This document shows, piece by piece, positions 1-64,000 of a stretch of 64,000 bases of DNA; the first letter of the stretch is position 1; every line of letters starts with the position of its first letter. The position numbers and the translations under genes were made by a program. The notes under the pieces are model-generated. The model worked only from the letters and a program-made list of their open reading frames with translations, did not search any database and was not told the DNA's origin. Where the stretch lies: assembly GCA_001899685.1 (NCBI GenBank), contig MKWG01000030.1, forward strand, positions 1 to 64,000. The letters are read 5' to 3'. This stretch comes from Sphingobacteriales bacterium 44-15. GTDB lineage: Bacteria > Bacteroidota > Bacteroidia > Chitinophagales > Chitinophagaceae.

Positions 1-352
1 CGATCCCTTTCCCTTTCTCCCGGTCGTACCAGTCGTTGCCAACAATACCGTGAATAGCGGGGACAGAACCTGTATACACACAGGTATGCCCACAGGCTGT
101 AATGGTAGGGGAGTAATCAATCATGGTGTTCTCACAGGAGAAACCTTCGCGCAATAACCTTTTAAAACCGCCTTCCATATACCTGTTTTGAAAACGGTAC
201 ATATAGTCCCACCGCATCTGGTCTACCATCATGCCTACTACTATCTTGGGTAGATGTGGCGTAGAGGAAGTGACCTTAGCAGTCTGCGCATGCGTCACCA
301 ATGCTAAGGATATCATAAACAAACCGGAGATACAGTACTTAAACTTTACCAT
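1..352 (-). CDS. pafA: PafA-like alkaline phosphatase, N-terminal part (runs off left edge)
   Basis: The first 117 residues of an exported phosphomonoesterase of the alkaline phosphatase superfamily. A signal peptide covers about residues 1-22. It is followed by the VDQMRWDY segment (residues 43-50), whose Asp44 is a likely metal ligand, and by SPTITACGHT (81-90), where PafA-type enzymes carry the nucleophilic threonine. The YTGSVPAIHG stretch (93-102) is also characteristic. Family members hydrolyse phosphate monoesters in the periplasm or outside the cell. The start is the ATG at 352, with a TATTTTTG promoter-like box about 20 nt upstream. The C-terminal part lies outside the window. Family assignment is firm; substrate is not known. 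Confidence 0.85.
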   Translation of the reverse strand, partial: MVKFKYCISGLFMISLALVTHAQTAKVTSSTPHLPKIVVGMMVDQMRWDYMYRFQNRYMEGGFKRLLREGFSCENTMIDYSPTITACGHTCVYTGSVPAIHGIVGNDWYDREKGKGI

Positions 353-371
353 TGGAGATATTTTATTTTTA

Positions 372-379
372 CAAAAATA
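372..379 (-). promoter_or_regulatory. Bacteroidota-type -7 box (TATTTTTG) before pafA
   Basis: On the minus strand TATTTTTG matches the Bacteroidota -7 consensus TAnnTTTG and lies about 19 nt before the phosphatase ATG at 352. No good -33 TTG element was seen, so the call rests on one box and its position. Confidence 0.4.
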
Positions 380-463
380 GTTTTAGCCGATAGAGGAAAT
401 AGCCGGATATCTTTTATAAATCTCCCATTCCTTCATTTTAGTGAGGTGGTTATTTAACTGAAC

Positions 464-1690
464 TTAACGGTAGCCGGGTCTATCAAAGAAGGGTTTTAAA
501 TCTGCCTCGTATATATTACCCTTCCTATCTGAGGCTAATATTATCCATGGGCCATCTGGCGGGAAGGCAGCCTTGGGGCCTGTTACATTATTTATCATTA
601 TTCCCAGAGAAGTATCCGGTACTATCACTTCCGTCTGTTTTATCAGTATCCCTGCAGAAGTAGTATCTATAATACCAAAGGCTATTCTATCAGAATACCT
701 CTTTTTATTTCTATGATCATATACTGTATGTCCTTCCAATACCAAAGCAGGGTTAGGCGTAGTTATTACTACGGGTCTGCTGGGGCCTATATCATGTGTT
801 AAGTCAAGATAGGGAAAGTTCCTCCAACTTCCTTCTTGATTACGGATACGCATTACTAATTGTGGAGAGCCAACCTTATCTAAACTGTTTTTGGTAGCCG
901 CCCATAAAGTACCATCACCTGATACAGCAAGGTTTATATGGTCATCAGCCGTTTTATTTCCCGCTTCTACTATCTGAATAGCATCCCAGTCATCAAGTGG
1001 TTGTCCGTTCTTATGTTCCCGGCAATAAACAGATTCATTTTTTTGATCAGACCATATAACGATCACAGACTGTTTCAGTGCTGCAATACTACAGATATCA
1101 TCAGCAGATATATTTTCTCCTATCAATATACCACGACTCCAATGTTTAGCATCCTTTGATCCCCATACATAAATTGCCCCGCCACCTACATCGGCTGCTA
1201 CCCACCATGCCCCGACCGCATCTTTTACGATAGTGGCAGTTTCTATTTTCGGCTCTTTCTTAGGTATTTTCAAGCTCTTTAAAATCTTAGCCTGCCAATA
1301 AACAGAAGATGAGCTTTTCGGTACCATCCTAAATACATATAAGGAAGAGTCTGACACCCCAACAGCAGTTATTTCCCTGTTTTCGTACCAGACATCGGCC
1401 CTCCCGGGTATTCCCCTTAACTTGTTACTTATTTCAGGATGTTCTTTCCAACCCTCATCAGTCCGCTGCCATAAAGTGGGGCCCAGTGAATCCGGTAATA
1501 AAGCCCACCAATATGAATCCATATACCATAGTTTAGATTGCGGCTTATCTGCCGTAGGAGTCGAAAGCGAAGATTCCCCGGAAAAGTTTATATGAAAGGT
1601 AGGCTTAGTTGTTACTTTTTGTCCTAAAGATCTACCTACAAACAACAAGGCGACTCCCAAAAGGAAATATTTGTTAAAAATAGTTTTCAT
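464..1690 (-). CDS. Exported protein with sialidase/BNR-like propeller repeats, function unknown
   Basis: A 408-residue protein with a signal peptide (residues 1-23, ending SLGQ). The body has recurring Trp-rich beta-strand segments such as GTLWAATKN, SVIVIWSDQ and IYVWGSKDAKHW, suggesting a sialidase- or exo-alpha-type beta-propeller. I see no catalytic signature and do not name a function. Its ATG lies 4 nt after the stop of a small interrupted reading frame (1695-1907), so the two probably formed one transcript. It lies upstream of pafA on the same strand, about 110 nt away, but pafA appears to have its own promoter. Confidence 0.75.
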   Translation of the reverse strand: MKTIFNKYFLLGVALLFVGRSLGQKVTTKPTFHINFSGESSLSTPTADKPQSKLWYMDSYWWALLPDSLGPTLWQRTDEGWKEHPEISNKLRGIPGRADVWYENREITAVGVSDSSLYVFRMVPKSSSSVYWQAKILKSLKIPKKEPKIETATIVKDAVGAWWVAADVGGGAIYVWGSKDAKHWSRGILIGENISADDICSIAALKQSVIVIWSDQKNESVYCREHKNGQPLDDWDAIQIVEAGNKTADDHINLAVSGDGTLWAATKNSLDKVGSPQLVMRIRNQEGSWRNFPYLDLTHDIGPSRPVVITTPNPALVLEGHTVYDHRNKKRYSDRIAFGIIDTTSAGILIKQTEVIVPDTSLGIMINNVTGPKAAFPPDGPWIILASDRKGNIYEADLKPFFDRPGYR

Positions 1691-1694
1691 TAAA

Positions 1695-1907
1695 TTACTG
1701 TTTTACGTACCAATACTGTCCTTTGACATTCACAGCTATCTTGTAAAATTCTTCACGAGCACTCACTGTGCCTTTAAGCATGGCGTGGTCATATAAATTT
1801 ATCAATCGGTATTCATCTACACTACTTAAGACCAAATTAATTGAGCCGGTTCTTCAATTTTGTAGTACTAACCCAGCTTTTATCTTGGGATATAATTTAT
1901 TCTTCAT
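1695..1907 (-). pseudogene. Small hypothetical gene interrupted by one in-frame TGA
   Basis: Read from the ATG at 1907 the frame begins MKNKLYPKIKAGLVLQN, meets TGA at 1854-1856, then continues in the same frame as RTGSINLVLSSVDEYRL and ends QYWYVKQ before TAA at 1695-1697. It would encode about 70 residues apart from that one codon. The stop is 4 nt before the ATG of the exported protein at 464-1690, the spacing of an operon. The simplest reading is a recent nonsense mutation. A shorter product from an internal start, or a sequencing error, is possible. Family not recognised. Confidence 0.45.
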
Positions 1908-1936
1908 CCATCTGTCTGAACAGATAAAAATAGACA

Positions 1937-1979
1937 GTGCAGGATTTCCTTTCCTGTGCCTACTTTAGGCAGCCTGCAC
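1937..1979 (-). terminator. Nested hairpin after the first SusD gene
   Basis: GTGCAGG (1937-1943) pairs with CCTGCAC (1973-1979), and inside it GCCTA pairs with TAGGC around a 3-nt loop. On the minus strand the structure is followed by a T-rich tract (TGTCTATTTTTATC). It begins 7 nt after the SusD stop, so it is a plausible operon terminator, though the T-run is not immediately adjacent. Confidence 0.45.
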
Positions 1980-1986
1980 GGCATGC

Positions 1987-3447
1987 CTAATATCCGGGAT
2001 TCTGCTTAATCTCCGGATTAATATCCACCTGACTCTGTGGAATTGGTAAAACTAACTGGTAATCTTTAATATCAATACCTTTCATGGAACTTAAAACTGT
2101 AACAGCTTGTCCCGTTCTGACAAGATCAAACCACCGGTGCCCCTCAAAAGCGAGCTCAACCCTTCTTTCCTGCCATACCGCTTTTCTAAATTGATCCTGT
2201 GTGTCAATTGACAAATCTGTGTCAGGATTGTTTGTTGATTTTTCGGGGAGACCTGCCCGACTCCTGATCATATTAAGGTAAACAAAAGCAGGTCCATTCG
2301 GGACGAAGCTTATTTCATTTAAGGACTCTGCGTACATTAAGAGAACGTCGGCGTAACGTATAACAGGCCAATTATCATTAGATCCCTGCCCGGACACGGG
2401 TATATCATAATATTTAATACAAAACCTGCCCTGAAGACCTGTAACAAGAGTCCCGTCAGGAGCGATATAAGATTCTTTTAAAGATGCATTTCTTCTTAGA
2501 TCGTTCGGTTCATATGCTGCAATCAAATCCTCGGTAGGAATATTAAAGCCCCCCGAAGTACTATAATAAGAAAGATAAGGATATAAATAGGGCGTATAAC
2601 GTTCACAGAAACTTGAACCGGTACCACCGGAGGCCTCTCTCTTAAATTGTACTTCAAAGATAGATTCTTTACTATTTTTGTTCGCTACTTTCCATAGGCT
2701 GGTATAATCAGGCAAAAGCTGATATTGATTCATATTAATCACTTCTTCCAATACAGCTTTTGCATTTTGAAAATCCGGAATTGTTAAATATACTTTCCCC
2801 AACAATGATAAGGCCGCTCCTTTCGTTGCTCTTCCCTCTTCTTTCGTCACAGAAACAGGCAAATGCTGTGATGCATCCTTCAGGTCATCCACAATTTGCT
2901 TATAAATTTCTGATTTTGGGGTTCGTCCGGTTGCATAAGATTCTTCAATTGTATTCAATACTTTGGTCACTAAAGGGACATCTCCAAAAATTCTGACCAA
3001 ATTAAAGTAAAACAGTGCTCTCAAAAACTTTGCTTCGCCTTTAATTCTTCCTTTAAACGATTCATCTGCATCTAATTTATCAATCCTGTCTAATATCTGA
3101 TTTACACGAACAACTCCCACATAATGGTTATTCCATATACTCTCAGTTATTGCATTATCGGTAGACAATCTGAATAGTGACATATTATAATAATCAAACC
3201 TGCTGGCAGCTGTAGTTCCCATTTCCGTATTATCTGATCGTAAATCTCCGACCAACTGAACGTTGTCAGAGTAAACACCACCAGATCTTAAAGTAGCATA
3301 TGCTCCTACGATCGCATTCGTGAAATCTCCTTCACTCTTATAAAAGCCTTCAATATTTGAATTTGATATCGGAGTCAGATCTATAAATTTTTTAGAACAA
3401 CCCAATAGAAAAAAAACCAATATCCAAAGAGATATTATCCTTTTCAT
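1987..3447 (-). CDS. SusD/RagB-family outer-membrane glycan-binding lipoprotein (locus 1)
   Basis: A 486-residue lipoprotein. The signal ends in the lipobox LLGC (Cys17), placing it on the outer membrane surface, where SusD proteins cap the SusC transporter and capture ligand. The typical early block (YATLRSGGVYSDN), the central helical TPR-like region (EAKFLRALFYFNLVRIFGDVPLV) and the C-terminal WQERRVELAFEGHRWFDLVR signature with LPIPQSQVDINP are all present. It lies 10 nt after its SusC partner. No glycosidase is attached to this pair in the window, so the ligand is unknown. Confidence 0.93.
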   Translation of the reverse strand: MKRIISLWILVFFLLGCSKKFIDLTPISNSNIEGFYKSEGDFTNAIVGAYATLRSGGVYSDNVQLVGDLRSDNTEMGTTAASRFDYYNMSLFRLSTDNAITESIWNNHYVGVVRVNQILDRIDKLDADESFKGRIKGEAKFLRALFYFNLVRIFGDVPLVTKVLNTIEESYATGRTPKSEIYKQIVDDLKDASQHLPVSVTKEEGRATKGAALSLLGKVYLTIPDFQNAKAVLEEVINMNQYQLLPDYTSLWKVANKNSKESIFEVQFKREASGGTGSSFCERYTPYLYPYLSYYSTSGGFNIPTEDLIAAYEPNDLRRNASLKESYIAPDGTLVTGLQGRFCIKYYDIPVSGQGSNDNWPVIRYADVLLMYAESLNEISFVPNGPAFVYLNMIRSRAGLPEKSTNNPDTDLSIDTQDQFRKAVWQERRVELAFEGHRWFDLVRTGQAVTVLSSMKGIDIKDYQLVLPIPQSQVDINPEIKQNPGY

Positions 3448-3457
3448 ATTCTTGCGT

Positions 3458-6400
3458 TTAAAATGTTATGTTAATACCTAATATTAAGTTCTTAGATAAA
3501 GGATAGTTAAAGTAATCAATGCCTGGAGTCAGCGCATTATCATATGTACTTACTTCCGGGTTATAGCCGGAATATTTAGCGAAAGTAAACGGGTTGAGTG
3601 AAGATAAATATACTCTAACACTGCTAATCTTAATTGTCTTGAGGAGATCAGAGTTAAAATTATATCCTAAAGTAATGTCGCGCACCCTAATATAGGAACC
3701 ATCTTCCATAAAAAAAGTCGATGCATCTCTCCGTACCCCATACACATCAATGCTCGCTTTAAAGACTTTTCCGTTACCGGGATTCTCCGGTGATCTCCAT
3801 CTGTCTCTGGCCATCCCCTTACTATTTGTTCGCCCGGTCATTGAACCGGTTTGATACATTCCAAGATTCATTACCTCATTGCCGTATACTCCTTGCAAAA
3901 AGAAACTGAGATCGAATCCCTTATACCGAAGAGTGTTATTCAGTCCATAAGTAAAATCCGGCTGATAATTTCCCAATATAGTTCTGTCATCAGGAGTAAT
4001 TTTCCCATCAGTGTTTACATCTTTCACAATAGGGTCCCCCGGGGTATCTGTTGGAAGGTGAGGATGCTTATCAATCTCTTCTTGGGAATTATAAACACCT
4101 TCAAAAATATAGCCATAAAAATTTCCAACCGGCTTACCAACTTCTGTGATATTGGATACTATATAAGATGTAGATATAATAGATTTTCCGGAAGGACCCA
4201 ATTGTAATACGATATTTCGATTAAAAGAAATATTGAAATCAGTAGACCAATTAAAGTTTCCGGTAAGATTACGAGTAGTCAAAGATATTTCCAATCCCCT
4301 ATTCCGTACTTTGCCAATATTTTGAAGTGCGCTTGTAACTCCTAAAATGCTGGGTACCGGGACATTCAATAAAAGTCCGCTACTTACCGTTTGATATATA
4401 TCACCGGTAATTCTAATTCTGTCGTTCCAAAAACCGAAATCTATGCCTACATTCAATTGTTTTGAAGCTTCCCAGCCAAGATTAGCATTAGATAAAGACG
4501 ATGGAACCAGTCCAGATATATTATTGTTCCCTATTGCATACTTCGTATAAGATAGGCTTCCTATTGAACCGTAATTCGAAATATTGTTGTTTCCCGAAAG
4601 TCCATAGCTAGCCCTGATTTTTAAATAATTTATTATTGACGAGTTTCTTAGGAAATTTTCTTCTGATGCTATCCAGCTTGCAGAAACGGAAGGGAAGTAC
4701 CCCCACTTATTTTGCAGCCCAAATCTTGAAGAACCATCAGCCCTCAGCGACAATGAAAGAAAGTATTTATCCATCAGCCCATAATTAATCCTTGAAAAAT
4801 AAGAGAGCAATGACCACTCAGACATAGTCGTTGATGCAGAAGATACCTGTCCGGCATTCAATGTCGGCACCATATTATCGGGAAAATTTCTCGCACTTAT
4901 TGACGCATCTTCTGAATTTTGTTTTTGAGAAGTGGCACCTACAATAAAATCAAAGTCGTGCATTTTTTTCCATCTAAACTTATAATTTAAGGTGTTTTCC
5001 CAGAGCCAATTAAAATAATAATTTGCACTAAAACTACCGGTAGCGTCAATAACTCCTCTTGTATAATTAGGAATTGAAGGAACATCATTGATGTAGCTAT
5101 TTTGAAAGTAATTGTCGCTTCTATTATAAATCTCAAAACCAAGATGAGATTTAAACTGGAGATTTTTTATTATATTATATTCAAGTGAAGTATTTCCCAA
5201 TATTCTACTACGCCTGGCTTTTTGATTATATTCATTTATAAAGACCATAGGATTTCTAACAGCACTGGTGTTATAGCCCATACCAGCAAAGGAAGGATAG
5301 CTGCCATCTTCATTTCTTGTTGCAAAAAAACCAGGAAGGCTCATTGCGGTAGCTACAACCCCATTATTCCATTGTTGTTCATCCGGGATCATTTTTTCAT
5401 CTATCTTTGAAGTAATTATTCCAATAGCAATTTTTAAATTGCTTGTTAAGTCAGCATCTATGTTTGTACTTAAAGTATATCTTTTAAAGTTTGAGTTTGT
5501 AATAATTCCATCCTGATCAAAGAAGCTTCCTGAGACTCTATATCTTATAGATCTGCTACCTCCGGTTACTGATATCTGGCTATTCATCATTGGCGCTGTT
5601 TGATAGATCTCATCAATCCAGTCTGTTCGAACCCAATTATCTTTATCCGAAAAATAAGGAGGTATCTGATAAAAAGTCGGGCGATCTTCCATGGGATCAT
5701 TCGGATCATGTCCAAGATATGCCCAGGCATTATTTACAGCATCTGTCGCAAATTCCACATACTCGTCGGGAGTAAGCATATCTACCTTTTTAGATAATTT
5801 TTGAAATCCATAATAAGTCTGGAAAGATACTTTGGGAGGCCCTGCCTGACCTCTTTTAGTGGTAATTAAAATTACTCCTGAACCAGCTCTGGCTCCATAA
5901 ATGGAAGCTGCAGCAGCGTCTTTTAAAACACTTATTGACGAAATGTCATTAAGATCATAGTTACTCAAGTTAATACCTTGAACAGGATAGCCATCTATCA
6001 CAAACAAAGGGTCAGTCCCTGCAGTAATTGATCCAACTCCCCTGACCTTGATTGATGGCGATGCACCTGGAAGCCCGGAGGTTTGGCTTATTCGAACACC
6101 GGGAGCTTTGCCAATTAAAGCTTCAGAAGCAGAGCCTACACCTAAATTCTCTATATCTTTTGATTTGATAACTGTCATTGAGCCGGTAACGCGTCTCTGT
6201 ACCTGCGTCCCATACCCCACTACTACGACATCACTCAAATCAGCAACCGCTTCCTCCAATATTATATCAAACACAGTCCCGTTTCCTGCTTTTACCGTTT
6301 GTGCTGTATACCCCACAAAAGAAAAAACCAGTTCCATATTATTGGCTGAAGGCACAGATAACTGAAACCGTCCGTCAGCATTGGTAGTAGTACCCATTTG

Positions 6401-6946
6401 AGTGCCTTTAACCGTTACACTCACACCTTCCAGCGGTTCTTTCTTGGTGTTGGTTACCCTACCGCTCAGACTGATGTCTGCAGAAAAAGAAGTTGCAAGA
6501 GTTGCATCGGGCATTACTGTAGCGTGCTGCTCCTTCTTACGGATCACTACTGTCTTATTAATAATCGCAAAATCGAAAGGCTGATCCGCAAAACAAATTT
6601 GAATTGCCTTTTCCACCGGAACGGCATTCAGCTCTACCGAAACATTGCGGGCATTGCGGATCAGTTTTTTGTTGAAGAAAAATTGGTAGCCGCTTTGCCG
6701 GGTGATTTCCCTGAAAACCGACTCACAGGGCATGTCCTTAGCCCTGAGGGTGATCTGCTGGGCATAGCCGCCGGCGCTTACCTTAAGGCAGGCCACCAAT
6801 ACAAGAATAACTGTAAGCCTCATAATCAACAGCATTTTTTTTACCTGCTGAAACTGCCGCACAGGGAGAAACGCCAGGTCTTGGGTTTTGGTTTTGGCAC
6901 TGCCCGGAATAAAAGAATGACAGTCCAAATGCGCAGTAAATTGCAT
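3458..6946 (-). CDS. SusC-family TonB-dependent transporter with STN domain (locus 1)
   Basis: A 1162-residue outer-membrane importer. Order of parts: a long polar N-terminal extension with a hydrophobic signal core at about 42-60, an STN signalling domain (67-137), a carboxypeptidase-D-like domain (about 158-230, ending FVGY), the plug beginning VVVGYGTQ (241-248), then the barrel ending in a terminal beta strand with Phe (GINITF). The STN domain is where such proteins signal to FecR, and the cognate FecR is directly upstream. The ATG at 6946 is kept because the plus-strand paralogue at 40140 has a similar extension and the two leaders align. Met38 (about 6835) is an alternative start. Confidence 0.92.
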   Translation of the reverse strand: MQFTAHLDCHSFIPGSAKTKTQDLAFLPVRQFQQVKKMLLIMRLTVILVLVACLKVSAGGYAQQITLRAKDMPCESVFREITRQSGYQFFFNKKLIRNARNVSVELNAVPVEKAIQICFADQPFDFAIINKTVVIRKKEQHATVMPDATLATSFSADISLSGRVTNTKKEPLEGVSVTVKGTQMGTTTNADGRFQLSVPSANNMELVFSFVGYTAQTVKAGNGTVFDIILEEAVADLSDVVVVGYGTQVQRRVTGSMTVIKSKDIENLGVGSASEALIGKAPGVRISQTSGLPGASPSIKVRGVGSITAGTDPLFVIDGYPVQGINLSNYDLNDISSISVLKDAAAASIYGARAGSGVILITTKRGQAGPPKVSFQTYYGFQKLSKKVDMLTPDEYVEFATDAVNNAWAYLGHDPNDPMEDRPTFYQIPPYFSDKDNWVRTDWIDEIYQTAPMMNSQISVTGGSRSIRYRVSGSFFDQDGIITNSNFKRYTLSTNIDADLTSNLKIAIGIITSKIDEKMIPDEQQWNNGVVATAMSLPGFFATRNEDGSYPSFAGMGYNTSAVRNPMVFINEYNQKARRSRILGNTSLEYNIIKNLQFKSHLGFEIYNRSDNYFQNSYINDVPSIPNYTRGVIDATGSFSANYYFNWLWENTLNYKFRWKKMHDFDFIVGATSQKQNSEDASISARNFPDNMVPTLNAGQVSSASTTMSEWSLLSYFSRINYGLMDKYFLSLSLRADGSSRFGLQNKWGYFPSVSASWIASEENFLRNSSIINYLKIRASYGLSGNNNISNYGSIGSLSYTKYAIGNNNISGLVPSSLSNANLGWEASKQLNVGIDFGFWNDRIRITGDIYQTVSSGLLLNVPVPSILGVTSALQNIGKVRNRGLEISLTTRNLTGNFNWSTDFNISFNRNIVLQLGPSGKSIISTSYIVSNITEVGKPVGNFYGYIFEGVYNSQEEIDKHPHLPTDTPGDPIVKDVNTDGKITPDDRTILGNYQPDFTYGLNNTLRYKGFDLSFFLQGVYGNEVMNLGMYQTGSMTGRTNSKGMARDRWRSPENPGNGKVFKASIDVYGVRRDASTFFMEDGSYIRVRDITLGYNFNSDLLKTIKISSVRVYLSSLNPFTFAKYSGYNPEVSTYDNALTPGIDYFNYPLSKNLILGINITF

Positions 6947-6978
6947 AACTTTGGTTTGTTGGGTGATAAAATATCAGT

Positions 6979-7054
6979 CTTCGCCGATTGTATATACATT
7001 GACCCACATACCGGCCAGCAGTGTTCCACCACTACTGGCTTTTTTATGAGCCAG
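6979..7054 (-). promoter_or_regulatory. Structured SusC leader element, copy 1 (two mutually exclusive hairpins plus ATACAATCGG motif)
   Basis: In the FecR-SusC spacer, read on the minus strand: CTGGCT, an 8-nt loop CATAAAAA and AGCCAG (7054-7035) form hairpin A. The CCAG of its 3' arm also starts hairpin B (CCAGTAGTG, 6-nt loop, CACTGCTGG; 7038-7015). After 21 nt comes ATACAATCGGCGAAG (6993-6979). The same order occurs before the plus-strand SusC at 40140. The structures share an arm, so only one can form at a time. Confidence 0.6.
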
Positions 7055-7062
7055 ATTAAAAC

Positions 7063-8259
7063 CTATTGTTTGCCTGCCGTGGCGGGCTTGATCTCTACTA
7101 CACCATTTTGTATGGTGGCCCGGATATCACTGTAACGTATAATGTCCAGGAATTCCGAAAGCTTTACATCGCGGGAAATTCCCCCGTTCAGGGTATCCCT
7201 GGGAATACCCTGCGGATATTCCACCCTGATATCATACCACCGCTCCGCCTGGCGCATTACCGCTTTTACATCCGCATTCTTAAAATTGAAGGTGCCGTTT
7301 TTCCATGCCATCACGAGATCAAGATCAACCTCTTTATTTATTTCAATTTTGTTATCCACGCTTGCCTGCTGACCGGGAAATATCATCACCGGTTCAACAG
7401 CAGCAGTACTCACACTCACCCTTCCTTCCAGCAATGTTACTTTCGTATCAGGCTCATCGTCATAGGCATTGATATTAAAATGAGTGCCGAGCACCTGTAC
7501 TTCAGCAGGGCTGCCCGATCCATGATTTACCTTTACAACAAAAGGAACTTTTTTTCCCTGCATATCTTTTTTTTCCGCTACTTCAAAATATGCCTCACCG
7601 GAAACTTCCACCTTCCTTGTTCCTCTGGTAAAATAAACCGGGTAGTAAAGCGACGATGCAGCATTCAACCACACTTTTGTTCCATCAGACAGCACCAGCC
7701 TGTATTGCCTCCCTTTGGGGGTAACAATTGAATTATATGCGACAATGCCGGCACCGTTGCGATCGTCATAAGTGAGCGTTCCGTTGCTGTTCAATATAGC
7801 TGGTCCGCCCTGCACCGGTATCATTCCGTCAGCAGTAGTATCCAGCAAAATCTTTTGTCCGTTCGATAACGTAAGAATAGCCCCCGATCTTCCCGGAAGA
7901 GCATCATTAGTATCCTGAACTACAGCAATACGTTCCATCGGTTGCTTCTTTTTATTACCTCCCGACAATAATATCCACATAAAAGTGGTAGTTCCCAGCA
8001 GCAGAACAGCGGCTGCCACTTTCCACGATGCAATTCTTTTAGGCATTCGTATTACTGTATTTCCCCTGTATTCAGCAGCTTCCGCAGATATGCGTTCAAA
8101 TACTTCTTCTCCGAATAAAATCTTTTCTTCGTCTGTCCACGTCCATGTTCCTTTCGCTTCCAATGATGCATACCAGCGCTCTACCGCTTGCTTTTCTTCC
8201 TCAGAACACAGACCTTCCCGGTAACGCTGAAGTAAGATGATAGCCTCCTCTTTCGTCAT
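7063..8259 (-). CDS. FecR-family anti-sigma factor (locus 1)
   Basis: A 398-residue inner-membrane anti-sigma factor. The cytoplasmic N-terminal part (about 1-80) contains the EEKQAVERWYASLE segment, followed by one transmembrane helix (about 84-101, VAAAVLLLGTTTFMWILL). The periplasmic FecR domain has the signature TPKGRQYRLVLSDGTKVWLNAASSL and GEAYFEV, then a DUF4974-type C-terminal domain (FKNADVKAVMRQAERWYDIRVEY). It should hold the adjacent sigma factor until the STN domain of the downstream SusC reports ligand. The gene precedes that SusC by about 115 nt. Confidence 0.93.
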   Translation of the reverse strand: MTKEEAIILLQRYREGLCSEEEKQAVERWYASLEAKGTWTWTDEEKILFGEEVFERISAEAAEYRGNTVIRMPKRIASWKVAAAVLLLGTTTFMWILLSGGNKKKQPMERIAVVQDTNDALPGRSGAILTLSNGQKILLDTTADGMIPVQGGPAILNSNGTLTYDDRNGAGIVAYNSIVTPKGRQYRLVLSDGTKVWLNAASSLYYPVYFTRGTRKVEVSGEAYFEVAEKKDMQGKKVPFVVKVNHGSGSPAEVQVLGTHFNINAYDDEPDTKVTLLEGRVSVSTAAVEPVMIFPGQQASVDNKIEINKEVDLDLVMAWKNGTFNFKNADVKAVMRQAERWYDIRVEYPQGIPRDTLNGGISRDVKLSEFLDIIRYSDIRATIQNGVVEIKPATAGKQ

Positions 8260-8368
8260 AATTATTAAGACAAGAACCTTTTACAGAAGTTCCACGTTAT
8301 AACAGGTTACATGAACAGCAAAAAAGTAGTAGATGGGGAAGAAAAAAATCAGAAAATATTGTTGCCCG

Positions 8369-8447
8369 GGTTTAGGGTTTATGATTTACAGTTTACGGTT
8401 TACGGTTACACAGCGGTACTTCAAACAATAAACTATAAACAATAAAT
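8369..8447. repeat. Degenerate GTTTA/ATAAAC word repeat in the sigma-FecR spacer (locus 1)
   Basis: The 200-bp gap between sigma and FecR contains clustered variants of GTTTACGGTTTAC on one side and AAACAATAAAC on the other, which can pair with each other. Comparable low-complexity word repeats lie in or beside the other two sigma-FecR spacers. Confidence 0.5.
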
Positions 8448-8460
8448 ATCATCAACCTGT

Positions 8461-9045
8461 TCAAAAAAATCTTGTTGCCAGGCATACAAGCATCGATATT
8501 GTAAGCTCGCTTACTGAAGTCCGAAGCAATTTAAGCGCATTGCTTAATTGTTTTCTCACTGTATTTTCCGCAATACCCAGGCGGTCTGCGATCTCTTTAT
8601 AAGACATTTTCTCGTTGCGGCTTAAAAGATATACCTCCTGCATTTTAAGAGGCAGGCTTGCAACAGCCTGCTTTAATTTATGCTGTAATTCCCTGTATTC
8701 GCAATACCCGGCAGGATCAGCTTCATTCGCAACTATATTATCAGATAATGTTTGTAAATAATGATCACGGGTGATATTCTTTTCAATGTACCGTATAGCT
8801 ATATTCCGCACACTTTTCAGGAGATACCCTATCAGGGGTCCCTTCACTTCAATTTCCATACGGCGTTTCCAGATGGAAACAAACACCTCCTGAACAATAT
8901 CCCTGGCATCTTCCCTCGAATGTATTACCCTTAGCACCTGCAGCGCCAGCCGTTCCCAGTATCTCCGGTATATCTCTGCAAATGCCGCCGCATCACTGTT
9001 ACGCAGCAATCGCATCAAAGCATCGTCAGTCAGTTGGTGATACAT
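8461..9045 (-). CDS. ECF-type RNA polymerase sigma-70 factor (locus 1)
   Basis: A 194-residue two-domain ECF sigma factor. Region 2 includes the segment AEIYRRYWERLALQVLRVIHSREDARDIVQEVF at about 22-54 (DIVQEVF is the conserved 2.2 end). Region 4 has the helix-turn-helix YKEIADRLGIAENTVRKQLSNALKLL (about 150-175). It should direct transcription of the SusCD pair when released by the FecR downstream. Start ATG at 9045, with a TACATTTG promoter box 29 nt upstream. Confidence 0.93.
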   Translation of the reverse strand: MYHQLTDDALMRLLRNSDAAAFAEIYRRYWERLALQVLRVIHSREDARDIVQEVFVSIWKRRMEIEVKGPLIGYLLKSVRNIAIRYIEKNITRDHYLQTLSDNIVANEADPAGYCEYRELQHKLKQAVASLPLKMQEVYLLSRNEKMSYKEIADRLGIAENTVRKQLSNALKLLRTSVSELTISMLVCLATRFF

Positions 9046-9073
9046 GAAAGGGATAAATTAAGAAAGCAATAGC

Positions 9074-9081
9074 CAAATGTA
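9074..9081 (-). promoter_or_regulatory. Bacteroidota -7 box (TACATTTG) before ECF sigma gene
   Basis: TACATTTG on the minus strand is an exact TAnnTTTG match about 29 nt before the sigma ATG, in an AT-rich stretch. It probably gives housekeeping-sigma expression of the regulator pair. Confidence 0.5.
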
Positions 9082-9124
9082 TAAAAATAAAATTTATAAA
9101 CCATCAGGAGAGCAGGGCAAAGGC

Positions 9125-9335
9125 GCATTTCAAATGATCCGGGCAGAGGCACCTGCAAAACATGGATATACCTGTTGGATTTCTTTGTTTATTAAAAGAA
9201 TTATAAGCAAGTTATGATTTCTTTGAGGTCCCGAATGATTCGTTCAGGCGGGCGAAAAACCTGACTGCCGACAGGCAGGCTTTGTATTTCCCTTACGGTT
9301 ATTTTACCGCAAAGCGCGCTGACGAATTACGCAAA
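9125..9335 (+). repeat. Dispersed intergenic repeat family R1, copy 1
   Basis: This gene-free stretch carries ATTCGTTCAGGCGGGCGAAA, then CTGACTGCCGACAGGCAGGC, then TTTGTATTTCC followed by TTACGGTTATTTT. The same ordered blocks occur at 51.3-51.5 kb (same strand) and, inverted, at 37.5-37.7 kb. The segment from GTTATGATTTCTTTGAGG onward matches the 37.6 kb copy closely, and the first part (CAAAACATGGATATACCTG) matches the 51.3 kb copy. No protein is encoded. The rest of the 9046-9450 gap shows nothing beyond the sigma promoter. Confidence 0.75.
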
Positions 9336-9450
9336 GAATGCGCAAGGGGTTGATGACTTTGTAACATTCTATGGATGGATACAATGGTATTGTAATTTTC
9401 ATTAGAGTATAGCCATGAGGTAAATGATCCGGATAATGGACCAGGAACGC

Positions 9451-12012
9451 TTATCTCAATTGAATAGTTTGCCTCCTCGTATCCGGGGTGATCGTCCATG
9501 GAATATTGGGAGGAACAGTTGGGGAAGACTTTTGTATCACTTTCCGTTCCATCAGCAAATGTATTTCCGTGTCAGCAGATATAGCAGGATCAAAGCTGAT
9601 AGTGATATTTTTGCCCGCCATTGCACTCAGATCATATACGGCCATCTTCCAGGAGCGTGCTGTTTTACTTGGCATACCTGCTATGGCATAGCCGGCAAAA
9701 GCATTGATCGCAGATCTGCTGGTACGTGAAGGAGTAAGCTGCTGCCCGTTAATCGCCAGGCCAGGCAGAGTATCGTAAGCGATCACCAGCAGGTCGCAGC
9801 GTGTTCCTGCATCTGCCGGTAAAAACATAGTGATGCTGCTGTCAGTCTTAACTATATCTTTTATCTCCGGCAGGTTTCCTGCAGCCGGTTTCCCGGCTTT
9901 CCCTTCGCTTATTTCAAAAGCCATCGTAGCGTATCCGGGTATCTCAATTACCATTGGTTGACCTGATATAAAAGTTTTAGGGTATTCGTCCCTGTAAGGG
10001 AATATTACTTTTGCATGATAGCGTTTGGTTTTCTGCATGTGATATTGTACCGATCCATCAAACGGTATTCGTAATGCGGAAGTAACCGCACCGGGATTTC
10101 TGACTACCAATACAGCTTTATTACCGTTCCAGCCGATATATCCGTAGGGGTTACCTTCGTCCGGTCTTCCTCCCACAAAAACAGTATGGTTCAGATATTT
10201 TTCATTGGCAGCAGCCCAGTTATGGACGGTGCATAATGCTTTCCAATGCTGCGGAGACATCACTTCCGGTGAGATATACCATTCCTTCAACAAAGTTCCT
10301 CTTGCATAATGCATCAATACATATTCCAGCCAGTCCTGCACAGTATCCTCTTTGCTTTCCATCCGGCCGGTGCTGGTGCGAATAATACCGTGCGTCATCA
10401 ACCTGGAAATGGGCACCAACGGTCTGTCTGCAGTATCTCCCCACATGCGCCAGATATAAGTGTCCCTGTCGGTAGTAGCCATTGCCCTCGATGAAATTTC
10501 CGGCCAGTTGCCGTTCAGCCCGTCATCACCCGCAAGCATCCATAAAGCATCTGCATACATCAGCCACCAGGGAGAAAACCATATCCAGTTCGTAATATTC
10601 TGGTAAATAGCAGGGTTTACCTTACGGGTTGCCATTAGTATCTCCAGCATGGCATCAAGATTAGCCTCATGCCCGTGGCGGTCCGTCGGAGGATGCCCAG
10701 CATTATCATTCAGGTCAGACAATTGGTTAAAATCATGTTTAAAGTATACCAGTCCCGCTTCTTTGGCCAGGCGGGGCACCTGCCGCAGCATTTCCTCTTT
10801 GTACTTAGGATGCGAGAGAGAGTAGTAACGAAAATAACGGGCAAAATAGCTGTTGGGCTTTGCAGGAAGATAACCGTGTTTTTCTCCCCATGGAACCCCT
10901 GCATTGGTGCCACCGATAGAAAGCCATAATCCAAAGCCCGTACCTTCCTGCTTCAGCTTCTCGCTCAATAGCTTCATATCAGCAATCCCATTGGGAAAAT
11001 ATTTGGGCGTTGGCTGCCATATAGATTCATGATCCTGCCAGCCGTCATCAGCTACCATGGCATCCATCTTGACACCATAAGGAGCAATAGCTGACCTGAA
11101 AGCCCTGAAGATATCAATCAGCGCATCTCCTTTCAGGTCCTTAGCCCTCGGCTCAAACCAGTTATTATAGTGAAGAAAAGAACGGGGGGCTTTCCAGATA
11201 GTGGCAAGATAATTCATAAAGCCGTTCTCTGCATTATCACCGGGCTTACCTATACCCATAACCGAAGTTTTGCTTTCAATGCAATATTTACCCTGTGCGG
11301 CTCCTTTCGCATATCCCGGGAAATGCATTAATCTTACCATTCCTGCAATCCCATGCGGCTCAATATCCCGCTCTTCCAGGTCTATAAAACTATAATTGCC
11401 CACCATTTCATAATGACGGCTGTATGCCTTTGGCGTATTGCCATCCGTATGGCGGCTATAGCCGGCAGGATATTCCAGTCCGGTAAACCATTTATCATTC
11501 ATAAAAACAGGCTCGCCCCTGCCGCCGCCGGATTCTTTTGCACGTGCAACAAAACGCTCCACCTCGAGGCGGTCAACAACAGCAGGAGCATCAAATTGCA
11601 GTATAACTTTTTTCCGGATCACCTCATCCCCTTTTAATGTGGTATAGCATACTTCTACCGTTGCAGGATCATCATTAGTATAGTGTCTGTCATGACGGCG
11701 CCCATAACGTATTGTAAGCATATTAGTATCGCCACGATGTTCCGCTACAGGCATTCCTTTCACCCGGAAATCTTTTGCCGTGAGGGTGTGGTCATTCATT
11801 CCAAGGATATGAAACTCTTCACTTTGCATATCCAGCCTGTCAGAGCCATCTGCCCTTGACACACTAACAGTAAGCCATACACTATCTGAATAACGTAGCG
11901 TCCTGATCACTTTATCATTCTTAATAACTATATCCTGGCCATAAGCAGACCGGAAAGAAAAGACAAGCATGGTGTGCACGCAACACAAAAAGGTATATTT
12001 CAAAGCATTCAT
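9451..12012 (-). CDS. Alpha-galactosidase-like glycoside hydrolase (GH36/GH27 clan)
   Basis: An 853-residue secreted enzyme with a signal peptide (about 1-25, ending SAYGQ). An N-terminal beta-sandwich precedes a TIM barrel with the clan GH-D landmarks MVADDGWQD (319-327) and LVYFKHDFNQ (421-430), where Asp427 is the expected nucleophile. A C-terminal beta domain follows. Clan members remove alpha-galactose or alpha-GalNAc from non-reducing ends. It is the last gene of the long minus-strand glycan locus, 30 nt after the GH29-like gene. The family subgroup cannot be fixed by eye. Confidence 0.8.
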   Translation of the reverse strand: MNALKYTFLCCVHTMLVFSFRSAYGQDIVIKNDKVIRTLRYSDSVWLTVSVSRADGSDRLDMQSEEFHILGMNDHTLTAKDFRVKGMPVAEHRGDTNMLTIRYGRRHDRHYTNDDPATVEVCYTTLKGDEVIRKKVILQFDAPAVVDRLEVERFVARAKESGGGRGEPVFMNDKWFTGLEYPAGYSRHTDGNTPKAYSRHYEMVGNYSFIDLEERDIEPHGIAGMVRLMHFPGYAKGAAQGKYCIESKTSVMGIGKPGDNAENGFMNYLATIWKAPRSFLHYNNWFEPRAKDLKGDALIDIFRAFRSAIAPYGVKMDAMVADDGWQDHESIWQPTPKYFPNGIADMKLLSEKLKQEGTGFGLWLSIGGTNAGVPWGEKHGYLPAKPNSYFARYFRYYSLSHPKYKEEMLRQVPRLAKEAGLVYFKHDFNQLSDLNDNAGHPPTDRHGHEANLDAMLEILMATRKVNPAIYQNITNWIWFSPWWLMYADALWMLAGDDGLNGNWPEISSRAMATTDRDTYIWRMWGDTADRPLVPISRLMTHGIIRTSTGRMESKEDTVQDWLEYVLMHYARGTLLKEWYISPEVMSPQHWKALCTVHNWAAANEKYLNHTVFVGGRPDEGNPYGYIGWNGNKAVLVVRNPGAVTSALRIPFDGSVQYHMQKTKRYHAKVIFPYRDEYPKTFISGQPMVIEIPGYATMAFEISEGKAGKPAAGNLPEIKDIVKTDSSITMFLPADAGTRCDLLVIAYDTLPGLAINGQQLTPSRTSRSAINAFAGYAIAGMPSKTARSWKMAVYDLSAMAGKNITISFDPAISADTEIHLLMERKVIQKSSPTVPPNIPWTITPDTRRQTIQLR

Positions 12013-12041
12013 ACACGATATGTGAAAGATGACAAAAAGTG

Positions 12042-13331
12042 TTATTTGCTTTTTCGCATATCATCCAAAACGTGACGTACAGCCTTTAGCTGTGCAATAT
12101 GATTGGGAGATATACGACCTGTAGCATCAGCATGAATATCAAAACAAACGACCCCTTCGCCCTTCAATACTTTTTGCACCCAGTCAGTCAATACATTGGT
12201 ATCAAACCGCTGACCTTCCTGTCCCCACCATTTACCCAGATAGGTAAAAAAGAACCATTGTACGCCCGGAGCTACCCATCTGTCCGCAGGCACTTCATCC
12301 AGATCCTGCTTTTCCCCGGCACTATAATCGTCATAGGAAGAATTGGATTTGATCTTCTGCACGCCATAGTTATACGTAATAATACTTTCATGATTGCCTG
12401 CCTTTGCCGCCAGCGTATGTGTACTGATGTTATGCGGCAAAGACATATCGGATCTCGTCTCGATAATTCCCCCGCTGTACATGCCGTCAAACCACCATCC
12501 CGAAAGTGATTTGCCATAGCGAAGGCTCCACTCCCGTATTACAGCCTCCCAGCAGACCTGTGTATACTGCGAGGTTGGAGAATCTTTTCCGAATGTATAT
12601 CTGAATTTATCTGTAGCAAGCTGATTATTAATAGGAGGGTTACCGGGCAGGTAAAACATCAGGCGTATCCCTCTTTTCCTTAGCGATGCAGACAGATCTG
12701 CCGGAAGATCACGGAGACTGCACAGTTCCCCTGGTGCCACTCCCACAATACTATCATATGCCTTGTTGGGCGAACAATAGTATCCGGAGTTCTGCCCCAG
12801 GGCGAAGAGCACATATCCCACTCCGGCAGCCTTGCAGTCAGTTGCGAATTTTTCGGTGTCAAAACCGTCTACTATATTATTCCAATCGCGGCTATTGCCC
12901 TGGGTAGCATATACATCTTTTAAAAAGTGCAGCATCAATCCCAATCCGGCATCTTTAAACCAACCGGTATGGGGATTATCCATATCTTTCACAGGCTGGT
13001 CAGTAATTGCACTTAGTTTTACAACTTTTCCATTTACATTCTTTATCGTCATTATACAACGGATAAATTTGCCCGCATAGCTGCTTAGCAATACTAACTG
13101 GTGGGTATGGATGCCCTGTAAAAGATCTCCACTTTCATTGGCGCTGCCTGTTACGTACCACTCCCATGAGACAGTATCACCCTTACTAAAAGAACCAGCG
13201 TATTTTGCTTCAAGAATATTGCGGGTATACAATTCGCCTACGAAATGCAAAGTCTTCTGCCGGGCATATAACAAGCCATTTGCAAAAAAGGAAATGGTCA
13301 ATATGAACGCTATTTTATGCATAAGAAACAC
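12042..13331 (-). CDS. GH29-like putative glycosidase with N-terminal Ig-like domain
   Basis: A 429-residue exported protein. The first 115 residues after the signal resemble a small beta-sandwich (DTVSWEWYVTGS...GKFIRCIMTIKNVNGKVV). The rest resembles an alpha-L-fucosidase barrel: WFKDAGLGLMLHF (124-136), KAAGVGYVLFALGQNSG (167-183) and SGWWFDGMY (277-285), with Asp282 at the place of the GH29 nucleophile. The canonical KHxxGFxxW block is altered (FALGQNSGYYCSPN), so activity may differ from fucosidase. The GTG start at 13331 overlaps the upstream stop by one base (TAGTG); an ATG at 13322 is the alternative. Confidence 0.65.
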   Translation of the reverse strand: MFLMHKIAFILTISFFANGLLYARQKTLHFVGELYTRNILEAKYAGSFSKGDTVSWEWYVTGSANESGDLLQGIHTHQLVLLSSYAGKFIRCIMTIKNVNGKVVKLSAITDQPVKDMDNPHTGWFKDAGLGLMLHFLKDVYATQGNSRDWNNIVDGFDTEKFATDCKAAGVGYVLFALGQNSGYYCSPNKAYDSIVGVAPGELCSLRDLPADLSASLRKRGIRLMFYLPGNPPINNQLATDKFRYTFGKDSPTSQYTQVCWEAVIREWSLRYGKSLSGWWFDGMYSGGIIETRSDMSLPHNISTHTLAAKAGNHESIITYNYGVQKIKSNSSYDDYSAGEKQDLDEVPADRWVAPGVQWFFFTYLGKWWGQEGQRFDTNVLTDWVQKVLKGEGVVCFDIHADATGRISPNHIAQLKAVRHVLDDMRKSK

Positions 13332-14995
13332 TATTTGTCCAGTACTGCTTTAACAGCATTGGATAAACTATCAATTTGTGCAAGTGTAATGACCGGCTTT
13401 AGCGCCTGCTCCGGCAGCGGCGGTCTGTTGTCAACAGTCCCCGGCCTTCCATACCAAAATATCATTGCTGAATAATCTAAAAAATTCCAGGCATTGCGTA
13501 TCTGTGTTCCCGGCGAAGCTTCCATATCAAACACCAGGCGTTTTGAAAAGGGTATGGCATCCAGCGCCCTGACGCGGGTGCAAATATTAAATCCCTTGGC
13601 GCCTCTTCTTACCGGCGTAGCAGAACCCACTTCTATATTTGCAAGAAAAGGATGGGAAAACACATCATCTTTACCAGGAACTTCTCCCCCTGCCCACCCA
13701 TAATAATCTTCTGTGCCCGTACCAAAATGTGAGGGGAATTTTTTATCCCGGTCCTCATCAATATAAATTTTCTCATCTCCTTCTCCCCACCATCCATCGT
13801 CCGGATTCAATACTGTTAACTGATCGCCCACGATCACACCTTTACCATGAATGTCAATAAAGTTCCAGTCCTTAAAAGTATCACCGGCAAGCAACTCATC
13901 ACTTCTCCAGTTGGTATGAAAATACATGGAGCGTTCGTCCCACAGCCAGTCACTGTATTTTATGGACAGGTCCTTTATATGGATACTTGTATTACCGAGA
14001 TTTTGGAGTGTGAAATAAAAAGAAGATCTGAAAGGCATCACCCAGGTGCATCTCAACTGCCCTAACGCATTCACCGAGCGGGTAAAAGTCTGAAAGGGAT
14101 GCAATGCATCGGAGCTCCCGAAAAAATCTCCCACCGGTGCCCATACAGTCTGTTTACCATCGAAGGATATCTGCAATACAAGAGATCGCAATAATTCCGG
14201 GTGCTCCTTAACCTGTACAGGATCAAGGTCAATAGTAAATTCCTGTATAGCCCCTGCTTTTCTAACATCCAATGATATTTCTTTCCCCGCACTTAACAAA
14301 CCGCTTCTGTGAACAGCAACACCTTTATCTTTTGTAAAAGAGCTATAGAGCGATTGCGCAATGTCATCTATAACATGCATGTTTAAATGCAACTGATCCA
14401 TATCGAAACTGACAACGTTTGTCCCCTGCGGATAAGCCCGATAGCTGATGATGTGGTAAAATGGCTTTTTATTAAAAGTGATCCTGCAGCTTTTTGCAAA
14501 AGGGATGGGAAGATAACTGTCCCCTGCCCGCGCCGTCCGTTGTGCCAACGGAACCGGGAAGGATCCTCTCCCTGTAATTAATTTAAAATAATTTTCGCTG
14601 ATAACAGGGTGTGGGTCACCGTCAAGATAGATACTGACTTCCGGGCCTTCCAGGTCATCCAATCCTCCATAATAAAAATAAGGCGCCCACATCCGGGTTA
14701 TTGCACCCGGCCCGGTATGCTCCATTACCACCCATTCCTCATGTCCGTTATTTTCCTCTTTCCGGATAAAACCCGTACCGTCGCTGTCTGCAAACCAGCC
14801 TGCCGAATCTTTTACTACAGAGGCCCTGTTGTAACTGCTGGACTGCAGCGACCGGTACCCGGATTGAGGGAATTTTGCAAGCACTGATCTGTCTGCCATT
14901 TCCCTTAGCAAGGACTGAAAAGTAACCTGGGCTTCCGCCCTACCAATACAGGACATTGATATCAGCAAACTCAAAAATAATCGTGACATTTTCAT
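13331..14995 (-). CDS. GH172 (former DUF2961) glycoside hydrolase
   Basis: A 554-residue secreted protein (signal about 1-22). It shows the family hallmarks: GPGAITRMWAPYFYYGG (95-111), an EGPEVSIYLDGDPHP strand (116-130), GWWGEGDEKIYID (401-413) and GTGTEDYYGWAGG (425-437). Characterised members act on fructofuranose or arabinofuranose linkages through two glutamates. Glu408 and Glu429 here are 21 residues apart, which fits the catalytic pair as I recall it. It is translationally coupled to the GH29-like gene and follows the 815-residue enzyme by about 40 nt. The natural sugar in this locus is not evident. Confidence 0.85.
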   Translation of the reverse strand: MKMSRLFLSLLISMSCIGRAEAQVTFQSLLREMADRSVLAKFPQSGYRSLQSSSYNRASVVKDSAGWFADSDGTGFIRKEENNGHEEWVVMEHTGPGAITRMWAPYFYYGGLDDLEGPEVSIYLDGDPHPVISENYFKLITGRGSFPVPLAQRTARAGDSYLPIPFAKSCRITFNKKPFYHIISYRAYPQGTNVVSFDMDQLHLNMHVIDDIAQSLYSSFTKDKGVAVHRSGLLSAGKEISLDVRKAGAIQEFTIDLDPVQVKEHPELLRSLVLQISFDGKQTVWAPVGDFFGSSDALHPFQTFTRSVNALGQLRCTWVMPFRSSFYFTLQNLGNTSIHIKDLSIKYSDWLWDERSMYFHTNWRSDELLAGDTFKDWNFIDIHGKGVIVGDQLTVLNPDDGWWGEGDEKIYIDEDRDKKFPSHFGTGTEDYYGWAGGEVPGKDDVFSHPFLANIEVGSATPVRRGAKGFNICTRVRALDAIPFSKRLVFDMEASPGTQIRNAWNFLDYSAMIFWYGRPGTVDNRPPLPEQALKPVITLAQIDSLSNAVKAVLDK

Positions 14996-15036
14996 GAAGC
15001 ATGTATTGTTGCATAACTATCGAACAATATGAACAT

Positions 15037-17484
15037 TTACTTTTCGATTGCAGTAATGCGCTCTCCGTCCCCCAGCGCACGGAATTCTATTTTTACAACA
15101 GGAGATTGTTCACCCGTAACCGCACCATCTATAAGAATTTTATTATCTCCTTTTATGATCACCGGTATCTGTAAAGTGGTTTTTTCACTGACTATCTTCC
15201 AATGCTCATCAAACAGCCGGATTGCCTTCCCATCACAGACGAGCCATTGTCCTTTACTAACGGAGAAGGGTACTTCAAGCCTGGCATAATTGTTTATTTC
15301 TATGGAAGGATGATCCCATGCAGCAGAAGAGGACTCCCCTGTTATATATGCAATAAACCGCAACGGTTGCCCTTCAAAAGGGTTATTGAAATTATTTTCA
15401 GAATATATGGGTTCCCCCGGCTGCTTTATTTTTTGCAGGTGCTGTATGGTAGCGGTACGAACAGGATAAAGTTGCCATGCGTTCCCATCTGCTTTAGCGA
15501 GATGAAATTCCTTGTTTATATCCTGCAATGCTTCCTTCTGAACAGCATTGAAAGCTCCGCTTAGTCTCGCGCTCTCCCACTCTGAAATAGTATTGAGCAA
15601 TTCATTGAGCCGGCCATTTTTTTTAAGATCATCCAGGGATGCGGATAGTCCGAAGCCTGCATCGAATCCTGCTGCTCTTGCGAGTAGCCATTCCAGGTCT
15701 TCCATGCTGGTTACGCTGCCCAGTTTGAACCATCCAAGCATCCGAGGCATAAGGTTTCGATAATAGTACTCCTGGTTTTTGAGCCTGTACTGTGTCTGGC
15801 TTTCCCTAAAACCTGCATACCATGGCTCTCCCCAGTTCATCCTGGTGAAAATATGCCAGAAATAATGACCGGGCCCGCTTGCATCATTAATAACATGCCC
15901 TTTTAATTCAGGCTTAAGGAGATCATACCATTTTTTTACAAATAACTGGCGTGCATACTGCCCCATACCGGTGGACCAGCTTCCTTCCAAGCCGTCAAAA
16001 GATATTTGCCTGAGTCCCGTTGCATTGAATAACGCAGCTATATTGGAAGCTATTTCGTTTTGCAGCGCCATATCAGGCAAGAAAACCTTGTAGCCATGAT
16101 CCATGAGTTTAGAGATAGTATCGCCTGCCTGGTGGCTTTGTATCTTTGTGCCAAATGCACCCCGAACACAATCCAGTAATTGCCAGGGTTCAGTGGCAGA
16201 GACATCGCGATAACGGATCAGCTCACTACCAAGCATAACCGTTTTCAGGTTATTGTTCTTCATCTGGTTGAAAAATTCAGGAGATTGGATCGTAACAACA
16301 GTAGCTTTTTCATCAATAGACGAGACAATAGTACTCGATCCTACTTTAGCCAGCCGCTTGTCCGGCAGAGGTGTAACAAAAGGATCATTTGTAGTAATAA
16401 AAGACGATAAGGTATGTACGCCCAGGTCTACACCCTGCCTTGCTGCAATATCCACACAGCGCTTCATGCTCTGCCAGTTATCGGGAAACTCCTTGGCATT
16501 CAGCTTAAAATGCCCCCAGGTTTCGAAAGGCCCGGGGTGATAGAGATATTTCAATCCCGCCTTTTTCGTAAGATCAAGCGCTTCGCCGAGCGTCTTTTCC
16601 CCAAATCCCATGATCAGGTAAGACGAAGTGGCTGCCGGAGATCTTTTAGCCCATATGCCGTCAATAACAGGATGAGGAAGTCCCTCCCCTAATTCTATTT
16701 TTTCAATAACGGATAACAACTGGTCCTGCGGCGCTCCCCATAAAGCAATTTTTGTTCCGACGACACCTCCATCTTCAGGGTATGCAGGTACCACATATTT
16801 GTCATGCCCCCAGTTTGCAATGATCTTTGTCTTATTCCTGTTCCGGCAATAGGCCTGTATGACGCTGCCAAATGCCGTGAGTTTCGCTGTCTGCCCCCTG
16901 TAGAGCACTTTTTTATCCGGTGAAATATCTTTCAGTCCGCTGCTCTCCGAGAAAATATCAAAAGAAGGCTCTACATCATTGTCATTGGTAGGATAGCCGC
17001 CGAGTGTTTTTATATTGAGCGCCTGCAGCCCTATACCGAAGCTGTCGTCCCATACGGTGCCTACTGTTTCGCCTATCCGCTTACGTATGACGGTAGGATA
17101 TGGTCCCCAAACCACATATTCTACTGAAGCATTATCATCTATTCTGGTGAGCTCAAAAACTATATAATCTTTCCTATTGGTCACGCGAATGGATGCCTTC
17201 CCCTTCCATTCGGGGTAATGCAGAAGTATAGTAGAAGAACTTTTACGCCATTCCATGCCATCAGGCAACAATAACTTTCCATTTGCCATTACTGCCAGCA
17301 ACGGAGATGGCTCATCAGTGGCTAAATATTCCCTTCCTTTTTTATCCTGCAAACTTTCCAGATGTCCTTTAGCATTGATCTTTATGCTCATCGTAGTTGT
17401 CTCAAATGAGACCTGAGCCTGCGAAAAAAAAGTGCAGACCAACAGACCAGACAATAAAATTCCTGTACAATAAAAATGCTTCAT
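15037..17484 (-). CDS. Large secreted putative glycoside hydrolase, family not recognised
   Basis: An 815-residue protein with a signal peptide (about 1-23, ending SQAQ). Residues about 24-290 look like a beta-sandwich domain, as in clan GH-D enzymes. About 290-640 look like a TIM barrel: LGEALDLTKKAGLKYLYHPGPFETWG, VDIAARQGVDLGVHTLSSF, then LRQISFDGLEGSWSTG, which places an Asp and a Glu at a strand end. A C-terminal beta domain follows (IEINNYARLEVPFSV). Position among GH29, GH172 and GH36-like genes indicates glycan processing. I cannot place it in a numbered family. Confidence 0.6.
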   Translation of the reverse strand: MKHFYCTGILLSGLLVCTFFSQAQVSFETTTMSIKINAKGHLESLQDKKGREYLATDEPSPLLAVMANGKLLLPDGMEWRKSSSTILLHYPEWKGKASIRVTNRKDYIVFELTRIDDNASVEYVVWGPYPTVIRKRIGETVGTVWDDSFGIGLQALNIKTLGGYPTNDNDVEPSFDIFSESSGLKDISPDKKVLYRGQTAKLTAFGSVIQAYCRNRNKTKIIANWGHDKYVVPAYPEDGGVVGTKIALWGAPQDQLLSVIEKIELGEGLPHPVIDGIWAKRSPAATSSYLIMGFGEKTLGEALDLTKKAGLKYLYHPGPFETWGHFKLNAKEFPDNWQSMKRCVDIAARQGVDLGVHTLSSFITTNDPFVTPLPDKRLAKVGSSTIVSSIDEKATVVTIQSPEFFNQMKNNNLKTVMLGSELIRYRDVSATEPWQLLDCVRGAFGTKIQSHQAGDTISKLMDHGYKVFLPDMALQNEIASNIAALFNATGLRQISFDGLEGSWSTGMGQYARQLFVKKWYDLLKPELKGHVINDASGPGHYFWHIFTRMNWGEPWYAGFRESQTQYRLKNQEYYYRNLMPRMLGWFKLGSVTSMEDLEWLLARAAGFDAGFGLSASLDDLKKNGRLNELLNTISEWESARLSGAFNAVQKEALQDINKEFHLAKADGNAWQLYPVRTATIQHLQKIKQPGEPIYSENNFNNPFEGQPLRFIAYITGESSSAAWDHPSIEINNYARLEVPFSVSKGQWLVCDGKAIRLFDEHWKIVSEKTTLQIPVIIKGDNKILIDGAVTGEQSPVVKIEFRALGDGERITAIEK

Positions 17485-17551
17485 AATGAAATGATCAGAA
17501 CTTATAGTGCTATGTCAACAATAATTTGTCGTATTTCTTTGTGAGAAGTGA

Positions 17552-17584
17552 GACGATAAATGTGAGGCTCTCACATTTATCGTC
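17552..17584. repeat. Perfect 15-bp stem hairpin between glycosidase genes
   Basis: GACGATAAATGTGAG, loop GCT, CTCACATTTATCGTC: a perfect inverted repeat in the 150-bp spacer between the GH29 gene and the 815-residue enzyme. No T-run follows on the transcribed strand, so it is not a standard intrinsic terminator. It is flanked by GTGAGAAGTGAG and CATTTCACGTTT words seen in other spacers. Confidence 0.8.
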
Positions 17585-17635
17585 TGTCATTTCACGTTTG
17601 GCATAACAATAGCATTATTATAAAAAAGTCAACTA

Positions 17636-18985
17636 TTAATATGCCGCGAATTGTTTTAGTTCCGGCGTCTGCGATGACGCTGTTATGGTTAACCGGAGCC
17701 TGGTAGTTTTTACACCCTGCAATGCGTGAATCCGTTTATGCCCCACCGAAATACCATCAGCAATTTGCTGCCAACTGCCGTCTTTCCATTGCTCAATAGT
17801 ATATTTTCTTATGCGTTCACCATGGTTAATATCCTCTTTGATCACAATGTATTGCACGTTCACCGGTGATGCGCCTGTAGTAAGTTCAAGACTTTTCCCG
17901 GAACCTTTTATCTCAGCGATTGGTTTTGAGAAACGCTTTTTCAATTCATTGCCAAAGGTTTCAAGCACCTGTACATCCTCTGCAGGCACCAGCCCGCTGG
18001 TATCAACCACTATCCCTAACAGCATATTTGCATTTTTGCCAACGCTCGAAGTATAATTATACAGCAGTTGGTCTACCGTAAGCAATGTCTGACCATCGGC
18101 TTTCCAGAACCATCCGCCCTGCCAGCCCCTGCGCAGCGGAAAATCTGCTTCGCCGGGGCACCATATCCTGCCATCAGGATCTCCATGAATATTATCAATA
18201 GCAACCGTGCCGCTTGCAGATGTGCCGGCATCGCTGCGGCTCCAGTTTGGATATGGTGCAAGTCCCTCTTCGTTGCCCACCCAGCGAATGAGATTTTTTG
18301 CATCGGCAGGACCCTGGAATAAAATAGCTTCGGGCTGTAATTTTTTTAGCAGGGGCGCAAGATTGGGACCGCCATCTTTTACAGGCAACACACCACCATC
18401 AAACCATATCTCAAATAATTTTCCATAATTGCTCCATAGCTCGGTGAGCTGCTTTGTTACAATGGCATTATACTGCTGCTGCGTATACGGACTGCCCGGC
18501 TGAACTACTCCCGGATTATCAACATAACAATAACCATTAGCCGCAGCGCTGGCATATATACCGGGTTTGATATTGTATTTTTCACAGGAAGCAATAAAAT
18601 CTTTCACAATATCACCTTTACCATTTTTCCAGGGTGCATTTTTAACACTGTAAGGGTGTGCTTCCGTTGGCCACAAGCTAAATCCTGAACAATGTTTTGC
18701 TACCAGCACTGCATAAGTAGCGCCTGCCGCTTTGGCCGCCCTCACCCATTGATCTGTGTTAAGCTGTGAAGGATTGAATACAGACGCAGGCGGATGTGTT
18801 CCCCATTTTCTAAAATCATAACCAGGCACAAAATTCACCAGGTCAAAATGAATGATAGCGCCAATTTCAGCATCAGCCCATGCTGACTGCGAAGATGTTG
18901 GCAGCACTTCTTTGCTTACTTTGTGCGTTTGTGCAACACCGGTGGCAACAAAACACATACAGAACAAAATATATTTCAGCTTCAT
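17636..18985 (-). CDS. Alpha-L-fucosidase, GH29
   Basis: A 449-residue secreted enzyme (signal about 1-18, ending TGVAQ). GH29 landmarks are clear: IGAIIHFDLVNF (41-52), the KHCSGFSLW block (97-105) and LFEIWFDGG (190-198), with Asp196 as nucleophile. A C-terminal beta-sandwich (about 350-449) is typical. The compact length and the HPYSVKNAPWKNGKGDIVKDF stretch fit the branch active on alpha-1,3/4-linked fucose, though linkage is inference. It starts 8 nt after the GH20 gene, so the two are almost certainly co-transcribed. Confidence 0.92.
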   Translation of the reverse strand: MKLKYILFCMCFVATGVAQTHKVSKEVLPTSSQSAWADAEIGAIIHFDLVNFVPGYDFRKWGTHPPASVFNPSQLNTDQWVRAAKAAGATYAVLVAKHCSGFSLWPTEAHPYSVKNAPWKNGKGDIVKDFIASCEKYNIKPGIYASAAANGYCYVDNPGVVQPGSPYTQQQYNAIVTKQLTELWSNYGKLFEIWFDGGVLPVKDGGPNLAPLLKKLQPEAILFQGPADAKNLIRWVGNEEGLAPYPNWSRSDAGTSASGTVAIDNIHGDPDGRIWCPGEADFPLRRGWQGGWFWKADGQTLLTVDQLLYNYTSSVGKNANMLLGIVVDTSGLVPAEDVQVLETFGNELKKRFSKPIAEIKGSGKSLELTTGASPVNVQYIVIKEDINHGERIRKYTIEQWKDGSWQQIADGISVGHKRIHALQGVKTTRLRLTITASSQTPELKQFAAY

Positions 18986-18993
18986 ATTTATTA

Positions 18994-20880
18994 TTATTTG
19001 TGCCTGGCTCTTTTTTCCAGGTCTTCTCTTGAAAGGATCAATATATTTCCCGCAGGCGCATTATCCTTATAAGCAACTGCTCTTAACTGGTATATACCTT
19101 CAGGGATTTGTATTGGTTGCCCTTTATATTCATTTGAAAAATTGTCGGGATTGGTATTGTCAATAGTATAGTAGATGGTTAAGCTATCTATATCAGTGGT
19201 AAGCTCAGCAAAAAGCTGTTTGTTGTCTTTTGCCGTTGTAGTGGCAAGCACATCATAGGCTGCACGGGAATAATTGATACCTGCGGCCCGGAGGTGGTGG
19301 AATTGTGCTTCGAGCTTGTTCTGAAAATCAGGCCACTGCTGCTTTTGTACAGGAGACCAAAACACTTCAGACAGTGCAAGCGCCCGCGGCCATGTCATGT
19401 ATTCCGCATGGCGGTCTGTGGGCACAGATTCAGTCCATAAGTTACCCTGTCCACCCAGAATAAGAGAAGGCTTTACATCCCGGGGAACAGGATCCCACTG
19501 ATAGCAGGTTTTAAGCCGCAGCATACTGTAGGTGTCAGGCTCCGTTGCAGGATCGCCCTGGTACAGGTCGAGATAAACATTATCTGCCGGTGTCATTACC
19601 ACATTATGTCCCTGCTTCGCCGCTTCTACACCTCCGGACATTCCCCGCCAGCTCATCACGGTAGCGTCAGGCGCCAGACCGCCTTCCAGGATCTCATCCC
19701 AGCCAATAAGCTTTTTTCCTTTCTGCTTTAGTATGGTTTCAAGCCGTTTGATAAAATAACTCTGCAATTCATGCTCTGACTTTATGCCTTCTTTTTTCAT
19801 AAAGTCCTGCACTACCGCAGATTTTTTCCAGAAGGTCTTGGTACATTCATCGCCTCCTATATGAATATAGGGATAAGGAAAAAGCTGCGCTATTTCTCCA
19901 AATACTTTATCAAGAAAATCATACACCCGCTCGTCAGCAGGATTGAGCGTATTATCTTCAATATTATAAAACTTGCTGCCCGGATTTACAGGATATAAAT
20001 ATCCCGTTGCCGATAAATAAGGATAAGAAGCAATAGCCGCCAGTGAATGACCGGGCACATCAATTTCAGGCAGGATAGCCACATTCCGTTCCCGGGCATA
20101 CTGCACCATCTCCCTGATATCATCCTGGGTATAGAAACCACCGTAAGTAGCTGCTTCTCCCGGCTTTGGCTGCTCGTAAGTCCACCATCTCCCGGTGCGG
20201 GGCACCCGCCAGGCGCCTGTTTCGGTGAGCCCGGGAAATGATTTGATCTGGATACGCCAGCCCTGGTCGTCTGTTAAATGCAGGTGCAGAATATTGAATT
20301 TATACCGCGCCATCTCATCAACGTATTTCTTTACAAATTCCTTTGTAAAAAAATGACGGCTGACATCCAGCAGCAGTCCCCGCCATCCAAAACGCGGATA
20401 GTCTGTAATCTTCACTGCAGGGATTTCCCATACAACAGCTTGCTTTGACTGGTATTCAATTGCCGGCGGCAGGAGCTGCCTCAATGTTTGCAGACCATAA
20501 AAAATACCGGCAGGCTTTGCTGCCGACAAATGGATACGATTGCTGCTTATCTCCAGCAGATATCCTTCTTCCGTCTTAATGTCCTTTATAGATGCATTTA
20601 ACGAAAGCTCAATTGATTTCACCGACGTAACCGCATGGTCAGCGATTTTCAGTTGGAACCCTGTTGCCGGCGATAACCATCCGGTAAAAGTTTCGGCAAG
20701 ATGCCTTAATCCGGCATCATTGTTTTCTGCAACTATTATTGTTTTTGCATCGAGCAGGAAGCTGCCTTTTCCTCTTATTAATTCCGCTGGTTCAGGTACG
20801 ATGGACAAAGTTCGTTGCTGAGATACTACGGATAACGAAAGAAGAGAAAAAAGGAAAGTACAGAGAAGATAATGTTTCAT
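18994..20880 (-). CDS. Beta-N-acetylhexosaminidase, GH20
   Basis: A 628-residue secreted enzyme (signal about 1-20). The GH20b N-terminal domain (about 24-150) precedes the catalytic barrel with YPRFGWRGLLLDVSRHFF (161-178), HLHLTDDQGWRI (199-210) and the catalytic HIGGDE (340-345), where Asp344 and Glu345 are the substrate-assisted catalytic pair. It removes terminal beta-GlcNAc or GalNAc. It is the first glycosidase after the SusD gene, separated by a strong hairpin at 20947-20974. Confidence 0.95.
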   Translation of the reverse strand: MKHYLLCTFLFSLLSLSVVSQQRTLSIVPEPAELIRGKGSFLLDAKTIIVAENNDAGLRHLAETFTGWLSPATGFQLKIADHAVTSVKSIELSLNASIKDIKTEEGYLLEISSNRIHLSAAKPAGIFYGLQTLRQLLPPAIEYQSKQAVVWEIPAVKITDYPRFGWRGLLLDVSRHFFTKEFVKKYVDEMARYKFNILHLHLTDDQGWRIQIKSFPGLTETGAWRVPRTGRWWTYEQPKPGEAATYGGFYTQDDIREMVQYARERNVAILPEIDVPGHSLAAIASYPYLSATGYLYPVNPGSKFYNIEDNTLNPADERVYDFLDKVFGEIAQLFPYPYIHIGGDECTKTFWKKSAVVQDFMKKEGIKSEHELQSYFIKRLETILKQKGKKLIGWDEILEGGLAPDATVMSWRGMSGGVEAAKQGHNVVMTPADNVYLDLYQGDPATEPDTYSMLRLKTCYQWDPVPRDVKPSLILGGQGNLWTESVPTDRHAEYMTWPRALALSEVFWSPVQKQQWPDFQNKLEAQFHHLRAAGINYSRAAYDVLATTTAKDNKQLFAELTTDIDSLTIYYTIDNTNPDNFSNEYKGQPIQIPEGIYQLRAVAYKDNAPAGNILILSREDLEKRARHK

Positions 20881-20946
20881 CCTATAAAGATATTAACGAG
20901 CCCATACTATCACTAATATTTTTTGAATACAAAAAAATGGAGGAAT

Positions 20947-20974
20947 AACCGGCCTGGCAAACGCCAAACCGGTT
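20947..20974 (-). terminator. Intercistronic hairpin between SusD and GH20
   Basis: AACCGG pairs with CCGGTT and the nested TGGC pairs with GCCA around a 4-nt loop. A T-run (CATTTTTTTG) lies about 10 nt further on the transcribed strand. It could be a leaky terminator or a stabiliser that sets SusCD expression above that of the downstream enzymes. Confidence 0.55.
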
Positions 20975-21003
20975 CCCTTATGTGTCCAAACTAACTGCCT
21001 GAC

Positions 21004-22767
21004 TTAATGTAATGTGGGATCAAAATCCCCTCCCCAATCTTTATTTTGCTTGAGATTAGGATTCTGATTTATATTAGATAACTGTATTGGAAAGAAATAA
21101 TATTTATCCGGCATCACCATTTGGGTCGGACCATTGGTGATCAATTCAACTACCTGGTATTCGAATGATTCGGGCAAAAGCTCGAAAGCATTCGCTTTGG
21201 CAATGTCATCTTCAGTTATCTGCTCCATTGTATGACCATTTACCTTCATAGCCATTATCCCATATTTGCGCATCCCATCTAATTTGTTGAACATACGGTG
21301 ACGACGAAGATCCCAGAAACGCTTTCCTTCAAACATAAACTCCACATATTTTTCATCCAGTATTGCCTGACGCATTTCTTCTCTTGTCATCCCGCTCTTC
21401 AGTCCGTACATACCATCACCTCCCGCTTCAATACCAGCCCGATGACGAATAGCTTTTAACACATCGAGCGCTTCGTTACTTTTGTCTGTTTCGTTTGCCG
21501 CTTCGGCATAATTAAACAATACTTCTGCATACCGTATTTCCGGCCAGTCTACATCATTTAATGTAACCTGTGTTGATGGCAATTGCTCCATTATACCTTT
21601 CCTGCAATATAATCCTGTACGATAATGGTTTTCACCTTGTATAATATACCCAAATGCATCCATTGATTTAGCGATCCCCGACATAGTATACTGACGACGG
21701 CCTGATATACCGCTCAGTTCATAAATAGCTCCATTCCATACAATGGTAGCATCAAACCTCGGATCCCTGTTTTTCCAGAAGGTTTGTACATTATAGGTAT
21801 AGGCAGAGGTTGGGTCACCGGGCTTTTTACCGTCCTTCATGGGAAATGCTTCTGCCATTGCCCATATCGGCTGATCACCACCGGTAGCATTTTTTGATTC
21901 TGATAAAGGACGTACAGCATCCTCACCACGACCGTTTGTTTTGGCAGGATTGGTATAAATAACAGACAGGATGTTTTCTTTGTGACCTTTCGTTTCAAAT
22001 ACATCTGTATAATTTTCCAATAAGCCATATCCGTTCAAATCAAGAAAATCTTTCGCTGCTTTATTAGCATTATAAGCATCTGCCCAATATGCATTATCAT
22101 AAGGATTAGATGGATTAAACTGCGGCGAAGCTTTATATAACAACACTCTTCCCTTAAAAGCTTTTACAGATGCCTGGTCAATTTTGCCGCGATCACTGCC
22201 ATCATATTTAATTGGGAGTACTGATTCAGCTTCAGTAAGGTCTTTCATGATGAAATCAAAGCACTCCGCTGTGGAATTTCTGGCTACCATAAGGTCATCT
22301 GTCTGGTAGTCCTGGGGGACTTCTATAATCGGCACACCACCATAATAATATACCATCCTGAAATACAGGAATGCCCTTAGAAATTTCGCCTGACCAATCA
22401 TCGGATCTTTTTTATTCTGGGGAAGCACGCTGGTGTTCATTTCCTGCAACAGCGTATTGATATTTCTGATAACACCGTAGGGCCAAAATTGCATTGCCCC
22501 GTTATCAGTAGTGATCCAGCCATCTCCATTTATTCCCCCACTTTCATCGGCATTGTTTCCCATATTCAGCGGCCACCCGCTAAAAGTACGTGCATAGAGA
22601 TTGCTCAGGTATGCATTGGCGGTAGCTTCATCATCAAAAATGCCGCTTGCGGGATAATGAGATGTATCTTCTAAATCCAATACCTTTTTACATCCTGAAG
22701 ATATTGTCGCTGCAAATAAAAAGCACAGCAATACCTGTATTATTTTATGACGCATTAATATTTTCAT
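21004..22767 (-). CDS. SusD/RagB-family lipoprotein (locus 2)
   Basis: A 587-residue outer-membrane lipoprotein. The signal ends at Cys26 (TISSGC; CKKVLDLEDTS follows). SusD features include the GQAKFLRAFLYFRMVYYYGGVPII helix pair, WPEIRYAEVLFNYAEAANE and the C-terminal LDEKYVEFMFEGKRFWDLRRHRMF signature. It should present glycans to the SusC encoded 12 nt upstream. The Asn-, Trp- and Tyr-rich surface stretches are ordinary for a complex-glycan binder. The alternative start at Met5 (22755) changes little. Confidence 0.93.
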   Translation of the reverse strand: MKILMRHKIIQVLLCFLFAATISSGCKKVLDLEDTSHYPASGIFDDEATANAYLSNLYARTFSGWPLNMGNNADESGGINGDGWITTDNGAMQFWPYGVIRNINTLLQEMNTSVLPQNKKDPMIGQAKFLRAFLYFRMVYYYGGVPIIEVPQDYQTDDLMVARNSTAECFDFIMKDLTEAESVLPIKYDGSDRGKIDQASVKAFKGRVLLYKASPQFNPSNPYDNAYWADAYNANKAAKDFLDLNGYGLLENYTDVFETKGHKENILSVIYTNPAKTNGRGEDAVRPLSESKNATGGDQPIWAMAEAFPMKDGKKPGDPTSAYTYNVQTFWKNRDPRFDATIVWNGAIYELSGISGRRQYTMSGIAKSMDAFGYIIQGENHYRTGLYCRKGIMEQLPSTQVTLNDVDWPEIRYAEVLFNYAEAANETDKSNEALDVLKAIRHRAGIEAGGDGMYGLKSGMTREEMRQAILDEKYVEFMFEGKRFWDLRRHRMFNKLDGMRKYGIMAMKVNGHTMEQITEDDIAKANAFELLPESFEYQVVELITNGPTQMVMPDKYYFFPIQLSNINQNPNLKQNKDWGGDFDPTLH

Positions 22768-22778
22768 TCTTCAATAAT

Positions 22779-25700
22779 TTAGAAGTTAATGTATGCCCCT
22801 CCTGTAAAGGTTTTCATCAATGGATAGGAATCCAGTGTTTTCTGCTCAGGATCTTGCTCCTTCATGCCGGAAATGCATAGGAGATTAGTGCCATTTGCAA
22901 AAACCTGTATCCTTCCGATACCGGCCCGGCTCAGCCATCTTTTGGGAAGGGTGTAAGCAATTTCCAGGTTTTTCACCCGCATGTATGCGCCATTTCTTAA
23001 CCAGAAGGTAGAAGGTCCGCCACCAATATCCGGTTGCATCCATTCGCCCGACACTCTCGGGTATTTCGCATTGGGGTTTTCAGGCGTCCAGTAGTCGGAG
23101 GCCCACAATTCAAAGTAAGGACGATCCACCTGGAATACACCGCCTCCGTTCATCGTACTGATCATGCGATCGTATGCGCCTACACCCTGCAACAATGCGC
23201 TCACACTTATACCTTTCCATTCCACACTGAAACCTATACCATAATTGATACGGGGAGCTCCATTGTTGGAAAGATAGGTCATGTCGTTATCGTCAATTTT
23301 ACCGTCAGGGCCTTCTGAAAAGTTCTGACCGCGGATATCTTCAAACAACAGGTATCCTAATTTGGGAGCCCTGCCATATTGGGTAAACCCTGCCGGGAGC
23401 TTGTCCAGATCAGCCTGTGTTCTTATGATACCTTTAGAAATAAGCCCGTATATCCTGTCCTGGGGTTTCCCTATAGCGTTTCTCCAATTGTCCTTATATG
23501 TACCGTCTGTAGCTGCGGCAGACTGATCAAGTATATCCCAACGATCAACAGAATATCCCATATTACCAAATACAGAATAATTAACATTACCTGCTTTATC
23601 CCTCCAGGTTGCCGATAGCTCAAACCCTTTCCAGGAACGGGCTGCATAATTAACAGGGGGTAATGTTGCTCCCAATGTAGTGGGAGTGGAACCATTGCGG
23701 GCCCCGAGGATATTGATCTGTTTCCTGGTGAAATAGTCGAGCTCTCCTGTCAGCTTATTACCCCAAAATCCATAATCAACTCCTATATTAAACATTCTTG
23801 AAGTTGACCAGGTGAGGTTGGGATTGGGTATTCCGCCAATGGTGATCCCGTCTGCGAGAGAAGTACCAAATATGTAACCGGTACTCTTGCTATAACTTGG
23901 ACCCCAAAGAAAAGGGGCTATGCTTCCCTGTGTACTGTAATAAAGTCCTCCGTCATCATTACCGGTTGTACCGTAAGAAGCCCGCAATTTTAAATTACTA
24001 AGCCAGGTAATATCTTTTAAGAAATTTTCTTCGGAGATACGCCATGCTGCAGATACAGAAGGGAAGAAACCCCATTGGTGACCTGGTGCAAACCTGAAAT
24101 TCCCGTCATAACGGAAGGAGAATTCGGCAATATATTTTTCATCGTAATTATAATTCAAACGACCGATCCAGGAGGCACGTGAAGTCTCGCCTTCGCTCCC
24201 GTCAAACCATCTCTTGCCTGCATCGGTAGACGTATTATAAATCTGGTCAATAGAAGTAGTCAATAATGCATCTGCACGACCACTCAGGTTCTTCACTTTT
24301 TCACCTCCCTGTTCATACACTGCAAGCGCGGATACAGAATGTTTGTTAAACGACCTTTCATATTGCAGGTTCCAGTTGACCTGGTAAGAATTATAAAAAA
24401 CCAGGTTTTCAGCAATGTTTGGATAATTGGCGCTGAGATTATGCAAATTGATCTTCGTTGGATCTATCGGACCAGGAATAAATTTATTTGTTGCACTGGC
24501 GGATTGAAAAATGTAGGCCTTGTTAAATACAACAAAGGATTTCATATCCTTGTCGTTGCCGGTATACTGCCCCACCAGGCTGGTGCTTAACCCTTTTACC
24601 CAATCTCCGAGATCAAGATCAAAACGAAGAATGCCATCCAGCGTTCTGTATTTGGTATGCCTGTATCCCCCGCTGTTAACCATCAGCTCAACAGGATGCC
24701 ATGCACCCGGGACTACCGGAAAATCATTTGTATTGGTGGATGGGTTTCCTGCTGCATCCACATAAAAAGGATACAATCTTGTCCAGTTAAAGGTAGCCCT
24801 GTAAAAATCGCTTACGTTGAAATCTTCTGCGCCATCATAAGGCCAGTACCAGCGATCATAATTACGCTGGTTGCCACTGAGGTTAAGGTTTATTTTAAAC
24901 CGCTTAGACACTTTTGCCGTAATATCGGAACGGAAATTATACCTGCCGTAATCAAGATTTTTATATGATCCCTTCTCGTCGTGATATCCCAGCGACAGGT
25001 AATAGGTAATAGCTTCCGTGCCGCCTCTTACAGACAGGTTATGTTGCTGTACTGTGGGCGTCTGCCATATATAGTCATTAATACTATAGCTCTTGTCTTT
25101 AAAGTAATCATAGATCTCCTGCCCGTAAGGTTTTGGCTGCCCCTGGGTCACAGCCATTTGGTTAAGATATTCTATTTCCTGCGTGGCTGTAAAATTTTGT
25201 AAAGGTCTTGTAGGTGTAGAACCTGAGTAAGAACCCTTGTATTCAAACAGAGGCTTTTGTGCTTTCCCGGTTTTTGTAGTTATCAATACAACACCATTAC
25301 CTGCTTTAGAACCATATACAGAAGCTGTAGCAGCATCTTTAAGGAAGCTGATGCTTGCTACTTCATTGGCATCAAGCGCATCAAAATCAGCTTTGCTTTT
25401 TATTATCCCGTTGATCACATACAACGGTTCATCAAAGCTACCACGCATACGTATGCTGGAAGATGCACCTGCCAATCCTGAAGTGCCAACAGCATTTATA
25501 CCGGCAGCCCGGCCTGCTATTACATTGGAGAGATTAGCAGCAGGAATATTATTAAGATCTTCTGTGTTCACTACGCCTATAGCTCCTGTAAGATTGACCT
25601 TTTTTTGCGTACCATACCCTACAACAACTACTTCGTTTAAACCAGACGCAGCAATCCTAAGTACAATATTATCAAGTTGCCTGCGACCGTTAACAGGGAC

Positions 25701-26252
25701 TTCAACTGATTCGTAACCTATCATTGTTATCTGAAGTACAGCCTTATCATCCACTGCAATAGAAAAAGTCCCGTCTGCTCCCGTACTTACTCCGATGTTT
25801 TGACCTTTTACCTTTACAGATACCCCTTCCAAAGGATTCCCCGATTCATCCACAATTTTTCCCTTAACTTCCGCCTGGGCAGCCAGGACTTCCCTGTTAG
25901 GAGAGATCACTACAAGATAATCGCTTACAATCTTATAAGCCAATATGTTACCCAAAACCTGGTGCATGATTTCCGCCAACGTAGCATCCTTTACATTCAC
26001 GTCAACTTTTCCAAGTTTTTTAAGGTCATCTCTAAGATAAAAGAAACGATAGGGGCTCTTTTTCTGGATATCCATCAGAACCCTTGTAACATCTACCTGC
26101 TCCATCCTCAGTGAAAACTTCTCCTGGCCATAGCCCCGAGCAGATGCCTGAAGAAAGGGGAGTACCAACAATAATGCGGTTATTTTCATAAACAATAAAT
26201 ACTTAAATACCGGACTGCCTGTATGAGGTAGCCTGTACCTTATTTTTTTCAT
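22779..26252 (-). CDS. SusC-family TonB-dependent transporter with STN domain (locus 2)
   Basis: Taken from the ATG at 26252 this is 1157 residues. The frame stays open to 26354, but that extension would start inside a hairpin and looks non-coding. Parts: a long polar signal region with hydrophobic core FMKITALLLVLPFLQASA, an STN domain (LRMEQVDVTRVLMDIQKKSPYRFFYLRDD...), a carboxypeptidase-D-like domain (VKGKIVDESGNPLEGVSVKVKG), the plug (VVVGYGTQKKVNLTGAI) and a barrel ending GGAYINF. It imports oligosaccharides of the glycan locus in a TonB-dependent way and signals to the FecR encoded upstream. Confidence 0.92.
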   Translation of the reverse strand: MKKIRYRLPHTGSPVFKYLLFMKITALLLVLPFLQASARGYGQEKFSLRMEQVDVTRVLMDIQKKSPYRFFYLRDDLKKLGKVDVNVKDATLAEIMHQVLGNILAYKIVSDYLVVISPNREVLAAQAEVKGKIVDESGNPLEGVSVKVKGQNIGVSTGADGTFSIAVDDKAVLQITMIGYESVEVPVNGRRQLDNIVLRIAASGLNEVVVVGYGTQKKVNLTGAIGVVNTEDLNNIPAANLSNVIAGRAAGINAVGTSGLAGASSSIRMRGSFDEPLYVINGIIKSKADFDALDANEVASISFLKDAATASVYGSKAGNGVVLITTKTGKAQKPLFEYKGSYSGSTPTRPLQNFTATQEIEYLNQMAVTQGQPKPYGQEIYDYFKDKSYSINDYIWQTPTVQQHNLSVRGGTEAITYYLSLGYHDEKGSYKNLDYGRYNFRSDITAKVSKRFKINLNLSGNQRNYDRWYWPYDGAEDFNVSDFYRATFNWTRLYPFYVDAAGNPSTNTNDFPVVPGAWHPVELMVNSGGYRHTKYRTLDGILRFDLDLGDWVKGLSTSLVGQYTGNDKDMKSFVVFNKAYIFQSASATNKFIPGPIDPTKINLHNLSANYPNIAENLVFYNSYQVNWNLQYERSFNKHSVSALAVYEQGGEKVKNLSGRADALLTTSIDQIYNTSTDAGKRWFDGSEGETSRASWIGRLNYNYDEKYIAEFSFRYDGNFRFAPGHQWGFFPSVSAAWRISEENFLKDITWLSNLKLRASYGTTGNDDGGLYYSTQGSIAPFLWGPSYSKSTGYIFGTSLADGITIGGIPNPNLTWSTSRMFNIGVDYGFWGNKLTGELDYFTRKQINILGARNGSTPTTLGATLPPVNYAARSWKGFELSATWRDKAGNVNYSVFGNMGYSVDRWDILDQSAAATDGTYKDNWRNAIGKPQDRIYGLISKGIIRTQADLDKLPAGFTQYGRAPKLGYLLFEDIRGQNFSEGPDGKIDDNDMTYLSNNGAPRINYGIGFSVEWKGISVSALLQGVGAYDRMISTMNGGGVFQVDRPYFELWASDYWTPENPNAKYPRVSGEWMQPDIGGGPSTFWLRNGAYMRVKNLEIAYTLPKRWLSRAGIGRIQVFANGTNLLCISGMKEQDPEQKTLDSYPLMKTFTGGAYINF

Positions 26253-26338
26253 ACATTTGAATTGAAAAGTTAATAAAGGGGAATAAGCAGTCATTACAGG
26301 CTGGCTGATTCCGCTGTACAATACATTAGCTTTTTCCG

Positions 26339-26375
26339 GGGGAGAGAGCTCCAATCTCTTCCCCTTTTTAAAAGG
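26339..26375 (-). promoter_or_regulatory. SusC leader hairpins, possible degenerate copy 2
   Basis: On the minus strand a weak CCTTTT/AAAAGG palindrome overlaps by its last bases a stronger hairpin (GGGGAAGAGA with TCTCTCCCC, one bulge). About 20 nt later comes TGTACAGCGGAATC, loosely like the ATACAATCGG motif of the other two leaders. The layout agrees but the sequence does not, so this is tentative. Confidence 0.3.
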
Positions 26376-26442
26376 TCATTTACGGTGGACTGTGACAGAT
26401 CATAAGCAAGTTTTTTGGATTTACAATATGGGTGTATAAAGC

Positions 26443-27540
26443 TTATTCAATAAAAATATCGTTATCGCGTATAGTATATTTAAAGCCCACCATCATCTGC
26501 AGTATATGCATCGCTTCATTAATGTTCACATTATCAAAATCGCCATTCATTAAAATACTTTTCATCCTTTCGTTTTTGAAAAGGATATGCACATTATACC
26601 ATCTTTCCATTTTGAGGGCTACCGTTTCAAAAGGCTCATCAGAGAAAAACACTTTTTCTTTAACCCATGCAGCCTCTTCAGGCATACCGGTCTCTTTGAT
26701 ATCAGGCTGAACGGTTTTTACTTCATAACTGATACCGGGATGGGTTGCACGGGGAACAGCACCATCTTTAATTATCCTGTTATTCTTCAATGAAATTTTC
26801 TCGCTTGGCAGCAGGATCACCTTTTTTTCTGCGCCTTCTTTCAGGCTCACTTCCACCTTACCTTCCACCACTGTTGTTTCTATATCCTCTTTCGTATTGT
26901 ATGCCTTTACATTAAAAACGGTACCCAGCACCTTCACTGTCATGCGGTCGGTGTTCACCAGAAAAGGATGAGCGGCGTCTTTGGTTACTTCAAAAAAAGC
27001 TTCCCCGCTCAGCCACACCTGCCTGTTACCCTTACCAAAATCTTTATTGTATGACAGCCGGCTGCCACTGTTCAGGTGAACAGCCGTACTATCAGGGAGC
27101 AGCACTTTCTTCCTTTCCCCGTTGAACGCTACCGTAACGGAGTCTTTTACCCCGCTCGCGGCAACAGGCACAGCTTTTTTTCCCCGTCCCGTCCACACCA
27201 GCCATACCGTAAGGACCAGGAGCGCCGCCACTGATGCCGCAGCCAGCATTTTCCCGGCAGGAAAGAGCATTTTCTTTTTCTCCGGTTTGGGAATATATTC
27301 ATATACCGCCCCCGTTTGATCGTGGAGCCGGTTCGAAATTTTTTCCCATTCTTCATCCACTAATGCTTCGTCTATCTCCGGCTTTTTCTGCCAGATATCC
27401 CGCAGCAGCTCCAGTTCGTAAGGCTCAACAGGTTTATCCTCCAGCAACTGCTCTAACTCGGCCAGTTCCTCCGCTGTCGCTTCGTTGCTTAGCTTTTTCC
27501 CCAACAAAATAAAGACCCTGGGTTCGTTCATGTTCTGCAT
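26443..27540 (-). CDS. FecR-family anti-sigma factor (locus 2)
   Basis: A 365-residue anti-sigma factor. Cytoplasmic N-terminus to about residue 95, transmembrane helix about 97-116 (LAAASVAALLVLTVWLVW), periplasmic FecR domain with RKKVLLPDSTAVHLNSGSRL, VWLSGEAFFEV and VLGTVFNVKAY, then a DUF4974-type tail (FETVALKMERWYNVHILF). It regulates the sigma factor encoded just upstream and receives the STN signal from the SusC encoded downstream. Confidence 0.93.
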   Translation of the reverse strand: MQNMNEPRVFILLGKKLSNEATAEELAELEQLLEDKPVEPYELELLRDIWQKKPEIDEALVDEEWEKISNRLHDQTGAVYEYIPKPEKKKMLFPAGKMLAAASVAALLVLTVWLVWTGRGKKAVPVAASGVKDSVTVAFNGERKKVLLPDSTAVHLNSGSRLSYNKDFGKGNRQVWLSGEAFFEVTKDAAHPFLVNTDRMTVKVLGTVFNVKAYNTKEDIETTVVEGKVEVSLKEGAEKKVILLPSEKISLKNNRIIKDGAVPRATHPGISYEVKTVQPDIKETGMPEEAAWVKEKVFFSDEPFETVALKMERWYNVHILFKNERMKSILMNGDFDNVNINEAMHILQMMVGFKYTIRDNDIFIE

Positions 27541-27619
27541 TGTATGTGTAAGGACACTACAAAAACGATCACCCCCTAGTCTGCCGATTAAAATTTTTCC
27601 AGATAATTTTTTTCAGGAT

Positions 27620-27704
27620 GCTGCAAGGTGAGGTATGGGGTATAAGGTATGAGCTTTGAGTGTCAGCCTTTGGCGTTTATCTTTTCACCTCTCACCTCTC
27701 ACGT
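27620..27704. repeat. GAGGTGAGAGGTGAAAAG-type word repeat at the sigma-FecR junction (locus 2)
   Basis: Repeated words GGTGAGGTATGGGGTATAAGG and, on the other strand, GTGAGAGGTGAGAGGTG fill the spacer and run into the last codons of the sigma gene, where they encode the ending YVRGER. Related words occur at 17.5, 36.4 and 38.5 kb. Confidence 0.5.
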
Positions 27705-28281
27705 ATTCACCAGATGATTTTTGATAAGCAGAAAAATCAATATTAAGTGATGCGGCGATCTTTCTGACCGCTGCTGCAATATGGTGCTCAACGGTTCGCT
27801 GGGAAATATTCAGTACTTCGGCAACTTCTTTATACGCAAGCCCATCTTCCTTCACGAGCTTATATACCACCCTGCATTTGGGCGGAAGTTCCCGGATGGC
27901 TTTATTGACGGATTGAAGCAACTCGGAAGCAACGATCAGATCTAGGGGGTCAGCCGCCAGCTCACTGCACGTCGTATCCAACTGATCCGGGTCAATACTC
28001 CGTATATCAGCTTTCCTGCTGATATAATTAAGGCAACGGTTTTTTACTGAAATGTAGAGGTATACTTTAAGGTTTGAAATATTCGTAATAGCGGAGCGTT
28101 TATTCCAGATCGCCACGAACAGGTCTCCTACGATCTCTTCGGCGGGCTCTTTTAGTTTCACAATAGATACTGCAAACTGGAAAAGCCCCGTGTAATAATG
28201 CCTGAACAATTGCCTGAAAGCATGTTGGTCATTGAACAAAGCAACCCGTTCCTGCAGCCCAAATATCTCTTTTCCCGTCAT
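27685..28281 (-). CDS. ECF-type sigma-70 factor (locus 2)
   Basis: About 198 residues from the ATG at 28281. The frame is open to 28347, directly abutting the GH16 stop. Region 2 contains FRQLFRHYYTGLFQFAVSIVKLKEPAEEIVGDLFVAIW. Region 4 contains YKEVAEVLNISQRTVEHHIAAAVRKIAA as helix-turn-helix. It controls the large glycan locus with its FecR. Unusually it follows a GH16 gene, probably in one transcript. The last codons come from an intergenic repeat. Confidence 0.92.
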   Translation of the reverse strand: MTGKEIFGLQERVALFNDQHAFRQLFRHYYTGLFQFAVSIVKLKEPAEEIVGDLFVAIWNKRSAITNISNLKVYLYISVKNRCLNYISRKADIRSIDPDQLDTTCSELAADPLDLIVASELLQSVNKAIRELPPKCRVVYKLVKEDGLAYKEVAEVLNISQRTVEHHIAAAVRKIAASLNIDFSAYQKSSGEYVRGER

Positions 28282-28347
28282 TACAGATAGTTTAGTCCCA
28301 ATCGGTGCAATGAAGGTATTGTTATTTTTTCCTAAAAACAACAGCAT

Positions 28348-29142
28348 CTACCGTTTTTGCTTAAAGGAATAAAACCTTACCCAGTCAATTTCCATTTCAA
28401 CCGGCAGGTCTTCGGTATATACCTTACCTACCCAACTGCCGCCTAATTGCATATCCAGCAGCAGGTAATATTTGTACTTATCAAAAGGGAACTGACCTTC
28501 TTTGTCTGTTACTATACGGGGATAGGTGAAAGTCTTTTTATTATTAATAAAAAACACCAGGCTGTCCGGATGCAGCTCTACCGCATAAGTATTAAAATCG
28601 TTGGGATCTATACGACCGGTCGCCCCCTGTTTGGGATTCTTCATCTTAAGTGTATAGGTATAGTGTGAATGTACGGTCTGGTAAGCAATTGAATCGGAGT
28701 TCAGTCTTTCCATAATATCAATTTCGCCGCCATCAGGCCATCCCATCCCCTGCGACAGGAGCCAGAAAGCAGGCCATGCTCCGCGTGCACCATTTAACTT
28801 CGCATGTATTTCAAGCCGCCCGGATCCAAAAGCTACTTTGTCTTTCGTATATACACCACCGGTGATGTAACGCGCAGTATCGTTGGGAACACTGTTATTC
28901 ATAATGCCCCGCAATACCAGTTTGCCATCGCGCATGGCATAGCAACTGTCGAAATCACTCATGTGCCTGTCCCAGTCCGACAGGCCCCGCGGGATTTTCG
29001 ACCACCGGGTAGTATCAAAGTCATTCAACTGGTCAAAATTTTCCTCCCAGCTCAGCGTCATTTTCTGAGCATGTTTTGTGCCGGCACAGGAAACCAGCAG
29101 TATCACTAAAGATAAAAAAGGGAATAATTGCTTATGCTTCAT
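28348..29142 (-). CDS. GH16 family endo-beta-glycanase, lipoprotein
   Basis: A jelly-roll endo-glycanase. From the ATG at 29142 the signal ends in the lipobox LVSC, so it is probably on the cell surface. The catalytic motif GGEIDIMERL lies at residues 146-155 of the longer form starting at 29166, with Glu148 nucleophile, Asp150 helper and Glu153 acid/base. FGSGRLEIHAKL and WPAFWLLSQG are typical. GH16 includes laminarinases, keratanases and mucin O-glycan endo-galactanases. The neighbouring GH20, GH29 and alpha-galactosidase favour an endo-beta-galactosidase role (inference). It heads the sigma/FecR operon. Confidence 0.9.
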   Translation of the reverse strand: MKHKQLFPFLSLVILLVSCAGTKHAQKMTLSWEENFDQLNDFDTTRWSKIPRGLSDWDRHMSDFDSCYAMRDGKLVLRGIMNNSVPNDTARYITGGVYTKDKVAFGSGRLEIHAKLNGARGAWPAFWLLSQGMGWPDGGEIDIMERLNSDSIAYQTVHSHYTYTLKMKNPKQGATGRIDPNDFNTYAVELHPDSLVFFINNKKTFTYPRIVTDKEGQFPFDKYKYYLLLDMQLGGSWVGKVYTEDLPVEMEIDWVRFYSFKQKR

Positions 29143-29179
29143 CAGATCAATATGGTTTGTAATCAATACAGCTATCTAT

Positions 29180-29187
29180 CAAAAATA
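29180..29187 (-). promoter_or_regulatory. Bacteroidota -7 box (TATTTTTG) before GH16-sigma operon
   Basis: TATTTTTG on the minus strand lies about 37 nt before the GH16 ATG at 29142 and matches TAnnTTTG. It would give basal expression of GH16 together with the sigma factor. Confidence 0.4.
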
Positions 29188-29338
29188 CAAAAGAGCACAT
29201 TGATGATCGTAAATAATATGAGGCTGTATCAAAAGGATTTATTCACGCAAAGCGACTAAGAAGGCAAAGAAACAAAGCTTGGACGTGTTTCAAATGCCAA
29301 AGAAGGTTTCCAACTTTTTTTGAAAGGCTGGAAACGCT

Positions 29339-30151
29339 TTAGTATTTTCTCAAACTTCCTATAATCACACTGTCTTTTTGATTTACGGGTAATGTATACT
29401 GATAATTATATAAAGTTCCTTCCCAATCGCCGTACATGATATTAGGCAGTACGATAAATTTTGAGCCGAACATAGCCGCATTATTGCTTGTTTGAGTATT
29501 TCTCTCCTTCTCCGGTTGCTTATCAAATACGGAACTAAAGTCACTCAGGTTATCCCCAAACAGCATTACGATCTCATGTGTTGCCGAAACCTTAGCGCGG
29601 CGGGATCCTTTGCCCGAGCCTGCCGCTTTCAGTATAAGATGATCGTTGGTTGCATCAGGAAAATTCCAGCGCTGCAATTCCTGTAATGTTTGCACTCTCT
29701 CCGCTTCAAGCCTGTTGGTAATATAAAATACACTTACTCCCTTACTCTTTGCATACTGAAAAAAACTTAATCCTCCCGGCACCGTATCGCATTCCACGCG
29801 TTTTGTCCATACCATCCAGGAGGAGTCGCTATACTCTTCATTTCTTAAGGCGCTGTGCACCTGGTAAGGGCTGTTGTCCAGGATAGTTTCATCAATATCC
29901 GTAACAAGCGCAAGCGGCTTCTCATGCTGTTCTTTCAATATGATATCCAACTGTACTCTTGCAGTATTATATGCCTGGAAGCAAAGCGCCTTGTACTCAG
30001 CGGCTTTTTGCTGCCAAACCGCTCCCCATAACGGGCCTTGCATTACAAGAGAAGGGGTGCTCACATTGCCTGCAGCATTTCGCTGCACCTTACATGAAGC
30101 TGCTAAAAGAAAAAACAAAAAAATAAACCTGCATTTTGAGATGCTGTTCAT
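29339..30151 (-). CDS. 5'-nucleotidase / acid phosphatase, lipoprotein e(P4) family (HAD class C)
   Basis: A 270-residue lipoprotein (lipobox LAASC, Cys20). The HAD motif I VTDIDETILDNSPY (83-96) has Asp85 as nucleophile and Asp87, and LFGDNLSDF near the C-terminus is motif IV. Family members dephosphorylate nucleoside monophosphates or other small phosphomonoesters at the outer membrane. It is the last gene of the TetR-SusCD-phosphatase group, about 105 nt after the phosphodiesterase gene, with a word-repeat hairpin in the gap. Confidence 0.88.
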   Translation of the reverse strand: MNSISKCRFIFLFFLLAASCKVQRNAAGNVSTPSLVMQGPLWGAVWQQKAAEYKALCFQAYNTARVQLDIILKEQHEKPLALVTDIDETILDNSPYQVHSALRNEEYSDSSWMVWTKRVECDTVPGGLSFFQYAKSKGVSVFYITNRLEAERVQTLQELQRWNFPDATNDHLILKAAGSGKGSRRAKVSATHEIVMLFGDNLSDFSSVFDKQPEKERNTQTSNNAAMFGSKFIVLPNIMYGDWEGTLYNYQYTLPVNQKDSVIIGSLRKY

Positions 30152-30177
30152 GGTAAAAATTTGAAGTTATTGATTGA

Positions 30178-30256
30178 GCTGTGGGCTGTTAGCTATGGGC
30201 TATCAGGGTTCAGATTACAGGTGCTCATAGCTCATAGCCCATAGCTGATAGCTGCA
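30178..30256. repeat. Inverted word repeat AGCTATGGGCTATCAG
   Basis: GCTGTGGGCTGTTAGCTATGG (left) and CTCATAGCCCATAGCTGATAG (right) form an imperfect hairpin built from AGCTATG/GGCTATSAG words, with an unpaired centre of about 17 nt. It fills the gap between the two phosphatase genes. Confidence 0.6.
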
Positions 30257-30258
30257 AC

Positions 30259-31491
30259 TCACTTCCCTTCCACTATCCACCTGTTAAGCATATTTCCCGG
30301 CGCTTCAATAACGATCTTATAAAAAGAAGAAGGTTTATTGCTTACATCAATAATAGCTTCCTGTTTCGCAAGCGGCACGGTAGCCACCAGACTATATTCA
30401 TCTTTACCACCTTCCTTAAAATTATTGGTAGTAGCTATCCATATTTTTGCATTGCCTTTTTTGGATACTGCTTTCCATGTTACACGCAGCTTACCATTAT
30501 CCAGCATAGCATTGGGGTGGGTAGCAGAGATATTCCCTGTAAGCGGGATGCCATCTACCTCCATTAGATGCTCCCGGGGAATTGTGATGTTTAAGAAGGA
30601 CGCGATGGAAGGCATGATATCCACTATACCCGGATTGCCGGTTTTAAAATAATTATTGAGCCCTTTTGCATTCGTTACGATCCATGTGTTTCTTTCCCGG
30701 TCTGACTGTCCGCCATGATTCTTGCCATTATCCGCGCTTCTGCCGTGATCGGTTGTTATATAGATTACCCAGTCTTCTTTGAAGTTCTTCTCACGGTATT
30801 GTATAGCCGCCCAAAGCCGTCCCATTTGCGCATCCATCATTTCCACCGCCTTATAAAACTCAGGGCTGTCGCCGTGCATATGCCCCATATCATCGGTATA
30901 TTCAAGATATACCCAGGACAGATCAGGAGCTTCTTTCTTTATATATGCTGTCGCAGCATCCACCACCGCTTCATCAATACGGTGCATAAAGTCTCTTTTC
31001 TTATCATGCGGGTAATTGATGGTATCCAGCTCGAGCCCGTCAAAATGATGATCCAGTCGCAGGTTTCCGGTAGCAGGAAGATCCTCTCCCACAAGCTTTG
31101 TCCGGTTATCTTCCCAACTGGAAAATACGGCCGCTTTTTTTCGCGGGTACTGCTCTTTAAAAAAACGGAAGATGGTCAGGTAATTATAATCGGGCGCTGC
31201 AATATCATTATCCCATACGTTATGCTTATTCACCCAGGTACCTGTGAGCAGGCTGTTGTACCCAACAGCAGATATGGTAGGCGTTTCAGAATAACCCCCT
31301 TTTTCTCCACCCACATGCGCCCTGGTATAGCCGCCCTCTTTGGCAATAGCATCCAGGTAAGGCGTATTTAATTTTTCAATCACATCTGCCGGGATGCCAT
31401 CCACAATAACAAATATGGCTTTTTTACTTTGCTGGGCCTTTAAGCCGGCTACACAAAAGAGTACACCTGCCAACAGCAACCATTTTTTCAT
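30259..31491 (-). CDS. Alkaline-phosphatase superfamily phosphodiesterase/nucleotide pyrophosphatase-like protein
   Basis: About 410 residues with a signal peptide ([13 protein letters not shown]...GLKAQ). The start could also be 31506. Metal-binding landmarks of type I phosphodiesterases are present: [20 protein letters not shown] near the N-terminus, [14 protein letters not shown], where a Ser replaces the usual Thr nucleophile, and [20 protein letters not shown]. The C-terminal 80 residues form a beta domain. It would release phosphate or a leaving alcohol from phosphodiesters or monoesters outside the cytoplasm. It follows SusD in the TetR-controlled locus. Confidence 0.85.
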
Positions 31492-31546
31492 GCTACGGAA
31501 AATCATTGAGATAAAAATTTTTAATTCCTGATGCTTGTTATTTTTA

Positions 31547-33031
31547 TTATTGCAGTATCCACATCACACCGTTGATATTATCTCCATCCGGGTACTGGCG
31601 GTTTACCGCGCTTTCTACATTGGCTGCGTTATTGGTATATTCATCGGTTGGGTACATCCAGCGTTTGGGAATCAGTCCGCCATTGAGCATGCCCGCACCT
31701 GACACATCAAATACCGGGAACCCGGTGCGCCGCTGTTCGTAAAATGGCAGCCAGCCGGCATTCATAAAGGTGCTGATATATTTCTGGATCACGATCTGTT
31801 TTATTTCATTTCCCGTTTGCAAAGTTACTGCAGCATCATTCAGGTAATTTTGAATATCGGCAGATGAATACGCATTTTTAAAATTGGAAAAATCCAGGGA
31901 AGCTTCAATACCATTCTTATAAAAAGTATCCGCATCGCCGCTGATCCATCCCCTGACAGCAGCCTCAGCCAGCAGGAACTGCACTTCGGCATAGCTCATT
32001 AATACACTTGGTTCATTGATGGCTTCGTAAGCATAGCGGTCATTGATTTGCGAAGCTTTCCCGGCGCCTCTCTTAGCCGTATTATAGTCAAGCGGGGCGC
32101 TGCCTACAAGCCCGTCGTATGCATTGAAATTATCTGCAGGAAGCGTCGAGGCAGGGGTCGGCTTGCCAAATACAAAAAGCCTTGGATCTTTCAATTCCTG
32201 CAATATATCCACAAAACTGCTATCCAGGTAAAAATCGGTTTTCATAGAATTATTATTGAAATAGGGATATTGATTGCCCGTGATATTATAATAGGGCAAC
32301 TGACCGTTATCCGAATTTGACTCAAATATGGGATATTGGGAAGGATTGGATACAATTTCGTTGAACCGCTGCTTAATATTTAAAGCAGCATCTCCTTCCT
32401 TCTTAGATAAGCTCATGAGTACTCTTAAGGTAAACGAGTTGATAAGCTTCTTCCATTGTTGAATATCCCCGTCATAAATAAGATCTCCGCCTATCGCTAC
32501 CTGATCAGCGGATAAGGAGTCGCTTGCAATTTTTAGGTCGTCCAACACTCCCCGGTAAACATCCTGCTGTTTGTCATACACCGGCCGGGTAGCCGAAGAA
32601 TCCGTAAAATTGTTATTCATTATGGATTGCATCATCTGTGAGTAAGGAATATCGCCAAAGGTCTGGGTCATACTTACAATGAAATAAGACTTGAGAAACT
32701 TGCCGATATATCGGTAATTCAGCTTGCCTGTACGTGCAGCTTCCTGCTCCATTTTAACCACCTGGGTAATGCTTCCGTAATTCATGGAACTGCGTTGCCA
32801 TCCATAATACTGGGAACTGCTTGCCCCTTGTGTATAAACCAGATAACGGGAGGCTAAAGCTGCGTCACTGGATATGGTTGAAAAAGCAAGCCGTTCCACG
32901 GTTGGCAAAAGCAACGACGGGTCCGCAATGGTGGGATTATTAGGATTCACCTGGAAATCTTCGAATTTTTTGCAGTTCGAAAATACCGCCAGCACACACA
33001 GGAATACAACTGATCTATAGTATTTCATCAC
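31547..33031 (-). CDS. SusD-like lipoprotein (SusD/RagB-like 2 type, locus 4)
   Basis: A 494-residue lipoprotein with lipobox FSNC (Cys20). The variant SusD fold is indicated by [26 protein letters not shown], the [22 protein letters not shown] segment near the C-terminus and [16 protein letters not shown] at the end. This branch is often paired with SusC proteins in non-glycan loci. It begins 33 nt after SusC and is followed by phosphatases rather than glycosidases, which suggests phosphorylated ligands. Confidence 0.9.
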
Positions 33032-33063
33032 AATATTTTTTGGTTCAATAAATTTTTCCCGGA

Positions 33064-36000
33064 TTAAAATTTGAGATTGATGTTAACACCCACACTTCTC
33101 ATAGAAGGAGTTTGCAGTTCATCCCGCTCTGCATCCGGATCCACGTTAGGCAGTTTAGCAAAGATGAACAGGTTGTTCCCGATAAATGAAATGGAAGCAT
33201 TGTTAAAGACTCCTTTAGTCCATCTGGCAGGAAGCTGGTAAGTGAATACGAGCTCACGCATTTTCAAATACGAGCCGCTGTAATAAAAATAATTATTCAG
33301 CATTTGACCGCTGGTGGTCTGCATAAAGCTTATATAATTGACCGCAGTCGTATTAGGAGCAAACTTCCTGGTATCAGAAATAATATTGCCATGACTGTCA
33401 TATTCAATGCTTCCTGAGGTAACCACAACACCGGGGCCTACATAGGTGCTGTTGCCTGCATTAGCGTCATCCCGGAACTGGTTTACAGTCCCTCTCGCCG
33501 TTCCACCCCACCACATTTTCTGGTTGGTAGTGGAATAGATCAGTCCGCCGATCCTTCCGTCTACAGACAGATTAAGAGAGAAATTTTTGTAGGTGAAATT
33601 ATTCTGCCATCCGTAAATCCAGTCGGCATCACTGTATCCGAAAAATTGTCCGTAAGGCTCATAAGCCTGCATACCATTATCGTAATAAATAGCCTGACCA
33701 TCCGGCGCACGGGATGCCGTCATGTAGATCCTGTCCGTACGCTGCCCTTCTTTTATCTGCCCGATATACCCGTCGGGATTATCCGTTGCGTCTTTCAGCC
33801 AGGTATGCACATTGCTGAAATTGAAAGTGGTTTCCCACCTGAAATCCTTTCCACGCACCGGAAAGCCGCTCACAATAAATTCCCATCCTTTCCTGTAATA
33901 AACATTAGCATTTTTCAATACGCTGGTATTGCCGCTCGCCTGTGATTGCGCTACATTCACAAAATTGTTATAATCACGGTTGCTAAAATAGCTCACATCA
34001 AAATTGATCCTGTTATTGAAAAGCCCTAATGCCATCCCATACTCACCGGAGCGGGTAGTGGCGGGCACCAGGTCAGGAGAAATATAGGTAGTGGGCCATA
34101 TCAGTGAAGGAACATTATTCCATTTTGACCCTATTCCATACGTTGTAAGATGTGCATAAGGATTATCCTTGTCAATAAATCCGGTATTCACTTTAGCCCA
34201 GGAGCTCCGCAGTTTCAGGAAAGAAACAACTGAAGGCAATTTAAGCACATCAGACAATACCGCGGAAATACCGGCCGAAGGATAAAAATAGCCGTTATTT
34301 TTTACAGGGAGCGTGGAGGTCTTATCATAGCGCCCGGTAACAGACAGGTATAAAAACCCAAAGGTTTCAACATCCACCATGCCATAAACGCTCGCTGTTC
34401 TGCGTTCCTGCAAAACACTTGTGGTTTTGGGAGGGTTGATGGAATTGCTCAGGTTATAAAATTCAGGGATCGTAAGCCCGTCTGTGGTAGCGTAGGAACC
34501 CTCTAAGCGCCGGTATGCGTTTGCCCCGCCGGCAGTAATGTTGACATTGAACTTTTCATTAAAATCATGCTTATAATTTAATATCAGATCCGTATTAATA
34601 TCAAAATAGTTGCTGACATCGGTGGAATAGTTGCCCTGAGAAATATAATCGTATGCAATATAGCTGTACGGCTCCTTCAGATCAGCATTGGTTGCATACT
34701 GGTTGAAGCCATTCCGGAACTTCACTGAAAAATTATCTGTGAACTTATAATCAAAGGTTACCTGGCCAAAGCTGTTGTTTTTCCGGTATCCGTTTAAAAG
34801 CTGGTTGGCAATAAAATAGGGATTATTATACCAGGAAAGATTATAGTTTCTCTGTTGCAGCCCTTCTTTGCCGGGGATCCAGTAATTCTTCAGGTCGCGG
34901 ATATCTATATCCGGCCCGATCCAGAGAATGAGATTATACAAATAGTTAGGAGGACCATAACCAATGGTAGGATAATTATCAGAGTATTCCATATTGTAGG
35001 TAAGCTTTGCATCCATGCTCAGCTTTGGCGCGAGCTGGTAATTGCCACCGATGGAAAACGAGGAGTTGTTCACTCCCGTATTAGGCACTACACCTTTCTG
35101 GAAAATATGATTGGCAGAAACCCTGAAAGAGCCTTTTTCCGTGCCGACGGAAGCAGAAACGCTGTTGGTAGATAAAATGCCCGTACGGAAAAAGTTTTTG
35201 ATATTGTTTTTGCCGCGCGATATCCAGGGCAGAGGTACCAGCTCTCCGGTAACGGGATCAACCGGGCTGTTATACTGTGTTGTTTCATAATACCCGCTTG
35301 GAGTGGACGGATCTTTCTGATCTAATTTAGGGCCCCATATCCATCCTCCGCCTTCCGTGCCTCCTCCTGATCCGTCCTGATAAGCATAAGCGCCCTGGTC
35401 TCCATCTCCGTAGGTCGTTTGTACTTTAGGTATTACGGTATATCCTGTCTGGAACATGGTAGAGGAATTTATCTCAACAGCAAGCTTTCCTTTTTTCCCT
35501 TTCTTGGTAGTATACATGATGGCGCCATTCACGCCGAGCGCTCCATACAATGCGGCGGCGGCAGTGCCTTTTAATACGCTGATACTTTCTATATCGTCAG
35601 CGTTGATCTTGTAGGGATCAGCATCCGCATCAGGTATGCCATCAATAACAATAAGCGGGGTTTTGCCCCGCAATGAAATGCCGGGGTTACGGAATAAATC
35701 GGTAGTGTTGTTAATGTTCAGTCCCGCTACTTTGCCGGTCAATGCGCTCAGTGGCGTAGGCGTTTTCGTTTTGGCCATTGTTTCTCCATTTACCTCCTGT
35801 ACCGAATACCCTAATGTTTTTTGCTGTTTTTTAATACCAAGGGCTGTAGTAACTACAACTTCCGCTAAGTCGCCGGTTGTGCTTTTTTCCAGTACAACAT
35901 CAATCTCCCTGCGGCCATTTACCTGTACCTGTTGCGATAAATGCCCGGTAAAAGAGAATGTAAGCAGTGCATTCCCGGGCACAACTATTGAATACCTGCC

Positions 36001-36168
36001 ATCGTTGTTTGTTGTGGTTCCTTTAGAGGATCTGTTAACCACGATGGACACACCGGGCAACAATGAATTATCTGTTGCAGACCTGACGGTTCCGGTTACT
36101 GTTATGTCCTGGGATAAAGACATAAACCATAATAATTGTAGAAAAATGATCAAAGCAGTTGATTTCAT
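33064..36168 (-). CDS. SusC-family TonB-dependent transporter without STN domain (locus 4)
   Basis: A 1034-residue transporter from the ATG at 36168 (MKSTALIIFLQLLWFMSLSQ signal). The longer frame to 36282 ends inside the palindrome and is rejected. The signal is followed directly by a carboxypeptidase-D-like domain (about 23-92), then the plug (EVVVTTALGIKKQQKTLGYSV, about 98 on) and a barrel ending SVGVNINLKF. No STN domain is present, in keeping with the absence of sigma/FecR here. Regulation is likely through the divergent TetR gene and the palindrome 113 nt upstream. Confidence 0.92.
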   Translation of the reverse strand: MKSTALIIFLQLLWFMSLSQDITVTGTVRSATDNSLLPGVSIVVNRSSKGTTTNNDGRYSIVVPGNALLTFSFTGHLSQQVQVNGRREIDVVLEKSTTGDLAEVVVTTALGIKKQQKTLGYSVQEVNGETMAKTKTPTPLSALTGKVAGLNINNTTDLFRNPGISLRGKTPLIVIDGIPDADADPYKINADDIESISVLKGTAAAALYGALGVNGAIMYTTKKGKKGKLAVEINSSTMFQTGYTVIPKVQTTYGDGDQGAYAYQDGSGGGTEGGGWIWGPKLDQKDPSTPSGYYETTQYNSPVDPVTGELVPLPWISRGKNNIKNFFRTGILSTNSVSASVGTEKGSFRVSANHIFQKGVVPNTGVNNSSFSIGGNYQLAPKLSMDAKLTYNMEYSDNYPTIGYGPPNYLYNLILWIGPDIDIRDLKNYWIPGKEGLQQRNYNLSWYNNPYFIANQLLNGYRKNNSFGQVTFDYKFTDNFSVKFRNGFNQYATNADLKEPYSYIAYDYISQGNYSTDVSNYFDINTDLILNYKHDFNEKFNVNITAGGANAYRRLEGSYATTDGLTIPEFYNLSNSINPPKTTSVLQERRTASVYGMVDVETFGFLYLSVTGRYDKTSTLPVKNNGYFYPSAGISAVLSDVLKLPSVVSFLKLRSSWAKVNTGFIDKDNPYAHLTTYGIGSKWNNVPSLIWPTTYISPDLVPATTRSGEYGMALGLFNNRINFDVSYFSNRDYNNFVNVAQSQASGNTSVLKNANVYYRKGWEFIVSGFPVRGKDFRWETTFNFSNVHTWLKDATDNPDGYIGQIKEGQRTDRIYMTASRAPDGQAIYYDNGMQAYEPYGQFFGYSDADWIYGWQNNFTYKNFSLNLSVDGRIGGLIYSTTNQKMWWGGTARGTVNQFRDDANAGNSTYVGPGVVVTSGSIEYDSHGNIISDTRKFAPNTTAVNYISFMQTTSGQMLNNYFYYSGSYLKMRELVFTYQLPARWTKGVFNNASISFIGNNLFIFAKLPNVDPDAERDELQTPSMRSVGVNINLKF

Positions 36169-36280
36169 AGCAAACCTTTTTTTGTGAGGAGATGAGTACA
36201 GTTTTCTGGATTCTTCAGAACAAAAGTCCTGGTTTATAAATTTTGGCAAAAACAAATGTGCTAAATAAATATTAATTTTC

Positions 36281-36314
36281 AAAAATTTATTGAATGATCA
36301 TTCAATAAATTTTT
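36281..36314. promoter_or_regulatory. Perfect 34-bp palindrome, candidate TetR operator
   Basis: Every base of 36281-36297 pairs with 36298-36314. The core is TGAATGATCATTCA, flanked by AT-rich arms. This core is the usual size and style of TetR-family operators. On the SusC strand the palindrome ends in TTTTT at a G, and 19 nt on lies CACATTTG, one mismatch from the -7 consensus, so bound repressor could cover the -33 region. Confidence 0.75.
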
Positions 36315-36373
36315 TATCACATAACACAAAATTTACAATTGGTTAACCTTGAACCCGGGAATGTTTTTATAAA

Positions 36374-36450
36374 GTGGTGAGAGGTGGATGGGAATAGGGA
36401 ATAGGGAATAGGCAATGGTGAAAAGTGAGACGTGAAAAGTGAGCGGTCAG
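36374..36450. repeat. GGGAATA tandem and GTGAAAAGTGAG word repeats
   Basis: GGAATAGGGAATAGGGAATA is a 7-bp unit present three times. It is followed by GTGAAAAGTGAGACGTGAAA-type words, and further on TACCACTTATCACTTATCC can pair with them. Same word family as the sigma-FecR spacers. Confidence 0.5.
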
Positions 36451-36495
36451 TGAACGTGAATGATACCCTACACCTTACCACTTATCACTTATCCC

Positions 36496-36503
36496 TATAT
36501 TTG
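36496..36503 (+). promoter_or_regulatory. Bacteroidota -7 box (TATATTTG) before tetR
   Basis: TATATTTG matches TAnnTTTG and lies 21 nt before the ATG at 36525, which supports that start over the longer open frame from 36432. Confidence 0.5.
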
Positions 36504-36524
36504 TCCGGTCATCATATATACATT

Positions 36525-37130
36525 ATGGGAAGGAAAAGTATTAAAAGTATACGTCAGAAAGAAATTATCAACGCATTTTACAAAATCGCAAAGAAAGAAG
36601 GGCTCGAGAATGCTTCTATCGCAAAAACCGCAGCTTTGATCAATATTAACCCAAGCCTGGTCATTCACTATTTCAAAACCAAGGAACACCTGATCTATGG
36701 ATTGATCGACCATATTCTTGACAAATACCTGCTGATCTATGAGATCCCGGGATCGTATGCCAAAGACCCGAAAAAAGCGCTGCTGAAAGTCATTGATAAT
36801 ATTTTTTCGAATAAATGGAACAGGTTGTTTGACGACAGTGTTTCTTACAGTTGTTATTCGCTTAGTTTCAGAGACAGGAAAGTAAAAGCCAAGTATAAAA
36901 AGCTGCTGGATACATTAAGAAATAATCTTAAAAAAGTGATACAGGAGGGCAACAGGCAGGGTGTTTTGTCGGTAAAAGATCCGGAAATAGCTGCGGATAT
37001 TATTTTTGTTATCGTAGATGGCGCCTACTATTACCTGAGCCTTGTGCACAATAAAGACGAATACCGCCGGAAGCTGGCGCAGTATAAAAAGCAGGCTTTA
37101 CAGCAGCTTAGTTTTGTTTCCGCTTATTGA
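36525..37130 (+). CDS. TetR/AcrR-family transcriptional regulator
   Basis: A 201-residue regulator. The N-terminal helix-turn-helix domain (about 8-55) includes RQKEIINAFYKIAKKEGLEN and KTAALININPSLVIHYFKTK, with the HYFKTKEHL end typical of the family. A helical C-terminal ligand domain follows, including EIAADIIFVIVDGAYYYLSL. The earlier in-frame ATG at 36432 lies within intergenic repeats, upstream of the promoter box. It is divergent from the SusC/SusD/phosphatase group, and the 34-bp palindrome lies closer to SusC, so it probably represses that group. Its 3' end overlaps the convergent small membrane gene by 23 bp. Confidence 0.93.
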   Translation: MGRKSIKSIRQKEIINAFYKIAKKEGLENASIAKTAALININPSLVIHYFKTKEHLIYGLIDHILDKYLLIYEIPGSYAKDPKKALLKVIDNIFSNKWNRLFDDSVSYSCYSLSFRDRKVKAKYKKLLDTLRNNLKKVIQEGNRQGVLSVKDPEIAADIIFVIVDGAYYYLSLVHNKDEYRRKLAQYKKQALQQLSFVSAY

Positions 37131-37368
37131 TGGCGATGATAGCTGCAATGGCTATTATTCCCCAGAATACATTGGCTACTACGTTGGGAAAATCAGCATA
37201 ATAAAATGCATTGACGGTTAAACCGATGGCCCCGATAATATTCAGCAAATGGTATAGTCGCTGATTCGACGCCAATTTGTTAATGCTAAGCAGAAAATAA
37301 GCGAGTAAGTAGAAAAAAGTACCTGTCCATCCTAAAGCAAGGTGAATATTTAAAATGAATAGTAACAT
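37108..37368 (-). CDS. Small three-helix membrane protein (CBU_0592-like)
   Basis: An 86-residue membrane protein with three to four hydrophobic segments: LGWTGTFFYLLAYFLLSI, LYHLLNIIGAIGLTVNAFYY and ANVFWGIIAIAAIIAI, ending in a basic tail. Composition and the WxGxxxYLxAYxLLS / LNxxGAxGLxxNA pattern resemble the CBU_0592 family of unknown function. It overlaps the end of tetR convergently, so antisense interplay is possible. The coding call is supported by amphipathic patterning and a clean ATG. Confidence 0.75.
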   Translation of the reverse strand: MLLFILNIHLALGWTGTFFYLLAYFLLSINKLASNQRLYHLLNIIGAIGLTVNAFYYADFPNVVANVFWGIIAIAAIIAINKRKQN

Positions 37369-37544
37369 GTAACCTATTTTAAAATATAGCCCGGGTTAAT
37401 AAAGGTATGCAGCTTTGCAACAATATACATCGCTAAGCATTTCTGCCATAGACCCCACCATCATCCTGCTGCCTGTCATCCTGACCTAAGGAAGGGTTTG
37501 TATGCAGTGCATCAAATGATGTTTTTAGAAATGCAAAAATTATA

Positions 37545-37715
37545 TATATTTCTTTAGCGCGGCTTTGAGATTTTTGCCTGCCCGACTGGTCATTCAGGCG
37601 GGCGTAATTCCTTCGGATGCTTTGCGGCAAAATATAACCGCAAAGGAAATACAAGGTTTTTCGTCCGCCTGAACGAATCATTCGGGACCTCAAAGAAATC
37701 ATAACATGTCTCCAA
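37545..37715 (-). repeat. Dispersed intergenic repeat family R1, copy 2 (inverted)
   Basis: The reverse complement reads GTTATGATTTCTTTGAGGTC, then CCCGAATGATTCGTTCAGGC, then TTTGTATTTCC and GCGGTTATATTTT, matching 9205-9300 block by block. An internal GCCCGCCTGAAT/ATTCAGGCGGGC word appears in both directions. The 491-bp gap 37369-37859 holds this repeat, a 12-bp palindrome ATTGCCGGCAAT at 37781 and presumably the sigma promoter, but no convincing gene. Confidence 0.75.
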
Positions 37716-37859
37716 CCTTTTTATACACCAGGGAAACCAGTGGATATATCCCATATCTTACAGGCGCGCCTTCTCCTGTAATTGCCGGCAATCGCAAAGA
37801 ATTTTCTCAAACGGCAATGATTCTTTATTTTCGTATGTGAGAACTTAACTACTGCAAGA

Positions 37860-38462
37860 TTGTCTGTCCTTCAATCATATGATGAAACTGCATTGCTTGT
37901 GAGCGTATCCAAAGGCGATGAAACTTCATTTAAAATATTATTTGAAGCTCACTGGGACAGAATATACAGCGTAGCTTTTACTTTTACCAAATCGGCAATG
38001 ATAGCCGAGGAAATGGTGCAGGATGTGTTTGTAAAGATCTGGCTCCGCAGAACAGAACTGTCCTCCGTAAGAAAATTCAGCGACTATCTTTTTATCGTAG
38101 CAAGAAACCATATATTAAGCGTGCTCCGGAAAAAAATAATGGAAGAGCCTTTTGCAGAGCACCTTTCAGAATATTTCAAAGACATTTCCAATATGCCCGA
38201 CCAGCAATTGCTGCGCAGGGAAACAGAAGCGCTCGTTTTGCAGGCAGTCGAAAAATTACCTCATCAGCAACAAATGGTATATACACTAAGCCGGCAGCAG
38301 GGACTAAGCCTTGATGAGATCGCCTCAAGACTTTCCATATCAAAGCATACCGTAAAATCGCACATGAGCAAAGCGCTGCATTTTATCCGCCAGTACCTTC
38401 ATACACATTCAGATGTAGGAGTTATTACCGTTTTCTATTGCATCATTTCCGGTGTGTTGTAG
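37860..38462 (+). CDS. ECF-type sigma-70 factor (locus 3)
   Basis: A 200-residue ECF sigma factor. Region 2 is FKILFEAHWDRIYSVAFTFTKSAMIAEEMVQDVFVKIW. Region 4 is LSLDEIASRLSISKHTVKSHMSKALHFIRQYL. The only suitable start is TTG at 37860 (TTG TCT GTC CTT); no in-frame ATG lies nearby, so a weak start may keep the level low. A near-consensus -7 box (TATTTTCG) lies about 30 nt upstream. It is first in the plus-strand regulatory and SusCD locus. Confidence 0.92.
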   Translation: MSVLQSYDETALLVSVSKGDETSFKILFEAHWDRIYSVAFTFTKSAMIAEEMVQDVFVKIWLRRTELSSVRKFSDYLFIVARNHILSVLRKKIMEEPFAEHLSEYFKDISNMPDQQLLRRETEALVLQAVEKLPHQQQMVYTLSRQQGLSLDEIASRLSISKHTVKSHMSKALHFIRQYLHTHSDVGVITVFYCIISGVL

Positions 38463-38503
38463 AAGTTAGGTCAATCGAATTATGGCAGCATGTTATCGCG
38501 AGA

Positions 38504-38570
38504 AGTAAGAGGTGAAAAGTGAGCGGTAAGCGTTTCATTTCCCGTTTGTCGTTTCACGTTTCACGATTAT
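38504..38570. repeat. GAGGTGAAAAGTGAGCGG / CGTTTCACGTTTCACG word repeat (locus 3)
   Basis: AAGAGGTGAAAAGTGAGCGG is followed by CATTTCCCGTTTGTCGTTTC and CACGTTTCACG, which are complementary in pattern and could fold. It occupies most of the sigma-FecR spacer. Confidence 0.5.
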
Positions 38571-38655
38571 TTAAAAAATTCTCTCCGCCCACTCATACTG
38601 CCATCCTTTTTTTGCGTCTTTACTCCGTAAAGCTTTTTTTACAACCGGCTGCTAT

Positions 38656-39915
38656 ATGAACGAAGCTCAATTCAAAATGCTGCTGGAACGTTATATTAAC
38701 GACCAGCTATCATCCGAAGAACTCTCTATATTCATTGCTTTCCTGCGTACATATAATAATACAGGTCAACTGGAGGAGCTTGTAGACCAGGCATTGCAGA
38801 ACAGCAGCTTTTCCGGGCTTTCTGACCGTTCGAAATCGGAAAATATTTTTCAAAAGATCCTGCAGCAGGCAAAAATTACAGAAGCGCAATCCACACCGGG
38901 GGAGCTTTCAATTAAAGCCGGGAGCAGCTACAGCAGGTTACGACCCTGGCGGTGGGCAGCAGCAGCTTCTCTCTTAATAGGTATATCGGCCATCAGCTAT
39001 ATTGTTTTCTCAAAAAAAAATCAAAAAGCAACCTATGTTGCTGCTGCTAAAGCAGAAAAAACTCCTGCAACCGATGCTGAACCCGGCGGGAACAGGGCAG
39101 TTTTAAAGCTGGCAGACGGACAGGAACTGGCACTGGACAGCGCAGGAGTGGGTGCGGTTGCCCGGCAGGGATATTCCACCGTACTGAAAACAGGCAACGG
39201 GCAACTGGCTTATAATACCACCGCCGGACCGGCAACAGAAACACTATATAACACGCTTTCCACTCCCAGGGGCGGACAATACCAGCTCCTGCTCCCCGAC
39301 GGAAGTAAAGTATGGCTCAATGCGGCATCCTCACTGCGCTTCCCGGTTGCCTTTACTGAAAAAGACAGGATAGTAGAGCTGACAGGCGAAGCCTATTTTG
39401 AAATAGCCCGTCTGGAGACTAAAAGCGGAGAACGCCGCTCCTTTATAGTGCGGAGCAGCCATCAGAATGATAACAGCGCAGACTGGCAGGTAGAAGTTTT
39501 GGGCACACACTTTAATGTAATGGCTTATGCCAATGAAGCGGCTGTTCAAACCAGCCTGCTGGAAGGTTCTGTAGCATTTTCCGCAGCAGGAAAGCCAGCA
39601 GTGAAGATAAAACCAAATCAGCAGGCCGTACTGTATAAAGACAGGCAAAATGTACAGGTAAATAATGCTAATGTAGTAAATGCTATCGCCTGGAAAGAAG
39701 GGCTCTTTCACTTTATCAGCGACGACATACAGCATATTATGAGGCAACTGGAGAGATGGTATGATGTGAATGCCGTGTATGCCGGCGCCATCCCCCCGGG
39801 GCATTACAGCGGCATTGTATCAAGGGATAGTAAGCTGTCAACAGTTTTAAAAATTTTAGAAGAAAGCGGGCTTCATTTTAAAATACAGGATAAAGTACTG
39901 ACTATTTTCCCGTAA
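38656..39915 (+). CDS. FecR-family anti-sigma factor (locus 3)
   Basis: A 419-residue anti-sigma factor. Cytoplasmic region to about residue 95; transmembrane helix about 98-116 (AAAASLLIGISAISYIVF). Periplasmic FecR domain with TPRGGQYQLLLPDGSKVWLN, ELTGEAYFEI and VLGTHFNVMAY, then the DUF4974-type domain (HFISDDIQHIMRQLERWYDV). It controls the sigma factor encoded 194 bp upstream and is followed after about 225 bp, with the structured leader, by its SusC. Confidence 0.93.
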   Translation: MNEAQFKMLLERYINDQLSSEELSIFIAFLRTYNNTGQLEELVDQALQNSSFSGLSDRSKSENIFQKILQQAKITEAQSTPGELSIKAGSSYSRLRPWRWAAAASLLIGISAISYIVFSKKNQKATYVAAAKAEKTPATDAEPGGNRAVLKLADGQELALDSAGVGAVARQGYSTVLKTGNGQLAYNTTAGPATETLYNTLSTPRGGQYQLLLPDGSKVWLNAASSLRFPVAFTEKDRIVELTGEAYFEIARLETKSGERRSFIVRSSHQNDNSADWQVEVLGTHFNVMAYANEAAVQTSLLEGSVAFSAAGKPAVKIKPNQQAVLYKDRQNVQVNNANVVNAIAWKEGLFHFISDDIQHIMRQLERWYDVNAVYAGAIPPGHYSGIVSRDSKLSTVLKILEESGLHFKIQDKVLTIFP

Positions 39916-40029
39916 TGATCAACGTACGTACCTATTGACAACGGCAGGAGCGGTTTTTGAGTGACAAGGAGAAGCTATTGATTATATCTTACCCCGAACT
40001 TCTGAAGAAAGACAAATTATCCGGTAATT

Positions 40030-40105
40030 CTGGTTAGCCAAAAAACCAGGGATGATTGCAGCACCCCTGGAGCAGGGTTAATCATTTTTATACAATCGGT
40101 CGAAG
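40030..40105 (+). promoter_or_regulatory. Structured SusC leader element, copy 3 (two mutually exclusive hairpins plus ATACAATCGG motif)
   Basis: CTGGTT, an 8-nt loop AGCCAAAA and AACCAG (40030-40049) form hairpin A. CCAG (40046-40049) also opens hairpin B, CCAGGG with CCCTGG (40046-40070). After 19 nt comes ATACAATCGGTCGAAG (40090-40105). Compared with copy 1 the hairpin A arms read CTGGYT/ARCCAG, a swapped base pair, and TAAT precedes both. Remaining gap sequence shows nothing else clear. Confidence 0.6.
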
Positions 40106-40139
40106 GATTGTTTTTTCATAACCCAAACATTACAAATGT

Positions 40140-43100
40140 ATGAAATTAAAAGCCGAATTGATGGTGCCACCCGGTGTGGGACCACTACTTTCCAAAACTT
40201 TACTGATTATGAAACTTACGGTTGTTGTATTGATCGCTGCCTGCCTGCAGCTTCATGCCGAAGGTTACGCACAAAAGCTGACAGTAAATGAAAAAAATGT
40301 GCCTGTTCAAAAAATTTTCAAGATCATTGAGCAGCATACTTCCTATCATTTTTTTTACAAAGATGAGCTCCTGCGGGATATGGGAACGGTAAGCGTAGAT
40401 GCGAAAAATGCAACTGTTGAAACATTGCTTGACGTATGCTTCAACCAGTCTCCGTTAACCTATTCCATCGTAGAAAAAACCATTATTATCAAAAAGAAGG
40501 GAGAACAGTTATCCGACGGGGAGAATACTACAATTCCCCTCGCGGAAATCAAAGGGCAGATCAAAGACAACGAAGGCAACCCGGTTCCCGGAGCCTCAGT
40601 AAAAAACCGCCGCACAGGCAAAGGCGTTGCCACCGATGCAGAAGGGAACTTTTCTATTGAGGCGGCAGTAAATGATCTTATTGAGATCAGCTCGATAGGA
40701 TTCGAATCCCAGACTGTTAAGATCACCTCCCTGCAACAGGTGATAAATATTTCACTGAAAATAGCCGCTTCCGAATTAGAGAATACCGTTATTGTAGGTT
40801 ACGGCAGCCAGAAGAAGAAAACGCTTACAGGCGCTGTGTCCTCTATCAGCGGATCGGCCATGGTCACTACCAAAAACGAGAACCCGCAAAACATGCTGAC
40901 AGGGAAAATTGCCGGTGTAAGAGTAGCGCAAAAGACGGCAGAGCCGGGAGCATTCAATAACGCATTTGATATCCGTGGCTTTGGCTCCCCGCTTATCGTT
41001 ATTGACGGCATACCCCGTTCCATGGCAGACTTCCAGCGCCTGAACGCCAATGATATTGATAATATATCCGTTTTGAAAGATGCCTCTGCCGCCATTTATG
41101 GAGTACGCTCTGCAAACGGTGTAGTGCTGATCACTACTAAAAAAGGAAAGAACAATGAGAGCGTTTTATCCTACGATGGCAACTACACTTTCCAGTTCCC
41201 TTCAGGCTTCCCTAAAACTGTAGACATATACCAGTATATGACGCTCCGCAATGAGCAGGCCATGCATAATATTAACGGGGGAACACCTATATACAGTGAT
41301 CAGGTCTTTGAAGAATACAGGAACGGTACAAGAAAGAGCTATGACTGGTATCCTTTGGTATTTGCCAAATATGCGCCTGAAACCCAGCATAATTTAAGCT
41401 TTACCGGCGGGAACGACCGGATCCAGTATTATGTTGGGGGCGGATACCTGAACCAGGGAAGCTTTTTCAAAACAAATGACCTGAATTATAATAAATATAA
41501 TCTCCGCGCAAGCATTACTGCAAAGATTGCCAAGCAGTTCACATTAGATGCCAATATCAACCTGGTCACAGAAACCACTAACCAGCCCTACCAGAGTGCC
41601 TGGTGGGCTATACGGTCATTCTGGCGGCAGGGCCCGCAAATACCCGCGTATGCAAATGATGACCCCACCAAACCATATTACGGTTTGATAGAAGGCGACA
41701 ACCCGATATCCTTTATGGATAAAGATATAAACGGGTACCGGGTATATAAAAATAACTGGATCCAACCCGTACTGGCTATCCGCTATGATATACCGGCTAT
41801 ACCGGGTTTATATGCAAAAACCCTGTTCAGTTACGATTATTATTTTTCCAATAACAATATTTTCCAGAAAGAATACAAGGAATACCGGTATGATGAAGCT
41901 TCCCAAACCTATACCACCTATACCAGGCAGTCGCCCGACAGGATAACCAGGGAAGCTTATTACAATTCGCAGATCTTAAGCCAGACCTCGTTGAACTATG
42001 CTCACAGCTTTGCAGGCGATCATAAAGTTGATGCAGCGCTTATCTGGGAAACCCAAAAAAGGCAGGGAGACAATTTTTCGGCACAGAGAGACCTGGCGCT
42101 GCCTCTTCCCTATTTATTTGCCGGGCTTCCTTTAAACCAGATAGGAACGATGAATACGGATGGTTTGTATGAGTATTCCAACCTGGGATTGGCCGGAAGG
42201 TTGAACTATGCATTCAGGGGAAAATACCTCGCTGAGTTTTTATTCCGGGAAGACGGCTCCTCAAAATTTTCGAAGGGATACCAGTGGGGATTCTTTCCCG
42301 GAGGATCAGTAGGCTGGCGTATCTCGGAAGAAGATTTTTTCAGAAAATCCAATGCCCTGTCATTTGTGCAGCAATTAAAGCTGCGGGCTTCTTATGGCAT
42401 TACGGGTGACGACGGTGCGGCAGCTTATCAATGGGTAGGGGGATATAATTATCCGACATCGCCCACAGATCGCAGGAACTTTACCGGCGGATATGTATTT
42501 AACGGGAACTTTATTGCCAGCGCCAGCAGCAAAGGAATTGTTAATCCTGCCATCACGTGGTATACTTCCCACACTTTTGATGCAGGAGTGGATTTTATAG
42601 GATGGAACGGGCTGCTGGGTGTTACATTGGATTACTTTGTAAGAAAACGGGACGGTTTGCTTACGCAACGCAACGGCGGTATTCCCACAGTGGTAGGCGC
42701 TGCGCTTCCACAGGAAAATCTGAACAGCGACATGAACTACGGGTATGACCTTGAAGTTACCCACAACAATAATGTCGGCGCTTTTTTCTATAGTCTTAAA
42801 GGCATTTTTTCCTATACCCGTGTGAAAGCCCTCTATGTCGAAAGAGGTCCGAACGGGAGCTCCTTCTGGAACTGGAGAAACAACCAGAATGACCGTTTGC
42901 AAAATGTATGGTGGGGATGGACCGGCAATGGCAGGTTTGAATCATGGGACGATATCTGGAACAGCCCGGTGTATGTGGGTCGCGGAACTTTACCCGGCGA
43001 CTACCGCTATGAAGACTGGAATGGTGACGGTGAGATCAATGACCTGGACAAGCATCCCTACCAGTTGAGCTCTACGCCATGGATCAATTACGGGCTTTCG

Positions 43101-43580
43101 GCTAACCTGTCTTACAAAGGCGTTGACCTGTTCCTGCTGTTCCAGGGTTCTGCGCTTTCCACAGTGCAATATGTAGAGCAACTGCAGATCCCGCTATGGG
43201 GGAATGGCGAATCGGGTGCAATGGCGCAGTTTGTGGACCGCTGGCATCCTAAAGATCCTGCAGCAGATCCTTATGATCCGAAAACAGAATGGGTGCCCGG
43301 CTATTATGCTTATACGGGAACAGTACCGGATGCATCCTCCTCTTACAACTCCGTTAACGGAGCCTACTTAAGATTAAAAACAATTGAGCTGGGATATACC
43401 CTGCCTGAAAAATGGACCAAAAAAGCCGGGATAAAGAACACACGTTTTTATGTGAACGCGTATAATTTACTGACCGCTACCAAAGTAAAGTATATTGATC
43501 CGGAGCATCCCAATGATACTTACGGTTACTTATACCCCTTAAATAAAACCGTTTCGGTAGGCTTAAATGTTACATTTTAA
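40140..43580 (+). CDS. SusC-family TonB-dependent transporter with STN domain (locus 3)
   Basis: A 1146-residue transporter. An N-terminal polar extension leads to the hydrophobic core LLIMKLTVVVLIAACLQLHA (21-40). STN domain about 47-118, carboxypeptidase-D-like domain about 136-207, plug from VIVGYGSQKKKTLTGAV (218 on), barrel ending VSVGLNVTF. It partners the SusD encoded 11 nt downstream and signals to the FecR upstream. The start at 40140 fits the leader alignment with the first SusC; Met24 is an alternative. Confidence 0.93.
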   Translation: MKLKAELMVPPGVGPLLSKTLLIMKLTVVVLIAACLQLHAEGYAQKLTVNEKNVPVQKIFKIIEQHTSYHFFYKDELLRDMGTVSVDAKNATVETLLDVCFNQSPLTYSIVEKTIIIKKKGEQLSDGENTTIPLAEIKGQIKDNEGNPVPGASVKNRRTGKGVATDAEGNFSIEAAVNDLIEISSIGFESQTVKITSLQQVINISLKIAASELENTVIVGYGSQKKKTLTGAVSSISGSAMVTTKNENPQNMLTGKIAGVRVAQKTAEPGAFNNAFDIRGFGSPLIVIDGIPRSMADFQRLNANDIDNISVLKDASAAIYGVRSANGVVLITTKKGKNNESVLSYDGNYTFQFPSGFPKTVDIYQYMTLRNEQAMHNINGGTPIYSDQVFEEYRNGTRKSYDWYPLVFAKYAPETQHNLSFTGGNDRIQYYVGGGYLNQGSFFKTNDLNYNKYNLRASITAKIAKQFTLDANINLVTETTNQPYQSAWWAIRSFWRQGPQIPAYANDDPTKPYYGLIEGDNPISFMDKDINGYRVYKNNWIQPVLAIRYDIPAIPGLYAKTLFSYDYYFSNNNIFQKEYKEYRYDEASQTYTTYTRQSPDRITREAYYNSQILSQTSLNYAHSFAGDHKVDAALIWETQKRQGDNFSAQRDLALPLPYLFAGLPLNQIGTMNTDGLYEYSNLGLAGRLNYAFRGKYLAEFLFREDGSSKFSKGYQWGFFPGGSVGWRISEEDFFRKSNALSFVQQLKLRASYGITGDDGAAAYQWVGGYNYPTSPTDRRNFTGGYVFNGNFIASASSKGIVNPAITWYTSHTFDAGVDFIGWNGLLGVTLDYFVRKRDGLLTQRNGGIPTVVGAALPQENLNSDMNYGYDLEVTHNNNVGAFFYSLKGIFSYTRVKALYVERGPNGSSFWNWRNNQNDRLQNVWWGWTGNGRFESWDDIWNSPVYVGRGTLPGDYRYEDWNGDGEINDLDKHPYQLSSTPWINYGLSANLSYKGVDLFLLFQGSALSTVQYVEQLQIPLWGNGESGAMAQFVDRWHPKDPAADPYDPKTEWVPGYYAYTGTVPDASSSYNSVNGAYLRLKTIELGYTLPEKWTKKAGIKNTRFYVNAYNLLTATKVKYIDPEHPNDTYGYLYPLNKTVSVGLNVTF

Positions 43581-43591
43581 TAATGATCATT

Positions 43592-45655
43592 ATGAAATCT
43601 AAATATTATTTCCTTTATATCATACTGGGGCTGTGCTTTGCAAACATCTCCTGTAAAAAGTACCTTGATGTTCCTCCCGTAAATATTGTAAATGAAGGTG
43701 ATCTTTTTTCCAACTCCAAGGGAATGCAGTTGTACTTATCACGGATGTATAGCCAGATGCCTTTTGAAGATTTTAAATATTCACCTGCAAGACAGTTTTT
43801 TGATGACTGGCTGGTAACCCCGGGAACCAATGAAGGCTCCTCTCTTGGAAGAGATGCAGGCGAGGCTATGACCTCTGAAGGCTGGGCGCGTAACGGAGCA
43901 TATTGGGTAAGGGCATTTAACCTGCTGAGGGATGCGAACAACCTGCTGGAGAAGCTTCCCTCCTATAAAGCTAATTTCAGCGATGAAGAATATAATCACT
44001 ACATCGGGGAAGCTTATTTTACCCGCGCAATGGTATTTTATGCGCTGGCAAAAAGATACGGGGGCATACCATTGGTTACCTCATTGCTGCAATATCCCGA
44101 AAAGGATGCGGCACAATTAGAAGTTCCCCGCGCTACAGAAGAAGAAACCTGGGACCAGGTACTTGCCGACTATGATATGGCTATTGCAAATCTGAACGAA
44201 GCCAGCCCGGTGAAAGGCTATGCCAACAAATATGTGGCGCTGGGTTTTAAATCGGAAGCCATGTTGTTTGCAGGAAGCGTGGCAAAGTACAACAGGATAA
44301 CAGGATTCGGGCAAAAGACCGGGGTGAGGGTAATAGGATTTGATCCCGCTACCGCCACCGCCGCTTCTAAAAAATATTTTTCGGAAGCATACAAAGCAGC
44401 AAACACCATTATCAAATCGGGAAAATATTCTTTGTACAAAAAGAAATGGTCTGCAGGCGACAAAGAAGCCCAGTACCAGAATATGGTTGACATGTTCTTT
44501 GATGCTTCAAGCCCTGAGAATATTTATACTAAAGATTATAAATGGCCCGACCTTGCCCATGGTTATGATTCTTACAATATTCCCCGCCAGTTGATGGGTG
44601 GTAACGGATACTCTGCCGGTAATTGTCCCACGCTTGATTTTGTAGAATTATTTGATGGCATTGCCAAAAATCCTGACGGAACTATTAAAGTGCTTGACAA
44701 CAATGGTAAGTACCTTTTGTTTGATAAGCCTACAGATATTTTTGCCGACGCTGAACCCCGCTTAAGAGCCAACGTCATCTTCGCAGGCGATGTCTTTAAA
44801 GGAGCGGTAATGGATGTGAGAAGAGGAATATACACAGGGAGCGTTGCCGGCGGTATTGCACCCCTGCGTGTGGTGAACGGGGCAACCAATTATACAATAG
44901 GTGGGCCGCAAACCTATAATCAAACGGATGCATATACTGCCACCGGTGCTTTCGCAGGACACAAGTCATTGTTCTTATCTCAAAACGGCACTACTCACGA
45001 GGTGGTTACTTTACCTGACGGCACCAAAATGAATGGCGGCGGACTAAATGGCCCCTTCGGTACGTCAGACCTGACTGCCGCATTCACAGGCTTTATGGTG
45101 CGCAAATGGCTCGATCCCAACCTTCCCCAGGAGCTGGTGCTTGAAGGAAGGTCAGAGCAATCTTTTATTTTAATGCGCTATGCTGAAATACTGTTAAATG
45201 CAGCAGAGGCTGCATCTGAACTGGCGCTGGCAGGAGCTGCTTCCCCTGATGGCGATGATCTGCAACAGGTGATGTATGATGCTATCACAAATATCAGGGA
45301 GAGGGCCGGGGCAGACCCGCTGACAGGAATGTCGGAGCTTGCAGGGGAACAGGGCTTACAGGTCATACGCAGGGAACGCCGGAAAGAGCTGGGATTTGAG
45401 AACAAGATCCTCTGGGATATACGCAGGTGGAGAACGCAGCATTCAGACATGCTCAACGGCTTTACACAATCGGACGGCGCCTACTACCGCGGTCTGTATC
45501 CTTTCTATTCTTCAGTAGCTGATAAGTGGTTCTTTGATGCAGGATTTGAAGAAGCAAGAAAACGTTTCAGGATAACAGAGCAGGAATATTATTTTATGAT
45601 ACCAGGCGATGAAGTGACCAAGAGCCCTGTTATAGATCAGCAACCGGGCAGATAG
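43592..45655 (+). CDS. SusD/RagB-family lipoprotein (locus 3)
   Basis: About 687 residues from the ATG at 43592 (frame also open from 43583). The signal ends at the lipobox ANISC followed by KKYLDVPP. SusD core features are GEAYFTRAMVFYALAKRYGGIPLVTS, SFILMRYAEILLNAAEAASE and RRERRKELGFENKILWDIRRWR. It is longer than usual because of an insertion around residues 290-510 rich in Gly, Asn and Asp, perhaps an extended ligand surface. It follows SusC and precedes a DUF3823 lipoprotein, a typical glycan-locus order. Confidence 0.92.
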   Translation: MKSKYYFLYIILGLCFANISCKKYLDVPPVNIVNEGDLFSNSKGMQLYLSRMYSQMPFEDFKYSPARQFFDDWLVTPGTNEGSSLGRDAGEAMTSEGWARNGAYWVRAFNLLRDANNLLEKLPSYKANFSDEEYNHYIGEAYFTRAMVFYALAKRYGGIPLVTSLLQYPEKDAAQLEVPRATEEETWDQVLADYDMAIANLNEASPVKGYANKYVALGFKSEAMLFAGSVAKYNRITGFGQKTGVRVIGFDPATATAASKKYFSEAYKAANTIIKSGKYSLYKKKWSAGDKEAQYQNMVDMFFDASSPENIYTKDYKWPDLAHGYDSYNIPRQLMGGNGYSAGNCPTLDFVELFDGIAKNPDGTIKVLDNNGKYLLFDKPTDIFADAEPRLRANVIFAGDVFKGAVMDVRRGIYTGSVAGGIAPLRVVNGATNYTIGGPQTYNQTDAYTATGAFAGHKSLFLSQNGTTHEVVTLPDGTKMNGGGLNGPFGTSDLTAAFTGFMVRKWLDPNLPQELVLEGRSEQSFILMRYAEILLNAAEAASELALAGAASPDGDDLQQVMYDAITNIRERAGADPLTGMSELAGEQGLQVIRRERRKELGFENKILWDIRRWRTQHSDMLNGFTQSDGAYYRGLYPFYSSVADKWFFDAGFEEARKRFRITEQEYYFMIPGDEVTKSPVIDQQPGR

Positions 45656-45691
45656 CAGTCAATTGAAAGTAAAAAAGTAAACATTACACAA

Positions 45692-46486
45692 ATGAAAACG
45701 ATTCTATATAATATCATAAGTTTGATCATATTGTCAGGCTGCGCAAAGATTGACAACTATGCGGAACCGGGAGAGACCTTAAAAGGCACTGTGGTGGATG
45801 CTGCTACCGGCGACCCGGTGCTTACCGACCAGGGAAGCGAAGGCACAAGAATAAGGATGCGGGAATTGAGCTGGACAGCCTCGGCTCCCGAAAACCTTGA
45901 TTTCTTTTGCATGAAAGAAGGGATATTCCAGAATACCAAAGTGTTTAAAGGACACTACAACGTAAGAGTAGATGGCGCTTTTATTCCTATCGTGCGGGTA
46001 GATACCAACGGAGATACGCTGGTAGATGAGTCCAAAACGCTTGACATAAGCGGGGTGACTGAACTGGAATTTAAAGTACAGCCATTTCTCAAATTGGAAT
46101 GGCAGGGAACACCTACTGTAGAGAATGGTAAAGTTACCGCAACGGTAGTTGTTACCCGTGGCGTAAGTCCGGAAGACTTTAAAACCAAAATTGAGCCTAT
46201 GGGCAATTACAGCGATGACTTTTTAAACGTTACCGATGTACGTTTATTTGTGAGCCAGGTGCCGTATGTAGGCTACCGGGAATGGGATAATCGCTATACC
46301 ACTATTATTGAGTATCCCGGGGATTCATTTGAAGCGCATTTAGGCGAGCCTATAACGATTACCACGCAAGGCACTATACCATCGGGAAGGACGGTATTTA
46401 TCAGGGCGGCCGCAAGGATCAATTATGCCACAGAAAATATCAAGCGGCATAATTATAATGAAGCGCTAAGGGTGGATATACCTTAG
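45692..46486 (+). CDS. DUF3823-type lipoprotein, likely surface glycan-binding accessory
   Basis: A 264-residue lipoprotein with signal and lipobox ILSGC (Cys17). GETLKGTVVDAATGDPV begins an N-terminal beta domain, and KVFKGHYNVRVDGAFIPIV and the C-terminal immunoglobulin-like stretch (VTDVRLFVSQVPYVGYREWDN) fit DUF3823 proteins, which commonly follow SusD. Its role is probably ligand binding beside SusCD (inference). It begins 36 nt after SusD. A nested inverted-repeat element separates it from the next gene. Confidence 0.8.
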   Translation: MKTILYNIISLIILSGCAKIDNYAEPGETLKGTVVDAATGDPVLTDQGSEGTRIRMRELSWTASAPENLDFFCMKEGIFQNTKVFKGHYNVRVDGAFIPIVRVDTNGDTLVDESKTLDISGVTELEFKVQPFLKLEWQGTPTVENGKVTATVVVTRGVSPEDFKTKIEPMGNYSDDFLNVTDVRLFVSQVPYVGYREWDNRYTTIIEYPGDSFEAHLGEPITITTQGTIPSGRTVFIRAAARINYATENIKRHNYNEALRVDIP

Positions 46487-46531
46487 GAGATGCGGGATGG
46501 CTTTTTGGGGATCGCTCTTTAATTTTTACCA

Positions 46532-46653
46532 GTAACTGGATAAGCCGCCTCTTTTTGTCTGGTCCCGCCGCAGGCGGGATTGAAAAAATGCGAAGCATAT
46601 TTTTTCAAAGGGCAAAAAGCAGCGGCGTTCCAGTTACGCAGCCCGCCGGCTGC
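46532..46653. repeat. Nested inverted-repeat element (about 106 bp) plus adjacent hairpin
   Basis: Outer arms GTAACTGGATAAGCCGCC...TTTTTG (46532-46557) and CAAAAAGCAGCGGCGTTCCA...(46613-46637) are an imperfect inverted repeat. Inside are CCCGCCGCAGGCGGG (46564-46578) and TGAAAAAATGC...GCATATTTTTTCA (46581-46607). Directly after is GCAGCC-CGCC-GGCTGC (46638-46653). The inner TGAAAAAATGC hairpin recurs at 51863. No gene is present between 46487 and 46740. Confidence 0.7.
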
Positions 46654-46740
46654 GGAGGCAAACGAAATGAATTAAAATGAACATGCCTGATAAGTAAAGT
46701 CTCATTCAATCCAAAACACTCAATTCTAAACAGATACAGC

Positions 46741-48906
46741 ATGAAATTCAGGAACAGTTTACCGGCTTTATTATTTTTTACATTCTCACTCCTCACCGCG
46801 GAGAGCCAGGAAAAAACAGCATTCCAGACCGCACATCAATGGATACCCGAAATTGATGTGCGGTCCGATATTGCCATTGTATACGGCGTAAGTGAAAGAG
46901 GAAGGATGTCTTTTGAAGACAGGGTAAGATCCTGGCGTGAGCGGGGGTATAAAACACACTTTATGACCGGTATTGCCTGGGGGCAATACGACGATTATTT
47001 CCTGGGTAAATGGGATGGCAAAAATCATCTGGGCGAAGGACAGCAGACCATTAAAGGCGATACGATATGGCACGGTAAGAATATACCGTATGTAGTGCCT
47101 GTAGCATCTTTTATAGAATACATGAAAAAAGGAGTGATCAAAAGAGTGATTGATGCCGGTATCAGCTCTATTTATCTTGAAGAGCCTGAATTCTGGGCGA
47201 GGGCAGGATATAGCGAAGTGTTCAAAAAAGAATGGCAAACTTATTATGGCTTTCCCTGGCGGCCGCAGGATGCATCGCCGGAAAATACTTACCTGTCGGG
47301 CAAGCTGAAATATCACCTGTATTATAACGCTATTGACCAGGTTTCCGCTTATGCCAAAGCCTATGGAAAAACAAAGGGAATGGAAGTGAAGGTCTATATA
47401 CCTACGCATTCGCTGGTCAACTATTCGTCATGGAAAATTGTAAGCCCCGAAGCCAGCCTCGCTTCGCTGCCCGGCATTGACGGGTATATTGCACAGGTGT
47501 GGACAGGCACTTCGAGGGAGCCGACATTTTTTAACGGGCAAAGAAAAGAACGCGTTTTTGAAAATGCATTCCTCGAATACGGCTCAATGGTATCTATGAC
47601 CGCACCTACAGGACGCAAGCTTTTCTTTTTAACTGATCCCATAGAAGACTGGCCGCGCGACTGGACTGATTACAAAAGGAACTACGAAGCCACTTTTACC
47701 GCCGAGCTGCTTTACCCCATGGTGGCCGACTACGAAGTAATGCCATGGCCCGAACGGATATATACACGCCCGTACAAGCTTGCCAACAGCGATGAAAAAG
47801 TATTGATACCGAAATACTATTCCACGCAAATGCAGGTAATGGTAAACGCGCTGAACAACATGCCGTTATCCTCCAATAAAGTTACCGGTTCGCATGGCAT
47901 CGGTGTGCTGATGGGCAATTCCCTTATGTTCCAGCGTTTTCCCGAGCATAACAGCTATGAGGACCCGCAGTTCTCTAATTTTTATGGTCAGACATTGCCG
48001 TTAGTAAAAAGAGGAGTGCCGGTTGAAACGGTGCATATGGAGAACCTTTCTTATCCGGCAACTCTGAAAGACATCAAAGTGCTGGTGATGAGCTATTCCA
48101 ATATGAAACCCGTATCGCCTGACGTGCACCGGCACATCGCTGACTGGGTAAAGAAAGGTGGCGTGCTGATCTATTGTGGCCGCGACGATGACCCTTATCA
48201 AAGTGTAATGGAATGGTGGAATACCGGCAGCAATAAATTTTCAGCACCTTCGCAACACCTGTTTGAATTGCTGGGAATAAAGGCTTCGGATAAAAACCAG
48301 GAAACGGCTGTGGGCAAAGGAAAAGTATATATTATAAGGACCGATCCTAAAGCGTTTGTCCTGAATGCTGATGGTGACGCGGAATATATAAGCACGATAA
48401 AGCAGGCGTATCAGGTAGCTGCAAAAGCAGGCGCACTGCAGTTCAAAAACAATTTTTATTTGCAGCGCGGTCCTTATGATATTATCTCTGTAATGGATGA
48501 GAATGCCGATGCTCAACCCTATACCGTCAATGCGCCGGCAATAGACCTGTTTGATCCGGAACTGCCTGTTGTATCAAAGAAAGAGGTGCTGCCCGGCACA
48601 CAGGCATTTCTGTATAATATATCAAGGATAAAAAACAGGAAGCAGCCACAGGTGCTGGCATCTGCCTGCCGGGTATACGATGAAAAGTCCACGGCAGCAT
48701 CTTATAGTTTCGTTTGTAAAAGCCCGCTGAATACCGTGAACCGTATTCGGATCCTGCTGTCTGCTGCTCCTAAAAAAGTAAATGTGGCCAATGATAAAGG
48801 AGCAGCACTGCCCGATGTGAAGCAGGAATGGGATGCCGCTTCAAATACTTTATTATTAGGGTTTGATAATAGTCCTGAAGGTATTAGAGTGAACTTGAGC
48901 TGGTAA
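46741..48906 (+). CDS. Secreted putative glycosidase with TIM-barrel and glutamine-amidotransferase-like parts, family not recognised
   Basis: A 721-residue exported protein (signal about 1-22). About 30-370 resemble a TIM barrel: RVIDAGISSIYLEEPEFWARAGYSEVF carries a Glu-Glu pair at a strand end, and DGYIAQVWTGTSREP and EYGSMVSMTAPTGRKLFFLTDP follow. About 400-560 look like the class-I amidotransferase-like domain of GH42-type enzymes (VLVMSYSNMKPVSPDVHRHIADWVKKGGVLIYCGRDDD). A C-terminal beta domain closes it. Position as last gene after SusCD and DUF3823 suggests glycan cleavage. No numbered family is assigned. Confidence 0.6.
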   Translation: MKFRNSLPALLFFTFSLLTAESQEKTAFQTAHQWIPEIDVRSDIAIVYGVSERGRMSFEDRVRSWRERGYKTHFMTGIAWGQYDDYFLGKWDGKNHLGEGQQTIKGDTIWHGKNIPYVVPVASFIEYMKKGVIKRVIDAGISSIYLEEPEFWARAGYSEVFKKEWQTYYGFPWRPQDASPENTYLSGKLKYHLYYNAIDQVSAYAKAYGKTKGMEVKVYIPTHSLVNYSSWKIVSPEASLASLPGIDGYIAQVWTGTSREPTFFNGQRKERVFENAFLEYGSMVSMTAPTGRKLFFLTDPIEDWPRDWTDYKRNYEATFTAELLYPMVADYEVMPWPERIYTRPYKLANSDEKVLIPKYYSTQMQVMVNALNNMPLSSNKVTGSHGIGVLMGNSLMFQRFPEHNSYEDPQFSNFYGQTLPLVKRGVPVETVHMENLSYPATLKDIKVLVMSYSNMKPVSPDVHRHIADWVKKGGVLIYCGRDDDPYQSVMEWWNTGSNKFSAPSQHLFELLGIKASDKNQETAVGKGKVYIIRTDPKAFVLNADGDAEYISTIKQAYQVAAKAGALQFKNNFYLQRGPYDIISVMDENADAQPYTVNAPAIDLFDPELPVVSKKEVLPGTQAFLYNISRIKNRKQPQVLASACRVYDEKSTAASYSFVCKSPLNTVNRIRILLSAAPKKVNVANDKGAALPDVKQEWDAASNTLLLGFDNSPEGIRVNLSW

Positions 48907-48929
48907 GAAAATGTATTTATCTCAGTCTG

Positions 48930-48966
48930 CGCCCGGGAGTATGTTATAGCGTCCCCCGGGCGTTTT
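48930..48966 (+). terminator. Rho-independent terminator of the locus 3 operon
   Basis: CGCCCGGG (48930-48937) pairs with CCCGGGCG (48955-48962) around a 17-nt loop and is followed by TTTT, 24 nt after the stop of the 721-residue enzyme. Confidence 0.75.
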
Positions 48967-49131
48967 GCATAGCATAGCTTTATTGCACAATTCAAACGGA
49001 ATTTCGACGAATTGATCGAATGCTTAACCGCGTTTTTTGTACTTTGCGCTCATATAGCCTGCTCTAAAGACTTACATTTCCTTCATTTTATGACAAACCC
49101 GCTTATCAAAAAAGATAATAAGGGAATTTGT

Positions 49132-51300
49132 ATGAATATTTTTTTACGCTTTACCATCACGCTTTTTACAGGGCTCTTTTTTTCAATTAACCTGCCGGCG
49201 CAATGGATAAAGAGAGATGTGAACTATGCTCAACATCATTTATATCCAAATGTCTTACCGTATGCCATCCATTTTTCCGGGCCCGGGAACGGCTATATTA
49301 TAGGAAATGGCAGCATATTAAGATTTGATAACGGCAAATGGCTGCCTGTTTCTACTACCGGGGAAGTATTTGGAGCATTAACAGCAGTATTCACGATAGA
49401 TCCTAAAAACACCTACTTTGCCGGCTATTGGGGGACATTGTTAAAATACGATGGGAATACCTTTAAACATTATCATCTTGACAGCACAATACTACTAACA
49501 AGTATTTTTATGACGGATACTGCACACGGATGGGCAGTAGGTAAACAGGGCAAAGTGTTTAAAATATCAGGCGATACTGCTATCCCCTACACTGGTACAG
49601 GTGTTGCTGATTTTTCACGTGTTTATTTCGACTCTCCCCGGCATGGATGGGCAATAGCCAATATAGGTCAGGATTTCGTTGATACTGTATTTGCAGGATT
49701 TGTTTATGAATATAAAGATGACTCCTGGCAACGTCCTGTTTATATCAATGACAAGCTAAATGATATAGCTATAACAGATTCAGGGAAGGTATACATTGCG
49801 GGGAATAAAAGTTTATATCAATGGAACCAGGAGGCGAATGACCTGGAGCCAATACCCAATACACAGAACTTCCCCCTGCTTAAAATTTCTATGGCAAATG
49901 AGCACTTTGGAATAGCTATCGGGGCAAAAAAATATTTAGTTTTAAAAGACGGGAAATGGCAATCCTTTAAAGCTGATTATACAGATATGACCTCTGTATT
50001 TTGTGTAGATACCTCCACTATATGGAGCACCAGTACTGAAATTTTTGATCTTTCCAATCCTCCCGATCAGTCATCTTACGAGGTGGAAAAAACCTATAAT
50101 GCTCACTGTATAGCTACTTTTCAGAATAATAAGTGGAAAGCTTATCCGCTGGATTATCTTGATACGGTTAATATTCAACCGCTGGACCATTTTATTACAA
50201 ATATTACAGGATTGGGGAATAAACACATAAGAATAAATGGGGCAGCCCTGAATATTCCAGCAGACAAAGATTGGCCGGATACAATACCTGTACTGGATGC
50301 ATTAACAGAGGTAGACCATGTAAAAATTTTTGATAAAAACAAGGCATGGGGAAATTCATGGTTTAGTTTATCTTATTTTCATAATGATTCCGTTACCGGG
50401 ATACGTCCCTCCCCGGATAGCTTTGTATATATTGATGCAATGAATATGCTTGACGACACTTCTGCGTTTCTTATTTGTACTCCGTCCGGAGCTTATCAGA
50501 ATACCTTTATCGGACATATGAAAGACAGAAGAATTGTCAAAAAATATACAGCTCCGGATACGCGTTCATTCATAAGTATACATTTTTCAGACAGAAGAAC
50601 GGGCTGGGCTGTGGGGGATTCCGGCTTGATAGTCAGGTACAACTATGATAATGATTCCTGGGAAAATGTAGAAAGCCCGTCAAATGAAGCATTATTGGGC
50701 GTCTTCACTATAGATGAAGATAATGCCTGGTGTATAGGAACGATAAGGGGTTCCTTATTAAAATGGGATGGCAAACAATGGAGTATTATTCCTTCCAATA
50801 CAACAAAACTCATCACATGTTTGTACTTTACAGATAAGGATCATGGATGGGCCGCAGGAGAGAACGGGATCATACTAAAATACAGCAATGGTGCGTGGAG
50901 CAAAGATACCGCTATCGGCAATCAGCACCTGATGACTATTTATATGTCTGATAAAAATCATGGATGGGCCGGAGGGGACTATGGCGTAATATACCAATAT
51001 ATCAATACTGATACCGTTGAAAGCGGCCGTGTAACTGATACTGATACTTTCGCTAAAATAAGTCCCAATCCTGTAACTTCAGAAGCCTCCGTCCAATTCA
51101 ATCTCGCAACAAAAGGAAAAGTATATATCAATTTTTATGACCAGTCAGGGCATAAAGTTGCGACCTACGACTTAGGAAGTCTGGAAGCCGGCAGCTATAC
51201 AAAACAGCTACCAACAGCCAACCTGCTGAAAGGTATGTACATTTTTCACATCGTATCCTCGTCCGGAGAAACGGGCAGGGGACGTTTCCTTAAGTTATAA
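49132..51300 (+). CDS. T9SS-secreted protein with YCF48/BNR-like propeller repeats
   Basis: About 722 residues from the ATG at 49132, which opens a good signal peptide (MNIFLRFTITLFTGLFFSIN); the frame stays open from 49012. The body holds at least five copies of a (T/S)DxxHGWAxGxxG repeat (DTAHGWAVG, SPRHGWAIA, RRTGWAVGDSG, KDHGWAAGENG, KNHGWAGGDYG), as in YCF48-type beta-propellers. The last 80 residues (AKISPNPVTSEASVQFNL...GMYIFHIVSSSG...RFLKL) form a type A T9SS C-terminal signal, so the product goes to the surface or medium. Function unknown. Confidence 0.85.
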   Translation: MNIFLRFTITLFTGLFFSINLPAQWIKRDVNYAQHHLYPNVLPYAIHFSGPGNGYIIGNGSILRFDNGKWLPVSTTGEVFGALTAVFTIDPKNTYFAGYWGTLLKYDGNTFKHYHLDSTILLTSIFMTDTAHGWAVGKQGKVFKISGDTAIPYTGTGVADFSRVYFDSPRHGWAIANIGQDFVDTVFAGFVYEYKDDSWQRPVYINDKLNDIAITDSGKVYIAGNKSLYQWNQEANDLEPIPNTQNFPLLKISMANEHFGIAIGAKKYLVLKDGKWQSFKADYTDMTSVFCVDTSTIWSTSTEIFDLSNPPDQSSYEVEKTYNAHCIATFQNNKWKAYPLDYLDTVNIQPLDHFITNITGLGNKHIRINGAALNIPADKDWPDTIPVLDALTEVDHVKIFDKNKAWGNSWFSLSYFHNDSVTGIRPSPDSFVYIDAMNMLDDTSAFLICTPSGAYQNTFIGHMKDRRIVKKYTAPDTRSFISIHFSDRRTGWAVGDSGLIVRYNYDNDSWENVESPSNEALLGVFTIDEDNAWCIGTIRGSLLKWDGKQWSIIPSNTTKLITCLYFTDKDHGWAAGENGIILKYSNGAWSKDTAIGNQHLMTIYMSDKNHGWAGGDYGVIYQYINTDTVESGRVTDTDTFAKISPNPVTSEASVQFNLATKGKVYINFYDQSGHKVATYDLGSLEAGSYTKQLPTANLLKGMYIFHIVSSSGETGRGRFLKL

Positions 51301-51324
51301 CAAAGGCTATGCAGGCTTGAAACG

Positions 51325-51535
51325 AGTGTGTTTCAAATTGGTCCAGCAAGTGCGCCTACAAAACATGGGATATACCTATCGGGTTCTTGGTTCACTGAAT
51401 TTCTTTGTGGTCTTTGCCTGCCCGATCCGAAGATCATTCAGGCGGGCGAAAAACCTGACTGTCGACAGGCAGGCTTTGTATTTCCTTTACGGTTATTTTT
51501 TACCGCACGCAAAGGGGCGCAAAGCCTGGTTAGAG
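51325..51535 (+). repeat. Dispersed intergenic repeat family R1, copy 3
   Basis: Contains CAAAACATGGGATATACCTA, ATTCAGGCGGGCGAAAAACC, TGACTGTCGACAGGCAGGCTTT and TTTCCTTTACGGTTATTTTT in the order of copy 1. This is the start of a 676-bp gene-free region (51301-51976) that holds this copy, the 151-bp TIR element, a TGAAAAAATGC hairpin and the mnmA promoter. Confidence 0.75.
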
Positions 51536-51611
51536 GGCATATATAACCAGCCCCTTGCCCGTCCTTTCGACTGAGCCAGCAGGATCTCTATAGTTAAACG
51601 TTTGAGGGGTT

Positions 51612-51762
51612 CCGTCATTTCGATCCCAACCGAAGGTCGGGAGAGAAAACTGCCGGGCTTTTGCACTAATGCTCAACATCTGCACTATTGTTCAGCAGAT
51701 TTCTCCCCTGCCGTAAGATACGTTTAGGTTAATACAACCTGAGGGCGGGCTCGAAATGACGG
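51612..51762. repeat. MITE-like 151-bp element with 12-bp terminal inverted repeats
   Basis: CCGTCATTTCGA at 51612-51623 and TCGAAATGACGG at 51751-51762 are perfect terminal inverted repeats. The interior has no coding capacity. The left end (CCCAACCGAAGGTCGG) recurs inverted at 57201-57240. The right end and about 80 bp of flank recur inverted at 57311-57450. No clear target-site duplication was seen. Confidence 0.7.
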
Positions 51763-51862
51763 TGCAGGAGTGTTTTGTTTTTGTAACTGGTGCTTTCTGT
51801 AGGAAAATATATATAATTTTCGCATAATTTATTATTATGATACTATCACAAATAGGCGGAAT

Positions 51863-51889
51863 TGAAAAAATGCGGAGCATATTTTTTCA
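51863..51889. repeat. TGAAAAAATGC/GCATATTTTTTCA hairpin, second copy
   Basis: The same short imperfect palindrome as at 46581, with identical arms apart from one loop base, here beside GGCGGAAT instead of GGCGGGAT. Confidence 0.65.
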
Positions 51890-51949
51890 CCGAAAATTGA
51901 AACACGCCCGTTTGAAATACCCCCGCTCTGCTAATCCCCCGATTCTTCT

Positions 51950-51957
51950 TATTTTTG
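51950..51957 (+). promoter_or_regulatory. Bacteroidota -7 box (TATTTTTG) before mnmA
   Basis: Exact TAnnTTTG match 19 nt before the mnmA ATG. No convincing -33 TTG at the expected distance. Confidence 0.5.
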
Positions 51958-51976
51958 CAGGCTAATTCTCTATATT

Positions 51977-53080
51977 ATGAGCCGTAAAGGAAAGGTTTTG
52001 GTGGCAATGAGTGGCGGCATAGACAGTACCGTTACGGCGCTCATGCTCAATGATGAAGGATATGAAGTAGTGGGCATTACCATGAAAACCTGGGATTATG
52101 CCAGCTCGGGCAGCAGCAAAAAAGAAACAGGCTGCTGTAATATAGACAGCTTCAACGATGCCCGCATGGCTGCCGTAGAACACGGGTTCCCGCATTTTAT
52201 ACTTGATATCCGCAGTGAATTCGGCGATGCCGTCATTGATAATTTTGTGGAAGAATATATCGCAGGCCGCACACCCAACCCATGCGTGATGTGCAATACG
52301 CATATCAAATGGCGGGCTTTGCTGAAACGTGCCGATGCGCTGGGTTGCGACTATATTGCCACCGGGCATTACGGCAACATTCACCGGAATGACAACGGGA
52401 GGTTTTATGTCAGCAAAGGAGTGGATGAAACGAAAGATCAGAGCTATGTACTCTGGGGTCTGCAGCAAGACTTGTTGAGCCGCACCCTGCTGCCACTGGG
52501 GAAATTCCGCAAAACGGAGATCCGGCAAATGGCGCTCGACTACGGCTATCCTGAGCTGGCTAAAAAAAGCGAGAGCTACGAGATCTGCTTTGTACCCGAC
52601 AATGATTACCGGGGCTTTTTAAAACGCAGGGTTGAAGGGCTTGAAGAAAGGGTGAGCGACGGCAACTTCGTGGATACCGGGGGCAATATCCTGGGACATC
52701 ATAAAGGTTACCCGTTCTATACCATAGGGCAAAGGAAAGGACTTGATATTGCTTTGGGAAAACCGGCGTATGTTACACAGATCATTCCCGAAACCAATAC
52801 TGTTGTGCTTGGAGATGAAGAAGATCTCAACCGGCAGGAAATGGTTGTTGCGAAACTGAACTGGCAGAAATATGATGGTGTCACTAATGGTATGGAAGCC
52901 GTTACCAAAATAAGATATAAAGACAAGGGCGCCATTTCTACCCTCCACAACCATGAGAATGGTATTTCCGTACATTTTTACAGTCCTGTAAAAGGAATTG
53001 CGCCCGGGCAAAGCGCTGTTTTTTACGAAGGAGACGATGTTATCGGCGGCGGTATCATCCTGCGCAGCAACCAGTCATAA
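51977..53080 (+). CDS. mnmA: tRNA-specific 2-thiouridylase MnmA
   Basis: A 367-residue cytoplasmic enzyme that thiolates uridine 34 of Lys, Glu and Gln tRNAs, using ATP and sulfur relayed by a persulfide. The PP-loop SGGIDS (12-17) binds ATP. The catalytic cysteines are Cys103 (NPCVMCN) and Cys204 (YEICFVPD). The GHYGNI, DQSYVLWGL and LGKFRKTEIR blocks are typical, as is the C-terminal beta domain. The CCNIDS site near residue 53 is found in many homologues. Start ATG at 51977 with a -7 box upstream. Probably a single-gene unit, since an inverted repeat follows. Confidence 0.97.
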   Translation: MSRKGKVLVAMSGGIDSTVTALMLNDEGYEVVGITMKTWDYASSGSSKKETGCCNIDSFNDARMAAVEHGFPHFILDIRSEFGDAVIDNFVEEYIAGRTPNPCVMCNTHIKWRALLKRADALGCDYIATGHYGNIHRNDNGRFYVSKGVDETKDQSYVLWGLQQDLLSRTLLPLGKFRKTEIRQMALDYGYPELAKKSESYEICFVPDNDYRGFLKRRVEGLEERVSDGNFVDTGGNILGHHKGYPFYTIGQRKGLDIALGKPAYVTQIIPETNTVVLGDEEDLNRQEMVVAKLNWQKYDGVTNGMEAVTKIRYKDKGAISTLHNHENGISVHFYSPVKGIAPGQSAVFYEGDDVIGGGIILRSNQS

Positions 53081-53135
53081 GTCAATAAAAGAAGGTGCTG
53101 CCGGCAGGGATATTTTTCACAATAAAAAGCATATC

Positions 53136-53199
53136 AAAACGTTAGCCTTCAAACATTGCTTTCGCTCTCCGGAAATGCAACTAAGGCAAGCAACGTTTT
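53136..53199. terminator. Imperfect inverted repeat after mnmA
   Basis: AAAACGTT-AGCCTT (53136-53149) faces AAGGCAAGC-AACGTTTT (53184-53199). A long-loop hairpin with a short T-rich end; possibly a weak terminator, possibly a small repeat. Confidence 0.35.
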
Positions 53200-53236
53200 A
53201 ATGCCGGATCAGCCTCAATAGTATCAGATCGTAATT

Positions 53237-54127
53237 ATGACCAAAAAAAGAAAATATCTTCTCTTCCCCGCAGTATTGCTGGCTGTTTGTACCCTGTCTT
53301 TCTGTAAAAAACAAACAGACAGCTATGAAGCCGTGCCTGCCGCAGCATATTACCCGGTGCAGGTAGGAAAATATATACAGTACCGGTTAGATTCAGTGGT
53401 ATTTACTGATTTTGACCGGGTGAGAGAAGTACATTCATACCAGGTAAAAGACATAGTAGATGCGGAGATCACTGATAATCTCGGGCGTCCCGGCTTCCGT
53501 ATCAGGCGTATGATGAGGGATCCTGCCGGCATCACAGCATGGCAGGACAACGCTACCTTTATGGTAACGGTTCTCCCCAACTCGGTAGAATATGTTGCGG
53601 ATAACCTTCGGTTTATTAAGCTCGCTTCACCTGTAAGGAACGATTATTACTGGCCGGGCAACAGCTATATTTTTACCGGCTCCGGCGAAAACAGCAGCAG
53701 CTCTTCTGAATCCGAATACGCTTATATGTATGACTGGAACTACACCTATGCCAATGTGGGTCAGCCTTACATGGTGAATAATACCACTATTGATAATACC
53801 GTGACCGTACTGCAGCAGGATCAGTCAACAGGAGACCCCCTGCTCTACCCTACCAGCTATGCAGACAGTACCTATAGTGTAGAAGTATACGGCAAAGACA
53901 TTGGGTTAATATACAAGGATTTCCTGCACTGGGAATATCTTATACAATTGACGCTTCAAAACTGCCGCATGATCATTCCGGGAGAGCCCGCGCCTTCTCC
54001 CTGCCCGGCAAACCTTGACTGCGATTCGCTGGCCGCTACAAAGAACGGATATGCTATATGTGATACCCTGGCGCCATATTCTTACAATGGTTATGGCATA
54101 AAACTAACCATGCTTGAGCATAACTAA
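53237..54127 (+). CDS. Hypothetical lipoprotein
   Basis: A 296-residue lipoprotein. The signal (MTKKRKYLLFPAVLLAVCTLSFC) ends in lipobox LSFC followed by KKQ. The mature part begins YYPVQVGKYIQYRLDSVVF, a pattern of small exported beta-sheet proteins in this group. The C-terminus is Cys-containing (CPANLDCDSLAATKNGYAICD). No family recognised. It precedes the T9SS subtilase by 15 nt, so the two are probably co-transcribed. Confidence 0.8.
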   Translation: MTKKRKYLLFPAVLLAVCTLSFCKKQTDSYEAVPAAAYYPVQVGKYIQYRLDSVVFTDFDRVREVHSYQVKDIVDAEITDNLGRPGFRIRRMMRDPAGITAWQDNATFMVTVLPNSVEYVADNLRFIKLASPVRNDYYWPGNSYIFTGSGENSSSSSESEYAYMYDWNYTYANVGQPYMVNNTTIDNTVTVLQQDQSTGDPLLYPTSYADSTYSVEVYGKDIGLIYKDFLHWEYLIQLTLQNCRMIIPGEPAPSPCPANLDCDSLAATKNGYAICDTLAPYSYNGYGIKLTMLEHN

Positions 54128-54142
54128 AATCCATACGCCTCT

Positions 54143-55834
54143 ATGAAAAAGATGCTCATTTTTATCTCAGTGTCGCTACTGGTATTGATGCAGGAGGCGC
54201 AGGCGCAATATGGCAAATATATTATCCGGCTAAAGGATAAAAACAATACTCCTTACTCTTTTAACAATCCTTCTGCTTTTCTTTCTGCCAAAGCAATAGC
54301 AAGAAGAGACCGGCAGCAGATCAATATTGACAGCACAGACCTTCCGGTAAACCCCGCTTACCTGGATAGCATCCGCAGCGCAGGCAGCGTGACTATACTC
54401 AATGTATCCAAATGGCTTAACCAGGTGCTTGTACAGACTTCTGATGCAGATGCGCTTGACCGTATACAGCACCTGAGCTTTGTAAAAGCATTAAAAGGAA
54501 TTGCGCCACGTATTTCAGGGAGGGAGGCAGATACAGATGATAAGCTGATCAAAGGCAACCCGCCCTCCAAAAAGACCAGCGGTGCACCGGGTACAGGCAA
54601 CTATCTCAATTATGGAACCACCTACAACCAGATCAGCATCCACGAAGGAGAATTTTTGCACAATAAAGGATTTCTTGGTGAGGGATTGACAATCGCTGTT
54701 CTTGACGGAGGTTTTTATCACTACGACACCAATCCTGCATTTGACAGCATACGGCTCCACAACCAGGTGCTTGGCACCTGGGATTTTGTGGCTAACAAGG
54801 AAAGCGTTACCGAAGAACATTACCATGGCATGCTTTGCCTTTCTACCATTGCCGCCAACCGTCCCGGAACTATGGTAGGTACAGCGCCTCATGCCAGCTT
54901 CTATCTTTTTCGTACAGAAAATGTAGCTACCGAATTTCCTGTAGAAGAGCAAAACTGGGTAGCAGCAGCAGAGCAGGCAGACAGCCTTGGCGTAGACCTG
55001 ATCACTACTTCTCTCGGTTACTCTACTTTTGATTACCCTTCCCTGGATTACAGCTATGAAGATATGGATGGAAAAACCACTATATGCGCTCAGGGAGCGG
55101 AATGGGCAGCTAAAAAGGGCATGATAGTAACTGCAAGTGCCGGCAATTCCGGAATTGATTCCTGGCACTATATCAATACACCCGCTGATGCAGAACATGT
55201 GATCGCTGTCGGGTCTGTAGATTATAATGGTGATCCGTCATTTTTTTCCAGCTATGGACCCGCTTCTGACGGGAGAGTGAAACCTGATGTGGCTTCCGTT
55301 GGCTCAAATACAGTGGTTGCCGGTACCGATGGCAATCCTACTTCCGCTAACAGCGGCACATCCCTTGCCAATCCTAACCTTGCAGGCCTGATTGCCTGCC
55401 TGTGGCAGGCCTTCCCCGAATGTACAAGCCTTGATATAAGAGAAGCTATCCAAAAAAGCAGCAACAGGTATATGAACCCGGATAACCGCACCGGCTATGG
55501 CATCCCCAATATGCGCATTGCCTATAACCTGCTACTGCAAAAAAGAAACGAACAGAATACCAAACGAATACTGGCTGGCGACTGGATAAAAGCATATCCT
55601 GTGCCATTTGGAAATACGTTCAATATTGTATTAAACCCTCCCCAGACCTCAAGATCAACCTTTGTTTTATATAATGCTGCAGGGAACAGGGTGTTGGTAA
55701 AATATGCTGATGTGCAGTCAGGCGTTTATCAACAGATCCCTTTCTCTGGTCTTTCGCCGGTAGCGCCGGGCGTATACTGGCTTACTTACCATGACGGGAA
55801 AAATTCCCGTATACTGAAACTGGTAAAGCAGTAA
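54143..55834 (+). CDS. Subtilisin-like (S8) serine peptidase with T9SS signal
   Basis: A 563-residue secreted peptidase. Signal about 1-22 (AQAQ), then a propeptide-like region to about 150. The catalytic triad is Asp188 (AVLDGGF), His228 (HYHGM) and Ser407 (NSGTSLANPNLAG), with oxyanion Asn335 (SAGNSG). The SGTSLANPN motif differs slightly from the common GTSMA(A/T)P. The last 80 residues (IKAYPVPFGNTFNIVLN...ILKLVKQ) form a T9SS C-terminal domain, so it is exported across the outer membrane. Confidence 0.93.
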   Translation: MKKMLIFISVSLLVLMQEAQAQYGKYIIRLKDKNNTPYSFNNPSAFLSAKAIARRDRQQINIDSTDLPVNPAYLDSIRSAGSVTILNVSKWLNQVLVQTSDADALDRIQHLSFVKALKGIAPRISGREADTDDKLIKGNPPSKKTSGAPGTGNYLNYGTTYNQISIHEGEFLHNKGFLGEGLTIAVLDGGFYHYDTNPAFDSIRLHNQVLGTWDFVANKESVTEEHYHGMLCLSTIAANRPGTMVGTAPHASFYLFRTENVATEFPVEEQNWVAAAEQADSLGVDLITTSLGYSTFDYPSLDYSYEDMDGKTTICAQGAEWAAKKGMIVTASAGNSGIDSWHYINTPADAEHVIAVGSVDYNGDPSFFSSYGPASDGRVKPDVASVGSNTVVAGTDGNPTSANSGTSLANPNLAGLIACLWQAFPECTSLDIREAIQKSSNRYMNPDNRTGYGIPNMRIAYNLLLQKRNEQNTKRILAGDWIKAYPVPFGNTFNIVLNPPQTSRSTFVLYNAAGNRVLVKYADVQSGVYQQIPFSGLSPVAPGVYWLTYHDGKNSRILKLVKQ

Positions 55835-55892
55835 GTAGGGAAACGAGAAACAGCAAACGATAGACGATAAACCCGAAACTGAATAGCAACCA

Positions 55893-57083
55893 TTACCGCT
55901 TTCGCAGCAAAGCCGCAAACATATTATCTGCCTTTATATCATAGCCCCTGATTATTTTCATCTGCAGCAGTTCAAGATTGAATTGTTGCTGTATGCTGTT
56001 CACCATATCTTCATTCTCATTTTTAAAAACAGAGCAGGTGATATATAAAAGATAGCCGCCGGGCTTAATAAAAGGTACAACGGCAGTTGTGATCTTTTTT
56101 TGCAGAACAGTATATTGGTCAAGCCTGTCTTCCTGCCAGTAATACAATTGCTCCGGCGTACGGGCCCAGGTGCCGGAACCGGAACAGGGCGCGTCACATA
56201 TAACAAGATCATACCCTGCCGGATCAGCGTCTATACCTGACCGGGTGAGGTCGGCAACGAACGCCTTATACCCGGATATTCCGGCTTGTTTAAATCTTGA
56301 CCGCAGATTGGCAAGCATTGATCCCCTGATATCGGAAACCGTCAGCGCTATATCACCCAGGAAATCTTTTACCAGTATAGATTTGCCACCGCTTGCAGCG
56401 CAGCAGTCCCACACCTGAAGCTGTTGCTGCTGTTGCAGGGGATGCAACAATTCCTCCACACGCTGGGAGCTATAGTCCTGGACCACCGCCTCTTTATTTA
56501 TGTCAAACATTTCATCAGCCTTCGTATGATTGGGCAGGCCAATACCATCATTCCCCAAAGTATAATACGAGATGCCTGAAGCCTTCAGCACCTTCATAAC
56601 TTTCTCTCTGTATCCGGGTCTTATCCTGATAAACAGATCGGGCTGTATAAAGAATGATAAAGCGAAATGACGGAATTCCATTCCTTCACTTAAAAAAGAT
56701 TCCCATGGAAAAATCAATTCGGGAAGATCGCCCGCCGGGATGAGCGCACGCTGTCGCAAAAGAGATATTTTCTCATCAGATGGAAGCGCTGTGAATGCCT
56801 CCAGTTCCGGCGCTATAGCAGACAATATTTCATTACGCTCCGTAGTGCATAAAAAAAAAGCGGTTATAATATTAGTTTCAAGAGTACTTGCGCTCGCAGC
56901 AAAAAACATTTTTCCCGTACGGAAGTAGCAATAACAAAGATGACTGATCTGTTTCCTGTCTCTGGAGCCGTATTTTTTGTGCGCCGAAAAGAATTTTTTC
57001 ACCATTGAAGCAAAAGGCTCAGCTCCGTTATACTGGCGGACGATAGTTGCGGCGGTATTGAGATATGAATGAAATCTGCTCAC
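55893..57083 (-). CDS. RsmB/NOL1-NOP2-sun family RNA cytosine-5 methyltransferase
   Basis: A 396-residue enzyme using S-adenosylmethionine. An N-terminal NusB-like helical region (1-140) precedes the methyltransferase domain with WDCCAASGGKS (225-235), LVICDAPCSGSG (293-304) and LYITCSVFKNENED (346-359). Cys350 is the expected catalytic nucleophile and Cys300 the releasing cysteine. The family methylates rRNA, 16S C967 for RsmB; here the target is inferred. The start is GTG at 57083. The gap upstream (57084-57488) contains repeat fragments and no gene. Confidence 0.88.
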   Translation of the reverse strand: MSRFHSYLNTAATIVRQYNGAEPFASMVKKFFSAHKKYGSRDRKQISHLCYCYFRTGKMFFAASASTLETNIITAFFLCTTERNEILSAIAPELEAFTALPSDEKISLLRQRALIPAGDLPELIFPWESFLSEGMEFRHFALSFFIQPDLFIRIRPGYREKVMKVLKASGISYYTLGNDGIGLPNHTKADEMFDINKEAVVQDYSSQRVEELLHPLQQQQQLQVWDCCAASGGKSILVKDFLGDIALTVSDIRGSMLANLRSRFKQAGISGYKAFVADLTRSGIDADPAGYDLVICDAPCSGSGTWARTPEQLYYWQEDRLDQYTVLQKKITTAVVPFIKPGGYLLYITCSVFKNENEDMVNSIQQQFNLELLQMKIIRGYDIKADNMFAALLRKR

Positions 57084-57200
57084 GTGTCAGGATTTACAGG
57101 ATTGTAAAATTAGCAGAAGTATCTTATACCGTAATAATGTAACAACATTAAGACGAATTTCTATGTTCACATTTCTGAAAACCTGCAATGCAAGGACACA

Positions 57201-57450
57201 GATTCCTCTTCCGACCTTCGGTTGGGATCGGAATGACAGGAACCAGGATGATAATTGAACTATAGTAGAAATGCTTAGCAATGCAATGCTGTTGAACGTT
57301 TCCCATACAGATCATAATAATACAAGCTATGCTAAAATTTTATATATTCCTCGTGCAGGAAACGCCAGTTACAAAAACAAAACACTCTTGCACCGTCATT
57401 TCGGTCCAACCAGCAGGTTCTATTAATTTAAACGCAATTGCGGCGGGAGA
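57201..57450. repeat. Broken copies of the 151-bp TIR element and its flank
   Basis: 57201-57240 is the inverted left end of the 51.6 kb element (CCGACCTTCGGTTGGGATCG). 57311-57450 matches the inverted right end and flank (CCAGTTACAAAAACAAAACA, then CACCGTCATTTCG). The pieces face outward, as if two partial copies were juxtaposed. Confidence 0.65.
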
Positions 57451-57488
57451 GAACTACTGTGTTACCAGCTGGCTTGCTTTGGTGTTGG

Positions 57489-57761
57489 TCAAAATTGTTG
57501 GTTCAAATTATGATAGTCAATTCTTGCCATATACGGAAAATAAGGTAGCATTTCTATGAGTTCCTTTGCCTTATGCTCGTCAATGTTTTTGAAAATCAGA
57601 ACAGCATCTTTTTTTGTTACTGAAATAAAAAAACTTTCCAGAATACTTTCTTCTTTCCATTTATTCACAAATTCCATTTCCTTCTTTGGCAAGTCTGCAT
57701 TTGATTTAATGACATCTATACTGTTGTCCGCAAGTGTGATTAGTACTAATATTTTATTCAT
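57489..57761 (-). CDS. Small YciI/muconolactone-isomerase-like hypothetical protein
   Basis: A 90-residue protein with alternating strand-helix pattern (MNKILVLITLA...FVNKWKEESILESFFISVTKKDAVLIFKN...AKELIEMLPYFPYMARIDYHNL), which resembles ferredoxin-like muconolactone isomerase/YciI dimers. No catalytic claim is made. Its ATG overlaps the stop of an alpha/beta-hydrolase remnant (ATGAATAA), so it was once translationally coupled to that gene. Confidence 0.7.
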   Translation of the reverse strand: MNKILVLITLADNSIDVIKSNADLPKKEMEFVNKWKEESILESFFISVTKKDAVLIFKNIDEHKAKELIEMLPYFPYMARIDYHNLNQQF

Positions 57762-57957
57762 TGTCTATGGTGTTGGAAAAGTTATTGATATTCAAAATTA
57801 AATCTTGAGAAGAACGGCTAAAAACATTCATTTGTGTTAGCGCGTGTCCCTCACCGCCATATATTTTTAATTGAGATTTTGGCTGAATTTTATAAATCAT
57901 ATCATAAAAACGGATTGCATCGTCAAATAATATCTCATTTGTTCCAACGCGGTCGCC
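57754..57957 (-). pseudogene. C-terminal remnant of an alpha/beta-hydrolase
   Basis: The minus-strand frame reads DRVGTNEILFDDAIRFYDMI, then KSQLKIYGGEGHALTQMNVF and NINNFSNTIDNE before TAA. The IYGGEGHAL segment carries the catalytic His environment of alpha/beta-hydrolases, and the earlier part fits the D-x-x-V-P/FDDAxRFY region. Upstream the frame enters a GC-rich repeat hairpin and a stop at about 58000. No N-terminal part with the nucleophile elbow is present, so the gene is truncated. Confidence 0.5.
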
Positions 57958-57981
57958 CCGGCACGCGTCTTCACGTGCCGG
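57958..57981. repeat. CCGGCACG/CGTGCCGG hairpin at the truncation point
   Basis: A perfect 8-bp stem with an 8-nt loop, more GC-rich than its surroundings. It lies exactly where the hydrolase remnant loses homology, followed by another repeat-like stretch (GACGGGTGTCGCCACCC) up to the next gene. Confidence 0.65.
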
Positions 57982-58060
57982 AAAGGTGAGACTATACTTT
58001 TTTCACAGACGGGTGTCGCCACCCTTCTGCGAAAAATTGAAATGCACCCTGCTCCGGCTC

Positions 58061-58906
58061 TTATTGATAATAATAATAAAGCTGGGCGGTACCGCCATTC
58101 AGCAGATCTGTCTGTGTCCCTTTTACAGGCTTGCCGGATGAATTATATTCATAGCTGAAAGAATACTTATCCGGACCTTCGGGATTATCAAGGCCCAGCA
58201 AAGAGTTTGGACCGCAAAGCTCCGGGGCAAACAGCCCGTTCAAAAGTATTTCATTACCAAAATCGGCGGCGGCAGATTTATCGCTGTACTGTGCCGTGAT
58301 CACCTGGGGCGGATCATCCGGATCATCAAATGTAAGGGTAACCTGCGTGATATTTCCTTTTACATCATAGTTGTATAATGCCTTTTGGAACTCAGTCCAG
58401 GCACTGCCTTCGTATCTTAAAGCATGTACATTAATGATACGACCATTCGCATCATATCCATATATCACACTGTCTTTGATAACGGGACCGGGAAGATCCA
58501 GCACTTCCCTGATGGCGTAATCATATTTTCCCCCGTTCAGATGCAAATGGTATACAGCGCTGTCTTCATACCTGATATTGTTGATCACCGCGGTGGCATA
58601 TTCCACGTATCTTTCCACCAGCCCGGAGGCATTGCGGTAATAGCGATAGGATTGCTCTATAATATACTTGTGATCATTATCCGGCCCCGACATGTTAAAG
58701 ATCTTCAGTCTTTTATTGTTATCATACTGAAAAGTATATACCAGGGAATCGCTTCCTCCGTTGTACTTTGTTACAAATCTTGTCAATAATCCATCTTTAT
58801 TTTCCGTACTGTCTTCAGGAGCTTCCTTCTTTTCAACAGATGCTTCCTTGCCGCAGGAAGCAAAAAACAGCGCCATCAGAACCGGGATAAGTCGTACAAC
58901 TTTCAT
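58061..58906 (-). CDS. Hypothetical lipoprotein, tandem paralogue 2
   Basis: A 281-residue lipoprotein (lipobox FASC, Cys18). The mature protein is built of YD-like beta segments: YTFQYDNNKRLKI, YGYDANGRIINV, YNYDVKGNITQV, FSYEYNSSGKPV. It aligns in order with the protein encoded immediately upstream. Probably a surface beta-sheet protein; no known function. It begins 26 nt after the paralogue and is likely co-transcribed. Confidence 0.8.
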   Translation of the reverse strand: MKVVRLIPVLMALFFASCGKEASVEKKEAPEDSTENKDGLLTRFVTKYNGGSDSLVYTFQYDNNKRLKIFNMSGPDNDHKYIIEQSYRYYRNASGLVERYVEYATAVINNIRYEDSAVYHLHLNGGKYDYAIREVLDLPGPVIKDSVIYGYDANGRIINVHALRYEGSAWTEFQKALYNYDVKGNITQVTLTFDDPDDPPQVITAQYSDKSAAADFGNEILLNGLFAPELCGPNSLLGLDNPEGPDKYSFSYEYNSSGKPVKGTQTDLLNGGTAQLYYYYQ

Positions 58907-58931
58907 GATTAAATTTTAAAAGTGAACCTGA

Positions 58932-59813
58932 TCATTTATTGTAATAATAATAGATTTTTCCACTGTAATACTGAAATGACGACTCCATCAAAACCGGGTA
59001 GTTATCGGCATCATAAGTATACGAATATGCTGCCGGCTCATTGCCGCTAAGTGTCATATAATTATTAGGAGTAGGCCATGAAAAAGAATACATCCCCAAT
59101 ATAAAACCTTCCATCCCAAAATTCATAGGATTGATCTTATCATCATACGTAAGCACATATTCGTTCAAAGGATCTCCCTGGTTATCATAATTTTCATTAG
59201 TTCTGAGTTTTATTATATTCCCTTTTGCGTCAAAATCATGCTCTCTTCTTTCCGCTTCAAAATAAATACCGGTTGCCGTATCCTTTCTAAGTATCTGGAG
59301 CATCGTGATCTGGTCTTTATTATTGTAGGTATATACCAGGCTGTCGCGAATAAAATAAGGAGTGCCTATATCCTCAAAGTTGTTAGTGTTAATACTATAT
59401 TTATAATGCTTTGAACCGGTGTCATATACTACATCATATACAGAGCTGTCTTTATGCGTAAAAATGCCGTCTTCATAATGTGAAGTCATTATAGTCACCC
59501 TTTTTACGACATCGCTTGCATCGCGATAGATAAGATATTCATCATCTTCATCCCCGAGATCCGATCCGGGGGTGGCAATCGTATGTTCTTTTGTGCGGAT
59601 CAGTTTGTTGTTAGCGTTATAATAGAAATCGGTAATAATAGAATCGCCCGGGTAATCTTTTTCATATTCTACTATCCTCGTCAGCAACTTTGTATTGCTC
59701 GTCTCCGTAGTATCTTTCACCACCGGTTCTTCCTGTTCCCTGGAACTTTCTTTGCCGCACGAACTTACCGCCCATGCCACAATACATAACATTCCTATAA
59801 TTCTCGTCTTCAT
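58932..59813 (-). CDS. Hypothetical lipoprotein, tandem paralogue 1
   Basis: A 293-residue lipoprotein (lipobox VSSC, then GKESS). It has the same layout as the downstream paralogue: an acidic linker with Thr-Glu repeats, LLTRIVEYEKD, then YD-like segments (TDFYYNANNKLIRT, HDFDAKGNIIKL, YSYTYDADNYPVL) and a Tyr-rich C-terminus (KIYYYYNK). A tandem duplication with considerable divergence. No enzyme motif seen. Confidence 0.8.
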   Translation of the reverse strand: MKTRIIGMLCIVAWAVSSCGKESSREQEEPVVKDTTETSNTKLLTRIVEYEKDYPGDSIITDFYYNANNKLIRTKEHTIATPGSDLGDEDDEYLIYRDASDVVKRVTIMTSHYEDGIFTHKDSSVYDVVYDTGSKHYKYSINTNNFEDIGTPYFIRDSLVYTYNNKDQITMLQILRKDTATGIYFEAERREHDFDAKGNIIKLRTNENYDNQGDPLNEYVLTYDDKINPMNFGMEGFILGMYSFSWPTPNNYMTLSGNEPAAYSYTYDADNYPVLMESSFQYYSGKIYYYYNK

Positions 59814-59865
59814 AGTGAAGATTTATCGGTTCCTTATTGATAATAAAAGCGTATCTCTAACTTTA

Positions 59866-60085
59866 TTAAGTGGTTTTTACAGTAACGACACCTGATCCGG
59901 CTTTGTTGCCTGCTGCCGGGTCGAATGCTGTGATAATGGATATATATTGAGTGTTGCGGGCCACCGGATTGATATAGAGATGTCAAGCCGGCCGTGGTTC
60001 GTGTTCAAAGGATTAAAAATACCGCCCGGCAAATAATGCCGCAGGCGTTGACTGTATATTAAAGATAACCAGATTCCTTCATTAT
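59866..60085 (-). pseudogene. Degenerate C-terminal gene fragment with two in-frame stops
   Basis: One minus-strand frame reads NLVIFNIQSTPAALFAGRYF, stop, SFEHEPRPA, stop, HLYINPVARNTQYISIITAF, then DPAAGNKAGSGVVTVKTT before TAA at 59866. The last part has the composition of a secreted beta-sandwich end. It sits alone between odhB and the lipoprotein pair. The evidence is composition only, so confidence is modest. Confidence 0.35.
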
Positions 60086-60092
60086 AAATACC

Positions 60093-61649
60093 TTATAGTT
60101 CGAGCAGTGATCTTACCGGGTCTTTTCCAATCAGCAACATTTCCGGGTTTTCCAGCAGTTCCTTTACCCTTACCAGGAAGCTTACCGACTCGCGCCCGTC
60201 AATGATCCTGTGGTCGTAGCTGAGCGCAATATACATCATCGGCCGGATCACCACCTGCCCGTTAACAGCCATCGGGCGTTCCTGTATCTTATGCATACCC
60301 AGTATGGCGCTCTGGGGCAAATTAATAATAGGAGTGCTCATCAGGGAGCCGAATACGCCACCGTTGGTAATGGTGAATGTTCCTCCCTGCAATTCGTCCA
60401 TAGATAATTTATTATCACGCGCCTTACCGGCAAGCTCTATCACCTTTTTCTCAATATCAGCCATGCTCATGCTTTCTACATTGCGTATCACCGGCACGGT
60501 CAGCCCGCGCGGAGTGCTCACCGCAATGCTGATATCTGCATAATCATGGTATACCAGCTCTTCACCGTCAATATAACCGTTCACCGCCGGCCACTCCGAC
60601 AATGATATGGCACAGGCTTTTGCAAAAAAGCTCATAAACCCAAGTCCCACACCATGCATTTCCTTAAACTTGTCTTTATACAGCTTTCTTACTTCCATTA
60701 TTCTGGTCATGTCCACTTCGTTGAAAGTGGTCAGCATGGCAGTGGTGTTCTTCGATTCCACCAGGCGCCTGCTGATGGTTTTACGAAGGCTGGTCATTTT
60801 TTCCCGGCGCTGGTTGCGGCTGAAGAGCTCCTGCCCGTCAAATGCTTTTTTACCAGGGTTGGCAAGCGCCGCCAGCACATCACCCTTCACTATACGCCCG
60901 GCCGTACCGCTGGCAGTAATGCTTTTAGGGTCAATTCTTTTATCGGCAATGATGGCCGCGGCCACGGGTGTCGCTTTTACCTCTGCAGGTGCAGTGGCTG
61001 TTGCCGCAGGCTGGGGTTTCTGTTCAGGAGTTGCCGGCGTGGATGCTGCCGGTTGTGTTTGTGCGGGCACAGCTATATCGGTATCAATATTTCCTATAGT
61101 TTCCCCGATCTTGATCACATCTCCTTCTTTTGCGGTTGTGCTTAGCCTGCCGCTCTCTTCGGCATTTAATTCAAATGTAGCTTTTTCACTTTCCAGCTCT
61201 GCCAGCACATCATCTCTTTTTACAAGGTCCCCGTCTTTCTTTGCCCATCTCAGCAATGTCACTTCACTTATGGATTCGCCTATCGTTGGCACTTTTACTG
61301 CTATCACACCTTTCCCTGCAGCTTTTGCTGCAGGTGCAGCGGGCTCTTCCGGAGGCGCTGCAGCAGGTTTTTGCGCAGGTGCAGCTGGTTGTCCGTTTGA
61401 TGCCGCCGGCTTTAAAGCGGTTTCATCTATTGTAGCCATTACCGCTCCTATTGCTAAGGTATCCCCTTCATTTACGCGGGTAGTAAGCACGCCCGCCTTT
61501 TCTGCATTGACTTCAAAGGTTGCCTTTTCACTTTCCAGCTCTGCTATTACCTCATCCCGTTCCACGTAATCGCCATTTGACTTCACCCATTTTAATAATG
61601 TTACTTCGCTTATGGATTCACCTACAGTAGGAACCTTAATATCAATCAT
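60093..61649 (-). CDS. odhB: 2-oxoglutarate dehydrogenase E2 (dihydrolipoyllysine succinyltransferase) with two lipoyl domains
   Basis: A 518-residue E2 subunit of the TCA-cycle 2-oxoglutarate dehydrogenase complex, transferring succinyl groups to CoA. Two tandem lipoyl domains, each with an ESEKATFE site (lysines 42 and 156), are joined by Ala/Pro-rich linkers. A peripheral-subunit-binding domain follows (about 228-263, with [11 protein letters not shown]), then the catalytic domain (about 285-518), with His480 and Asp484 in SYDHRIIDG. Many homologues have one lipoyl domain. It follows sucA by 39 nt in the same operon. Confidence 0.95.
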
Positions 61650-61688
61650 GTTATAGTGAGTTTATACTAAATGTAACTTGCCCTAAAA

Positions 61689-64000
61689 TTATATAGAAAA
61701 TGCCGTATCAATGATTTCTGCCTGCTCCTGGGCATGGATCTTTGCAAAACCTGTTGCCGGTGCAGCGCTGCTTTCCCTGCTTATTACGCCATAGTTGATC
61801 TCCGGCAGACCCAACTGCCGCAGACCTGTATTAAGGTTCATCTGCAGAAATGAAGCCGCGCCCATATTCAGTGGCTCTTCCTGCACCCAATACCATATTG
61901 CTTTGCCATATTTGCTGTAGAGTGCCGAAAGGGCTTTATATGGGAAAGGGTAAAGTTGCTCTATCCGCACCAGGGCCACGTCTTTCCTGTTTTCCTTCTG
62001 CTGCCGGTCTGCCAGGTCAAAATATATTTTGCCGGTGCAGAAGATCACCTTTTTCACTGCTGAAGGGTTATCCACGAAGGTATCATCAATTATTTCCTTA
62101 AACCGGCCCGATATGAATTCGTCTGCGGGAGAATAACTGCCGGGGTGGCGCAGGTTGGCCTTCGGCGAAAAATTAATCAGTGGTTTGCGGAAAGGCCAGG
62201 TCACCTGCCGCCGCAGTGCATGGAAAAAGTTGGAAGCAGTAGTAATATTGGTGATCACTATATTGAGCTCAGCACATAGCTGCAAGAATCTTTCCATCCG
62301 GGCAGAGCTGTGCTCCGGTCCCTGGCCTTCATAACCGTGCGGCAACAGCATAGTAATGCCATTCATCCTGTTCCATTTTTCTTCGCCTGAAGTGATGAAC
62401 TGGTCAATCATGGGTTGCGCCACATTACAGAAATCGCCAAACTGTGCCTCCCATACCACCAGAGCATTAGGATTAGCCAGCCCGTAACCATATTCAAAAC
62501 CCAATACTCCATACTCGCTCAAAAAAGAGTTGTATATTCTATACCTGCCGGTTGCTGCCGGTATCCTGCTAAGCCTGTTATACGGCTTGTCGGTATTTTC
62601 ATCCCTGAGCACAGCGTGGCGGTGTGAAAAAGTTCCCCTGCAAACATCCTGCCCGCTCATACGCACATCTTTGCCATCCAGCAGGATGCTGCCATAAGCC
62701 ATCAGCTCGCCTGTAGCCCAATCCAGTTTTTTCTCTGTATCAAACAGTTTTACTTTATCCTGTATGATCTTTTCCACCTTGCGCAGCGGTGTAAAATCCT
62801 CCGGCCATTTCATCATTGCGTTGAAGACCGCATCAAAATTTTCTTTACTGATAGCGGTTTCCGGCGACTGATCAAAATCTTCATCGGTAGCCTTACGCAA
62901 CTGCTTCCACCATTGCTCCGGCTGCTGGTAAGTATACGGAAGAGGATTTTGTTTCACTTCGTCCAGGCGATCCTGGAGATCATTCCAGAATTTTTTTTCC
63001 ATTTCCTTTGCCAGCTCCTGCGCTTCCGGTTCGCCATGCTCCAGCAGGTATTTCACATATACTTCGCGGGGATTGGCATGCTTATCTATAAGCGCATACA
63101 ATGTAGGCTGGGTAAATTTAGGGTCATCTCCCTCATTGTGCCCATGCCTGCGGTAGCATACCATATCTATGAATACGTCCGACCGGAATTCCTTTCTGTA
63201 TCTTGCTGCGATTTCAGCACATTTTACCACTGCTTCAGGGTCGTCTCCGTTCACATGCATTACCGGGGCCTGCACCATTGAGGCCAGCGAAGTACAATAG
63301 TCGGAGCTGCGCGCATCATCAAAATCTGTAGTAAAGCCTATCTGGTTGTTGATCACAAAATGAATAGTGCCGCCGGTCTGGTATCCCTCCAGCTTGCACA
63401 TCTGCAGCACTTCATATACTATACCCTGCCCTGCAATAGAGGCGTCTCCATGTATAAGTATAGGAAGCACTTTATCATAATTACTTTCATGCAATACATT
63501 AGCTCTTCCTCTCGCAAAGCCGACTACTACAGGATCAACAGCTTCAAGATGGGAAGGATTGGGCATCAGCTTGAGATGCATGAGCTGCCCGTCCGGTGTT
63601 TTTACTTCACTGCCAAAGCCCAAGTGATACTTTACATCGCCGCTGCCCATGGTTTGGTCAAGCTTGCCCGTGCCTTCAAACTCACTGAATATCTGGTTAT
63701 AGGTTTTACCCATAATATTGGCAAGCACATTCAGCCTCCCCCTGTGCGCCATACCGATCACCACTTCCTGGGTACCAAATTCAGCCACCTTGTTGATGAT
63801 CGCATCCAGCGCCGGGATAGTAGTTTCCCCGCCTTCCAGTGAAAACCTCTTCTGTCCTATGTATTTGGTATGGAGGAATTTTTCGAACATTACGCCCTGG
63901 TTCAGCTTTTCCAGTATCCTTTCCTTTTTGCTGAGAGGTAGCGGCTGAATGAAGTCCTTCTCCATTTCAGTGGTCAGCCAGTCTACCTTTTTCTGATCGC
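61689..64000 (-). CDS. sucA: 2-oxoglutarate dehydrogenase E1 component (C-terminal part, runs off right edge)
   Basis: About 770 residues of the thiamine-diphosphate-dependent E1 subunit, which decarboxylates 2-oxoglutarate and succinylates the lipoyl group of OdhB. Visible blocks are MAHRGRLNVLANIMGK, the GDVKYHLGFGSE loop, HGDASIAGQGIVYE, FVINNQIGFTTD (cofactor binding) and, in the second half, EYGVLGFEYGYGLANP and LLPHGYEGQGPEHSSARMERFLQ. The frame continues past the window edge (DQKKVDWLTTEMEKDF at the border), so the start codon is outside. It is upstream of odhB, as usual. Confidence 0.96.
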   Translation of the reverse strand, partial: DQKKVDWLTTEMEKDFIQPLPLSKKERILEKLNQGVMFEKFLHTKYIGQKRFSLEGGETTIPALDAIINKVAEFGTQEVVIGMAHRGRLNVLANIMGKTYNQIFSEFEGTGKLDQTMGSGDVKYHLGFGSEVKTPDGQLMHLKLMPNPSHLEAVDPVVVGFARGRANVLHESNYDKVLPILIHGDASIAGQGIVYEVLQMCKLEGYQTGGTIHFVINNQIGFTTDFDDARSSDYCTSLASMVQAPVMHVNGDDPEAVVKCAEIAARYRKEFRSDVFIDMVCYRRHGHNEGDDPKFTQPTLYALIDKHANPREVYVKYLLEHGEPEAQELAKEMEKKFWNDLQDRLDEVKQNPLPYTYQQPEQWWKQLRKATDEDFDQSPETAISKENFDAVFNAMMKWPEDFTPLRKVEKIIQDKVKLFDTEKKLDWATGELMAYGSILLDGKDVRMSGQDVCRGTFSHRHAVLRDENTDKPYNRLSRIPAATGRYRIYNSFLSEYGVLGFEYGYGLANPNALVVWEAQFGDFCNVAQPMIDQFITSGEEKWNRMNGITMLLPHGYEGQGPEHSSARMERFLQLCAELNIVITNITTASNFFHALRRQVTWPFRKPLINFSPKANLRHPGSYSPADEFISGRFKEIIDDTFVDNPSAVKKVIFCTGKIYFDLADRQQKENRKDVALVRIEQLYPFPYKALSALYSKYGKAIWYWVQEEPLNMGAASFLQMNLNTGLRQLGLPEINYGVISRESSAAPATGFAKIHAQEQAEIIDTAFSI

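Follow-up and report, generated by a model that had tools for sequence, protein, structure and literature searches.

Predicted cis-antisense RNAs opposite FecR-linked susC genes in a Bacteroidota genome

What is carried by the short spacer between a fecR gene and the susC gene that follows it, and on which strand is it read? The window, by which we mean the whole 64,000-nucleotide stretch of DNA analysed here, holds two SusC operons on opposite strands whose leaders share a structured element, and in both of them FecR lies upstream, SusC downstream and an ECF sigma factor gene before FecR (Pfam). At the 40 kb locus, on the plus strand, the sigma factor gene (37860–38462; PF08281, PF04542) is followed by the FecR anti-sigma regulator (38656–39915; PF16344, PF04773), SusC (40140–43580; STN, CarbopepD_reg_2 and Plug domains) and SusD (43583–45655). 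At the 7 kb locus, on the minus strand, Pfam matches place the ECF sigma factor at 8461–9045, FecR at 7063–8259 and SusC at 3458–6946. An earlier sequence-only reading had described in each leader a hairpin A (CTGGTT-8 nt-AACCAG at 40030–40049 on the plus strand, CTGGCT-8 nt-AGCCAG at 7054–7035 on the minus strand), a hairpin B running from CCAG to CTGG over 25 nt (40 kb) and 24 nt (7 kb), a spacer of 19 and 21 nt, respectively, and then ATACAATCGG(T)CGAAG. All of these parts are found where that reading put them; the varying base pair of hairpin A exists as well, but it is second in from the loop, not third.

We surveyed the 6.0 Mb genome for FecR–SusC spacers. Its 64 FecR_C matches reduce to 58 FecR genes after removal of 6 in open frames of 1125–1213 aa, which we interpret as STN domains of SusC itself. 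For 55 of the 58, a long ATG ORF starts within 320 nt; the other 3 have none such and were dropped. The ORF is SusC-like in 53 of the 55 (phmmer, queried with both window SusCs), the exceptions being L053 and L059, which are both without the element; among the matches listed, with 56 of 160 candidates scored, TIGR04056 matches begin less than 1500 nt behind 37 of the 55 loci. Start-box and hairpin-rule counts use the 53 SusC loci, terminator-score, consensus and wobble counts still use the 55, and the profile HMM was built partly from L053 and L059. The hairpin rule demands a hairpin score of at least 14 and at least 5 A in the preceding 8 nt, in spacers of at least 45 nt before SusC, and the hairpin finder scored A·C and G·T alike. 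Among relatives, 102 of 116 loci (L083–L198) entered the wobble count, and 127 of 160 (L083–L198, L209–L252) have SusC behind a gap of at least 0. Taking the first ATG shortened some spacers (for example L160, L173 and L196, and L267, L268 and L270 in the orthologue set). Since the genus loci include orthologues of loci in this genome, the genus counts are not independent of its own counts. Pairing was what the hairpin search selected for, so the share of paired positions cannot count as evidence; the excess of A·C over G·T, the side on which the T-run lies and the permuted-partner tests can. In the same survey the genome holds 58 FecR and at least 56 SusC genes, and FecR-linked SusC proteins are mostly longer (open frames of about 1110–1230 aa) than most FecR-less ones (about 1030–1120 aa). 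The FecR-like genes L059 (C45:194363) and L012 (C45:195732) are apparently in tandem, as the ORF after the L059 match resembles the L012 FecR.

The most prominent part of the element is a hairpin with an A-run before it. Among the 52 spacers of this genome that lie before SusC and reach 45 nt, 44 have it, far more than chance would give, and in 3 a T-run follows the hairpin; by the hairpin rule it is missing in the other 8 and in 20 of 64 spacers from the genus. The hairpin is mostly G+C-rich, with the A-run on its sense 5′ side, and its distance to the SusC ATG is around 70 nt (median 71 nt, range 43–95, in the 44 elements). Read on the antisense strand, it has the form of an intrinsic terminator, and 33 of 55 spacers score above 0 as terminators in that direction, as opposed to 1 of 55 (L059) in the sense direction; of 550 shuffles, the antisense direction passes in 0.18% and the sense direction never does. 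In the given copies this terminator hairpin is hairpin B, located by terminator score and wobble counts at 40046–40070 on the minus strand, with its T-run (AAAAAA in sense) at 40040–40045, and at 7014–7039 on the plus strand, with the T-run at 7040–7045. A terminator scan of 36000–46700 lists the minus-strand hairpin 40070–40046 first, out of 10 sites in total, no more than in shuffles (10.8). A degenerate hairpin pattern occurs at 8 places in the genome, 7 of which are FecR–SusC leaders. The eighth (L205, C43:107772) lies 3′ of a gene that, from our reading of its ORF, we take to encode ribosomal protein L20, with the T-run on the coding strand and a hairpin almost identical in sequence to those of the SusC leaders (GCCGGCAGTG...CACTACCGG and T-run), and this placement is a positive control for the terminator reading.

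The imperfect pairs of the stem also distinguish the strands. Read in sense, the non-Watson–Crick positions comprise 28 A·C and 6 G·T in this genome (44 elements; binomial p 2e-4), 30 A·C and 1 G·T in the genus (44 elements; p 3e-8) and 4 A·C and 2 G·T in the wider set (12 elements). As a sense A·C is a G·U in antisense RNA, the antisense-strand fold is apparently kept by selection. The sequence-only reading had taken the structure to lie on the sense strand, and here it fails, since both the side of the T-run and the G·U pattern point to the antisense strand.

Among 20 SusC genes without FecR directly upstream, 4 pass the hairpin rule, of which two, L064 and L075, resemble plain AT-rich palindromes. 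Two others, L080 and L081, seemingly have A's before a hairpin, do not pass the rule, and have their nearest listed FecR on the other strand; if these are copies, it would be SusC, and not the 3′ end of fecR, that the element accompanies. Some longer spacers (L031, L033, L045, L050 and L057) contain GTGAAACGTGAGACGTGAGA-like repeats and their complements upstream of the terminator, possibly an interspersed palindromic repeat that has settled between FecR and the antisense unit.

At the other end of the element, over the SusC start codon, lies a sequence that resembles a promoter box. Alignment of the 55 spacers on the ATG gives, before its A, the consensus C62 A85 A87 A89 n n T89 (percent), that is CAAAnnTATG in sense and TAnnTTTG in antisense, the -7 box of the Bacteroidota housekeeping promoter (PMC7366714, PMC6847099, in the passages available). 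The box is exact at 30 of 53 SusC starts, which thereby match all six fixed -7 positions of the sigma-ABfr promoter (TTTG / TAnnTTTG), and within one mismatch at 44 of 53. Among the 20 SusC genes without FecR directly upstream, 1 is exact and 3 are within one mismatch, and the single exact box (L068) comes with the hairpin too; among 25 other genes of the window, none is exact and 1 is within one mismatch. In the given copies, the predicted boxes, called by sequence and family statistics, are TACATTTG at 40133–40140 on the minus strand and TAACTTTG at 6946–6953 on the plus strand. In Flavobacterium johnsoniae, by the available text of PMC6847099, the housekeeping promoter is TAHHTTTG and transcription starts about 5 nt after the -7 box. 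Among 56 exact boxes from element-positive loci of this genome and its relatives, C never occurs at sense -3, as H demands, but does occur 7 times at -2, so the composition, as far as sequence goes, agrees roughly with this rule. The -33 box is weak across the family, and neither the 40 kb nor the 7 kb copy has a TTTG at the expected place. A -33-like CAAA (at most one mismatch) peaks at +20 in 25 and at +21 in 19 of 88 good-box elements, against 0–9 of 88 at the remaining positions from +10 to +33; the peak thus falls at the spacing expected of a -33 box, 19 nt.

The window also contains a third copy that the sequence-only reading missed, before the SusC near 26.3 kb, in the third FecR–SusC pair of the window. 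Terminator score, wobble counts and sequence place the terminator hairpin at 26338–26364 and the T-run at 26365–26369, both on the plus strand, and an exact TACATTTG box lies at 26252–26259, also on the plus strand, on the SusC ATG at 26252–26250. This minus-strand SusC is listed as 22779–26354. Judging from the sequence, the ATG is probably the likelier start; the listed TTG at 26354 falls inside the terminator hairpin and probably lies upstream of the true start.

Between box and terminator, the predicted antisense RNA has a median length of 92 nt (62–115 in the 44 elements, with the start placed about 12 nt before the ATG), and 39 of the 44 fall between 78 and 128 nt. From the box distance and the fold, the 40 kb RNA is predicted at 40038–40128 on the minus strand, about 90 nt from a start near 40128 to the end of the T-run; the fold places the 7 kb RNA, about 89 nt, at 6958–7046 on the plus strand. 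A 5′ stem joins the first bases of the RNA to the stretch immediately preceding the terminator, with arms located by fold and permuted-arm tests at 40119–40124 (sense TAACCC) and 40075–40080 (sense GGGTTA) on the minus strand, and at 6960–6964 (sense ACCCA) and 7002–7006 (sense TGGGT) on the plus strand. Matched arms score higher than permuted ones, 13.20 versus 11.18 in this genome (n = 41, 0 of 5000 permutations), and the same holds in the genus (n = 38, 0 of 5000) and the wider set (n = 12, 5 of 5000). The z-scores for Watson–Crick pairing alone, with antisense G·U and with sense G·U are 5.6, 8.1 and 4.1 in this genome, 6.0, 8.7 and 4.8 in the genus, and 3.4, 5.5 and 2.7 in the wider set. 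Between the arms, the fold predicts an inner stem-loop at 40092–40111 on the minus strand (sense ACAATC...GATTGT), spanning most of the ATACAATCGGTCGAAG motif, and at 6975–6990 on the plus strand (sense CAATC...GACTG); ATACAATCGG(T)CGAAG lies mostly within this stem-loop in both given copies. Its support is modest, with z under antisense rules of 3.5 in this genome (1.5 under sense rules), 2.3 in the genus and 1.3 in the wider set.

Covariation was scored on an alignment of 28 sequences that we picked from the 44 of this genome. The two helices together score 0.388. Shuffles score 0.215, with none of 500 reaching the real value, and sliding the helices yields no more than 0.176. Pairs that change on both sides in some sequence make up 4 of 7 in the 5′ stem and 10 of 10 in the terminator. 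RNAalifold on the same 28 sequences (MAFFT) reports the terminator helix alone, probably because gaps in that alignment misplace the 5′ stem. Model R1 (7 pairs) was left out of the analysis. Together with the permuted-arm tests, this family covariation bears out the earlier idea of a conserved structured element in FecR–SusC spacers whose pairing is maintained despite sequence change; its anatomy, strand and covariation can be regarded as demonstrated at the level of sequence.

RNAfold predicts the 5′ stem, the inner stem-loop and the terminator in both given antisense RNAs. The folding energy of these two copies separates no strand: at 40 kb, z is -2.17 in antisense and -2.19 in sense, and at 7 kb, z is -4.15 and -3.40, with energies of -27.2 and -28.2 kcal/mol, respectively. 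The evidence for the strand is that of the family, in which the mean MFE is -31.6 in antisense versus -22.6 in sense, with antisense the more stable in 42 of 44 elements of this genome. A known Rfam family was considered and dropped: there are no covariance model matches in the window at the gathering score, and none up to E 1 in 20 loci.

We read the element as a family of DonS-type cis-antisense RNAs that probably dampen susC, and assign this reading a probability of roughly 0.77. Each element-bearing FecR–SusC spacer would specify an RNA of about 90 nt in cis, transcribed from the strand opposite SusC. TAnnTTTG on the SusC start codon would be recognised by the housekeeping sigma factor, in part of the family together with a TTTG-like word 19–20 nt upstream of the -7 box, within susC. 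Starting about 12 nt ahead of the SusC ATG, on the opposite strand, transcription would cross the SusC leader and end at hairpin B and its T-run, between the leader and FecR. The RNA would fold into a 5′ stem that pairs its initial bases with those preceding the terminator, in many cases an inner stem-loop, and then the terminator hairpin. We infer that it is transcribed and also, by analogy with DonS in Bacteroides fragilis, that it lowers susC expression; the lowering would most likely come about by pairing with the SusC leader, and antisense transcription through the leader possibly adds to the repression.

The main alternative to leader-pairing repression is that antisense transcription through the leader and the probable promoter blocks the ECF-driven start, with the RNA as a by-product. 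The geometry suits such interference, as the leader lies within the predicted antisense unit and the -7 box overlaps the SusC start codon, but it has no need of a conserved, covarying RNA fold. From that fold we argue that the RNA itself matters, not the act of transcription alone, and we consider interference by itself unlikely. It is also improbable that hairpin B is merely an insulator, halting stray antisense transcription from susC before it enters fecR and the sigma factor gene, with no regulatory RNA involved. The terminator is indeed the strongest part of the element, and the same form ends an ordinary gene, that of ribosomal protein L20; an insulator, however, needs neither a promoter-like box at a fixed place on the start codon nor a 5′ stem that covaries on the antisense strand.

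Could CAAAnnTATG be a signal for translation initiation and not a promoter box? Bacteroidota favour A at -6 and further A's upstream (PMC6847099, available text), and the positions that source names for A are -3, -6, -12 and -13, but the spacers analysed here have G (45%) or A (35%) at -3, C (58%) at -12 and T (89%) at -1. Moreover, at 141 other mechanically called ORF starts from loci of this genome, the box is exact in 0 and within one mismatch in 7. These control starts come from both strands, each being the first ATG in a mechanical ORF no shorter than 150 aa, and some of the ORFs are surely not genes. A translation signal is, accordingly, a very improbable explanation.

The proposal that hairpins A and B exclude each other in the sense RNA, as in an attenuator or a protein-switched susC leader, depends on hairpin A, whose pattern turns up only 4 times in the 6.0 Mb genome, counting the 2 given leaders (40030–40049 and 7035–7054, assigned by pattern and orthologues). 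Close orthologues largely retain it. For the 40 kb locus, all 3 orthologues (L254–L256, FecR 64–68% identical) have both arms, and for the 7 kb locus it is intact, wobble-paired or changed on both sides in 4 of 6 (L266–L271, 71–81%): L267 is intact, L266 and L268 are wobble-paired, L270 carries a paired change, L271 has an A·C and in L269 the hairpin is broken. This retention indicates that hairpin A is not a pure accident in the lineage. It is missing in the more distant L272 and L273; over 36 spacers of this genome, matched arms score 7.94 versus 7.95 for permuted ones, which is no signal, and in 38 genus and 10 wider spacers the complementarity of the upstream arm is not significantly above permuted. 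Hairpin A is a lineage feature and not a general part of the element, as it would have to be for an A/B switch. In favour of the proposal, the sense fold of 40024–40080 includes hairpin A. Given that the sense fold of 7060–7005 omits it, the scarce sense T-run, wobble pairs that suit the antisense strand, and a sense terminator score above 0 in a single spacer that does not precede SusC, we reject the sense attenuator as scarcely credible. A DNA site for the cognate sigma factors, sought as a -35/-10 pair by eye and by 5-mer counts, was rejected too, as GGYTAAC-like to ACTG-like distances vary too much, such pieces often fall in the stem arms of the antisense RNA in many spacers, and the strand-specific wobble pattern would be left unexplained. 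A separate count of WTRYAATNGG told us nothing, with 223/235 matches and 275/302 in the control. Plain inheritance by SusC duplication does not account for paralogue hairpins with very different arm sequences.

DonS and other PUL-associated cis-antisense RNAs of Bacteroides were reportedly described by Cao et al. in 2016, and the PULs of DonS-type RNAs are under sigma/anti-sigma control. RNAI, CopA and RNA-OUT are likewise short, folded RNAs opposite a leader or primer that end at an intrinsic terminator; in contrast to these, the RNAs predicted here would number dozens of paralogues in each genome and go together with FecR-linked nutrient uptake. In the available passages, DonS represents a family of 78–128 nt cis-antisense RNAs opposite susC homologues, and a housekeeping-type promoter box precedes 52% of the cis-antisense RNAs of B. 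thetaiotaomicron (PMC7366714), a species with 32 annotated PUL-associated antisense RNAs for which functional characterisation is said to be needed (PMC10994844). The mechanism of DonS is termed unknown in the portion of PMC11697453 at hand, correlations between PUL antisense RNAs and susC go in both directions in that of PMC10994844, and a Flavobacterium transcriptome mentions antisense RNAs generally (PMC9723704, in part). The likeness to DonS is one of place, strand, predicted length and promoter type, compared by description and not by DonS sequence. It comprises an opposite-strand terminator and a promoter-like box at the susC leader, a predicted length within the DonS family range in 39 of 44 elements, and an ECF sigma factor and FecR beside both given copies, the loci of this genome being FecR-preceded by selection; the lengths are predicted from sequence, and expression and repression of susC are presumed. 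What differs from the Bacteroides RNAs is the predicted occurrence outside named Bacteroides, the defined two-helix fold and the constant position of the -7 box over the SusC start codon. The kind of RNA is already known, and the defined architecture and breadth are the new part. Among titles and abstract openings we did not find the element described outside Bacteroides, which is no proof of absence in print.

The element is widespread and not universal, and many sampled taxa are without the hairpin. Counted as hairpin plus A-run in SusC-followed spacers of at least 45 nt, it occurs in 44 of 64 loci of the genus, in 4 of 8 of the family outside the genus and, in other families of the class, in 3 of 7 (f3), 5 of 7 (f5), 1 of 1 (f8) and 7 of 12 (f52). 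A single locus from a Stygiobacter genome (G046; 100% match to a Stygiobacter record) has it as well, 1 of 1; Stygiobacter belongs to the class Ignavibacteria, which NCBI assigns to the phylum Ignavibacteriota and the genome set places with the phylum of the window. It is absent from 3 of 3 loci in f20, from the one locus in each of f2, f25, f56 and f64, and from the one locus in each of G014, G019, G024, G033, G041, G045, G061 and G069. A contig search with the FecR of L154 returned 2 loci, neither from Bacteroides.

The fixed architecture of start-codon box, 5′ stem and terminator allows such RNAs to be looked for in sequence alone; it extends the PUL antisense RNAs, reported from Bacteroides, to other Bacteroidota lineages and gives bases to mutate. 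With 44 paralogous copies and matched arm changes, one genome provides a natural data set on how antisense RNAs avoid cross-talk. More tentatively, and with the odds somewhat against it, most ECF/FecR-controlled SusC operons in these bacteria may carry their own structured antisense RNA as an ancient layer of control, fired by the housekeeping sigma factor from a promoter locked onto the SusC start codon. The 5′ stem-loop would serve for recognition and differ among paralogues, which would keep dozens of brakes private within one cell. If so, such operons would in general be off by default until the ECF sigma factor overcame these RNAs.
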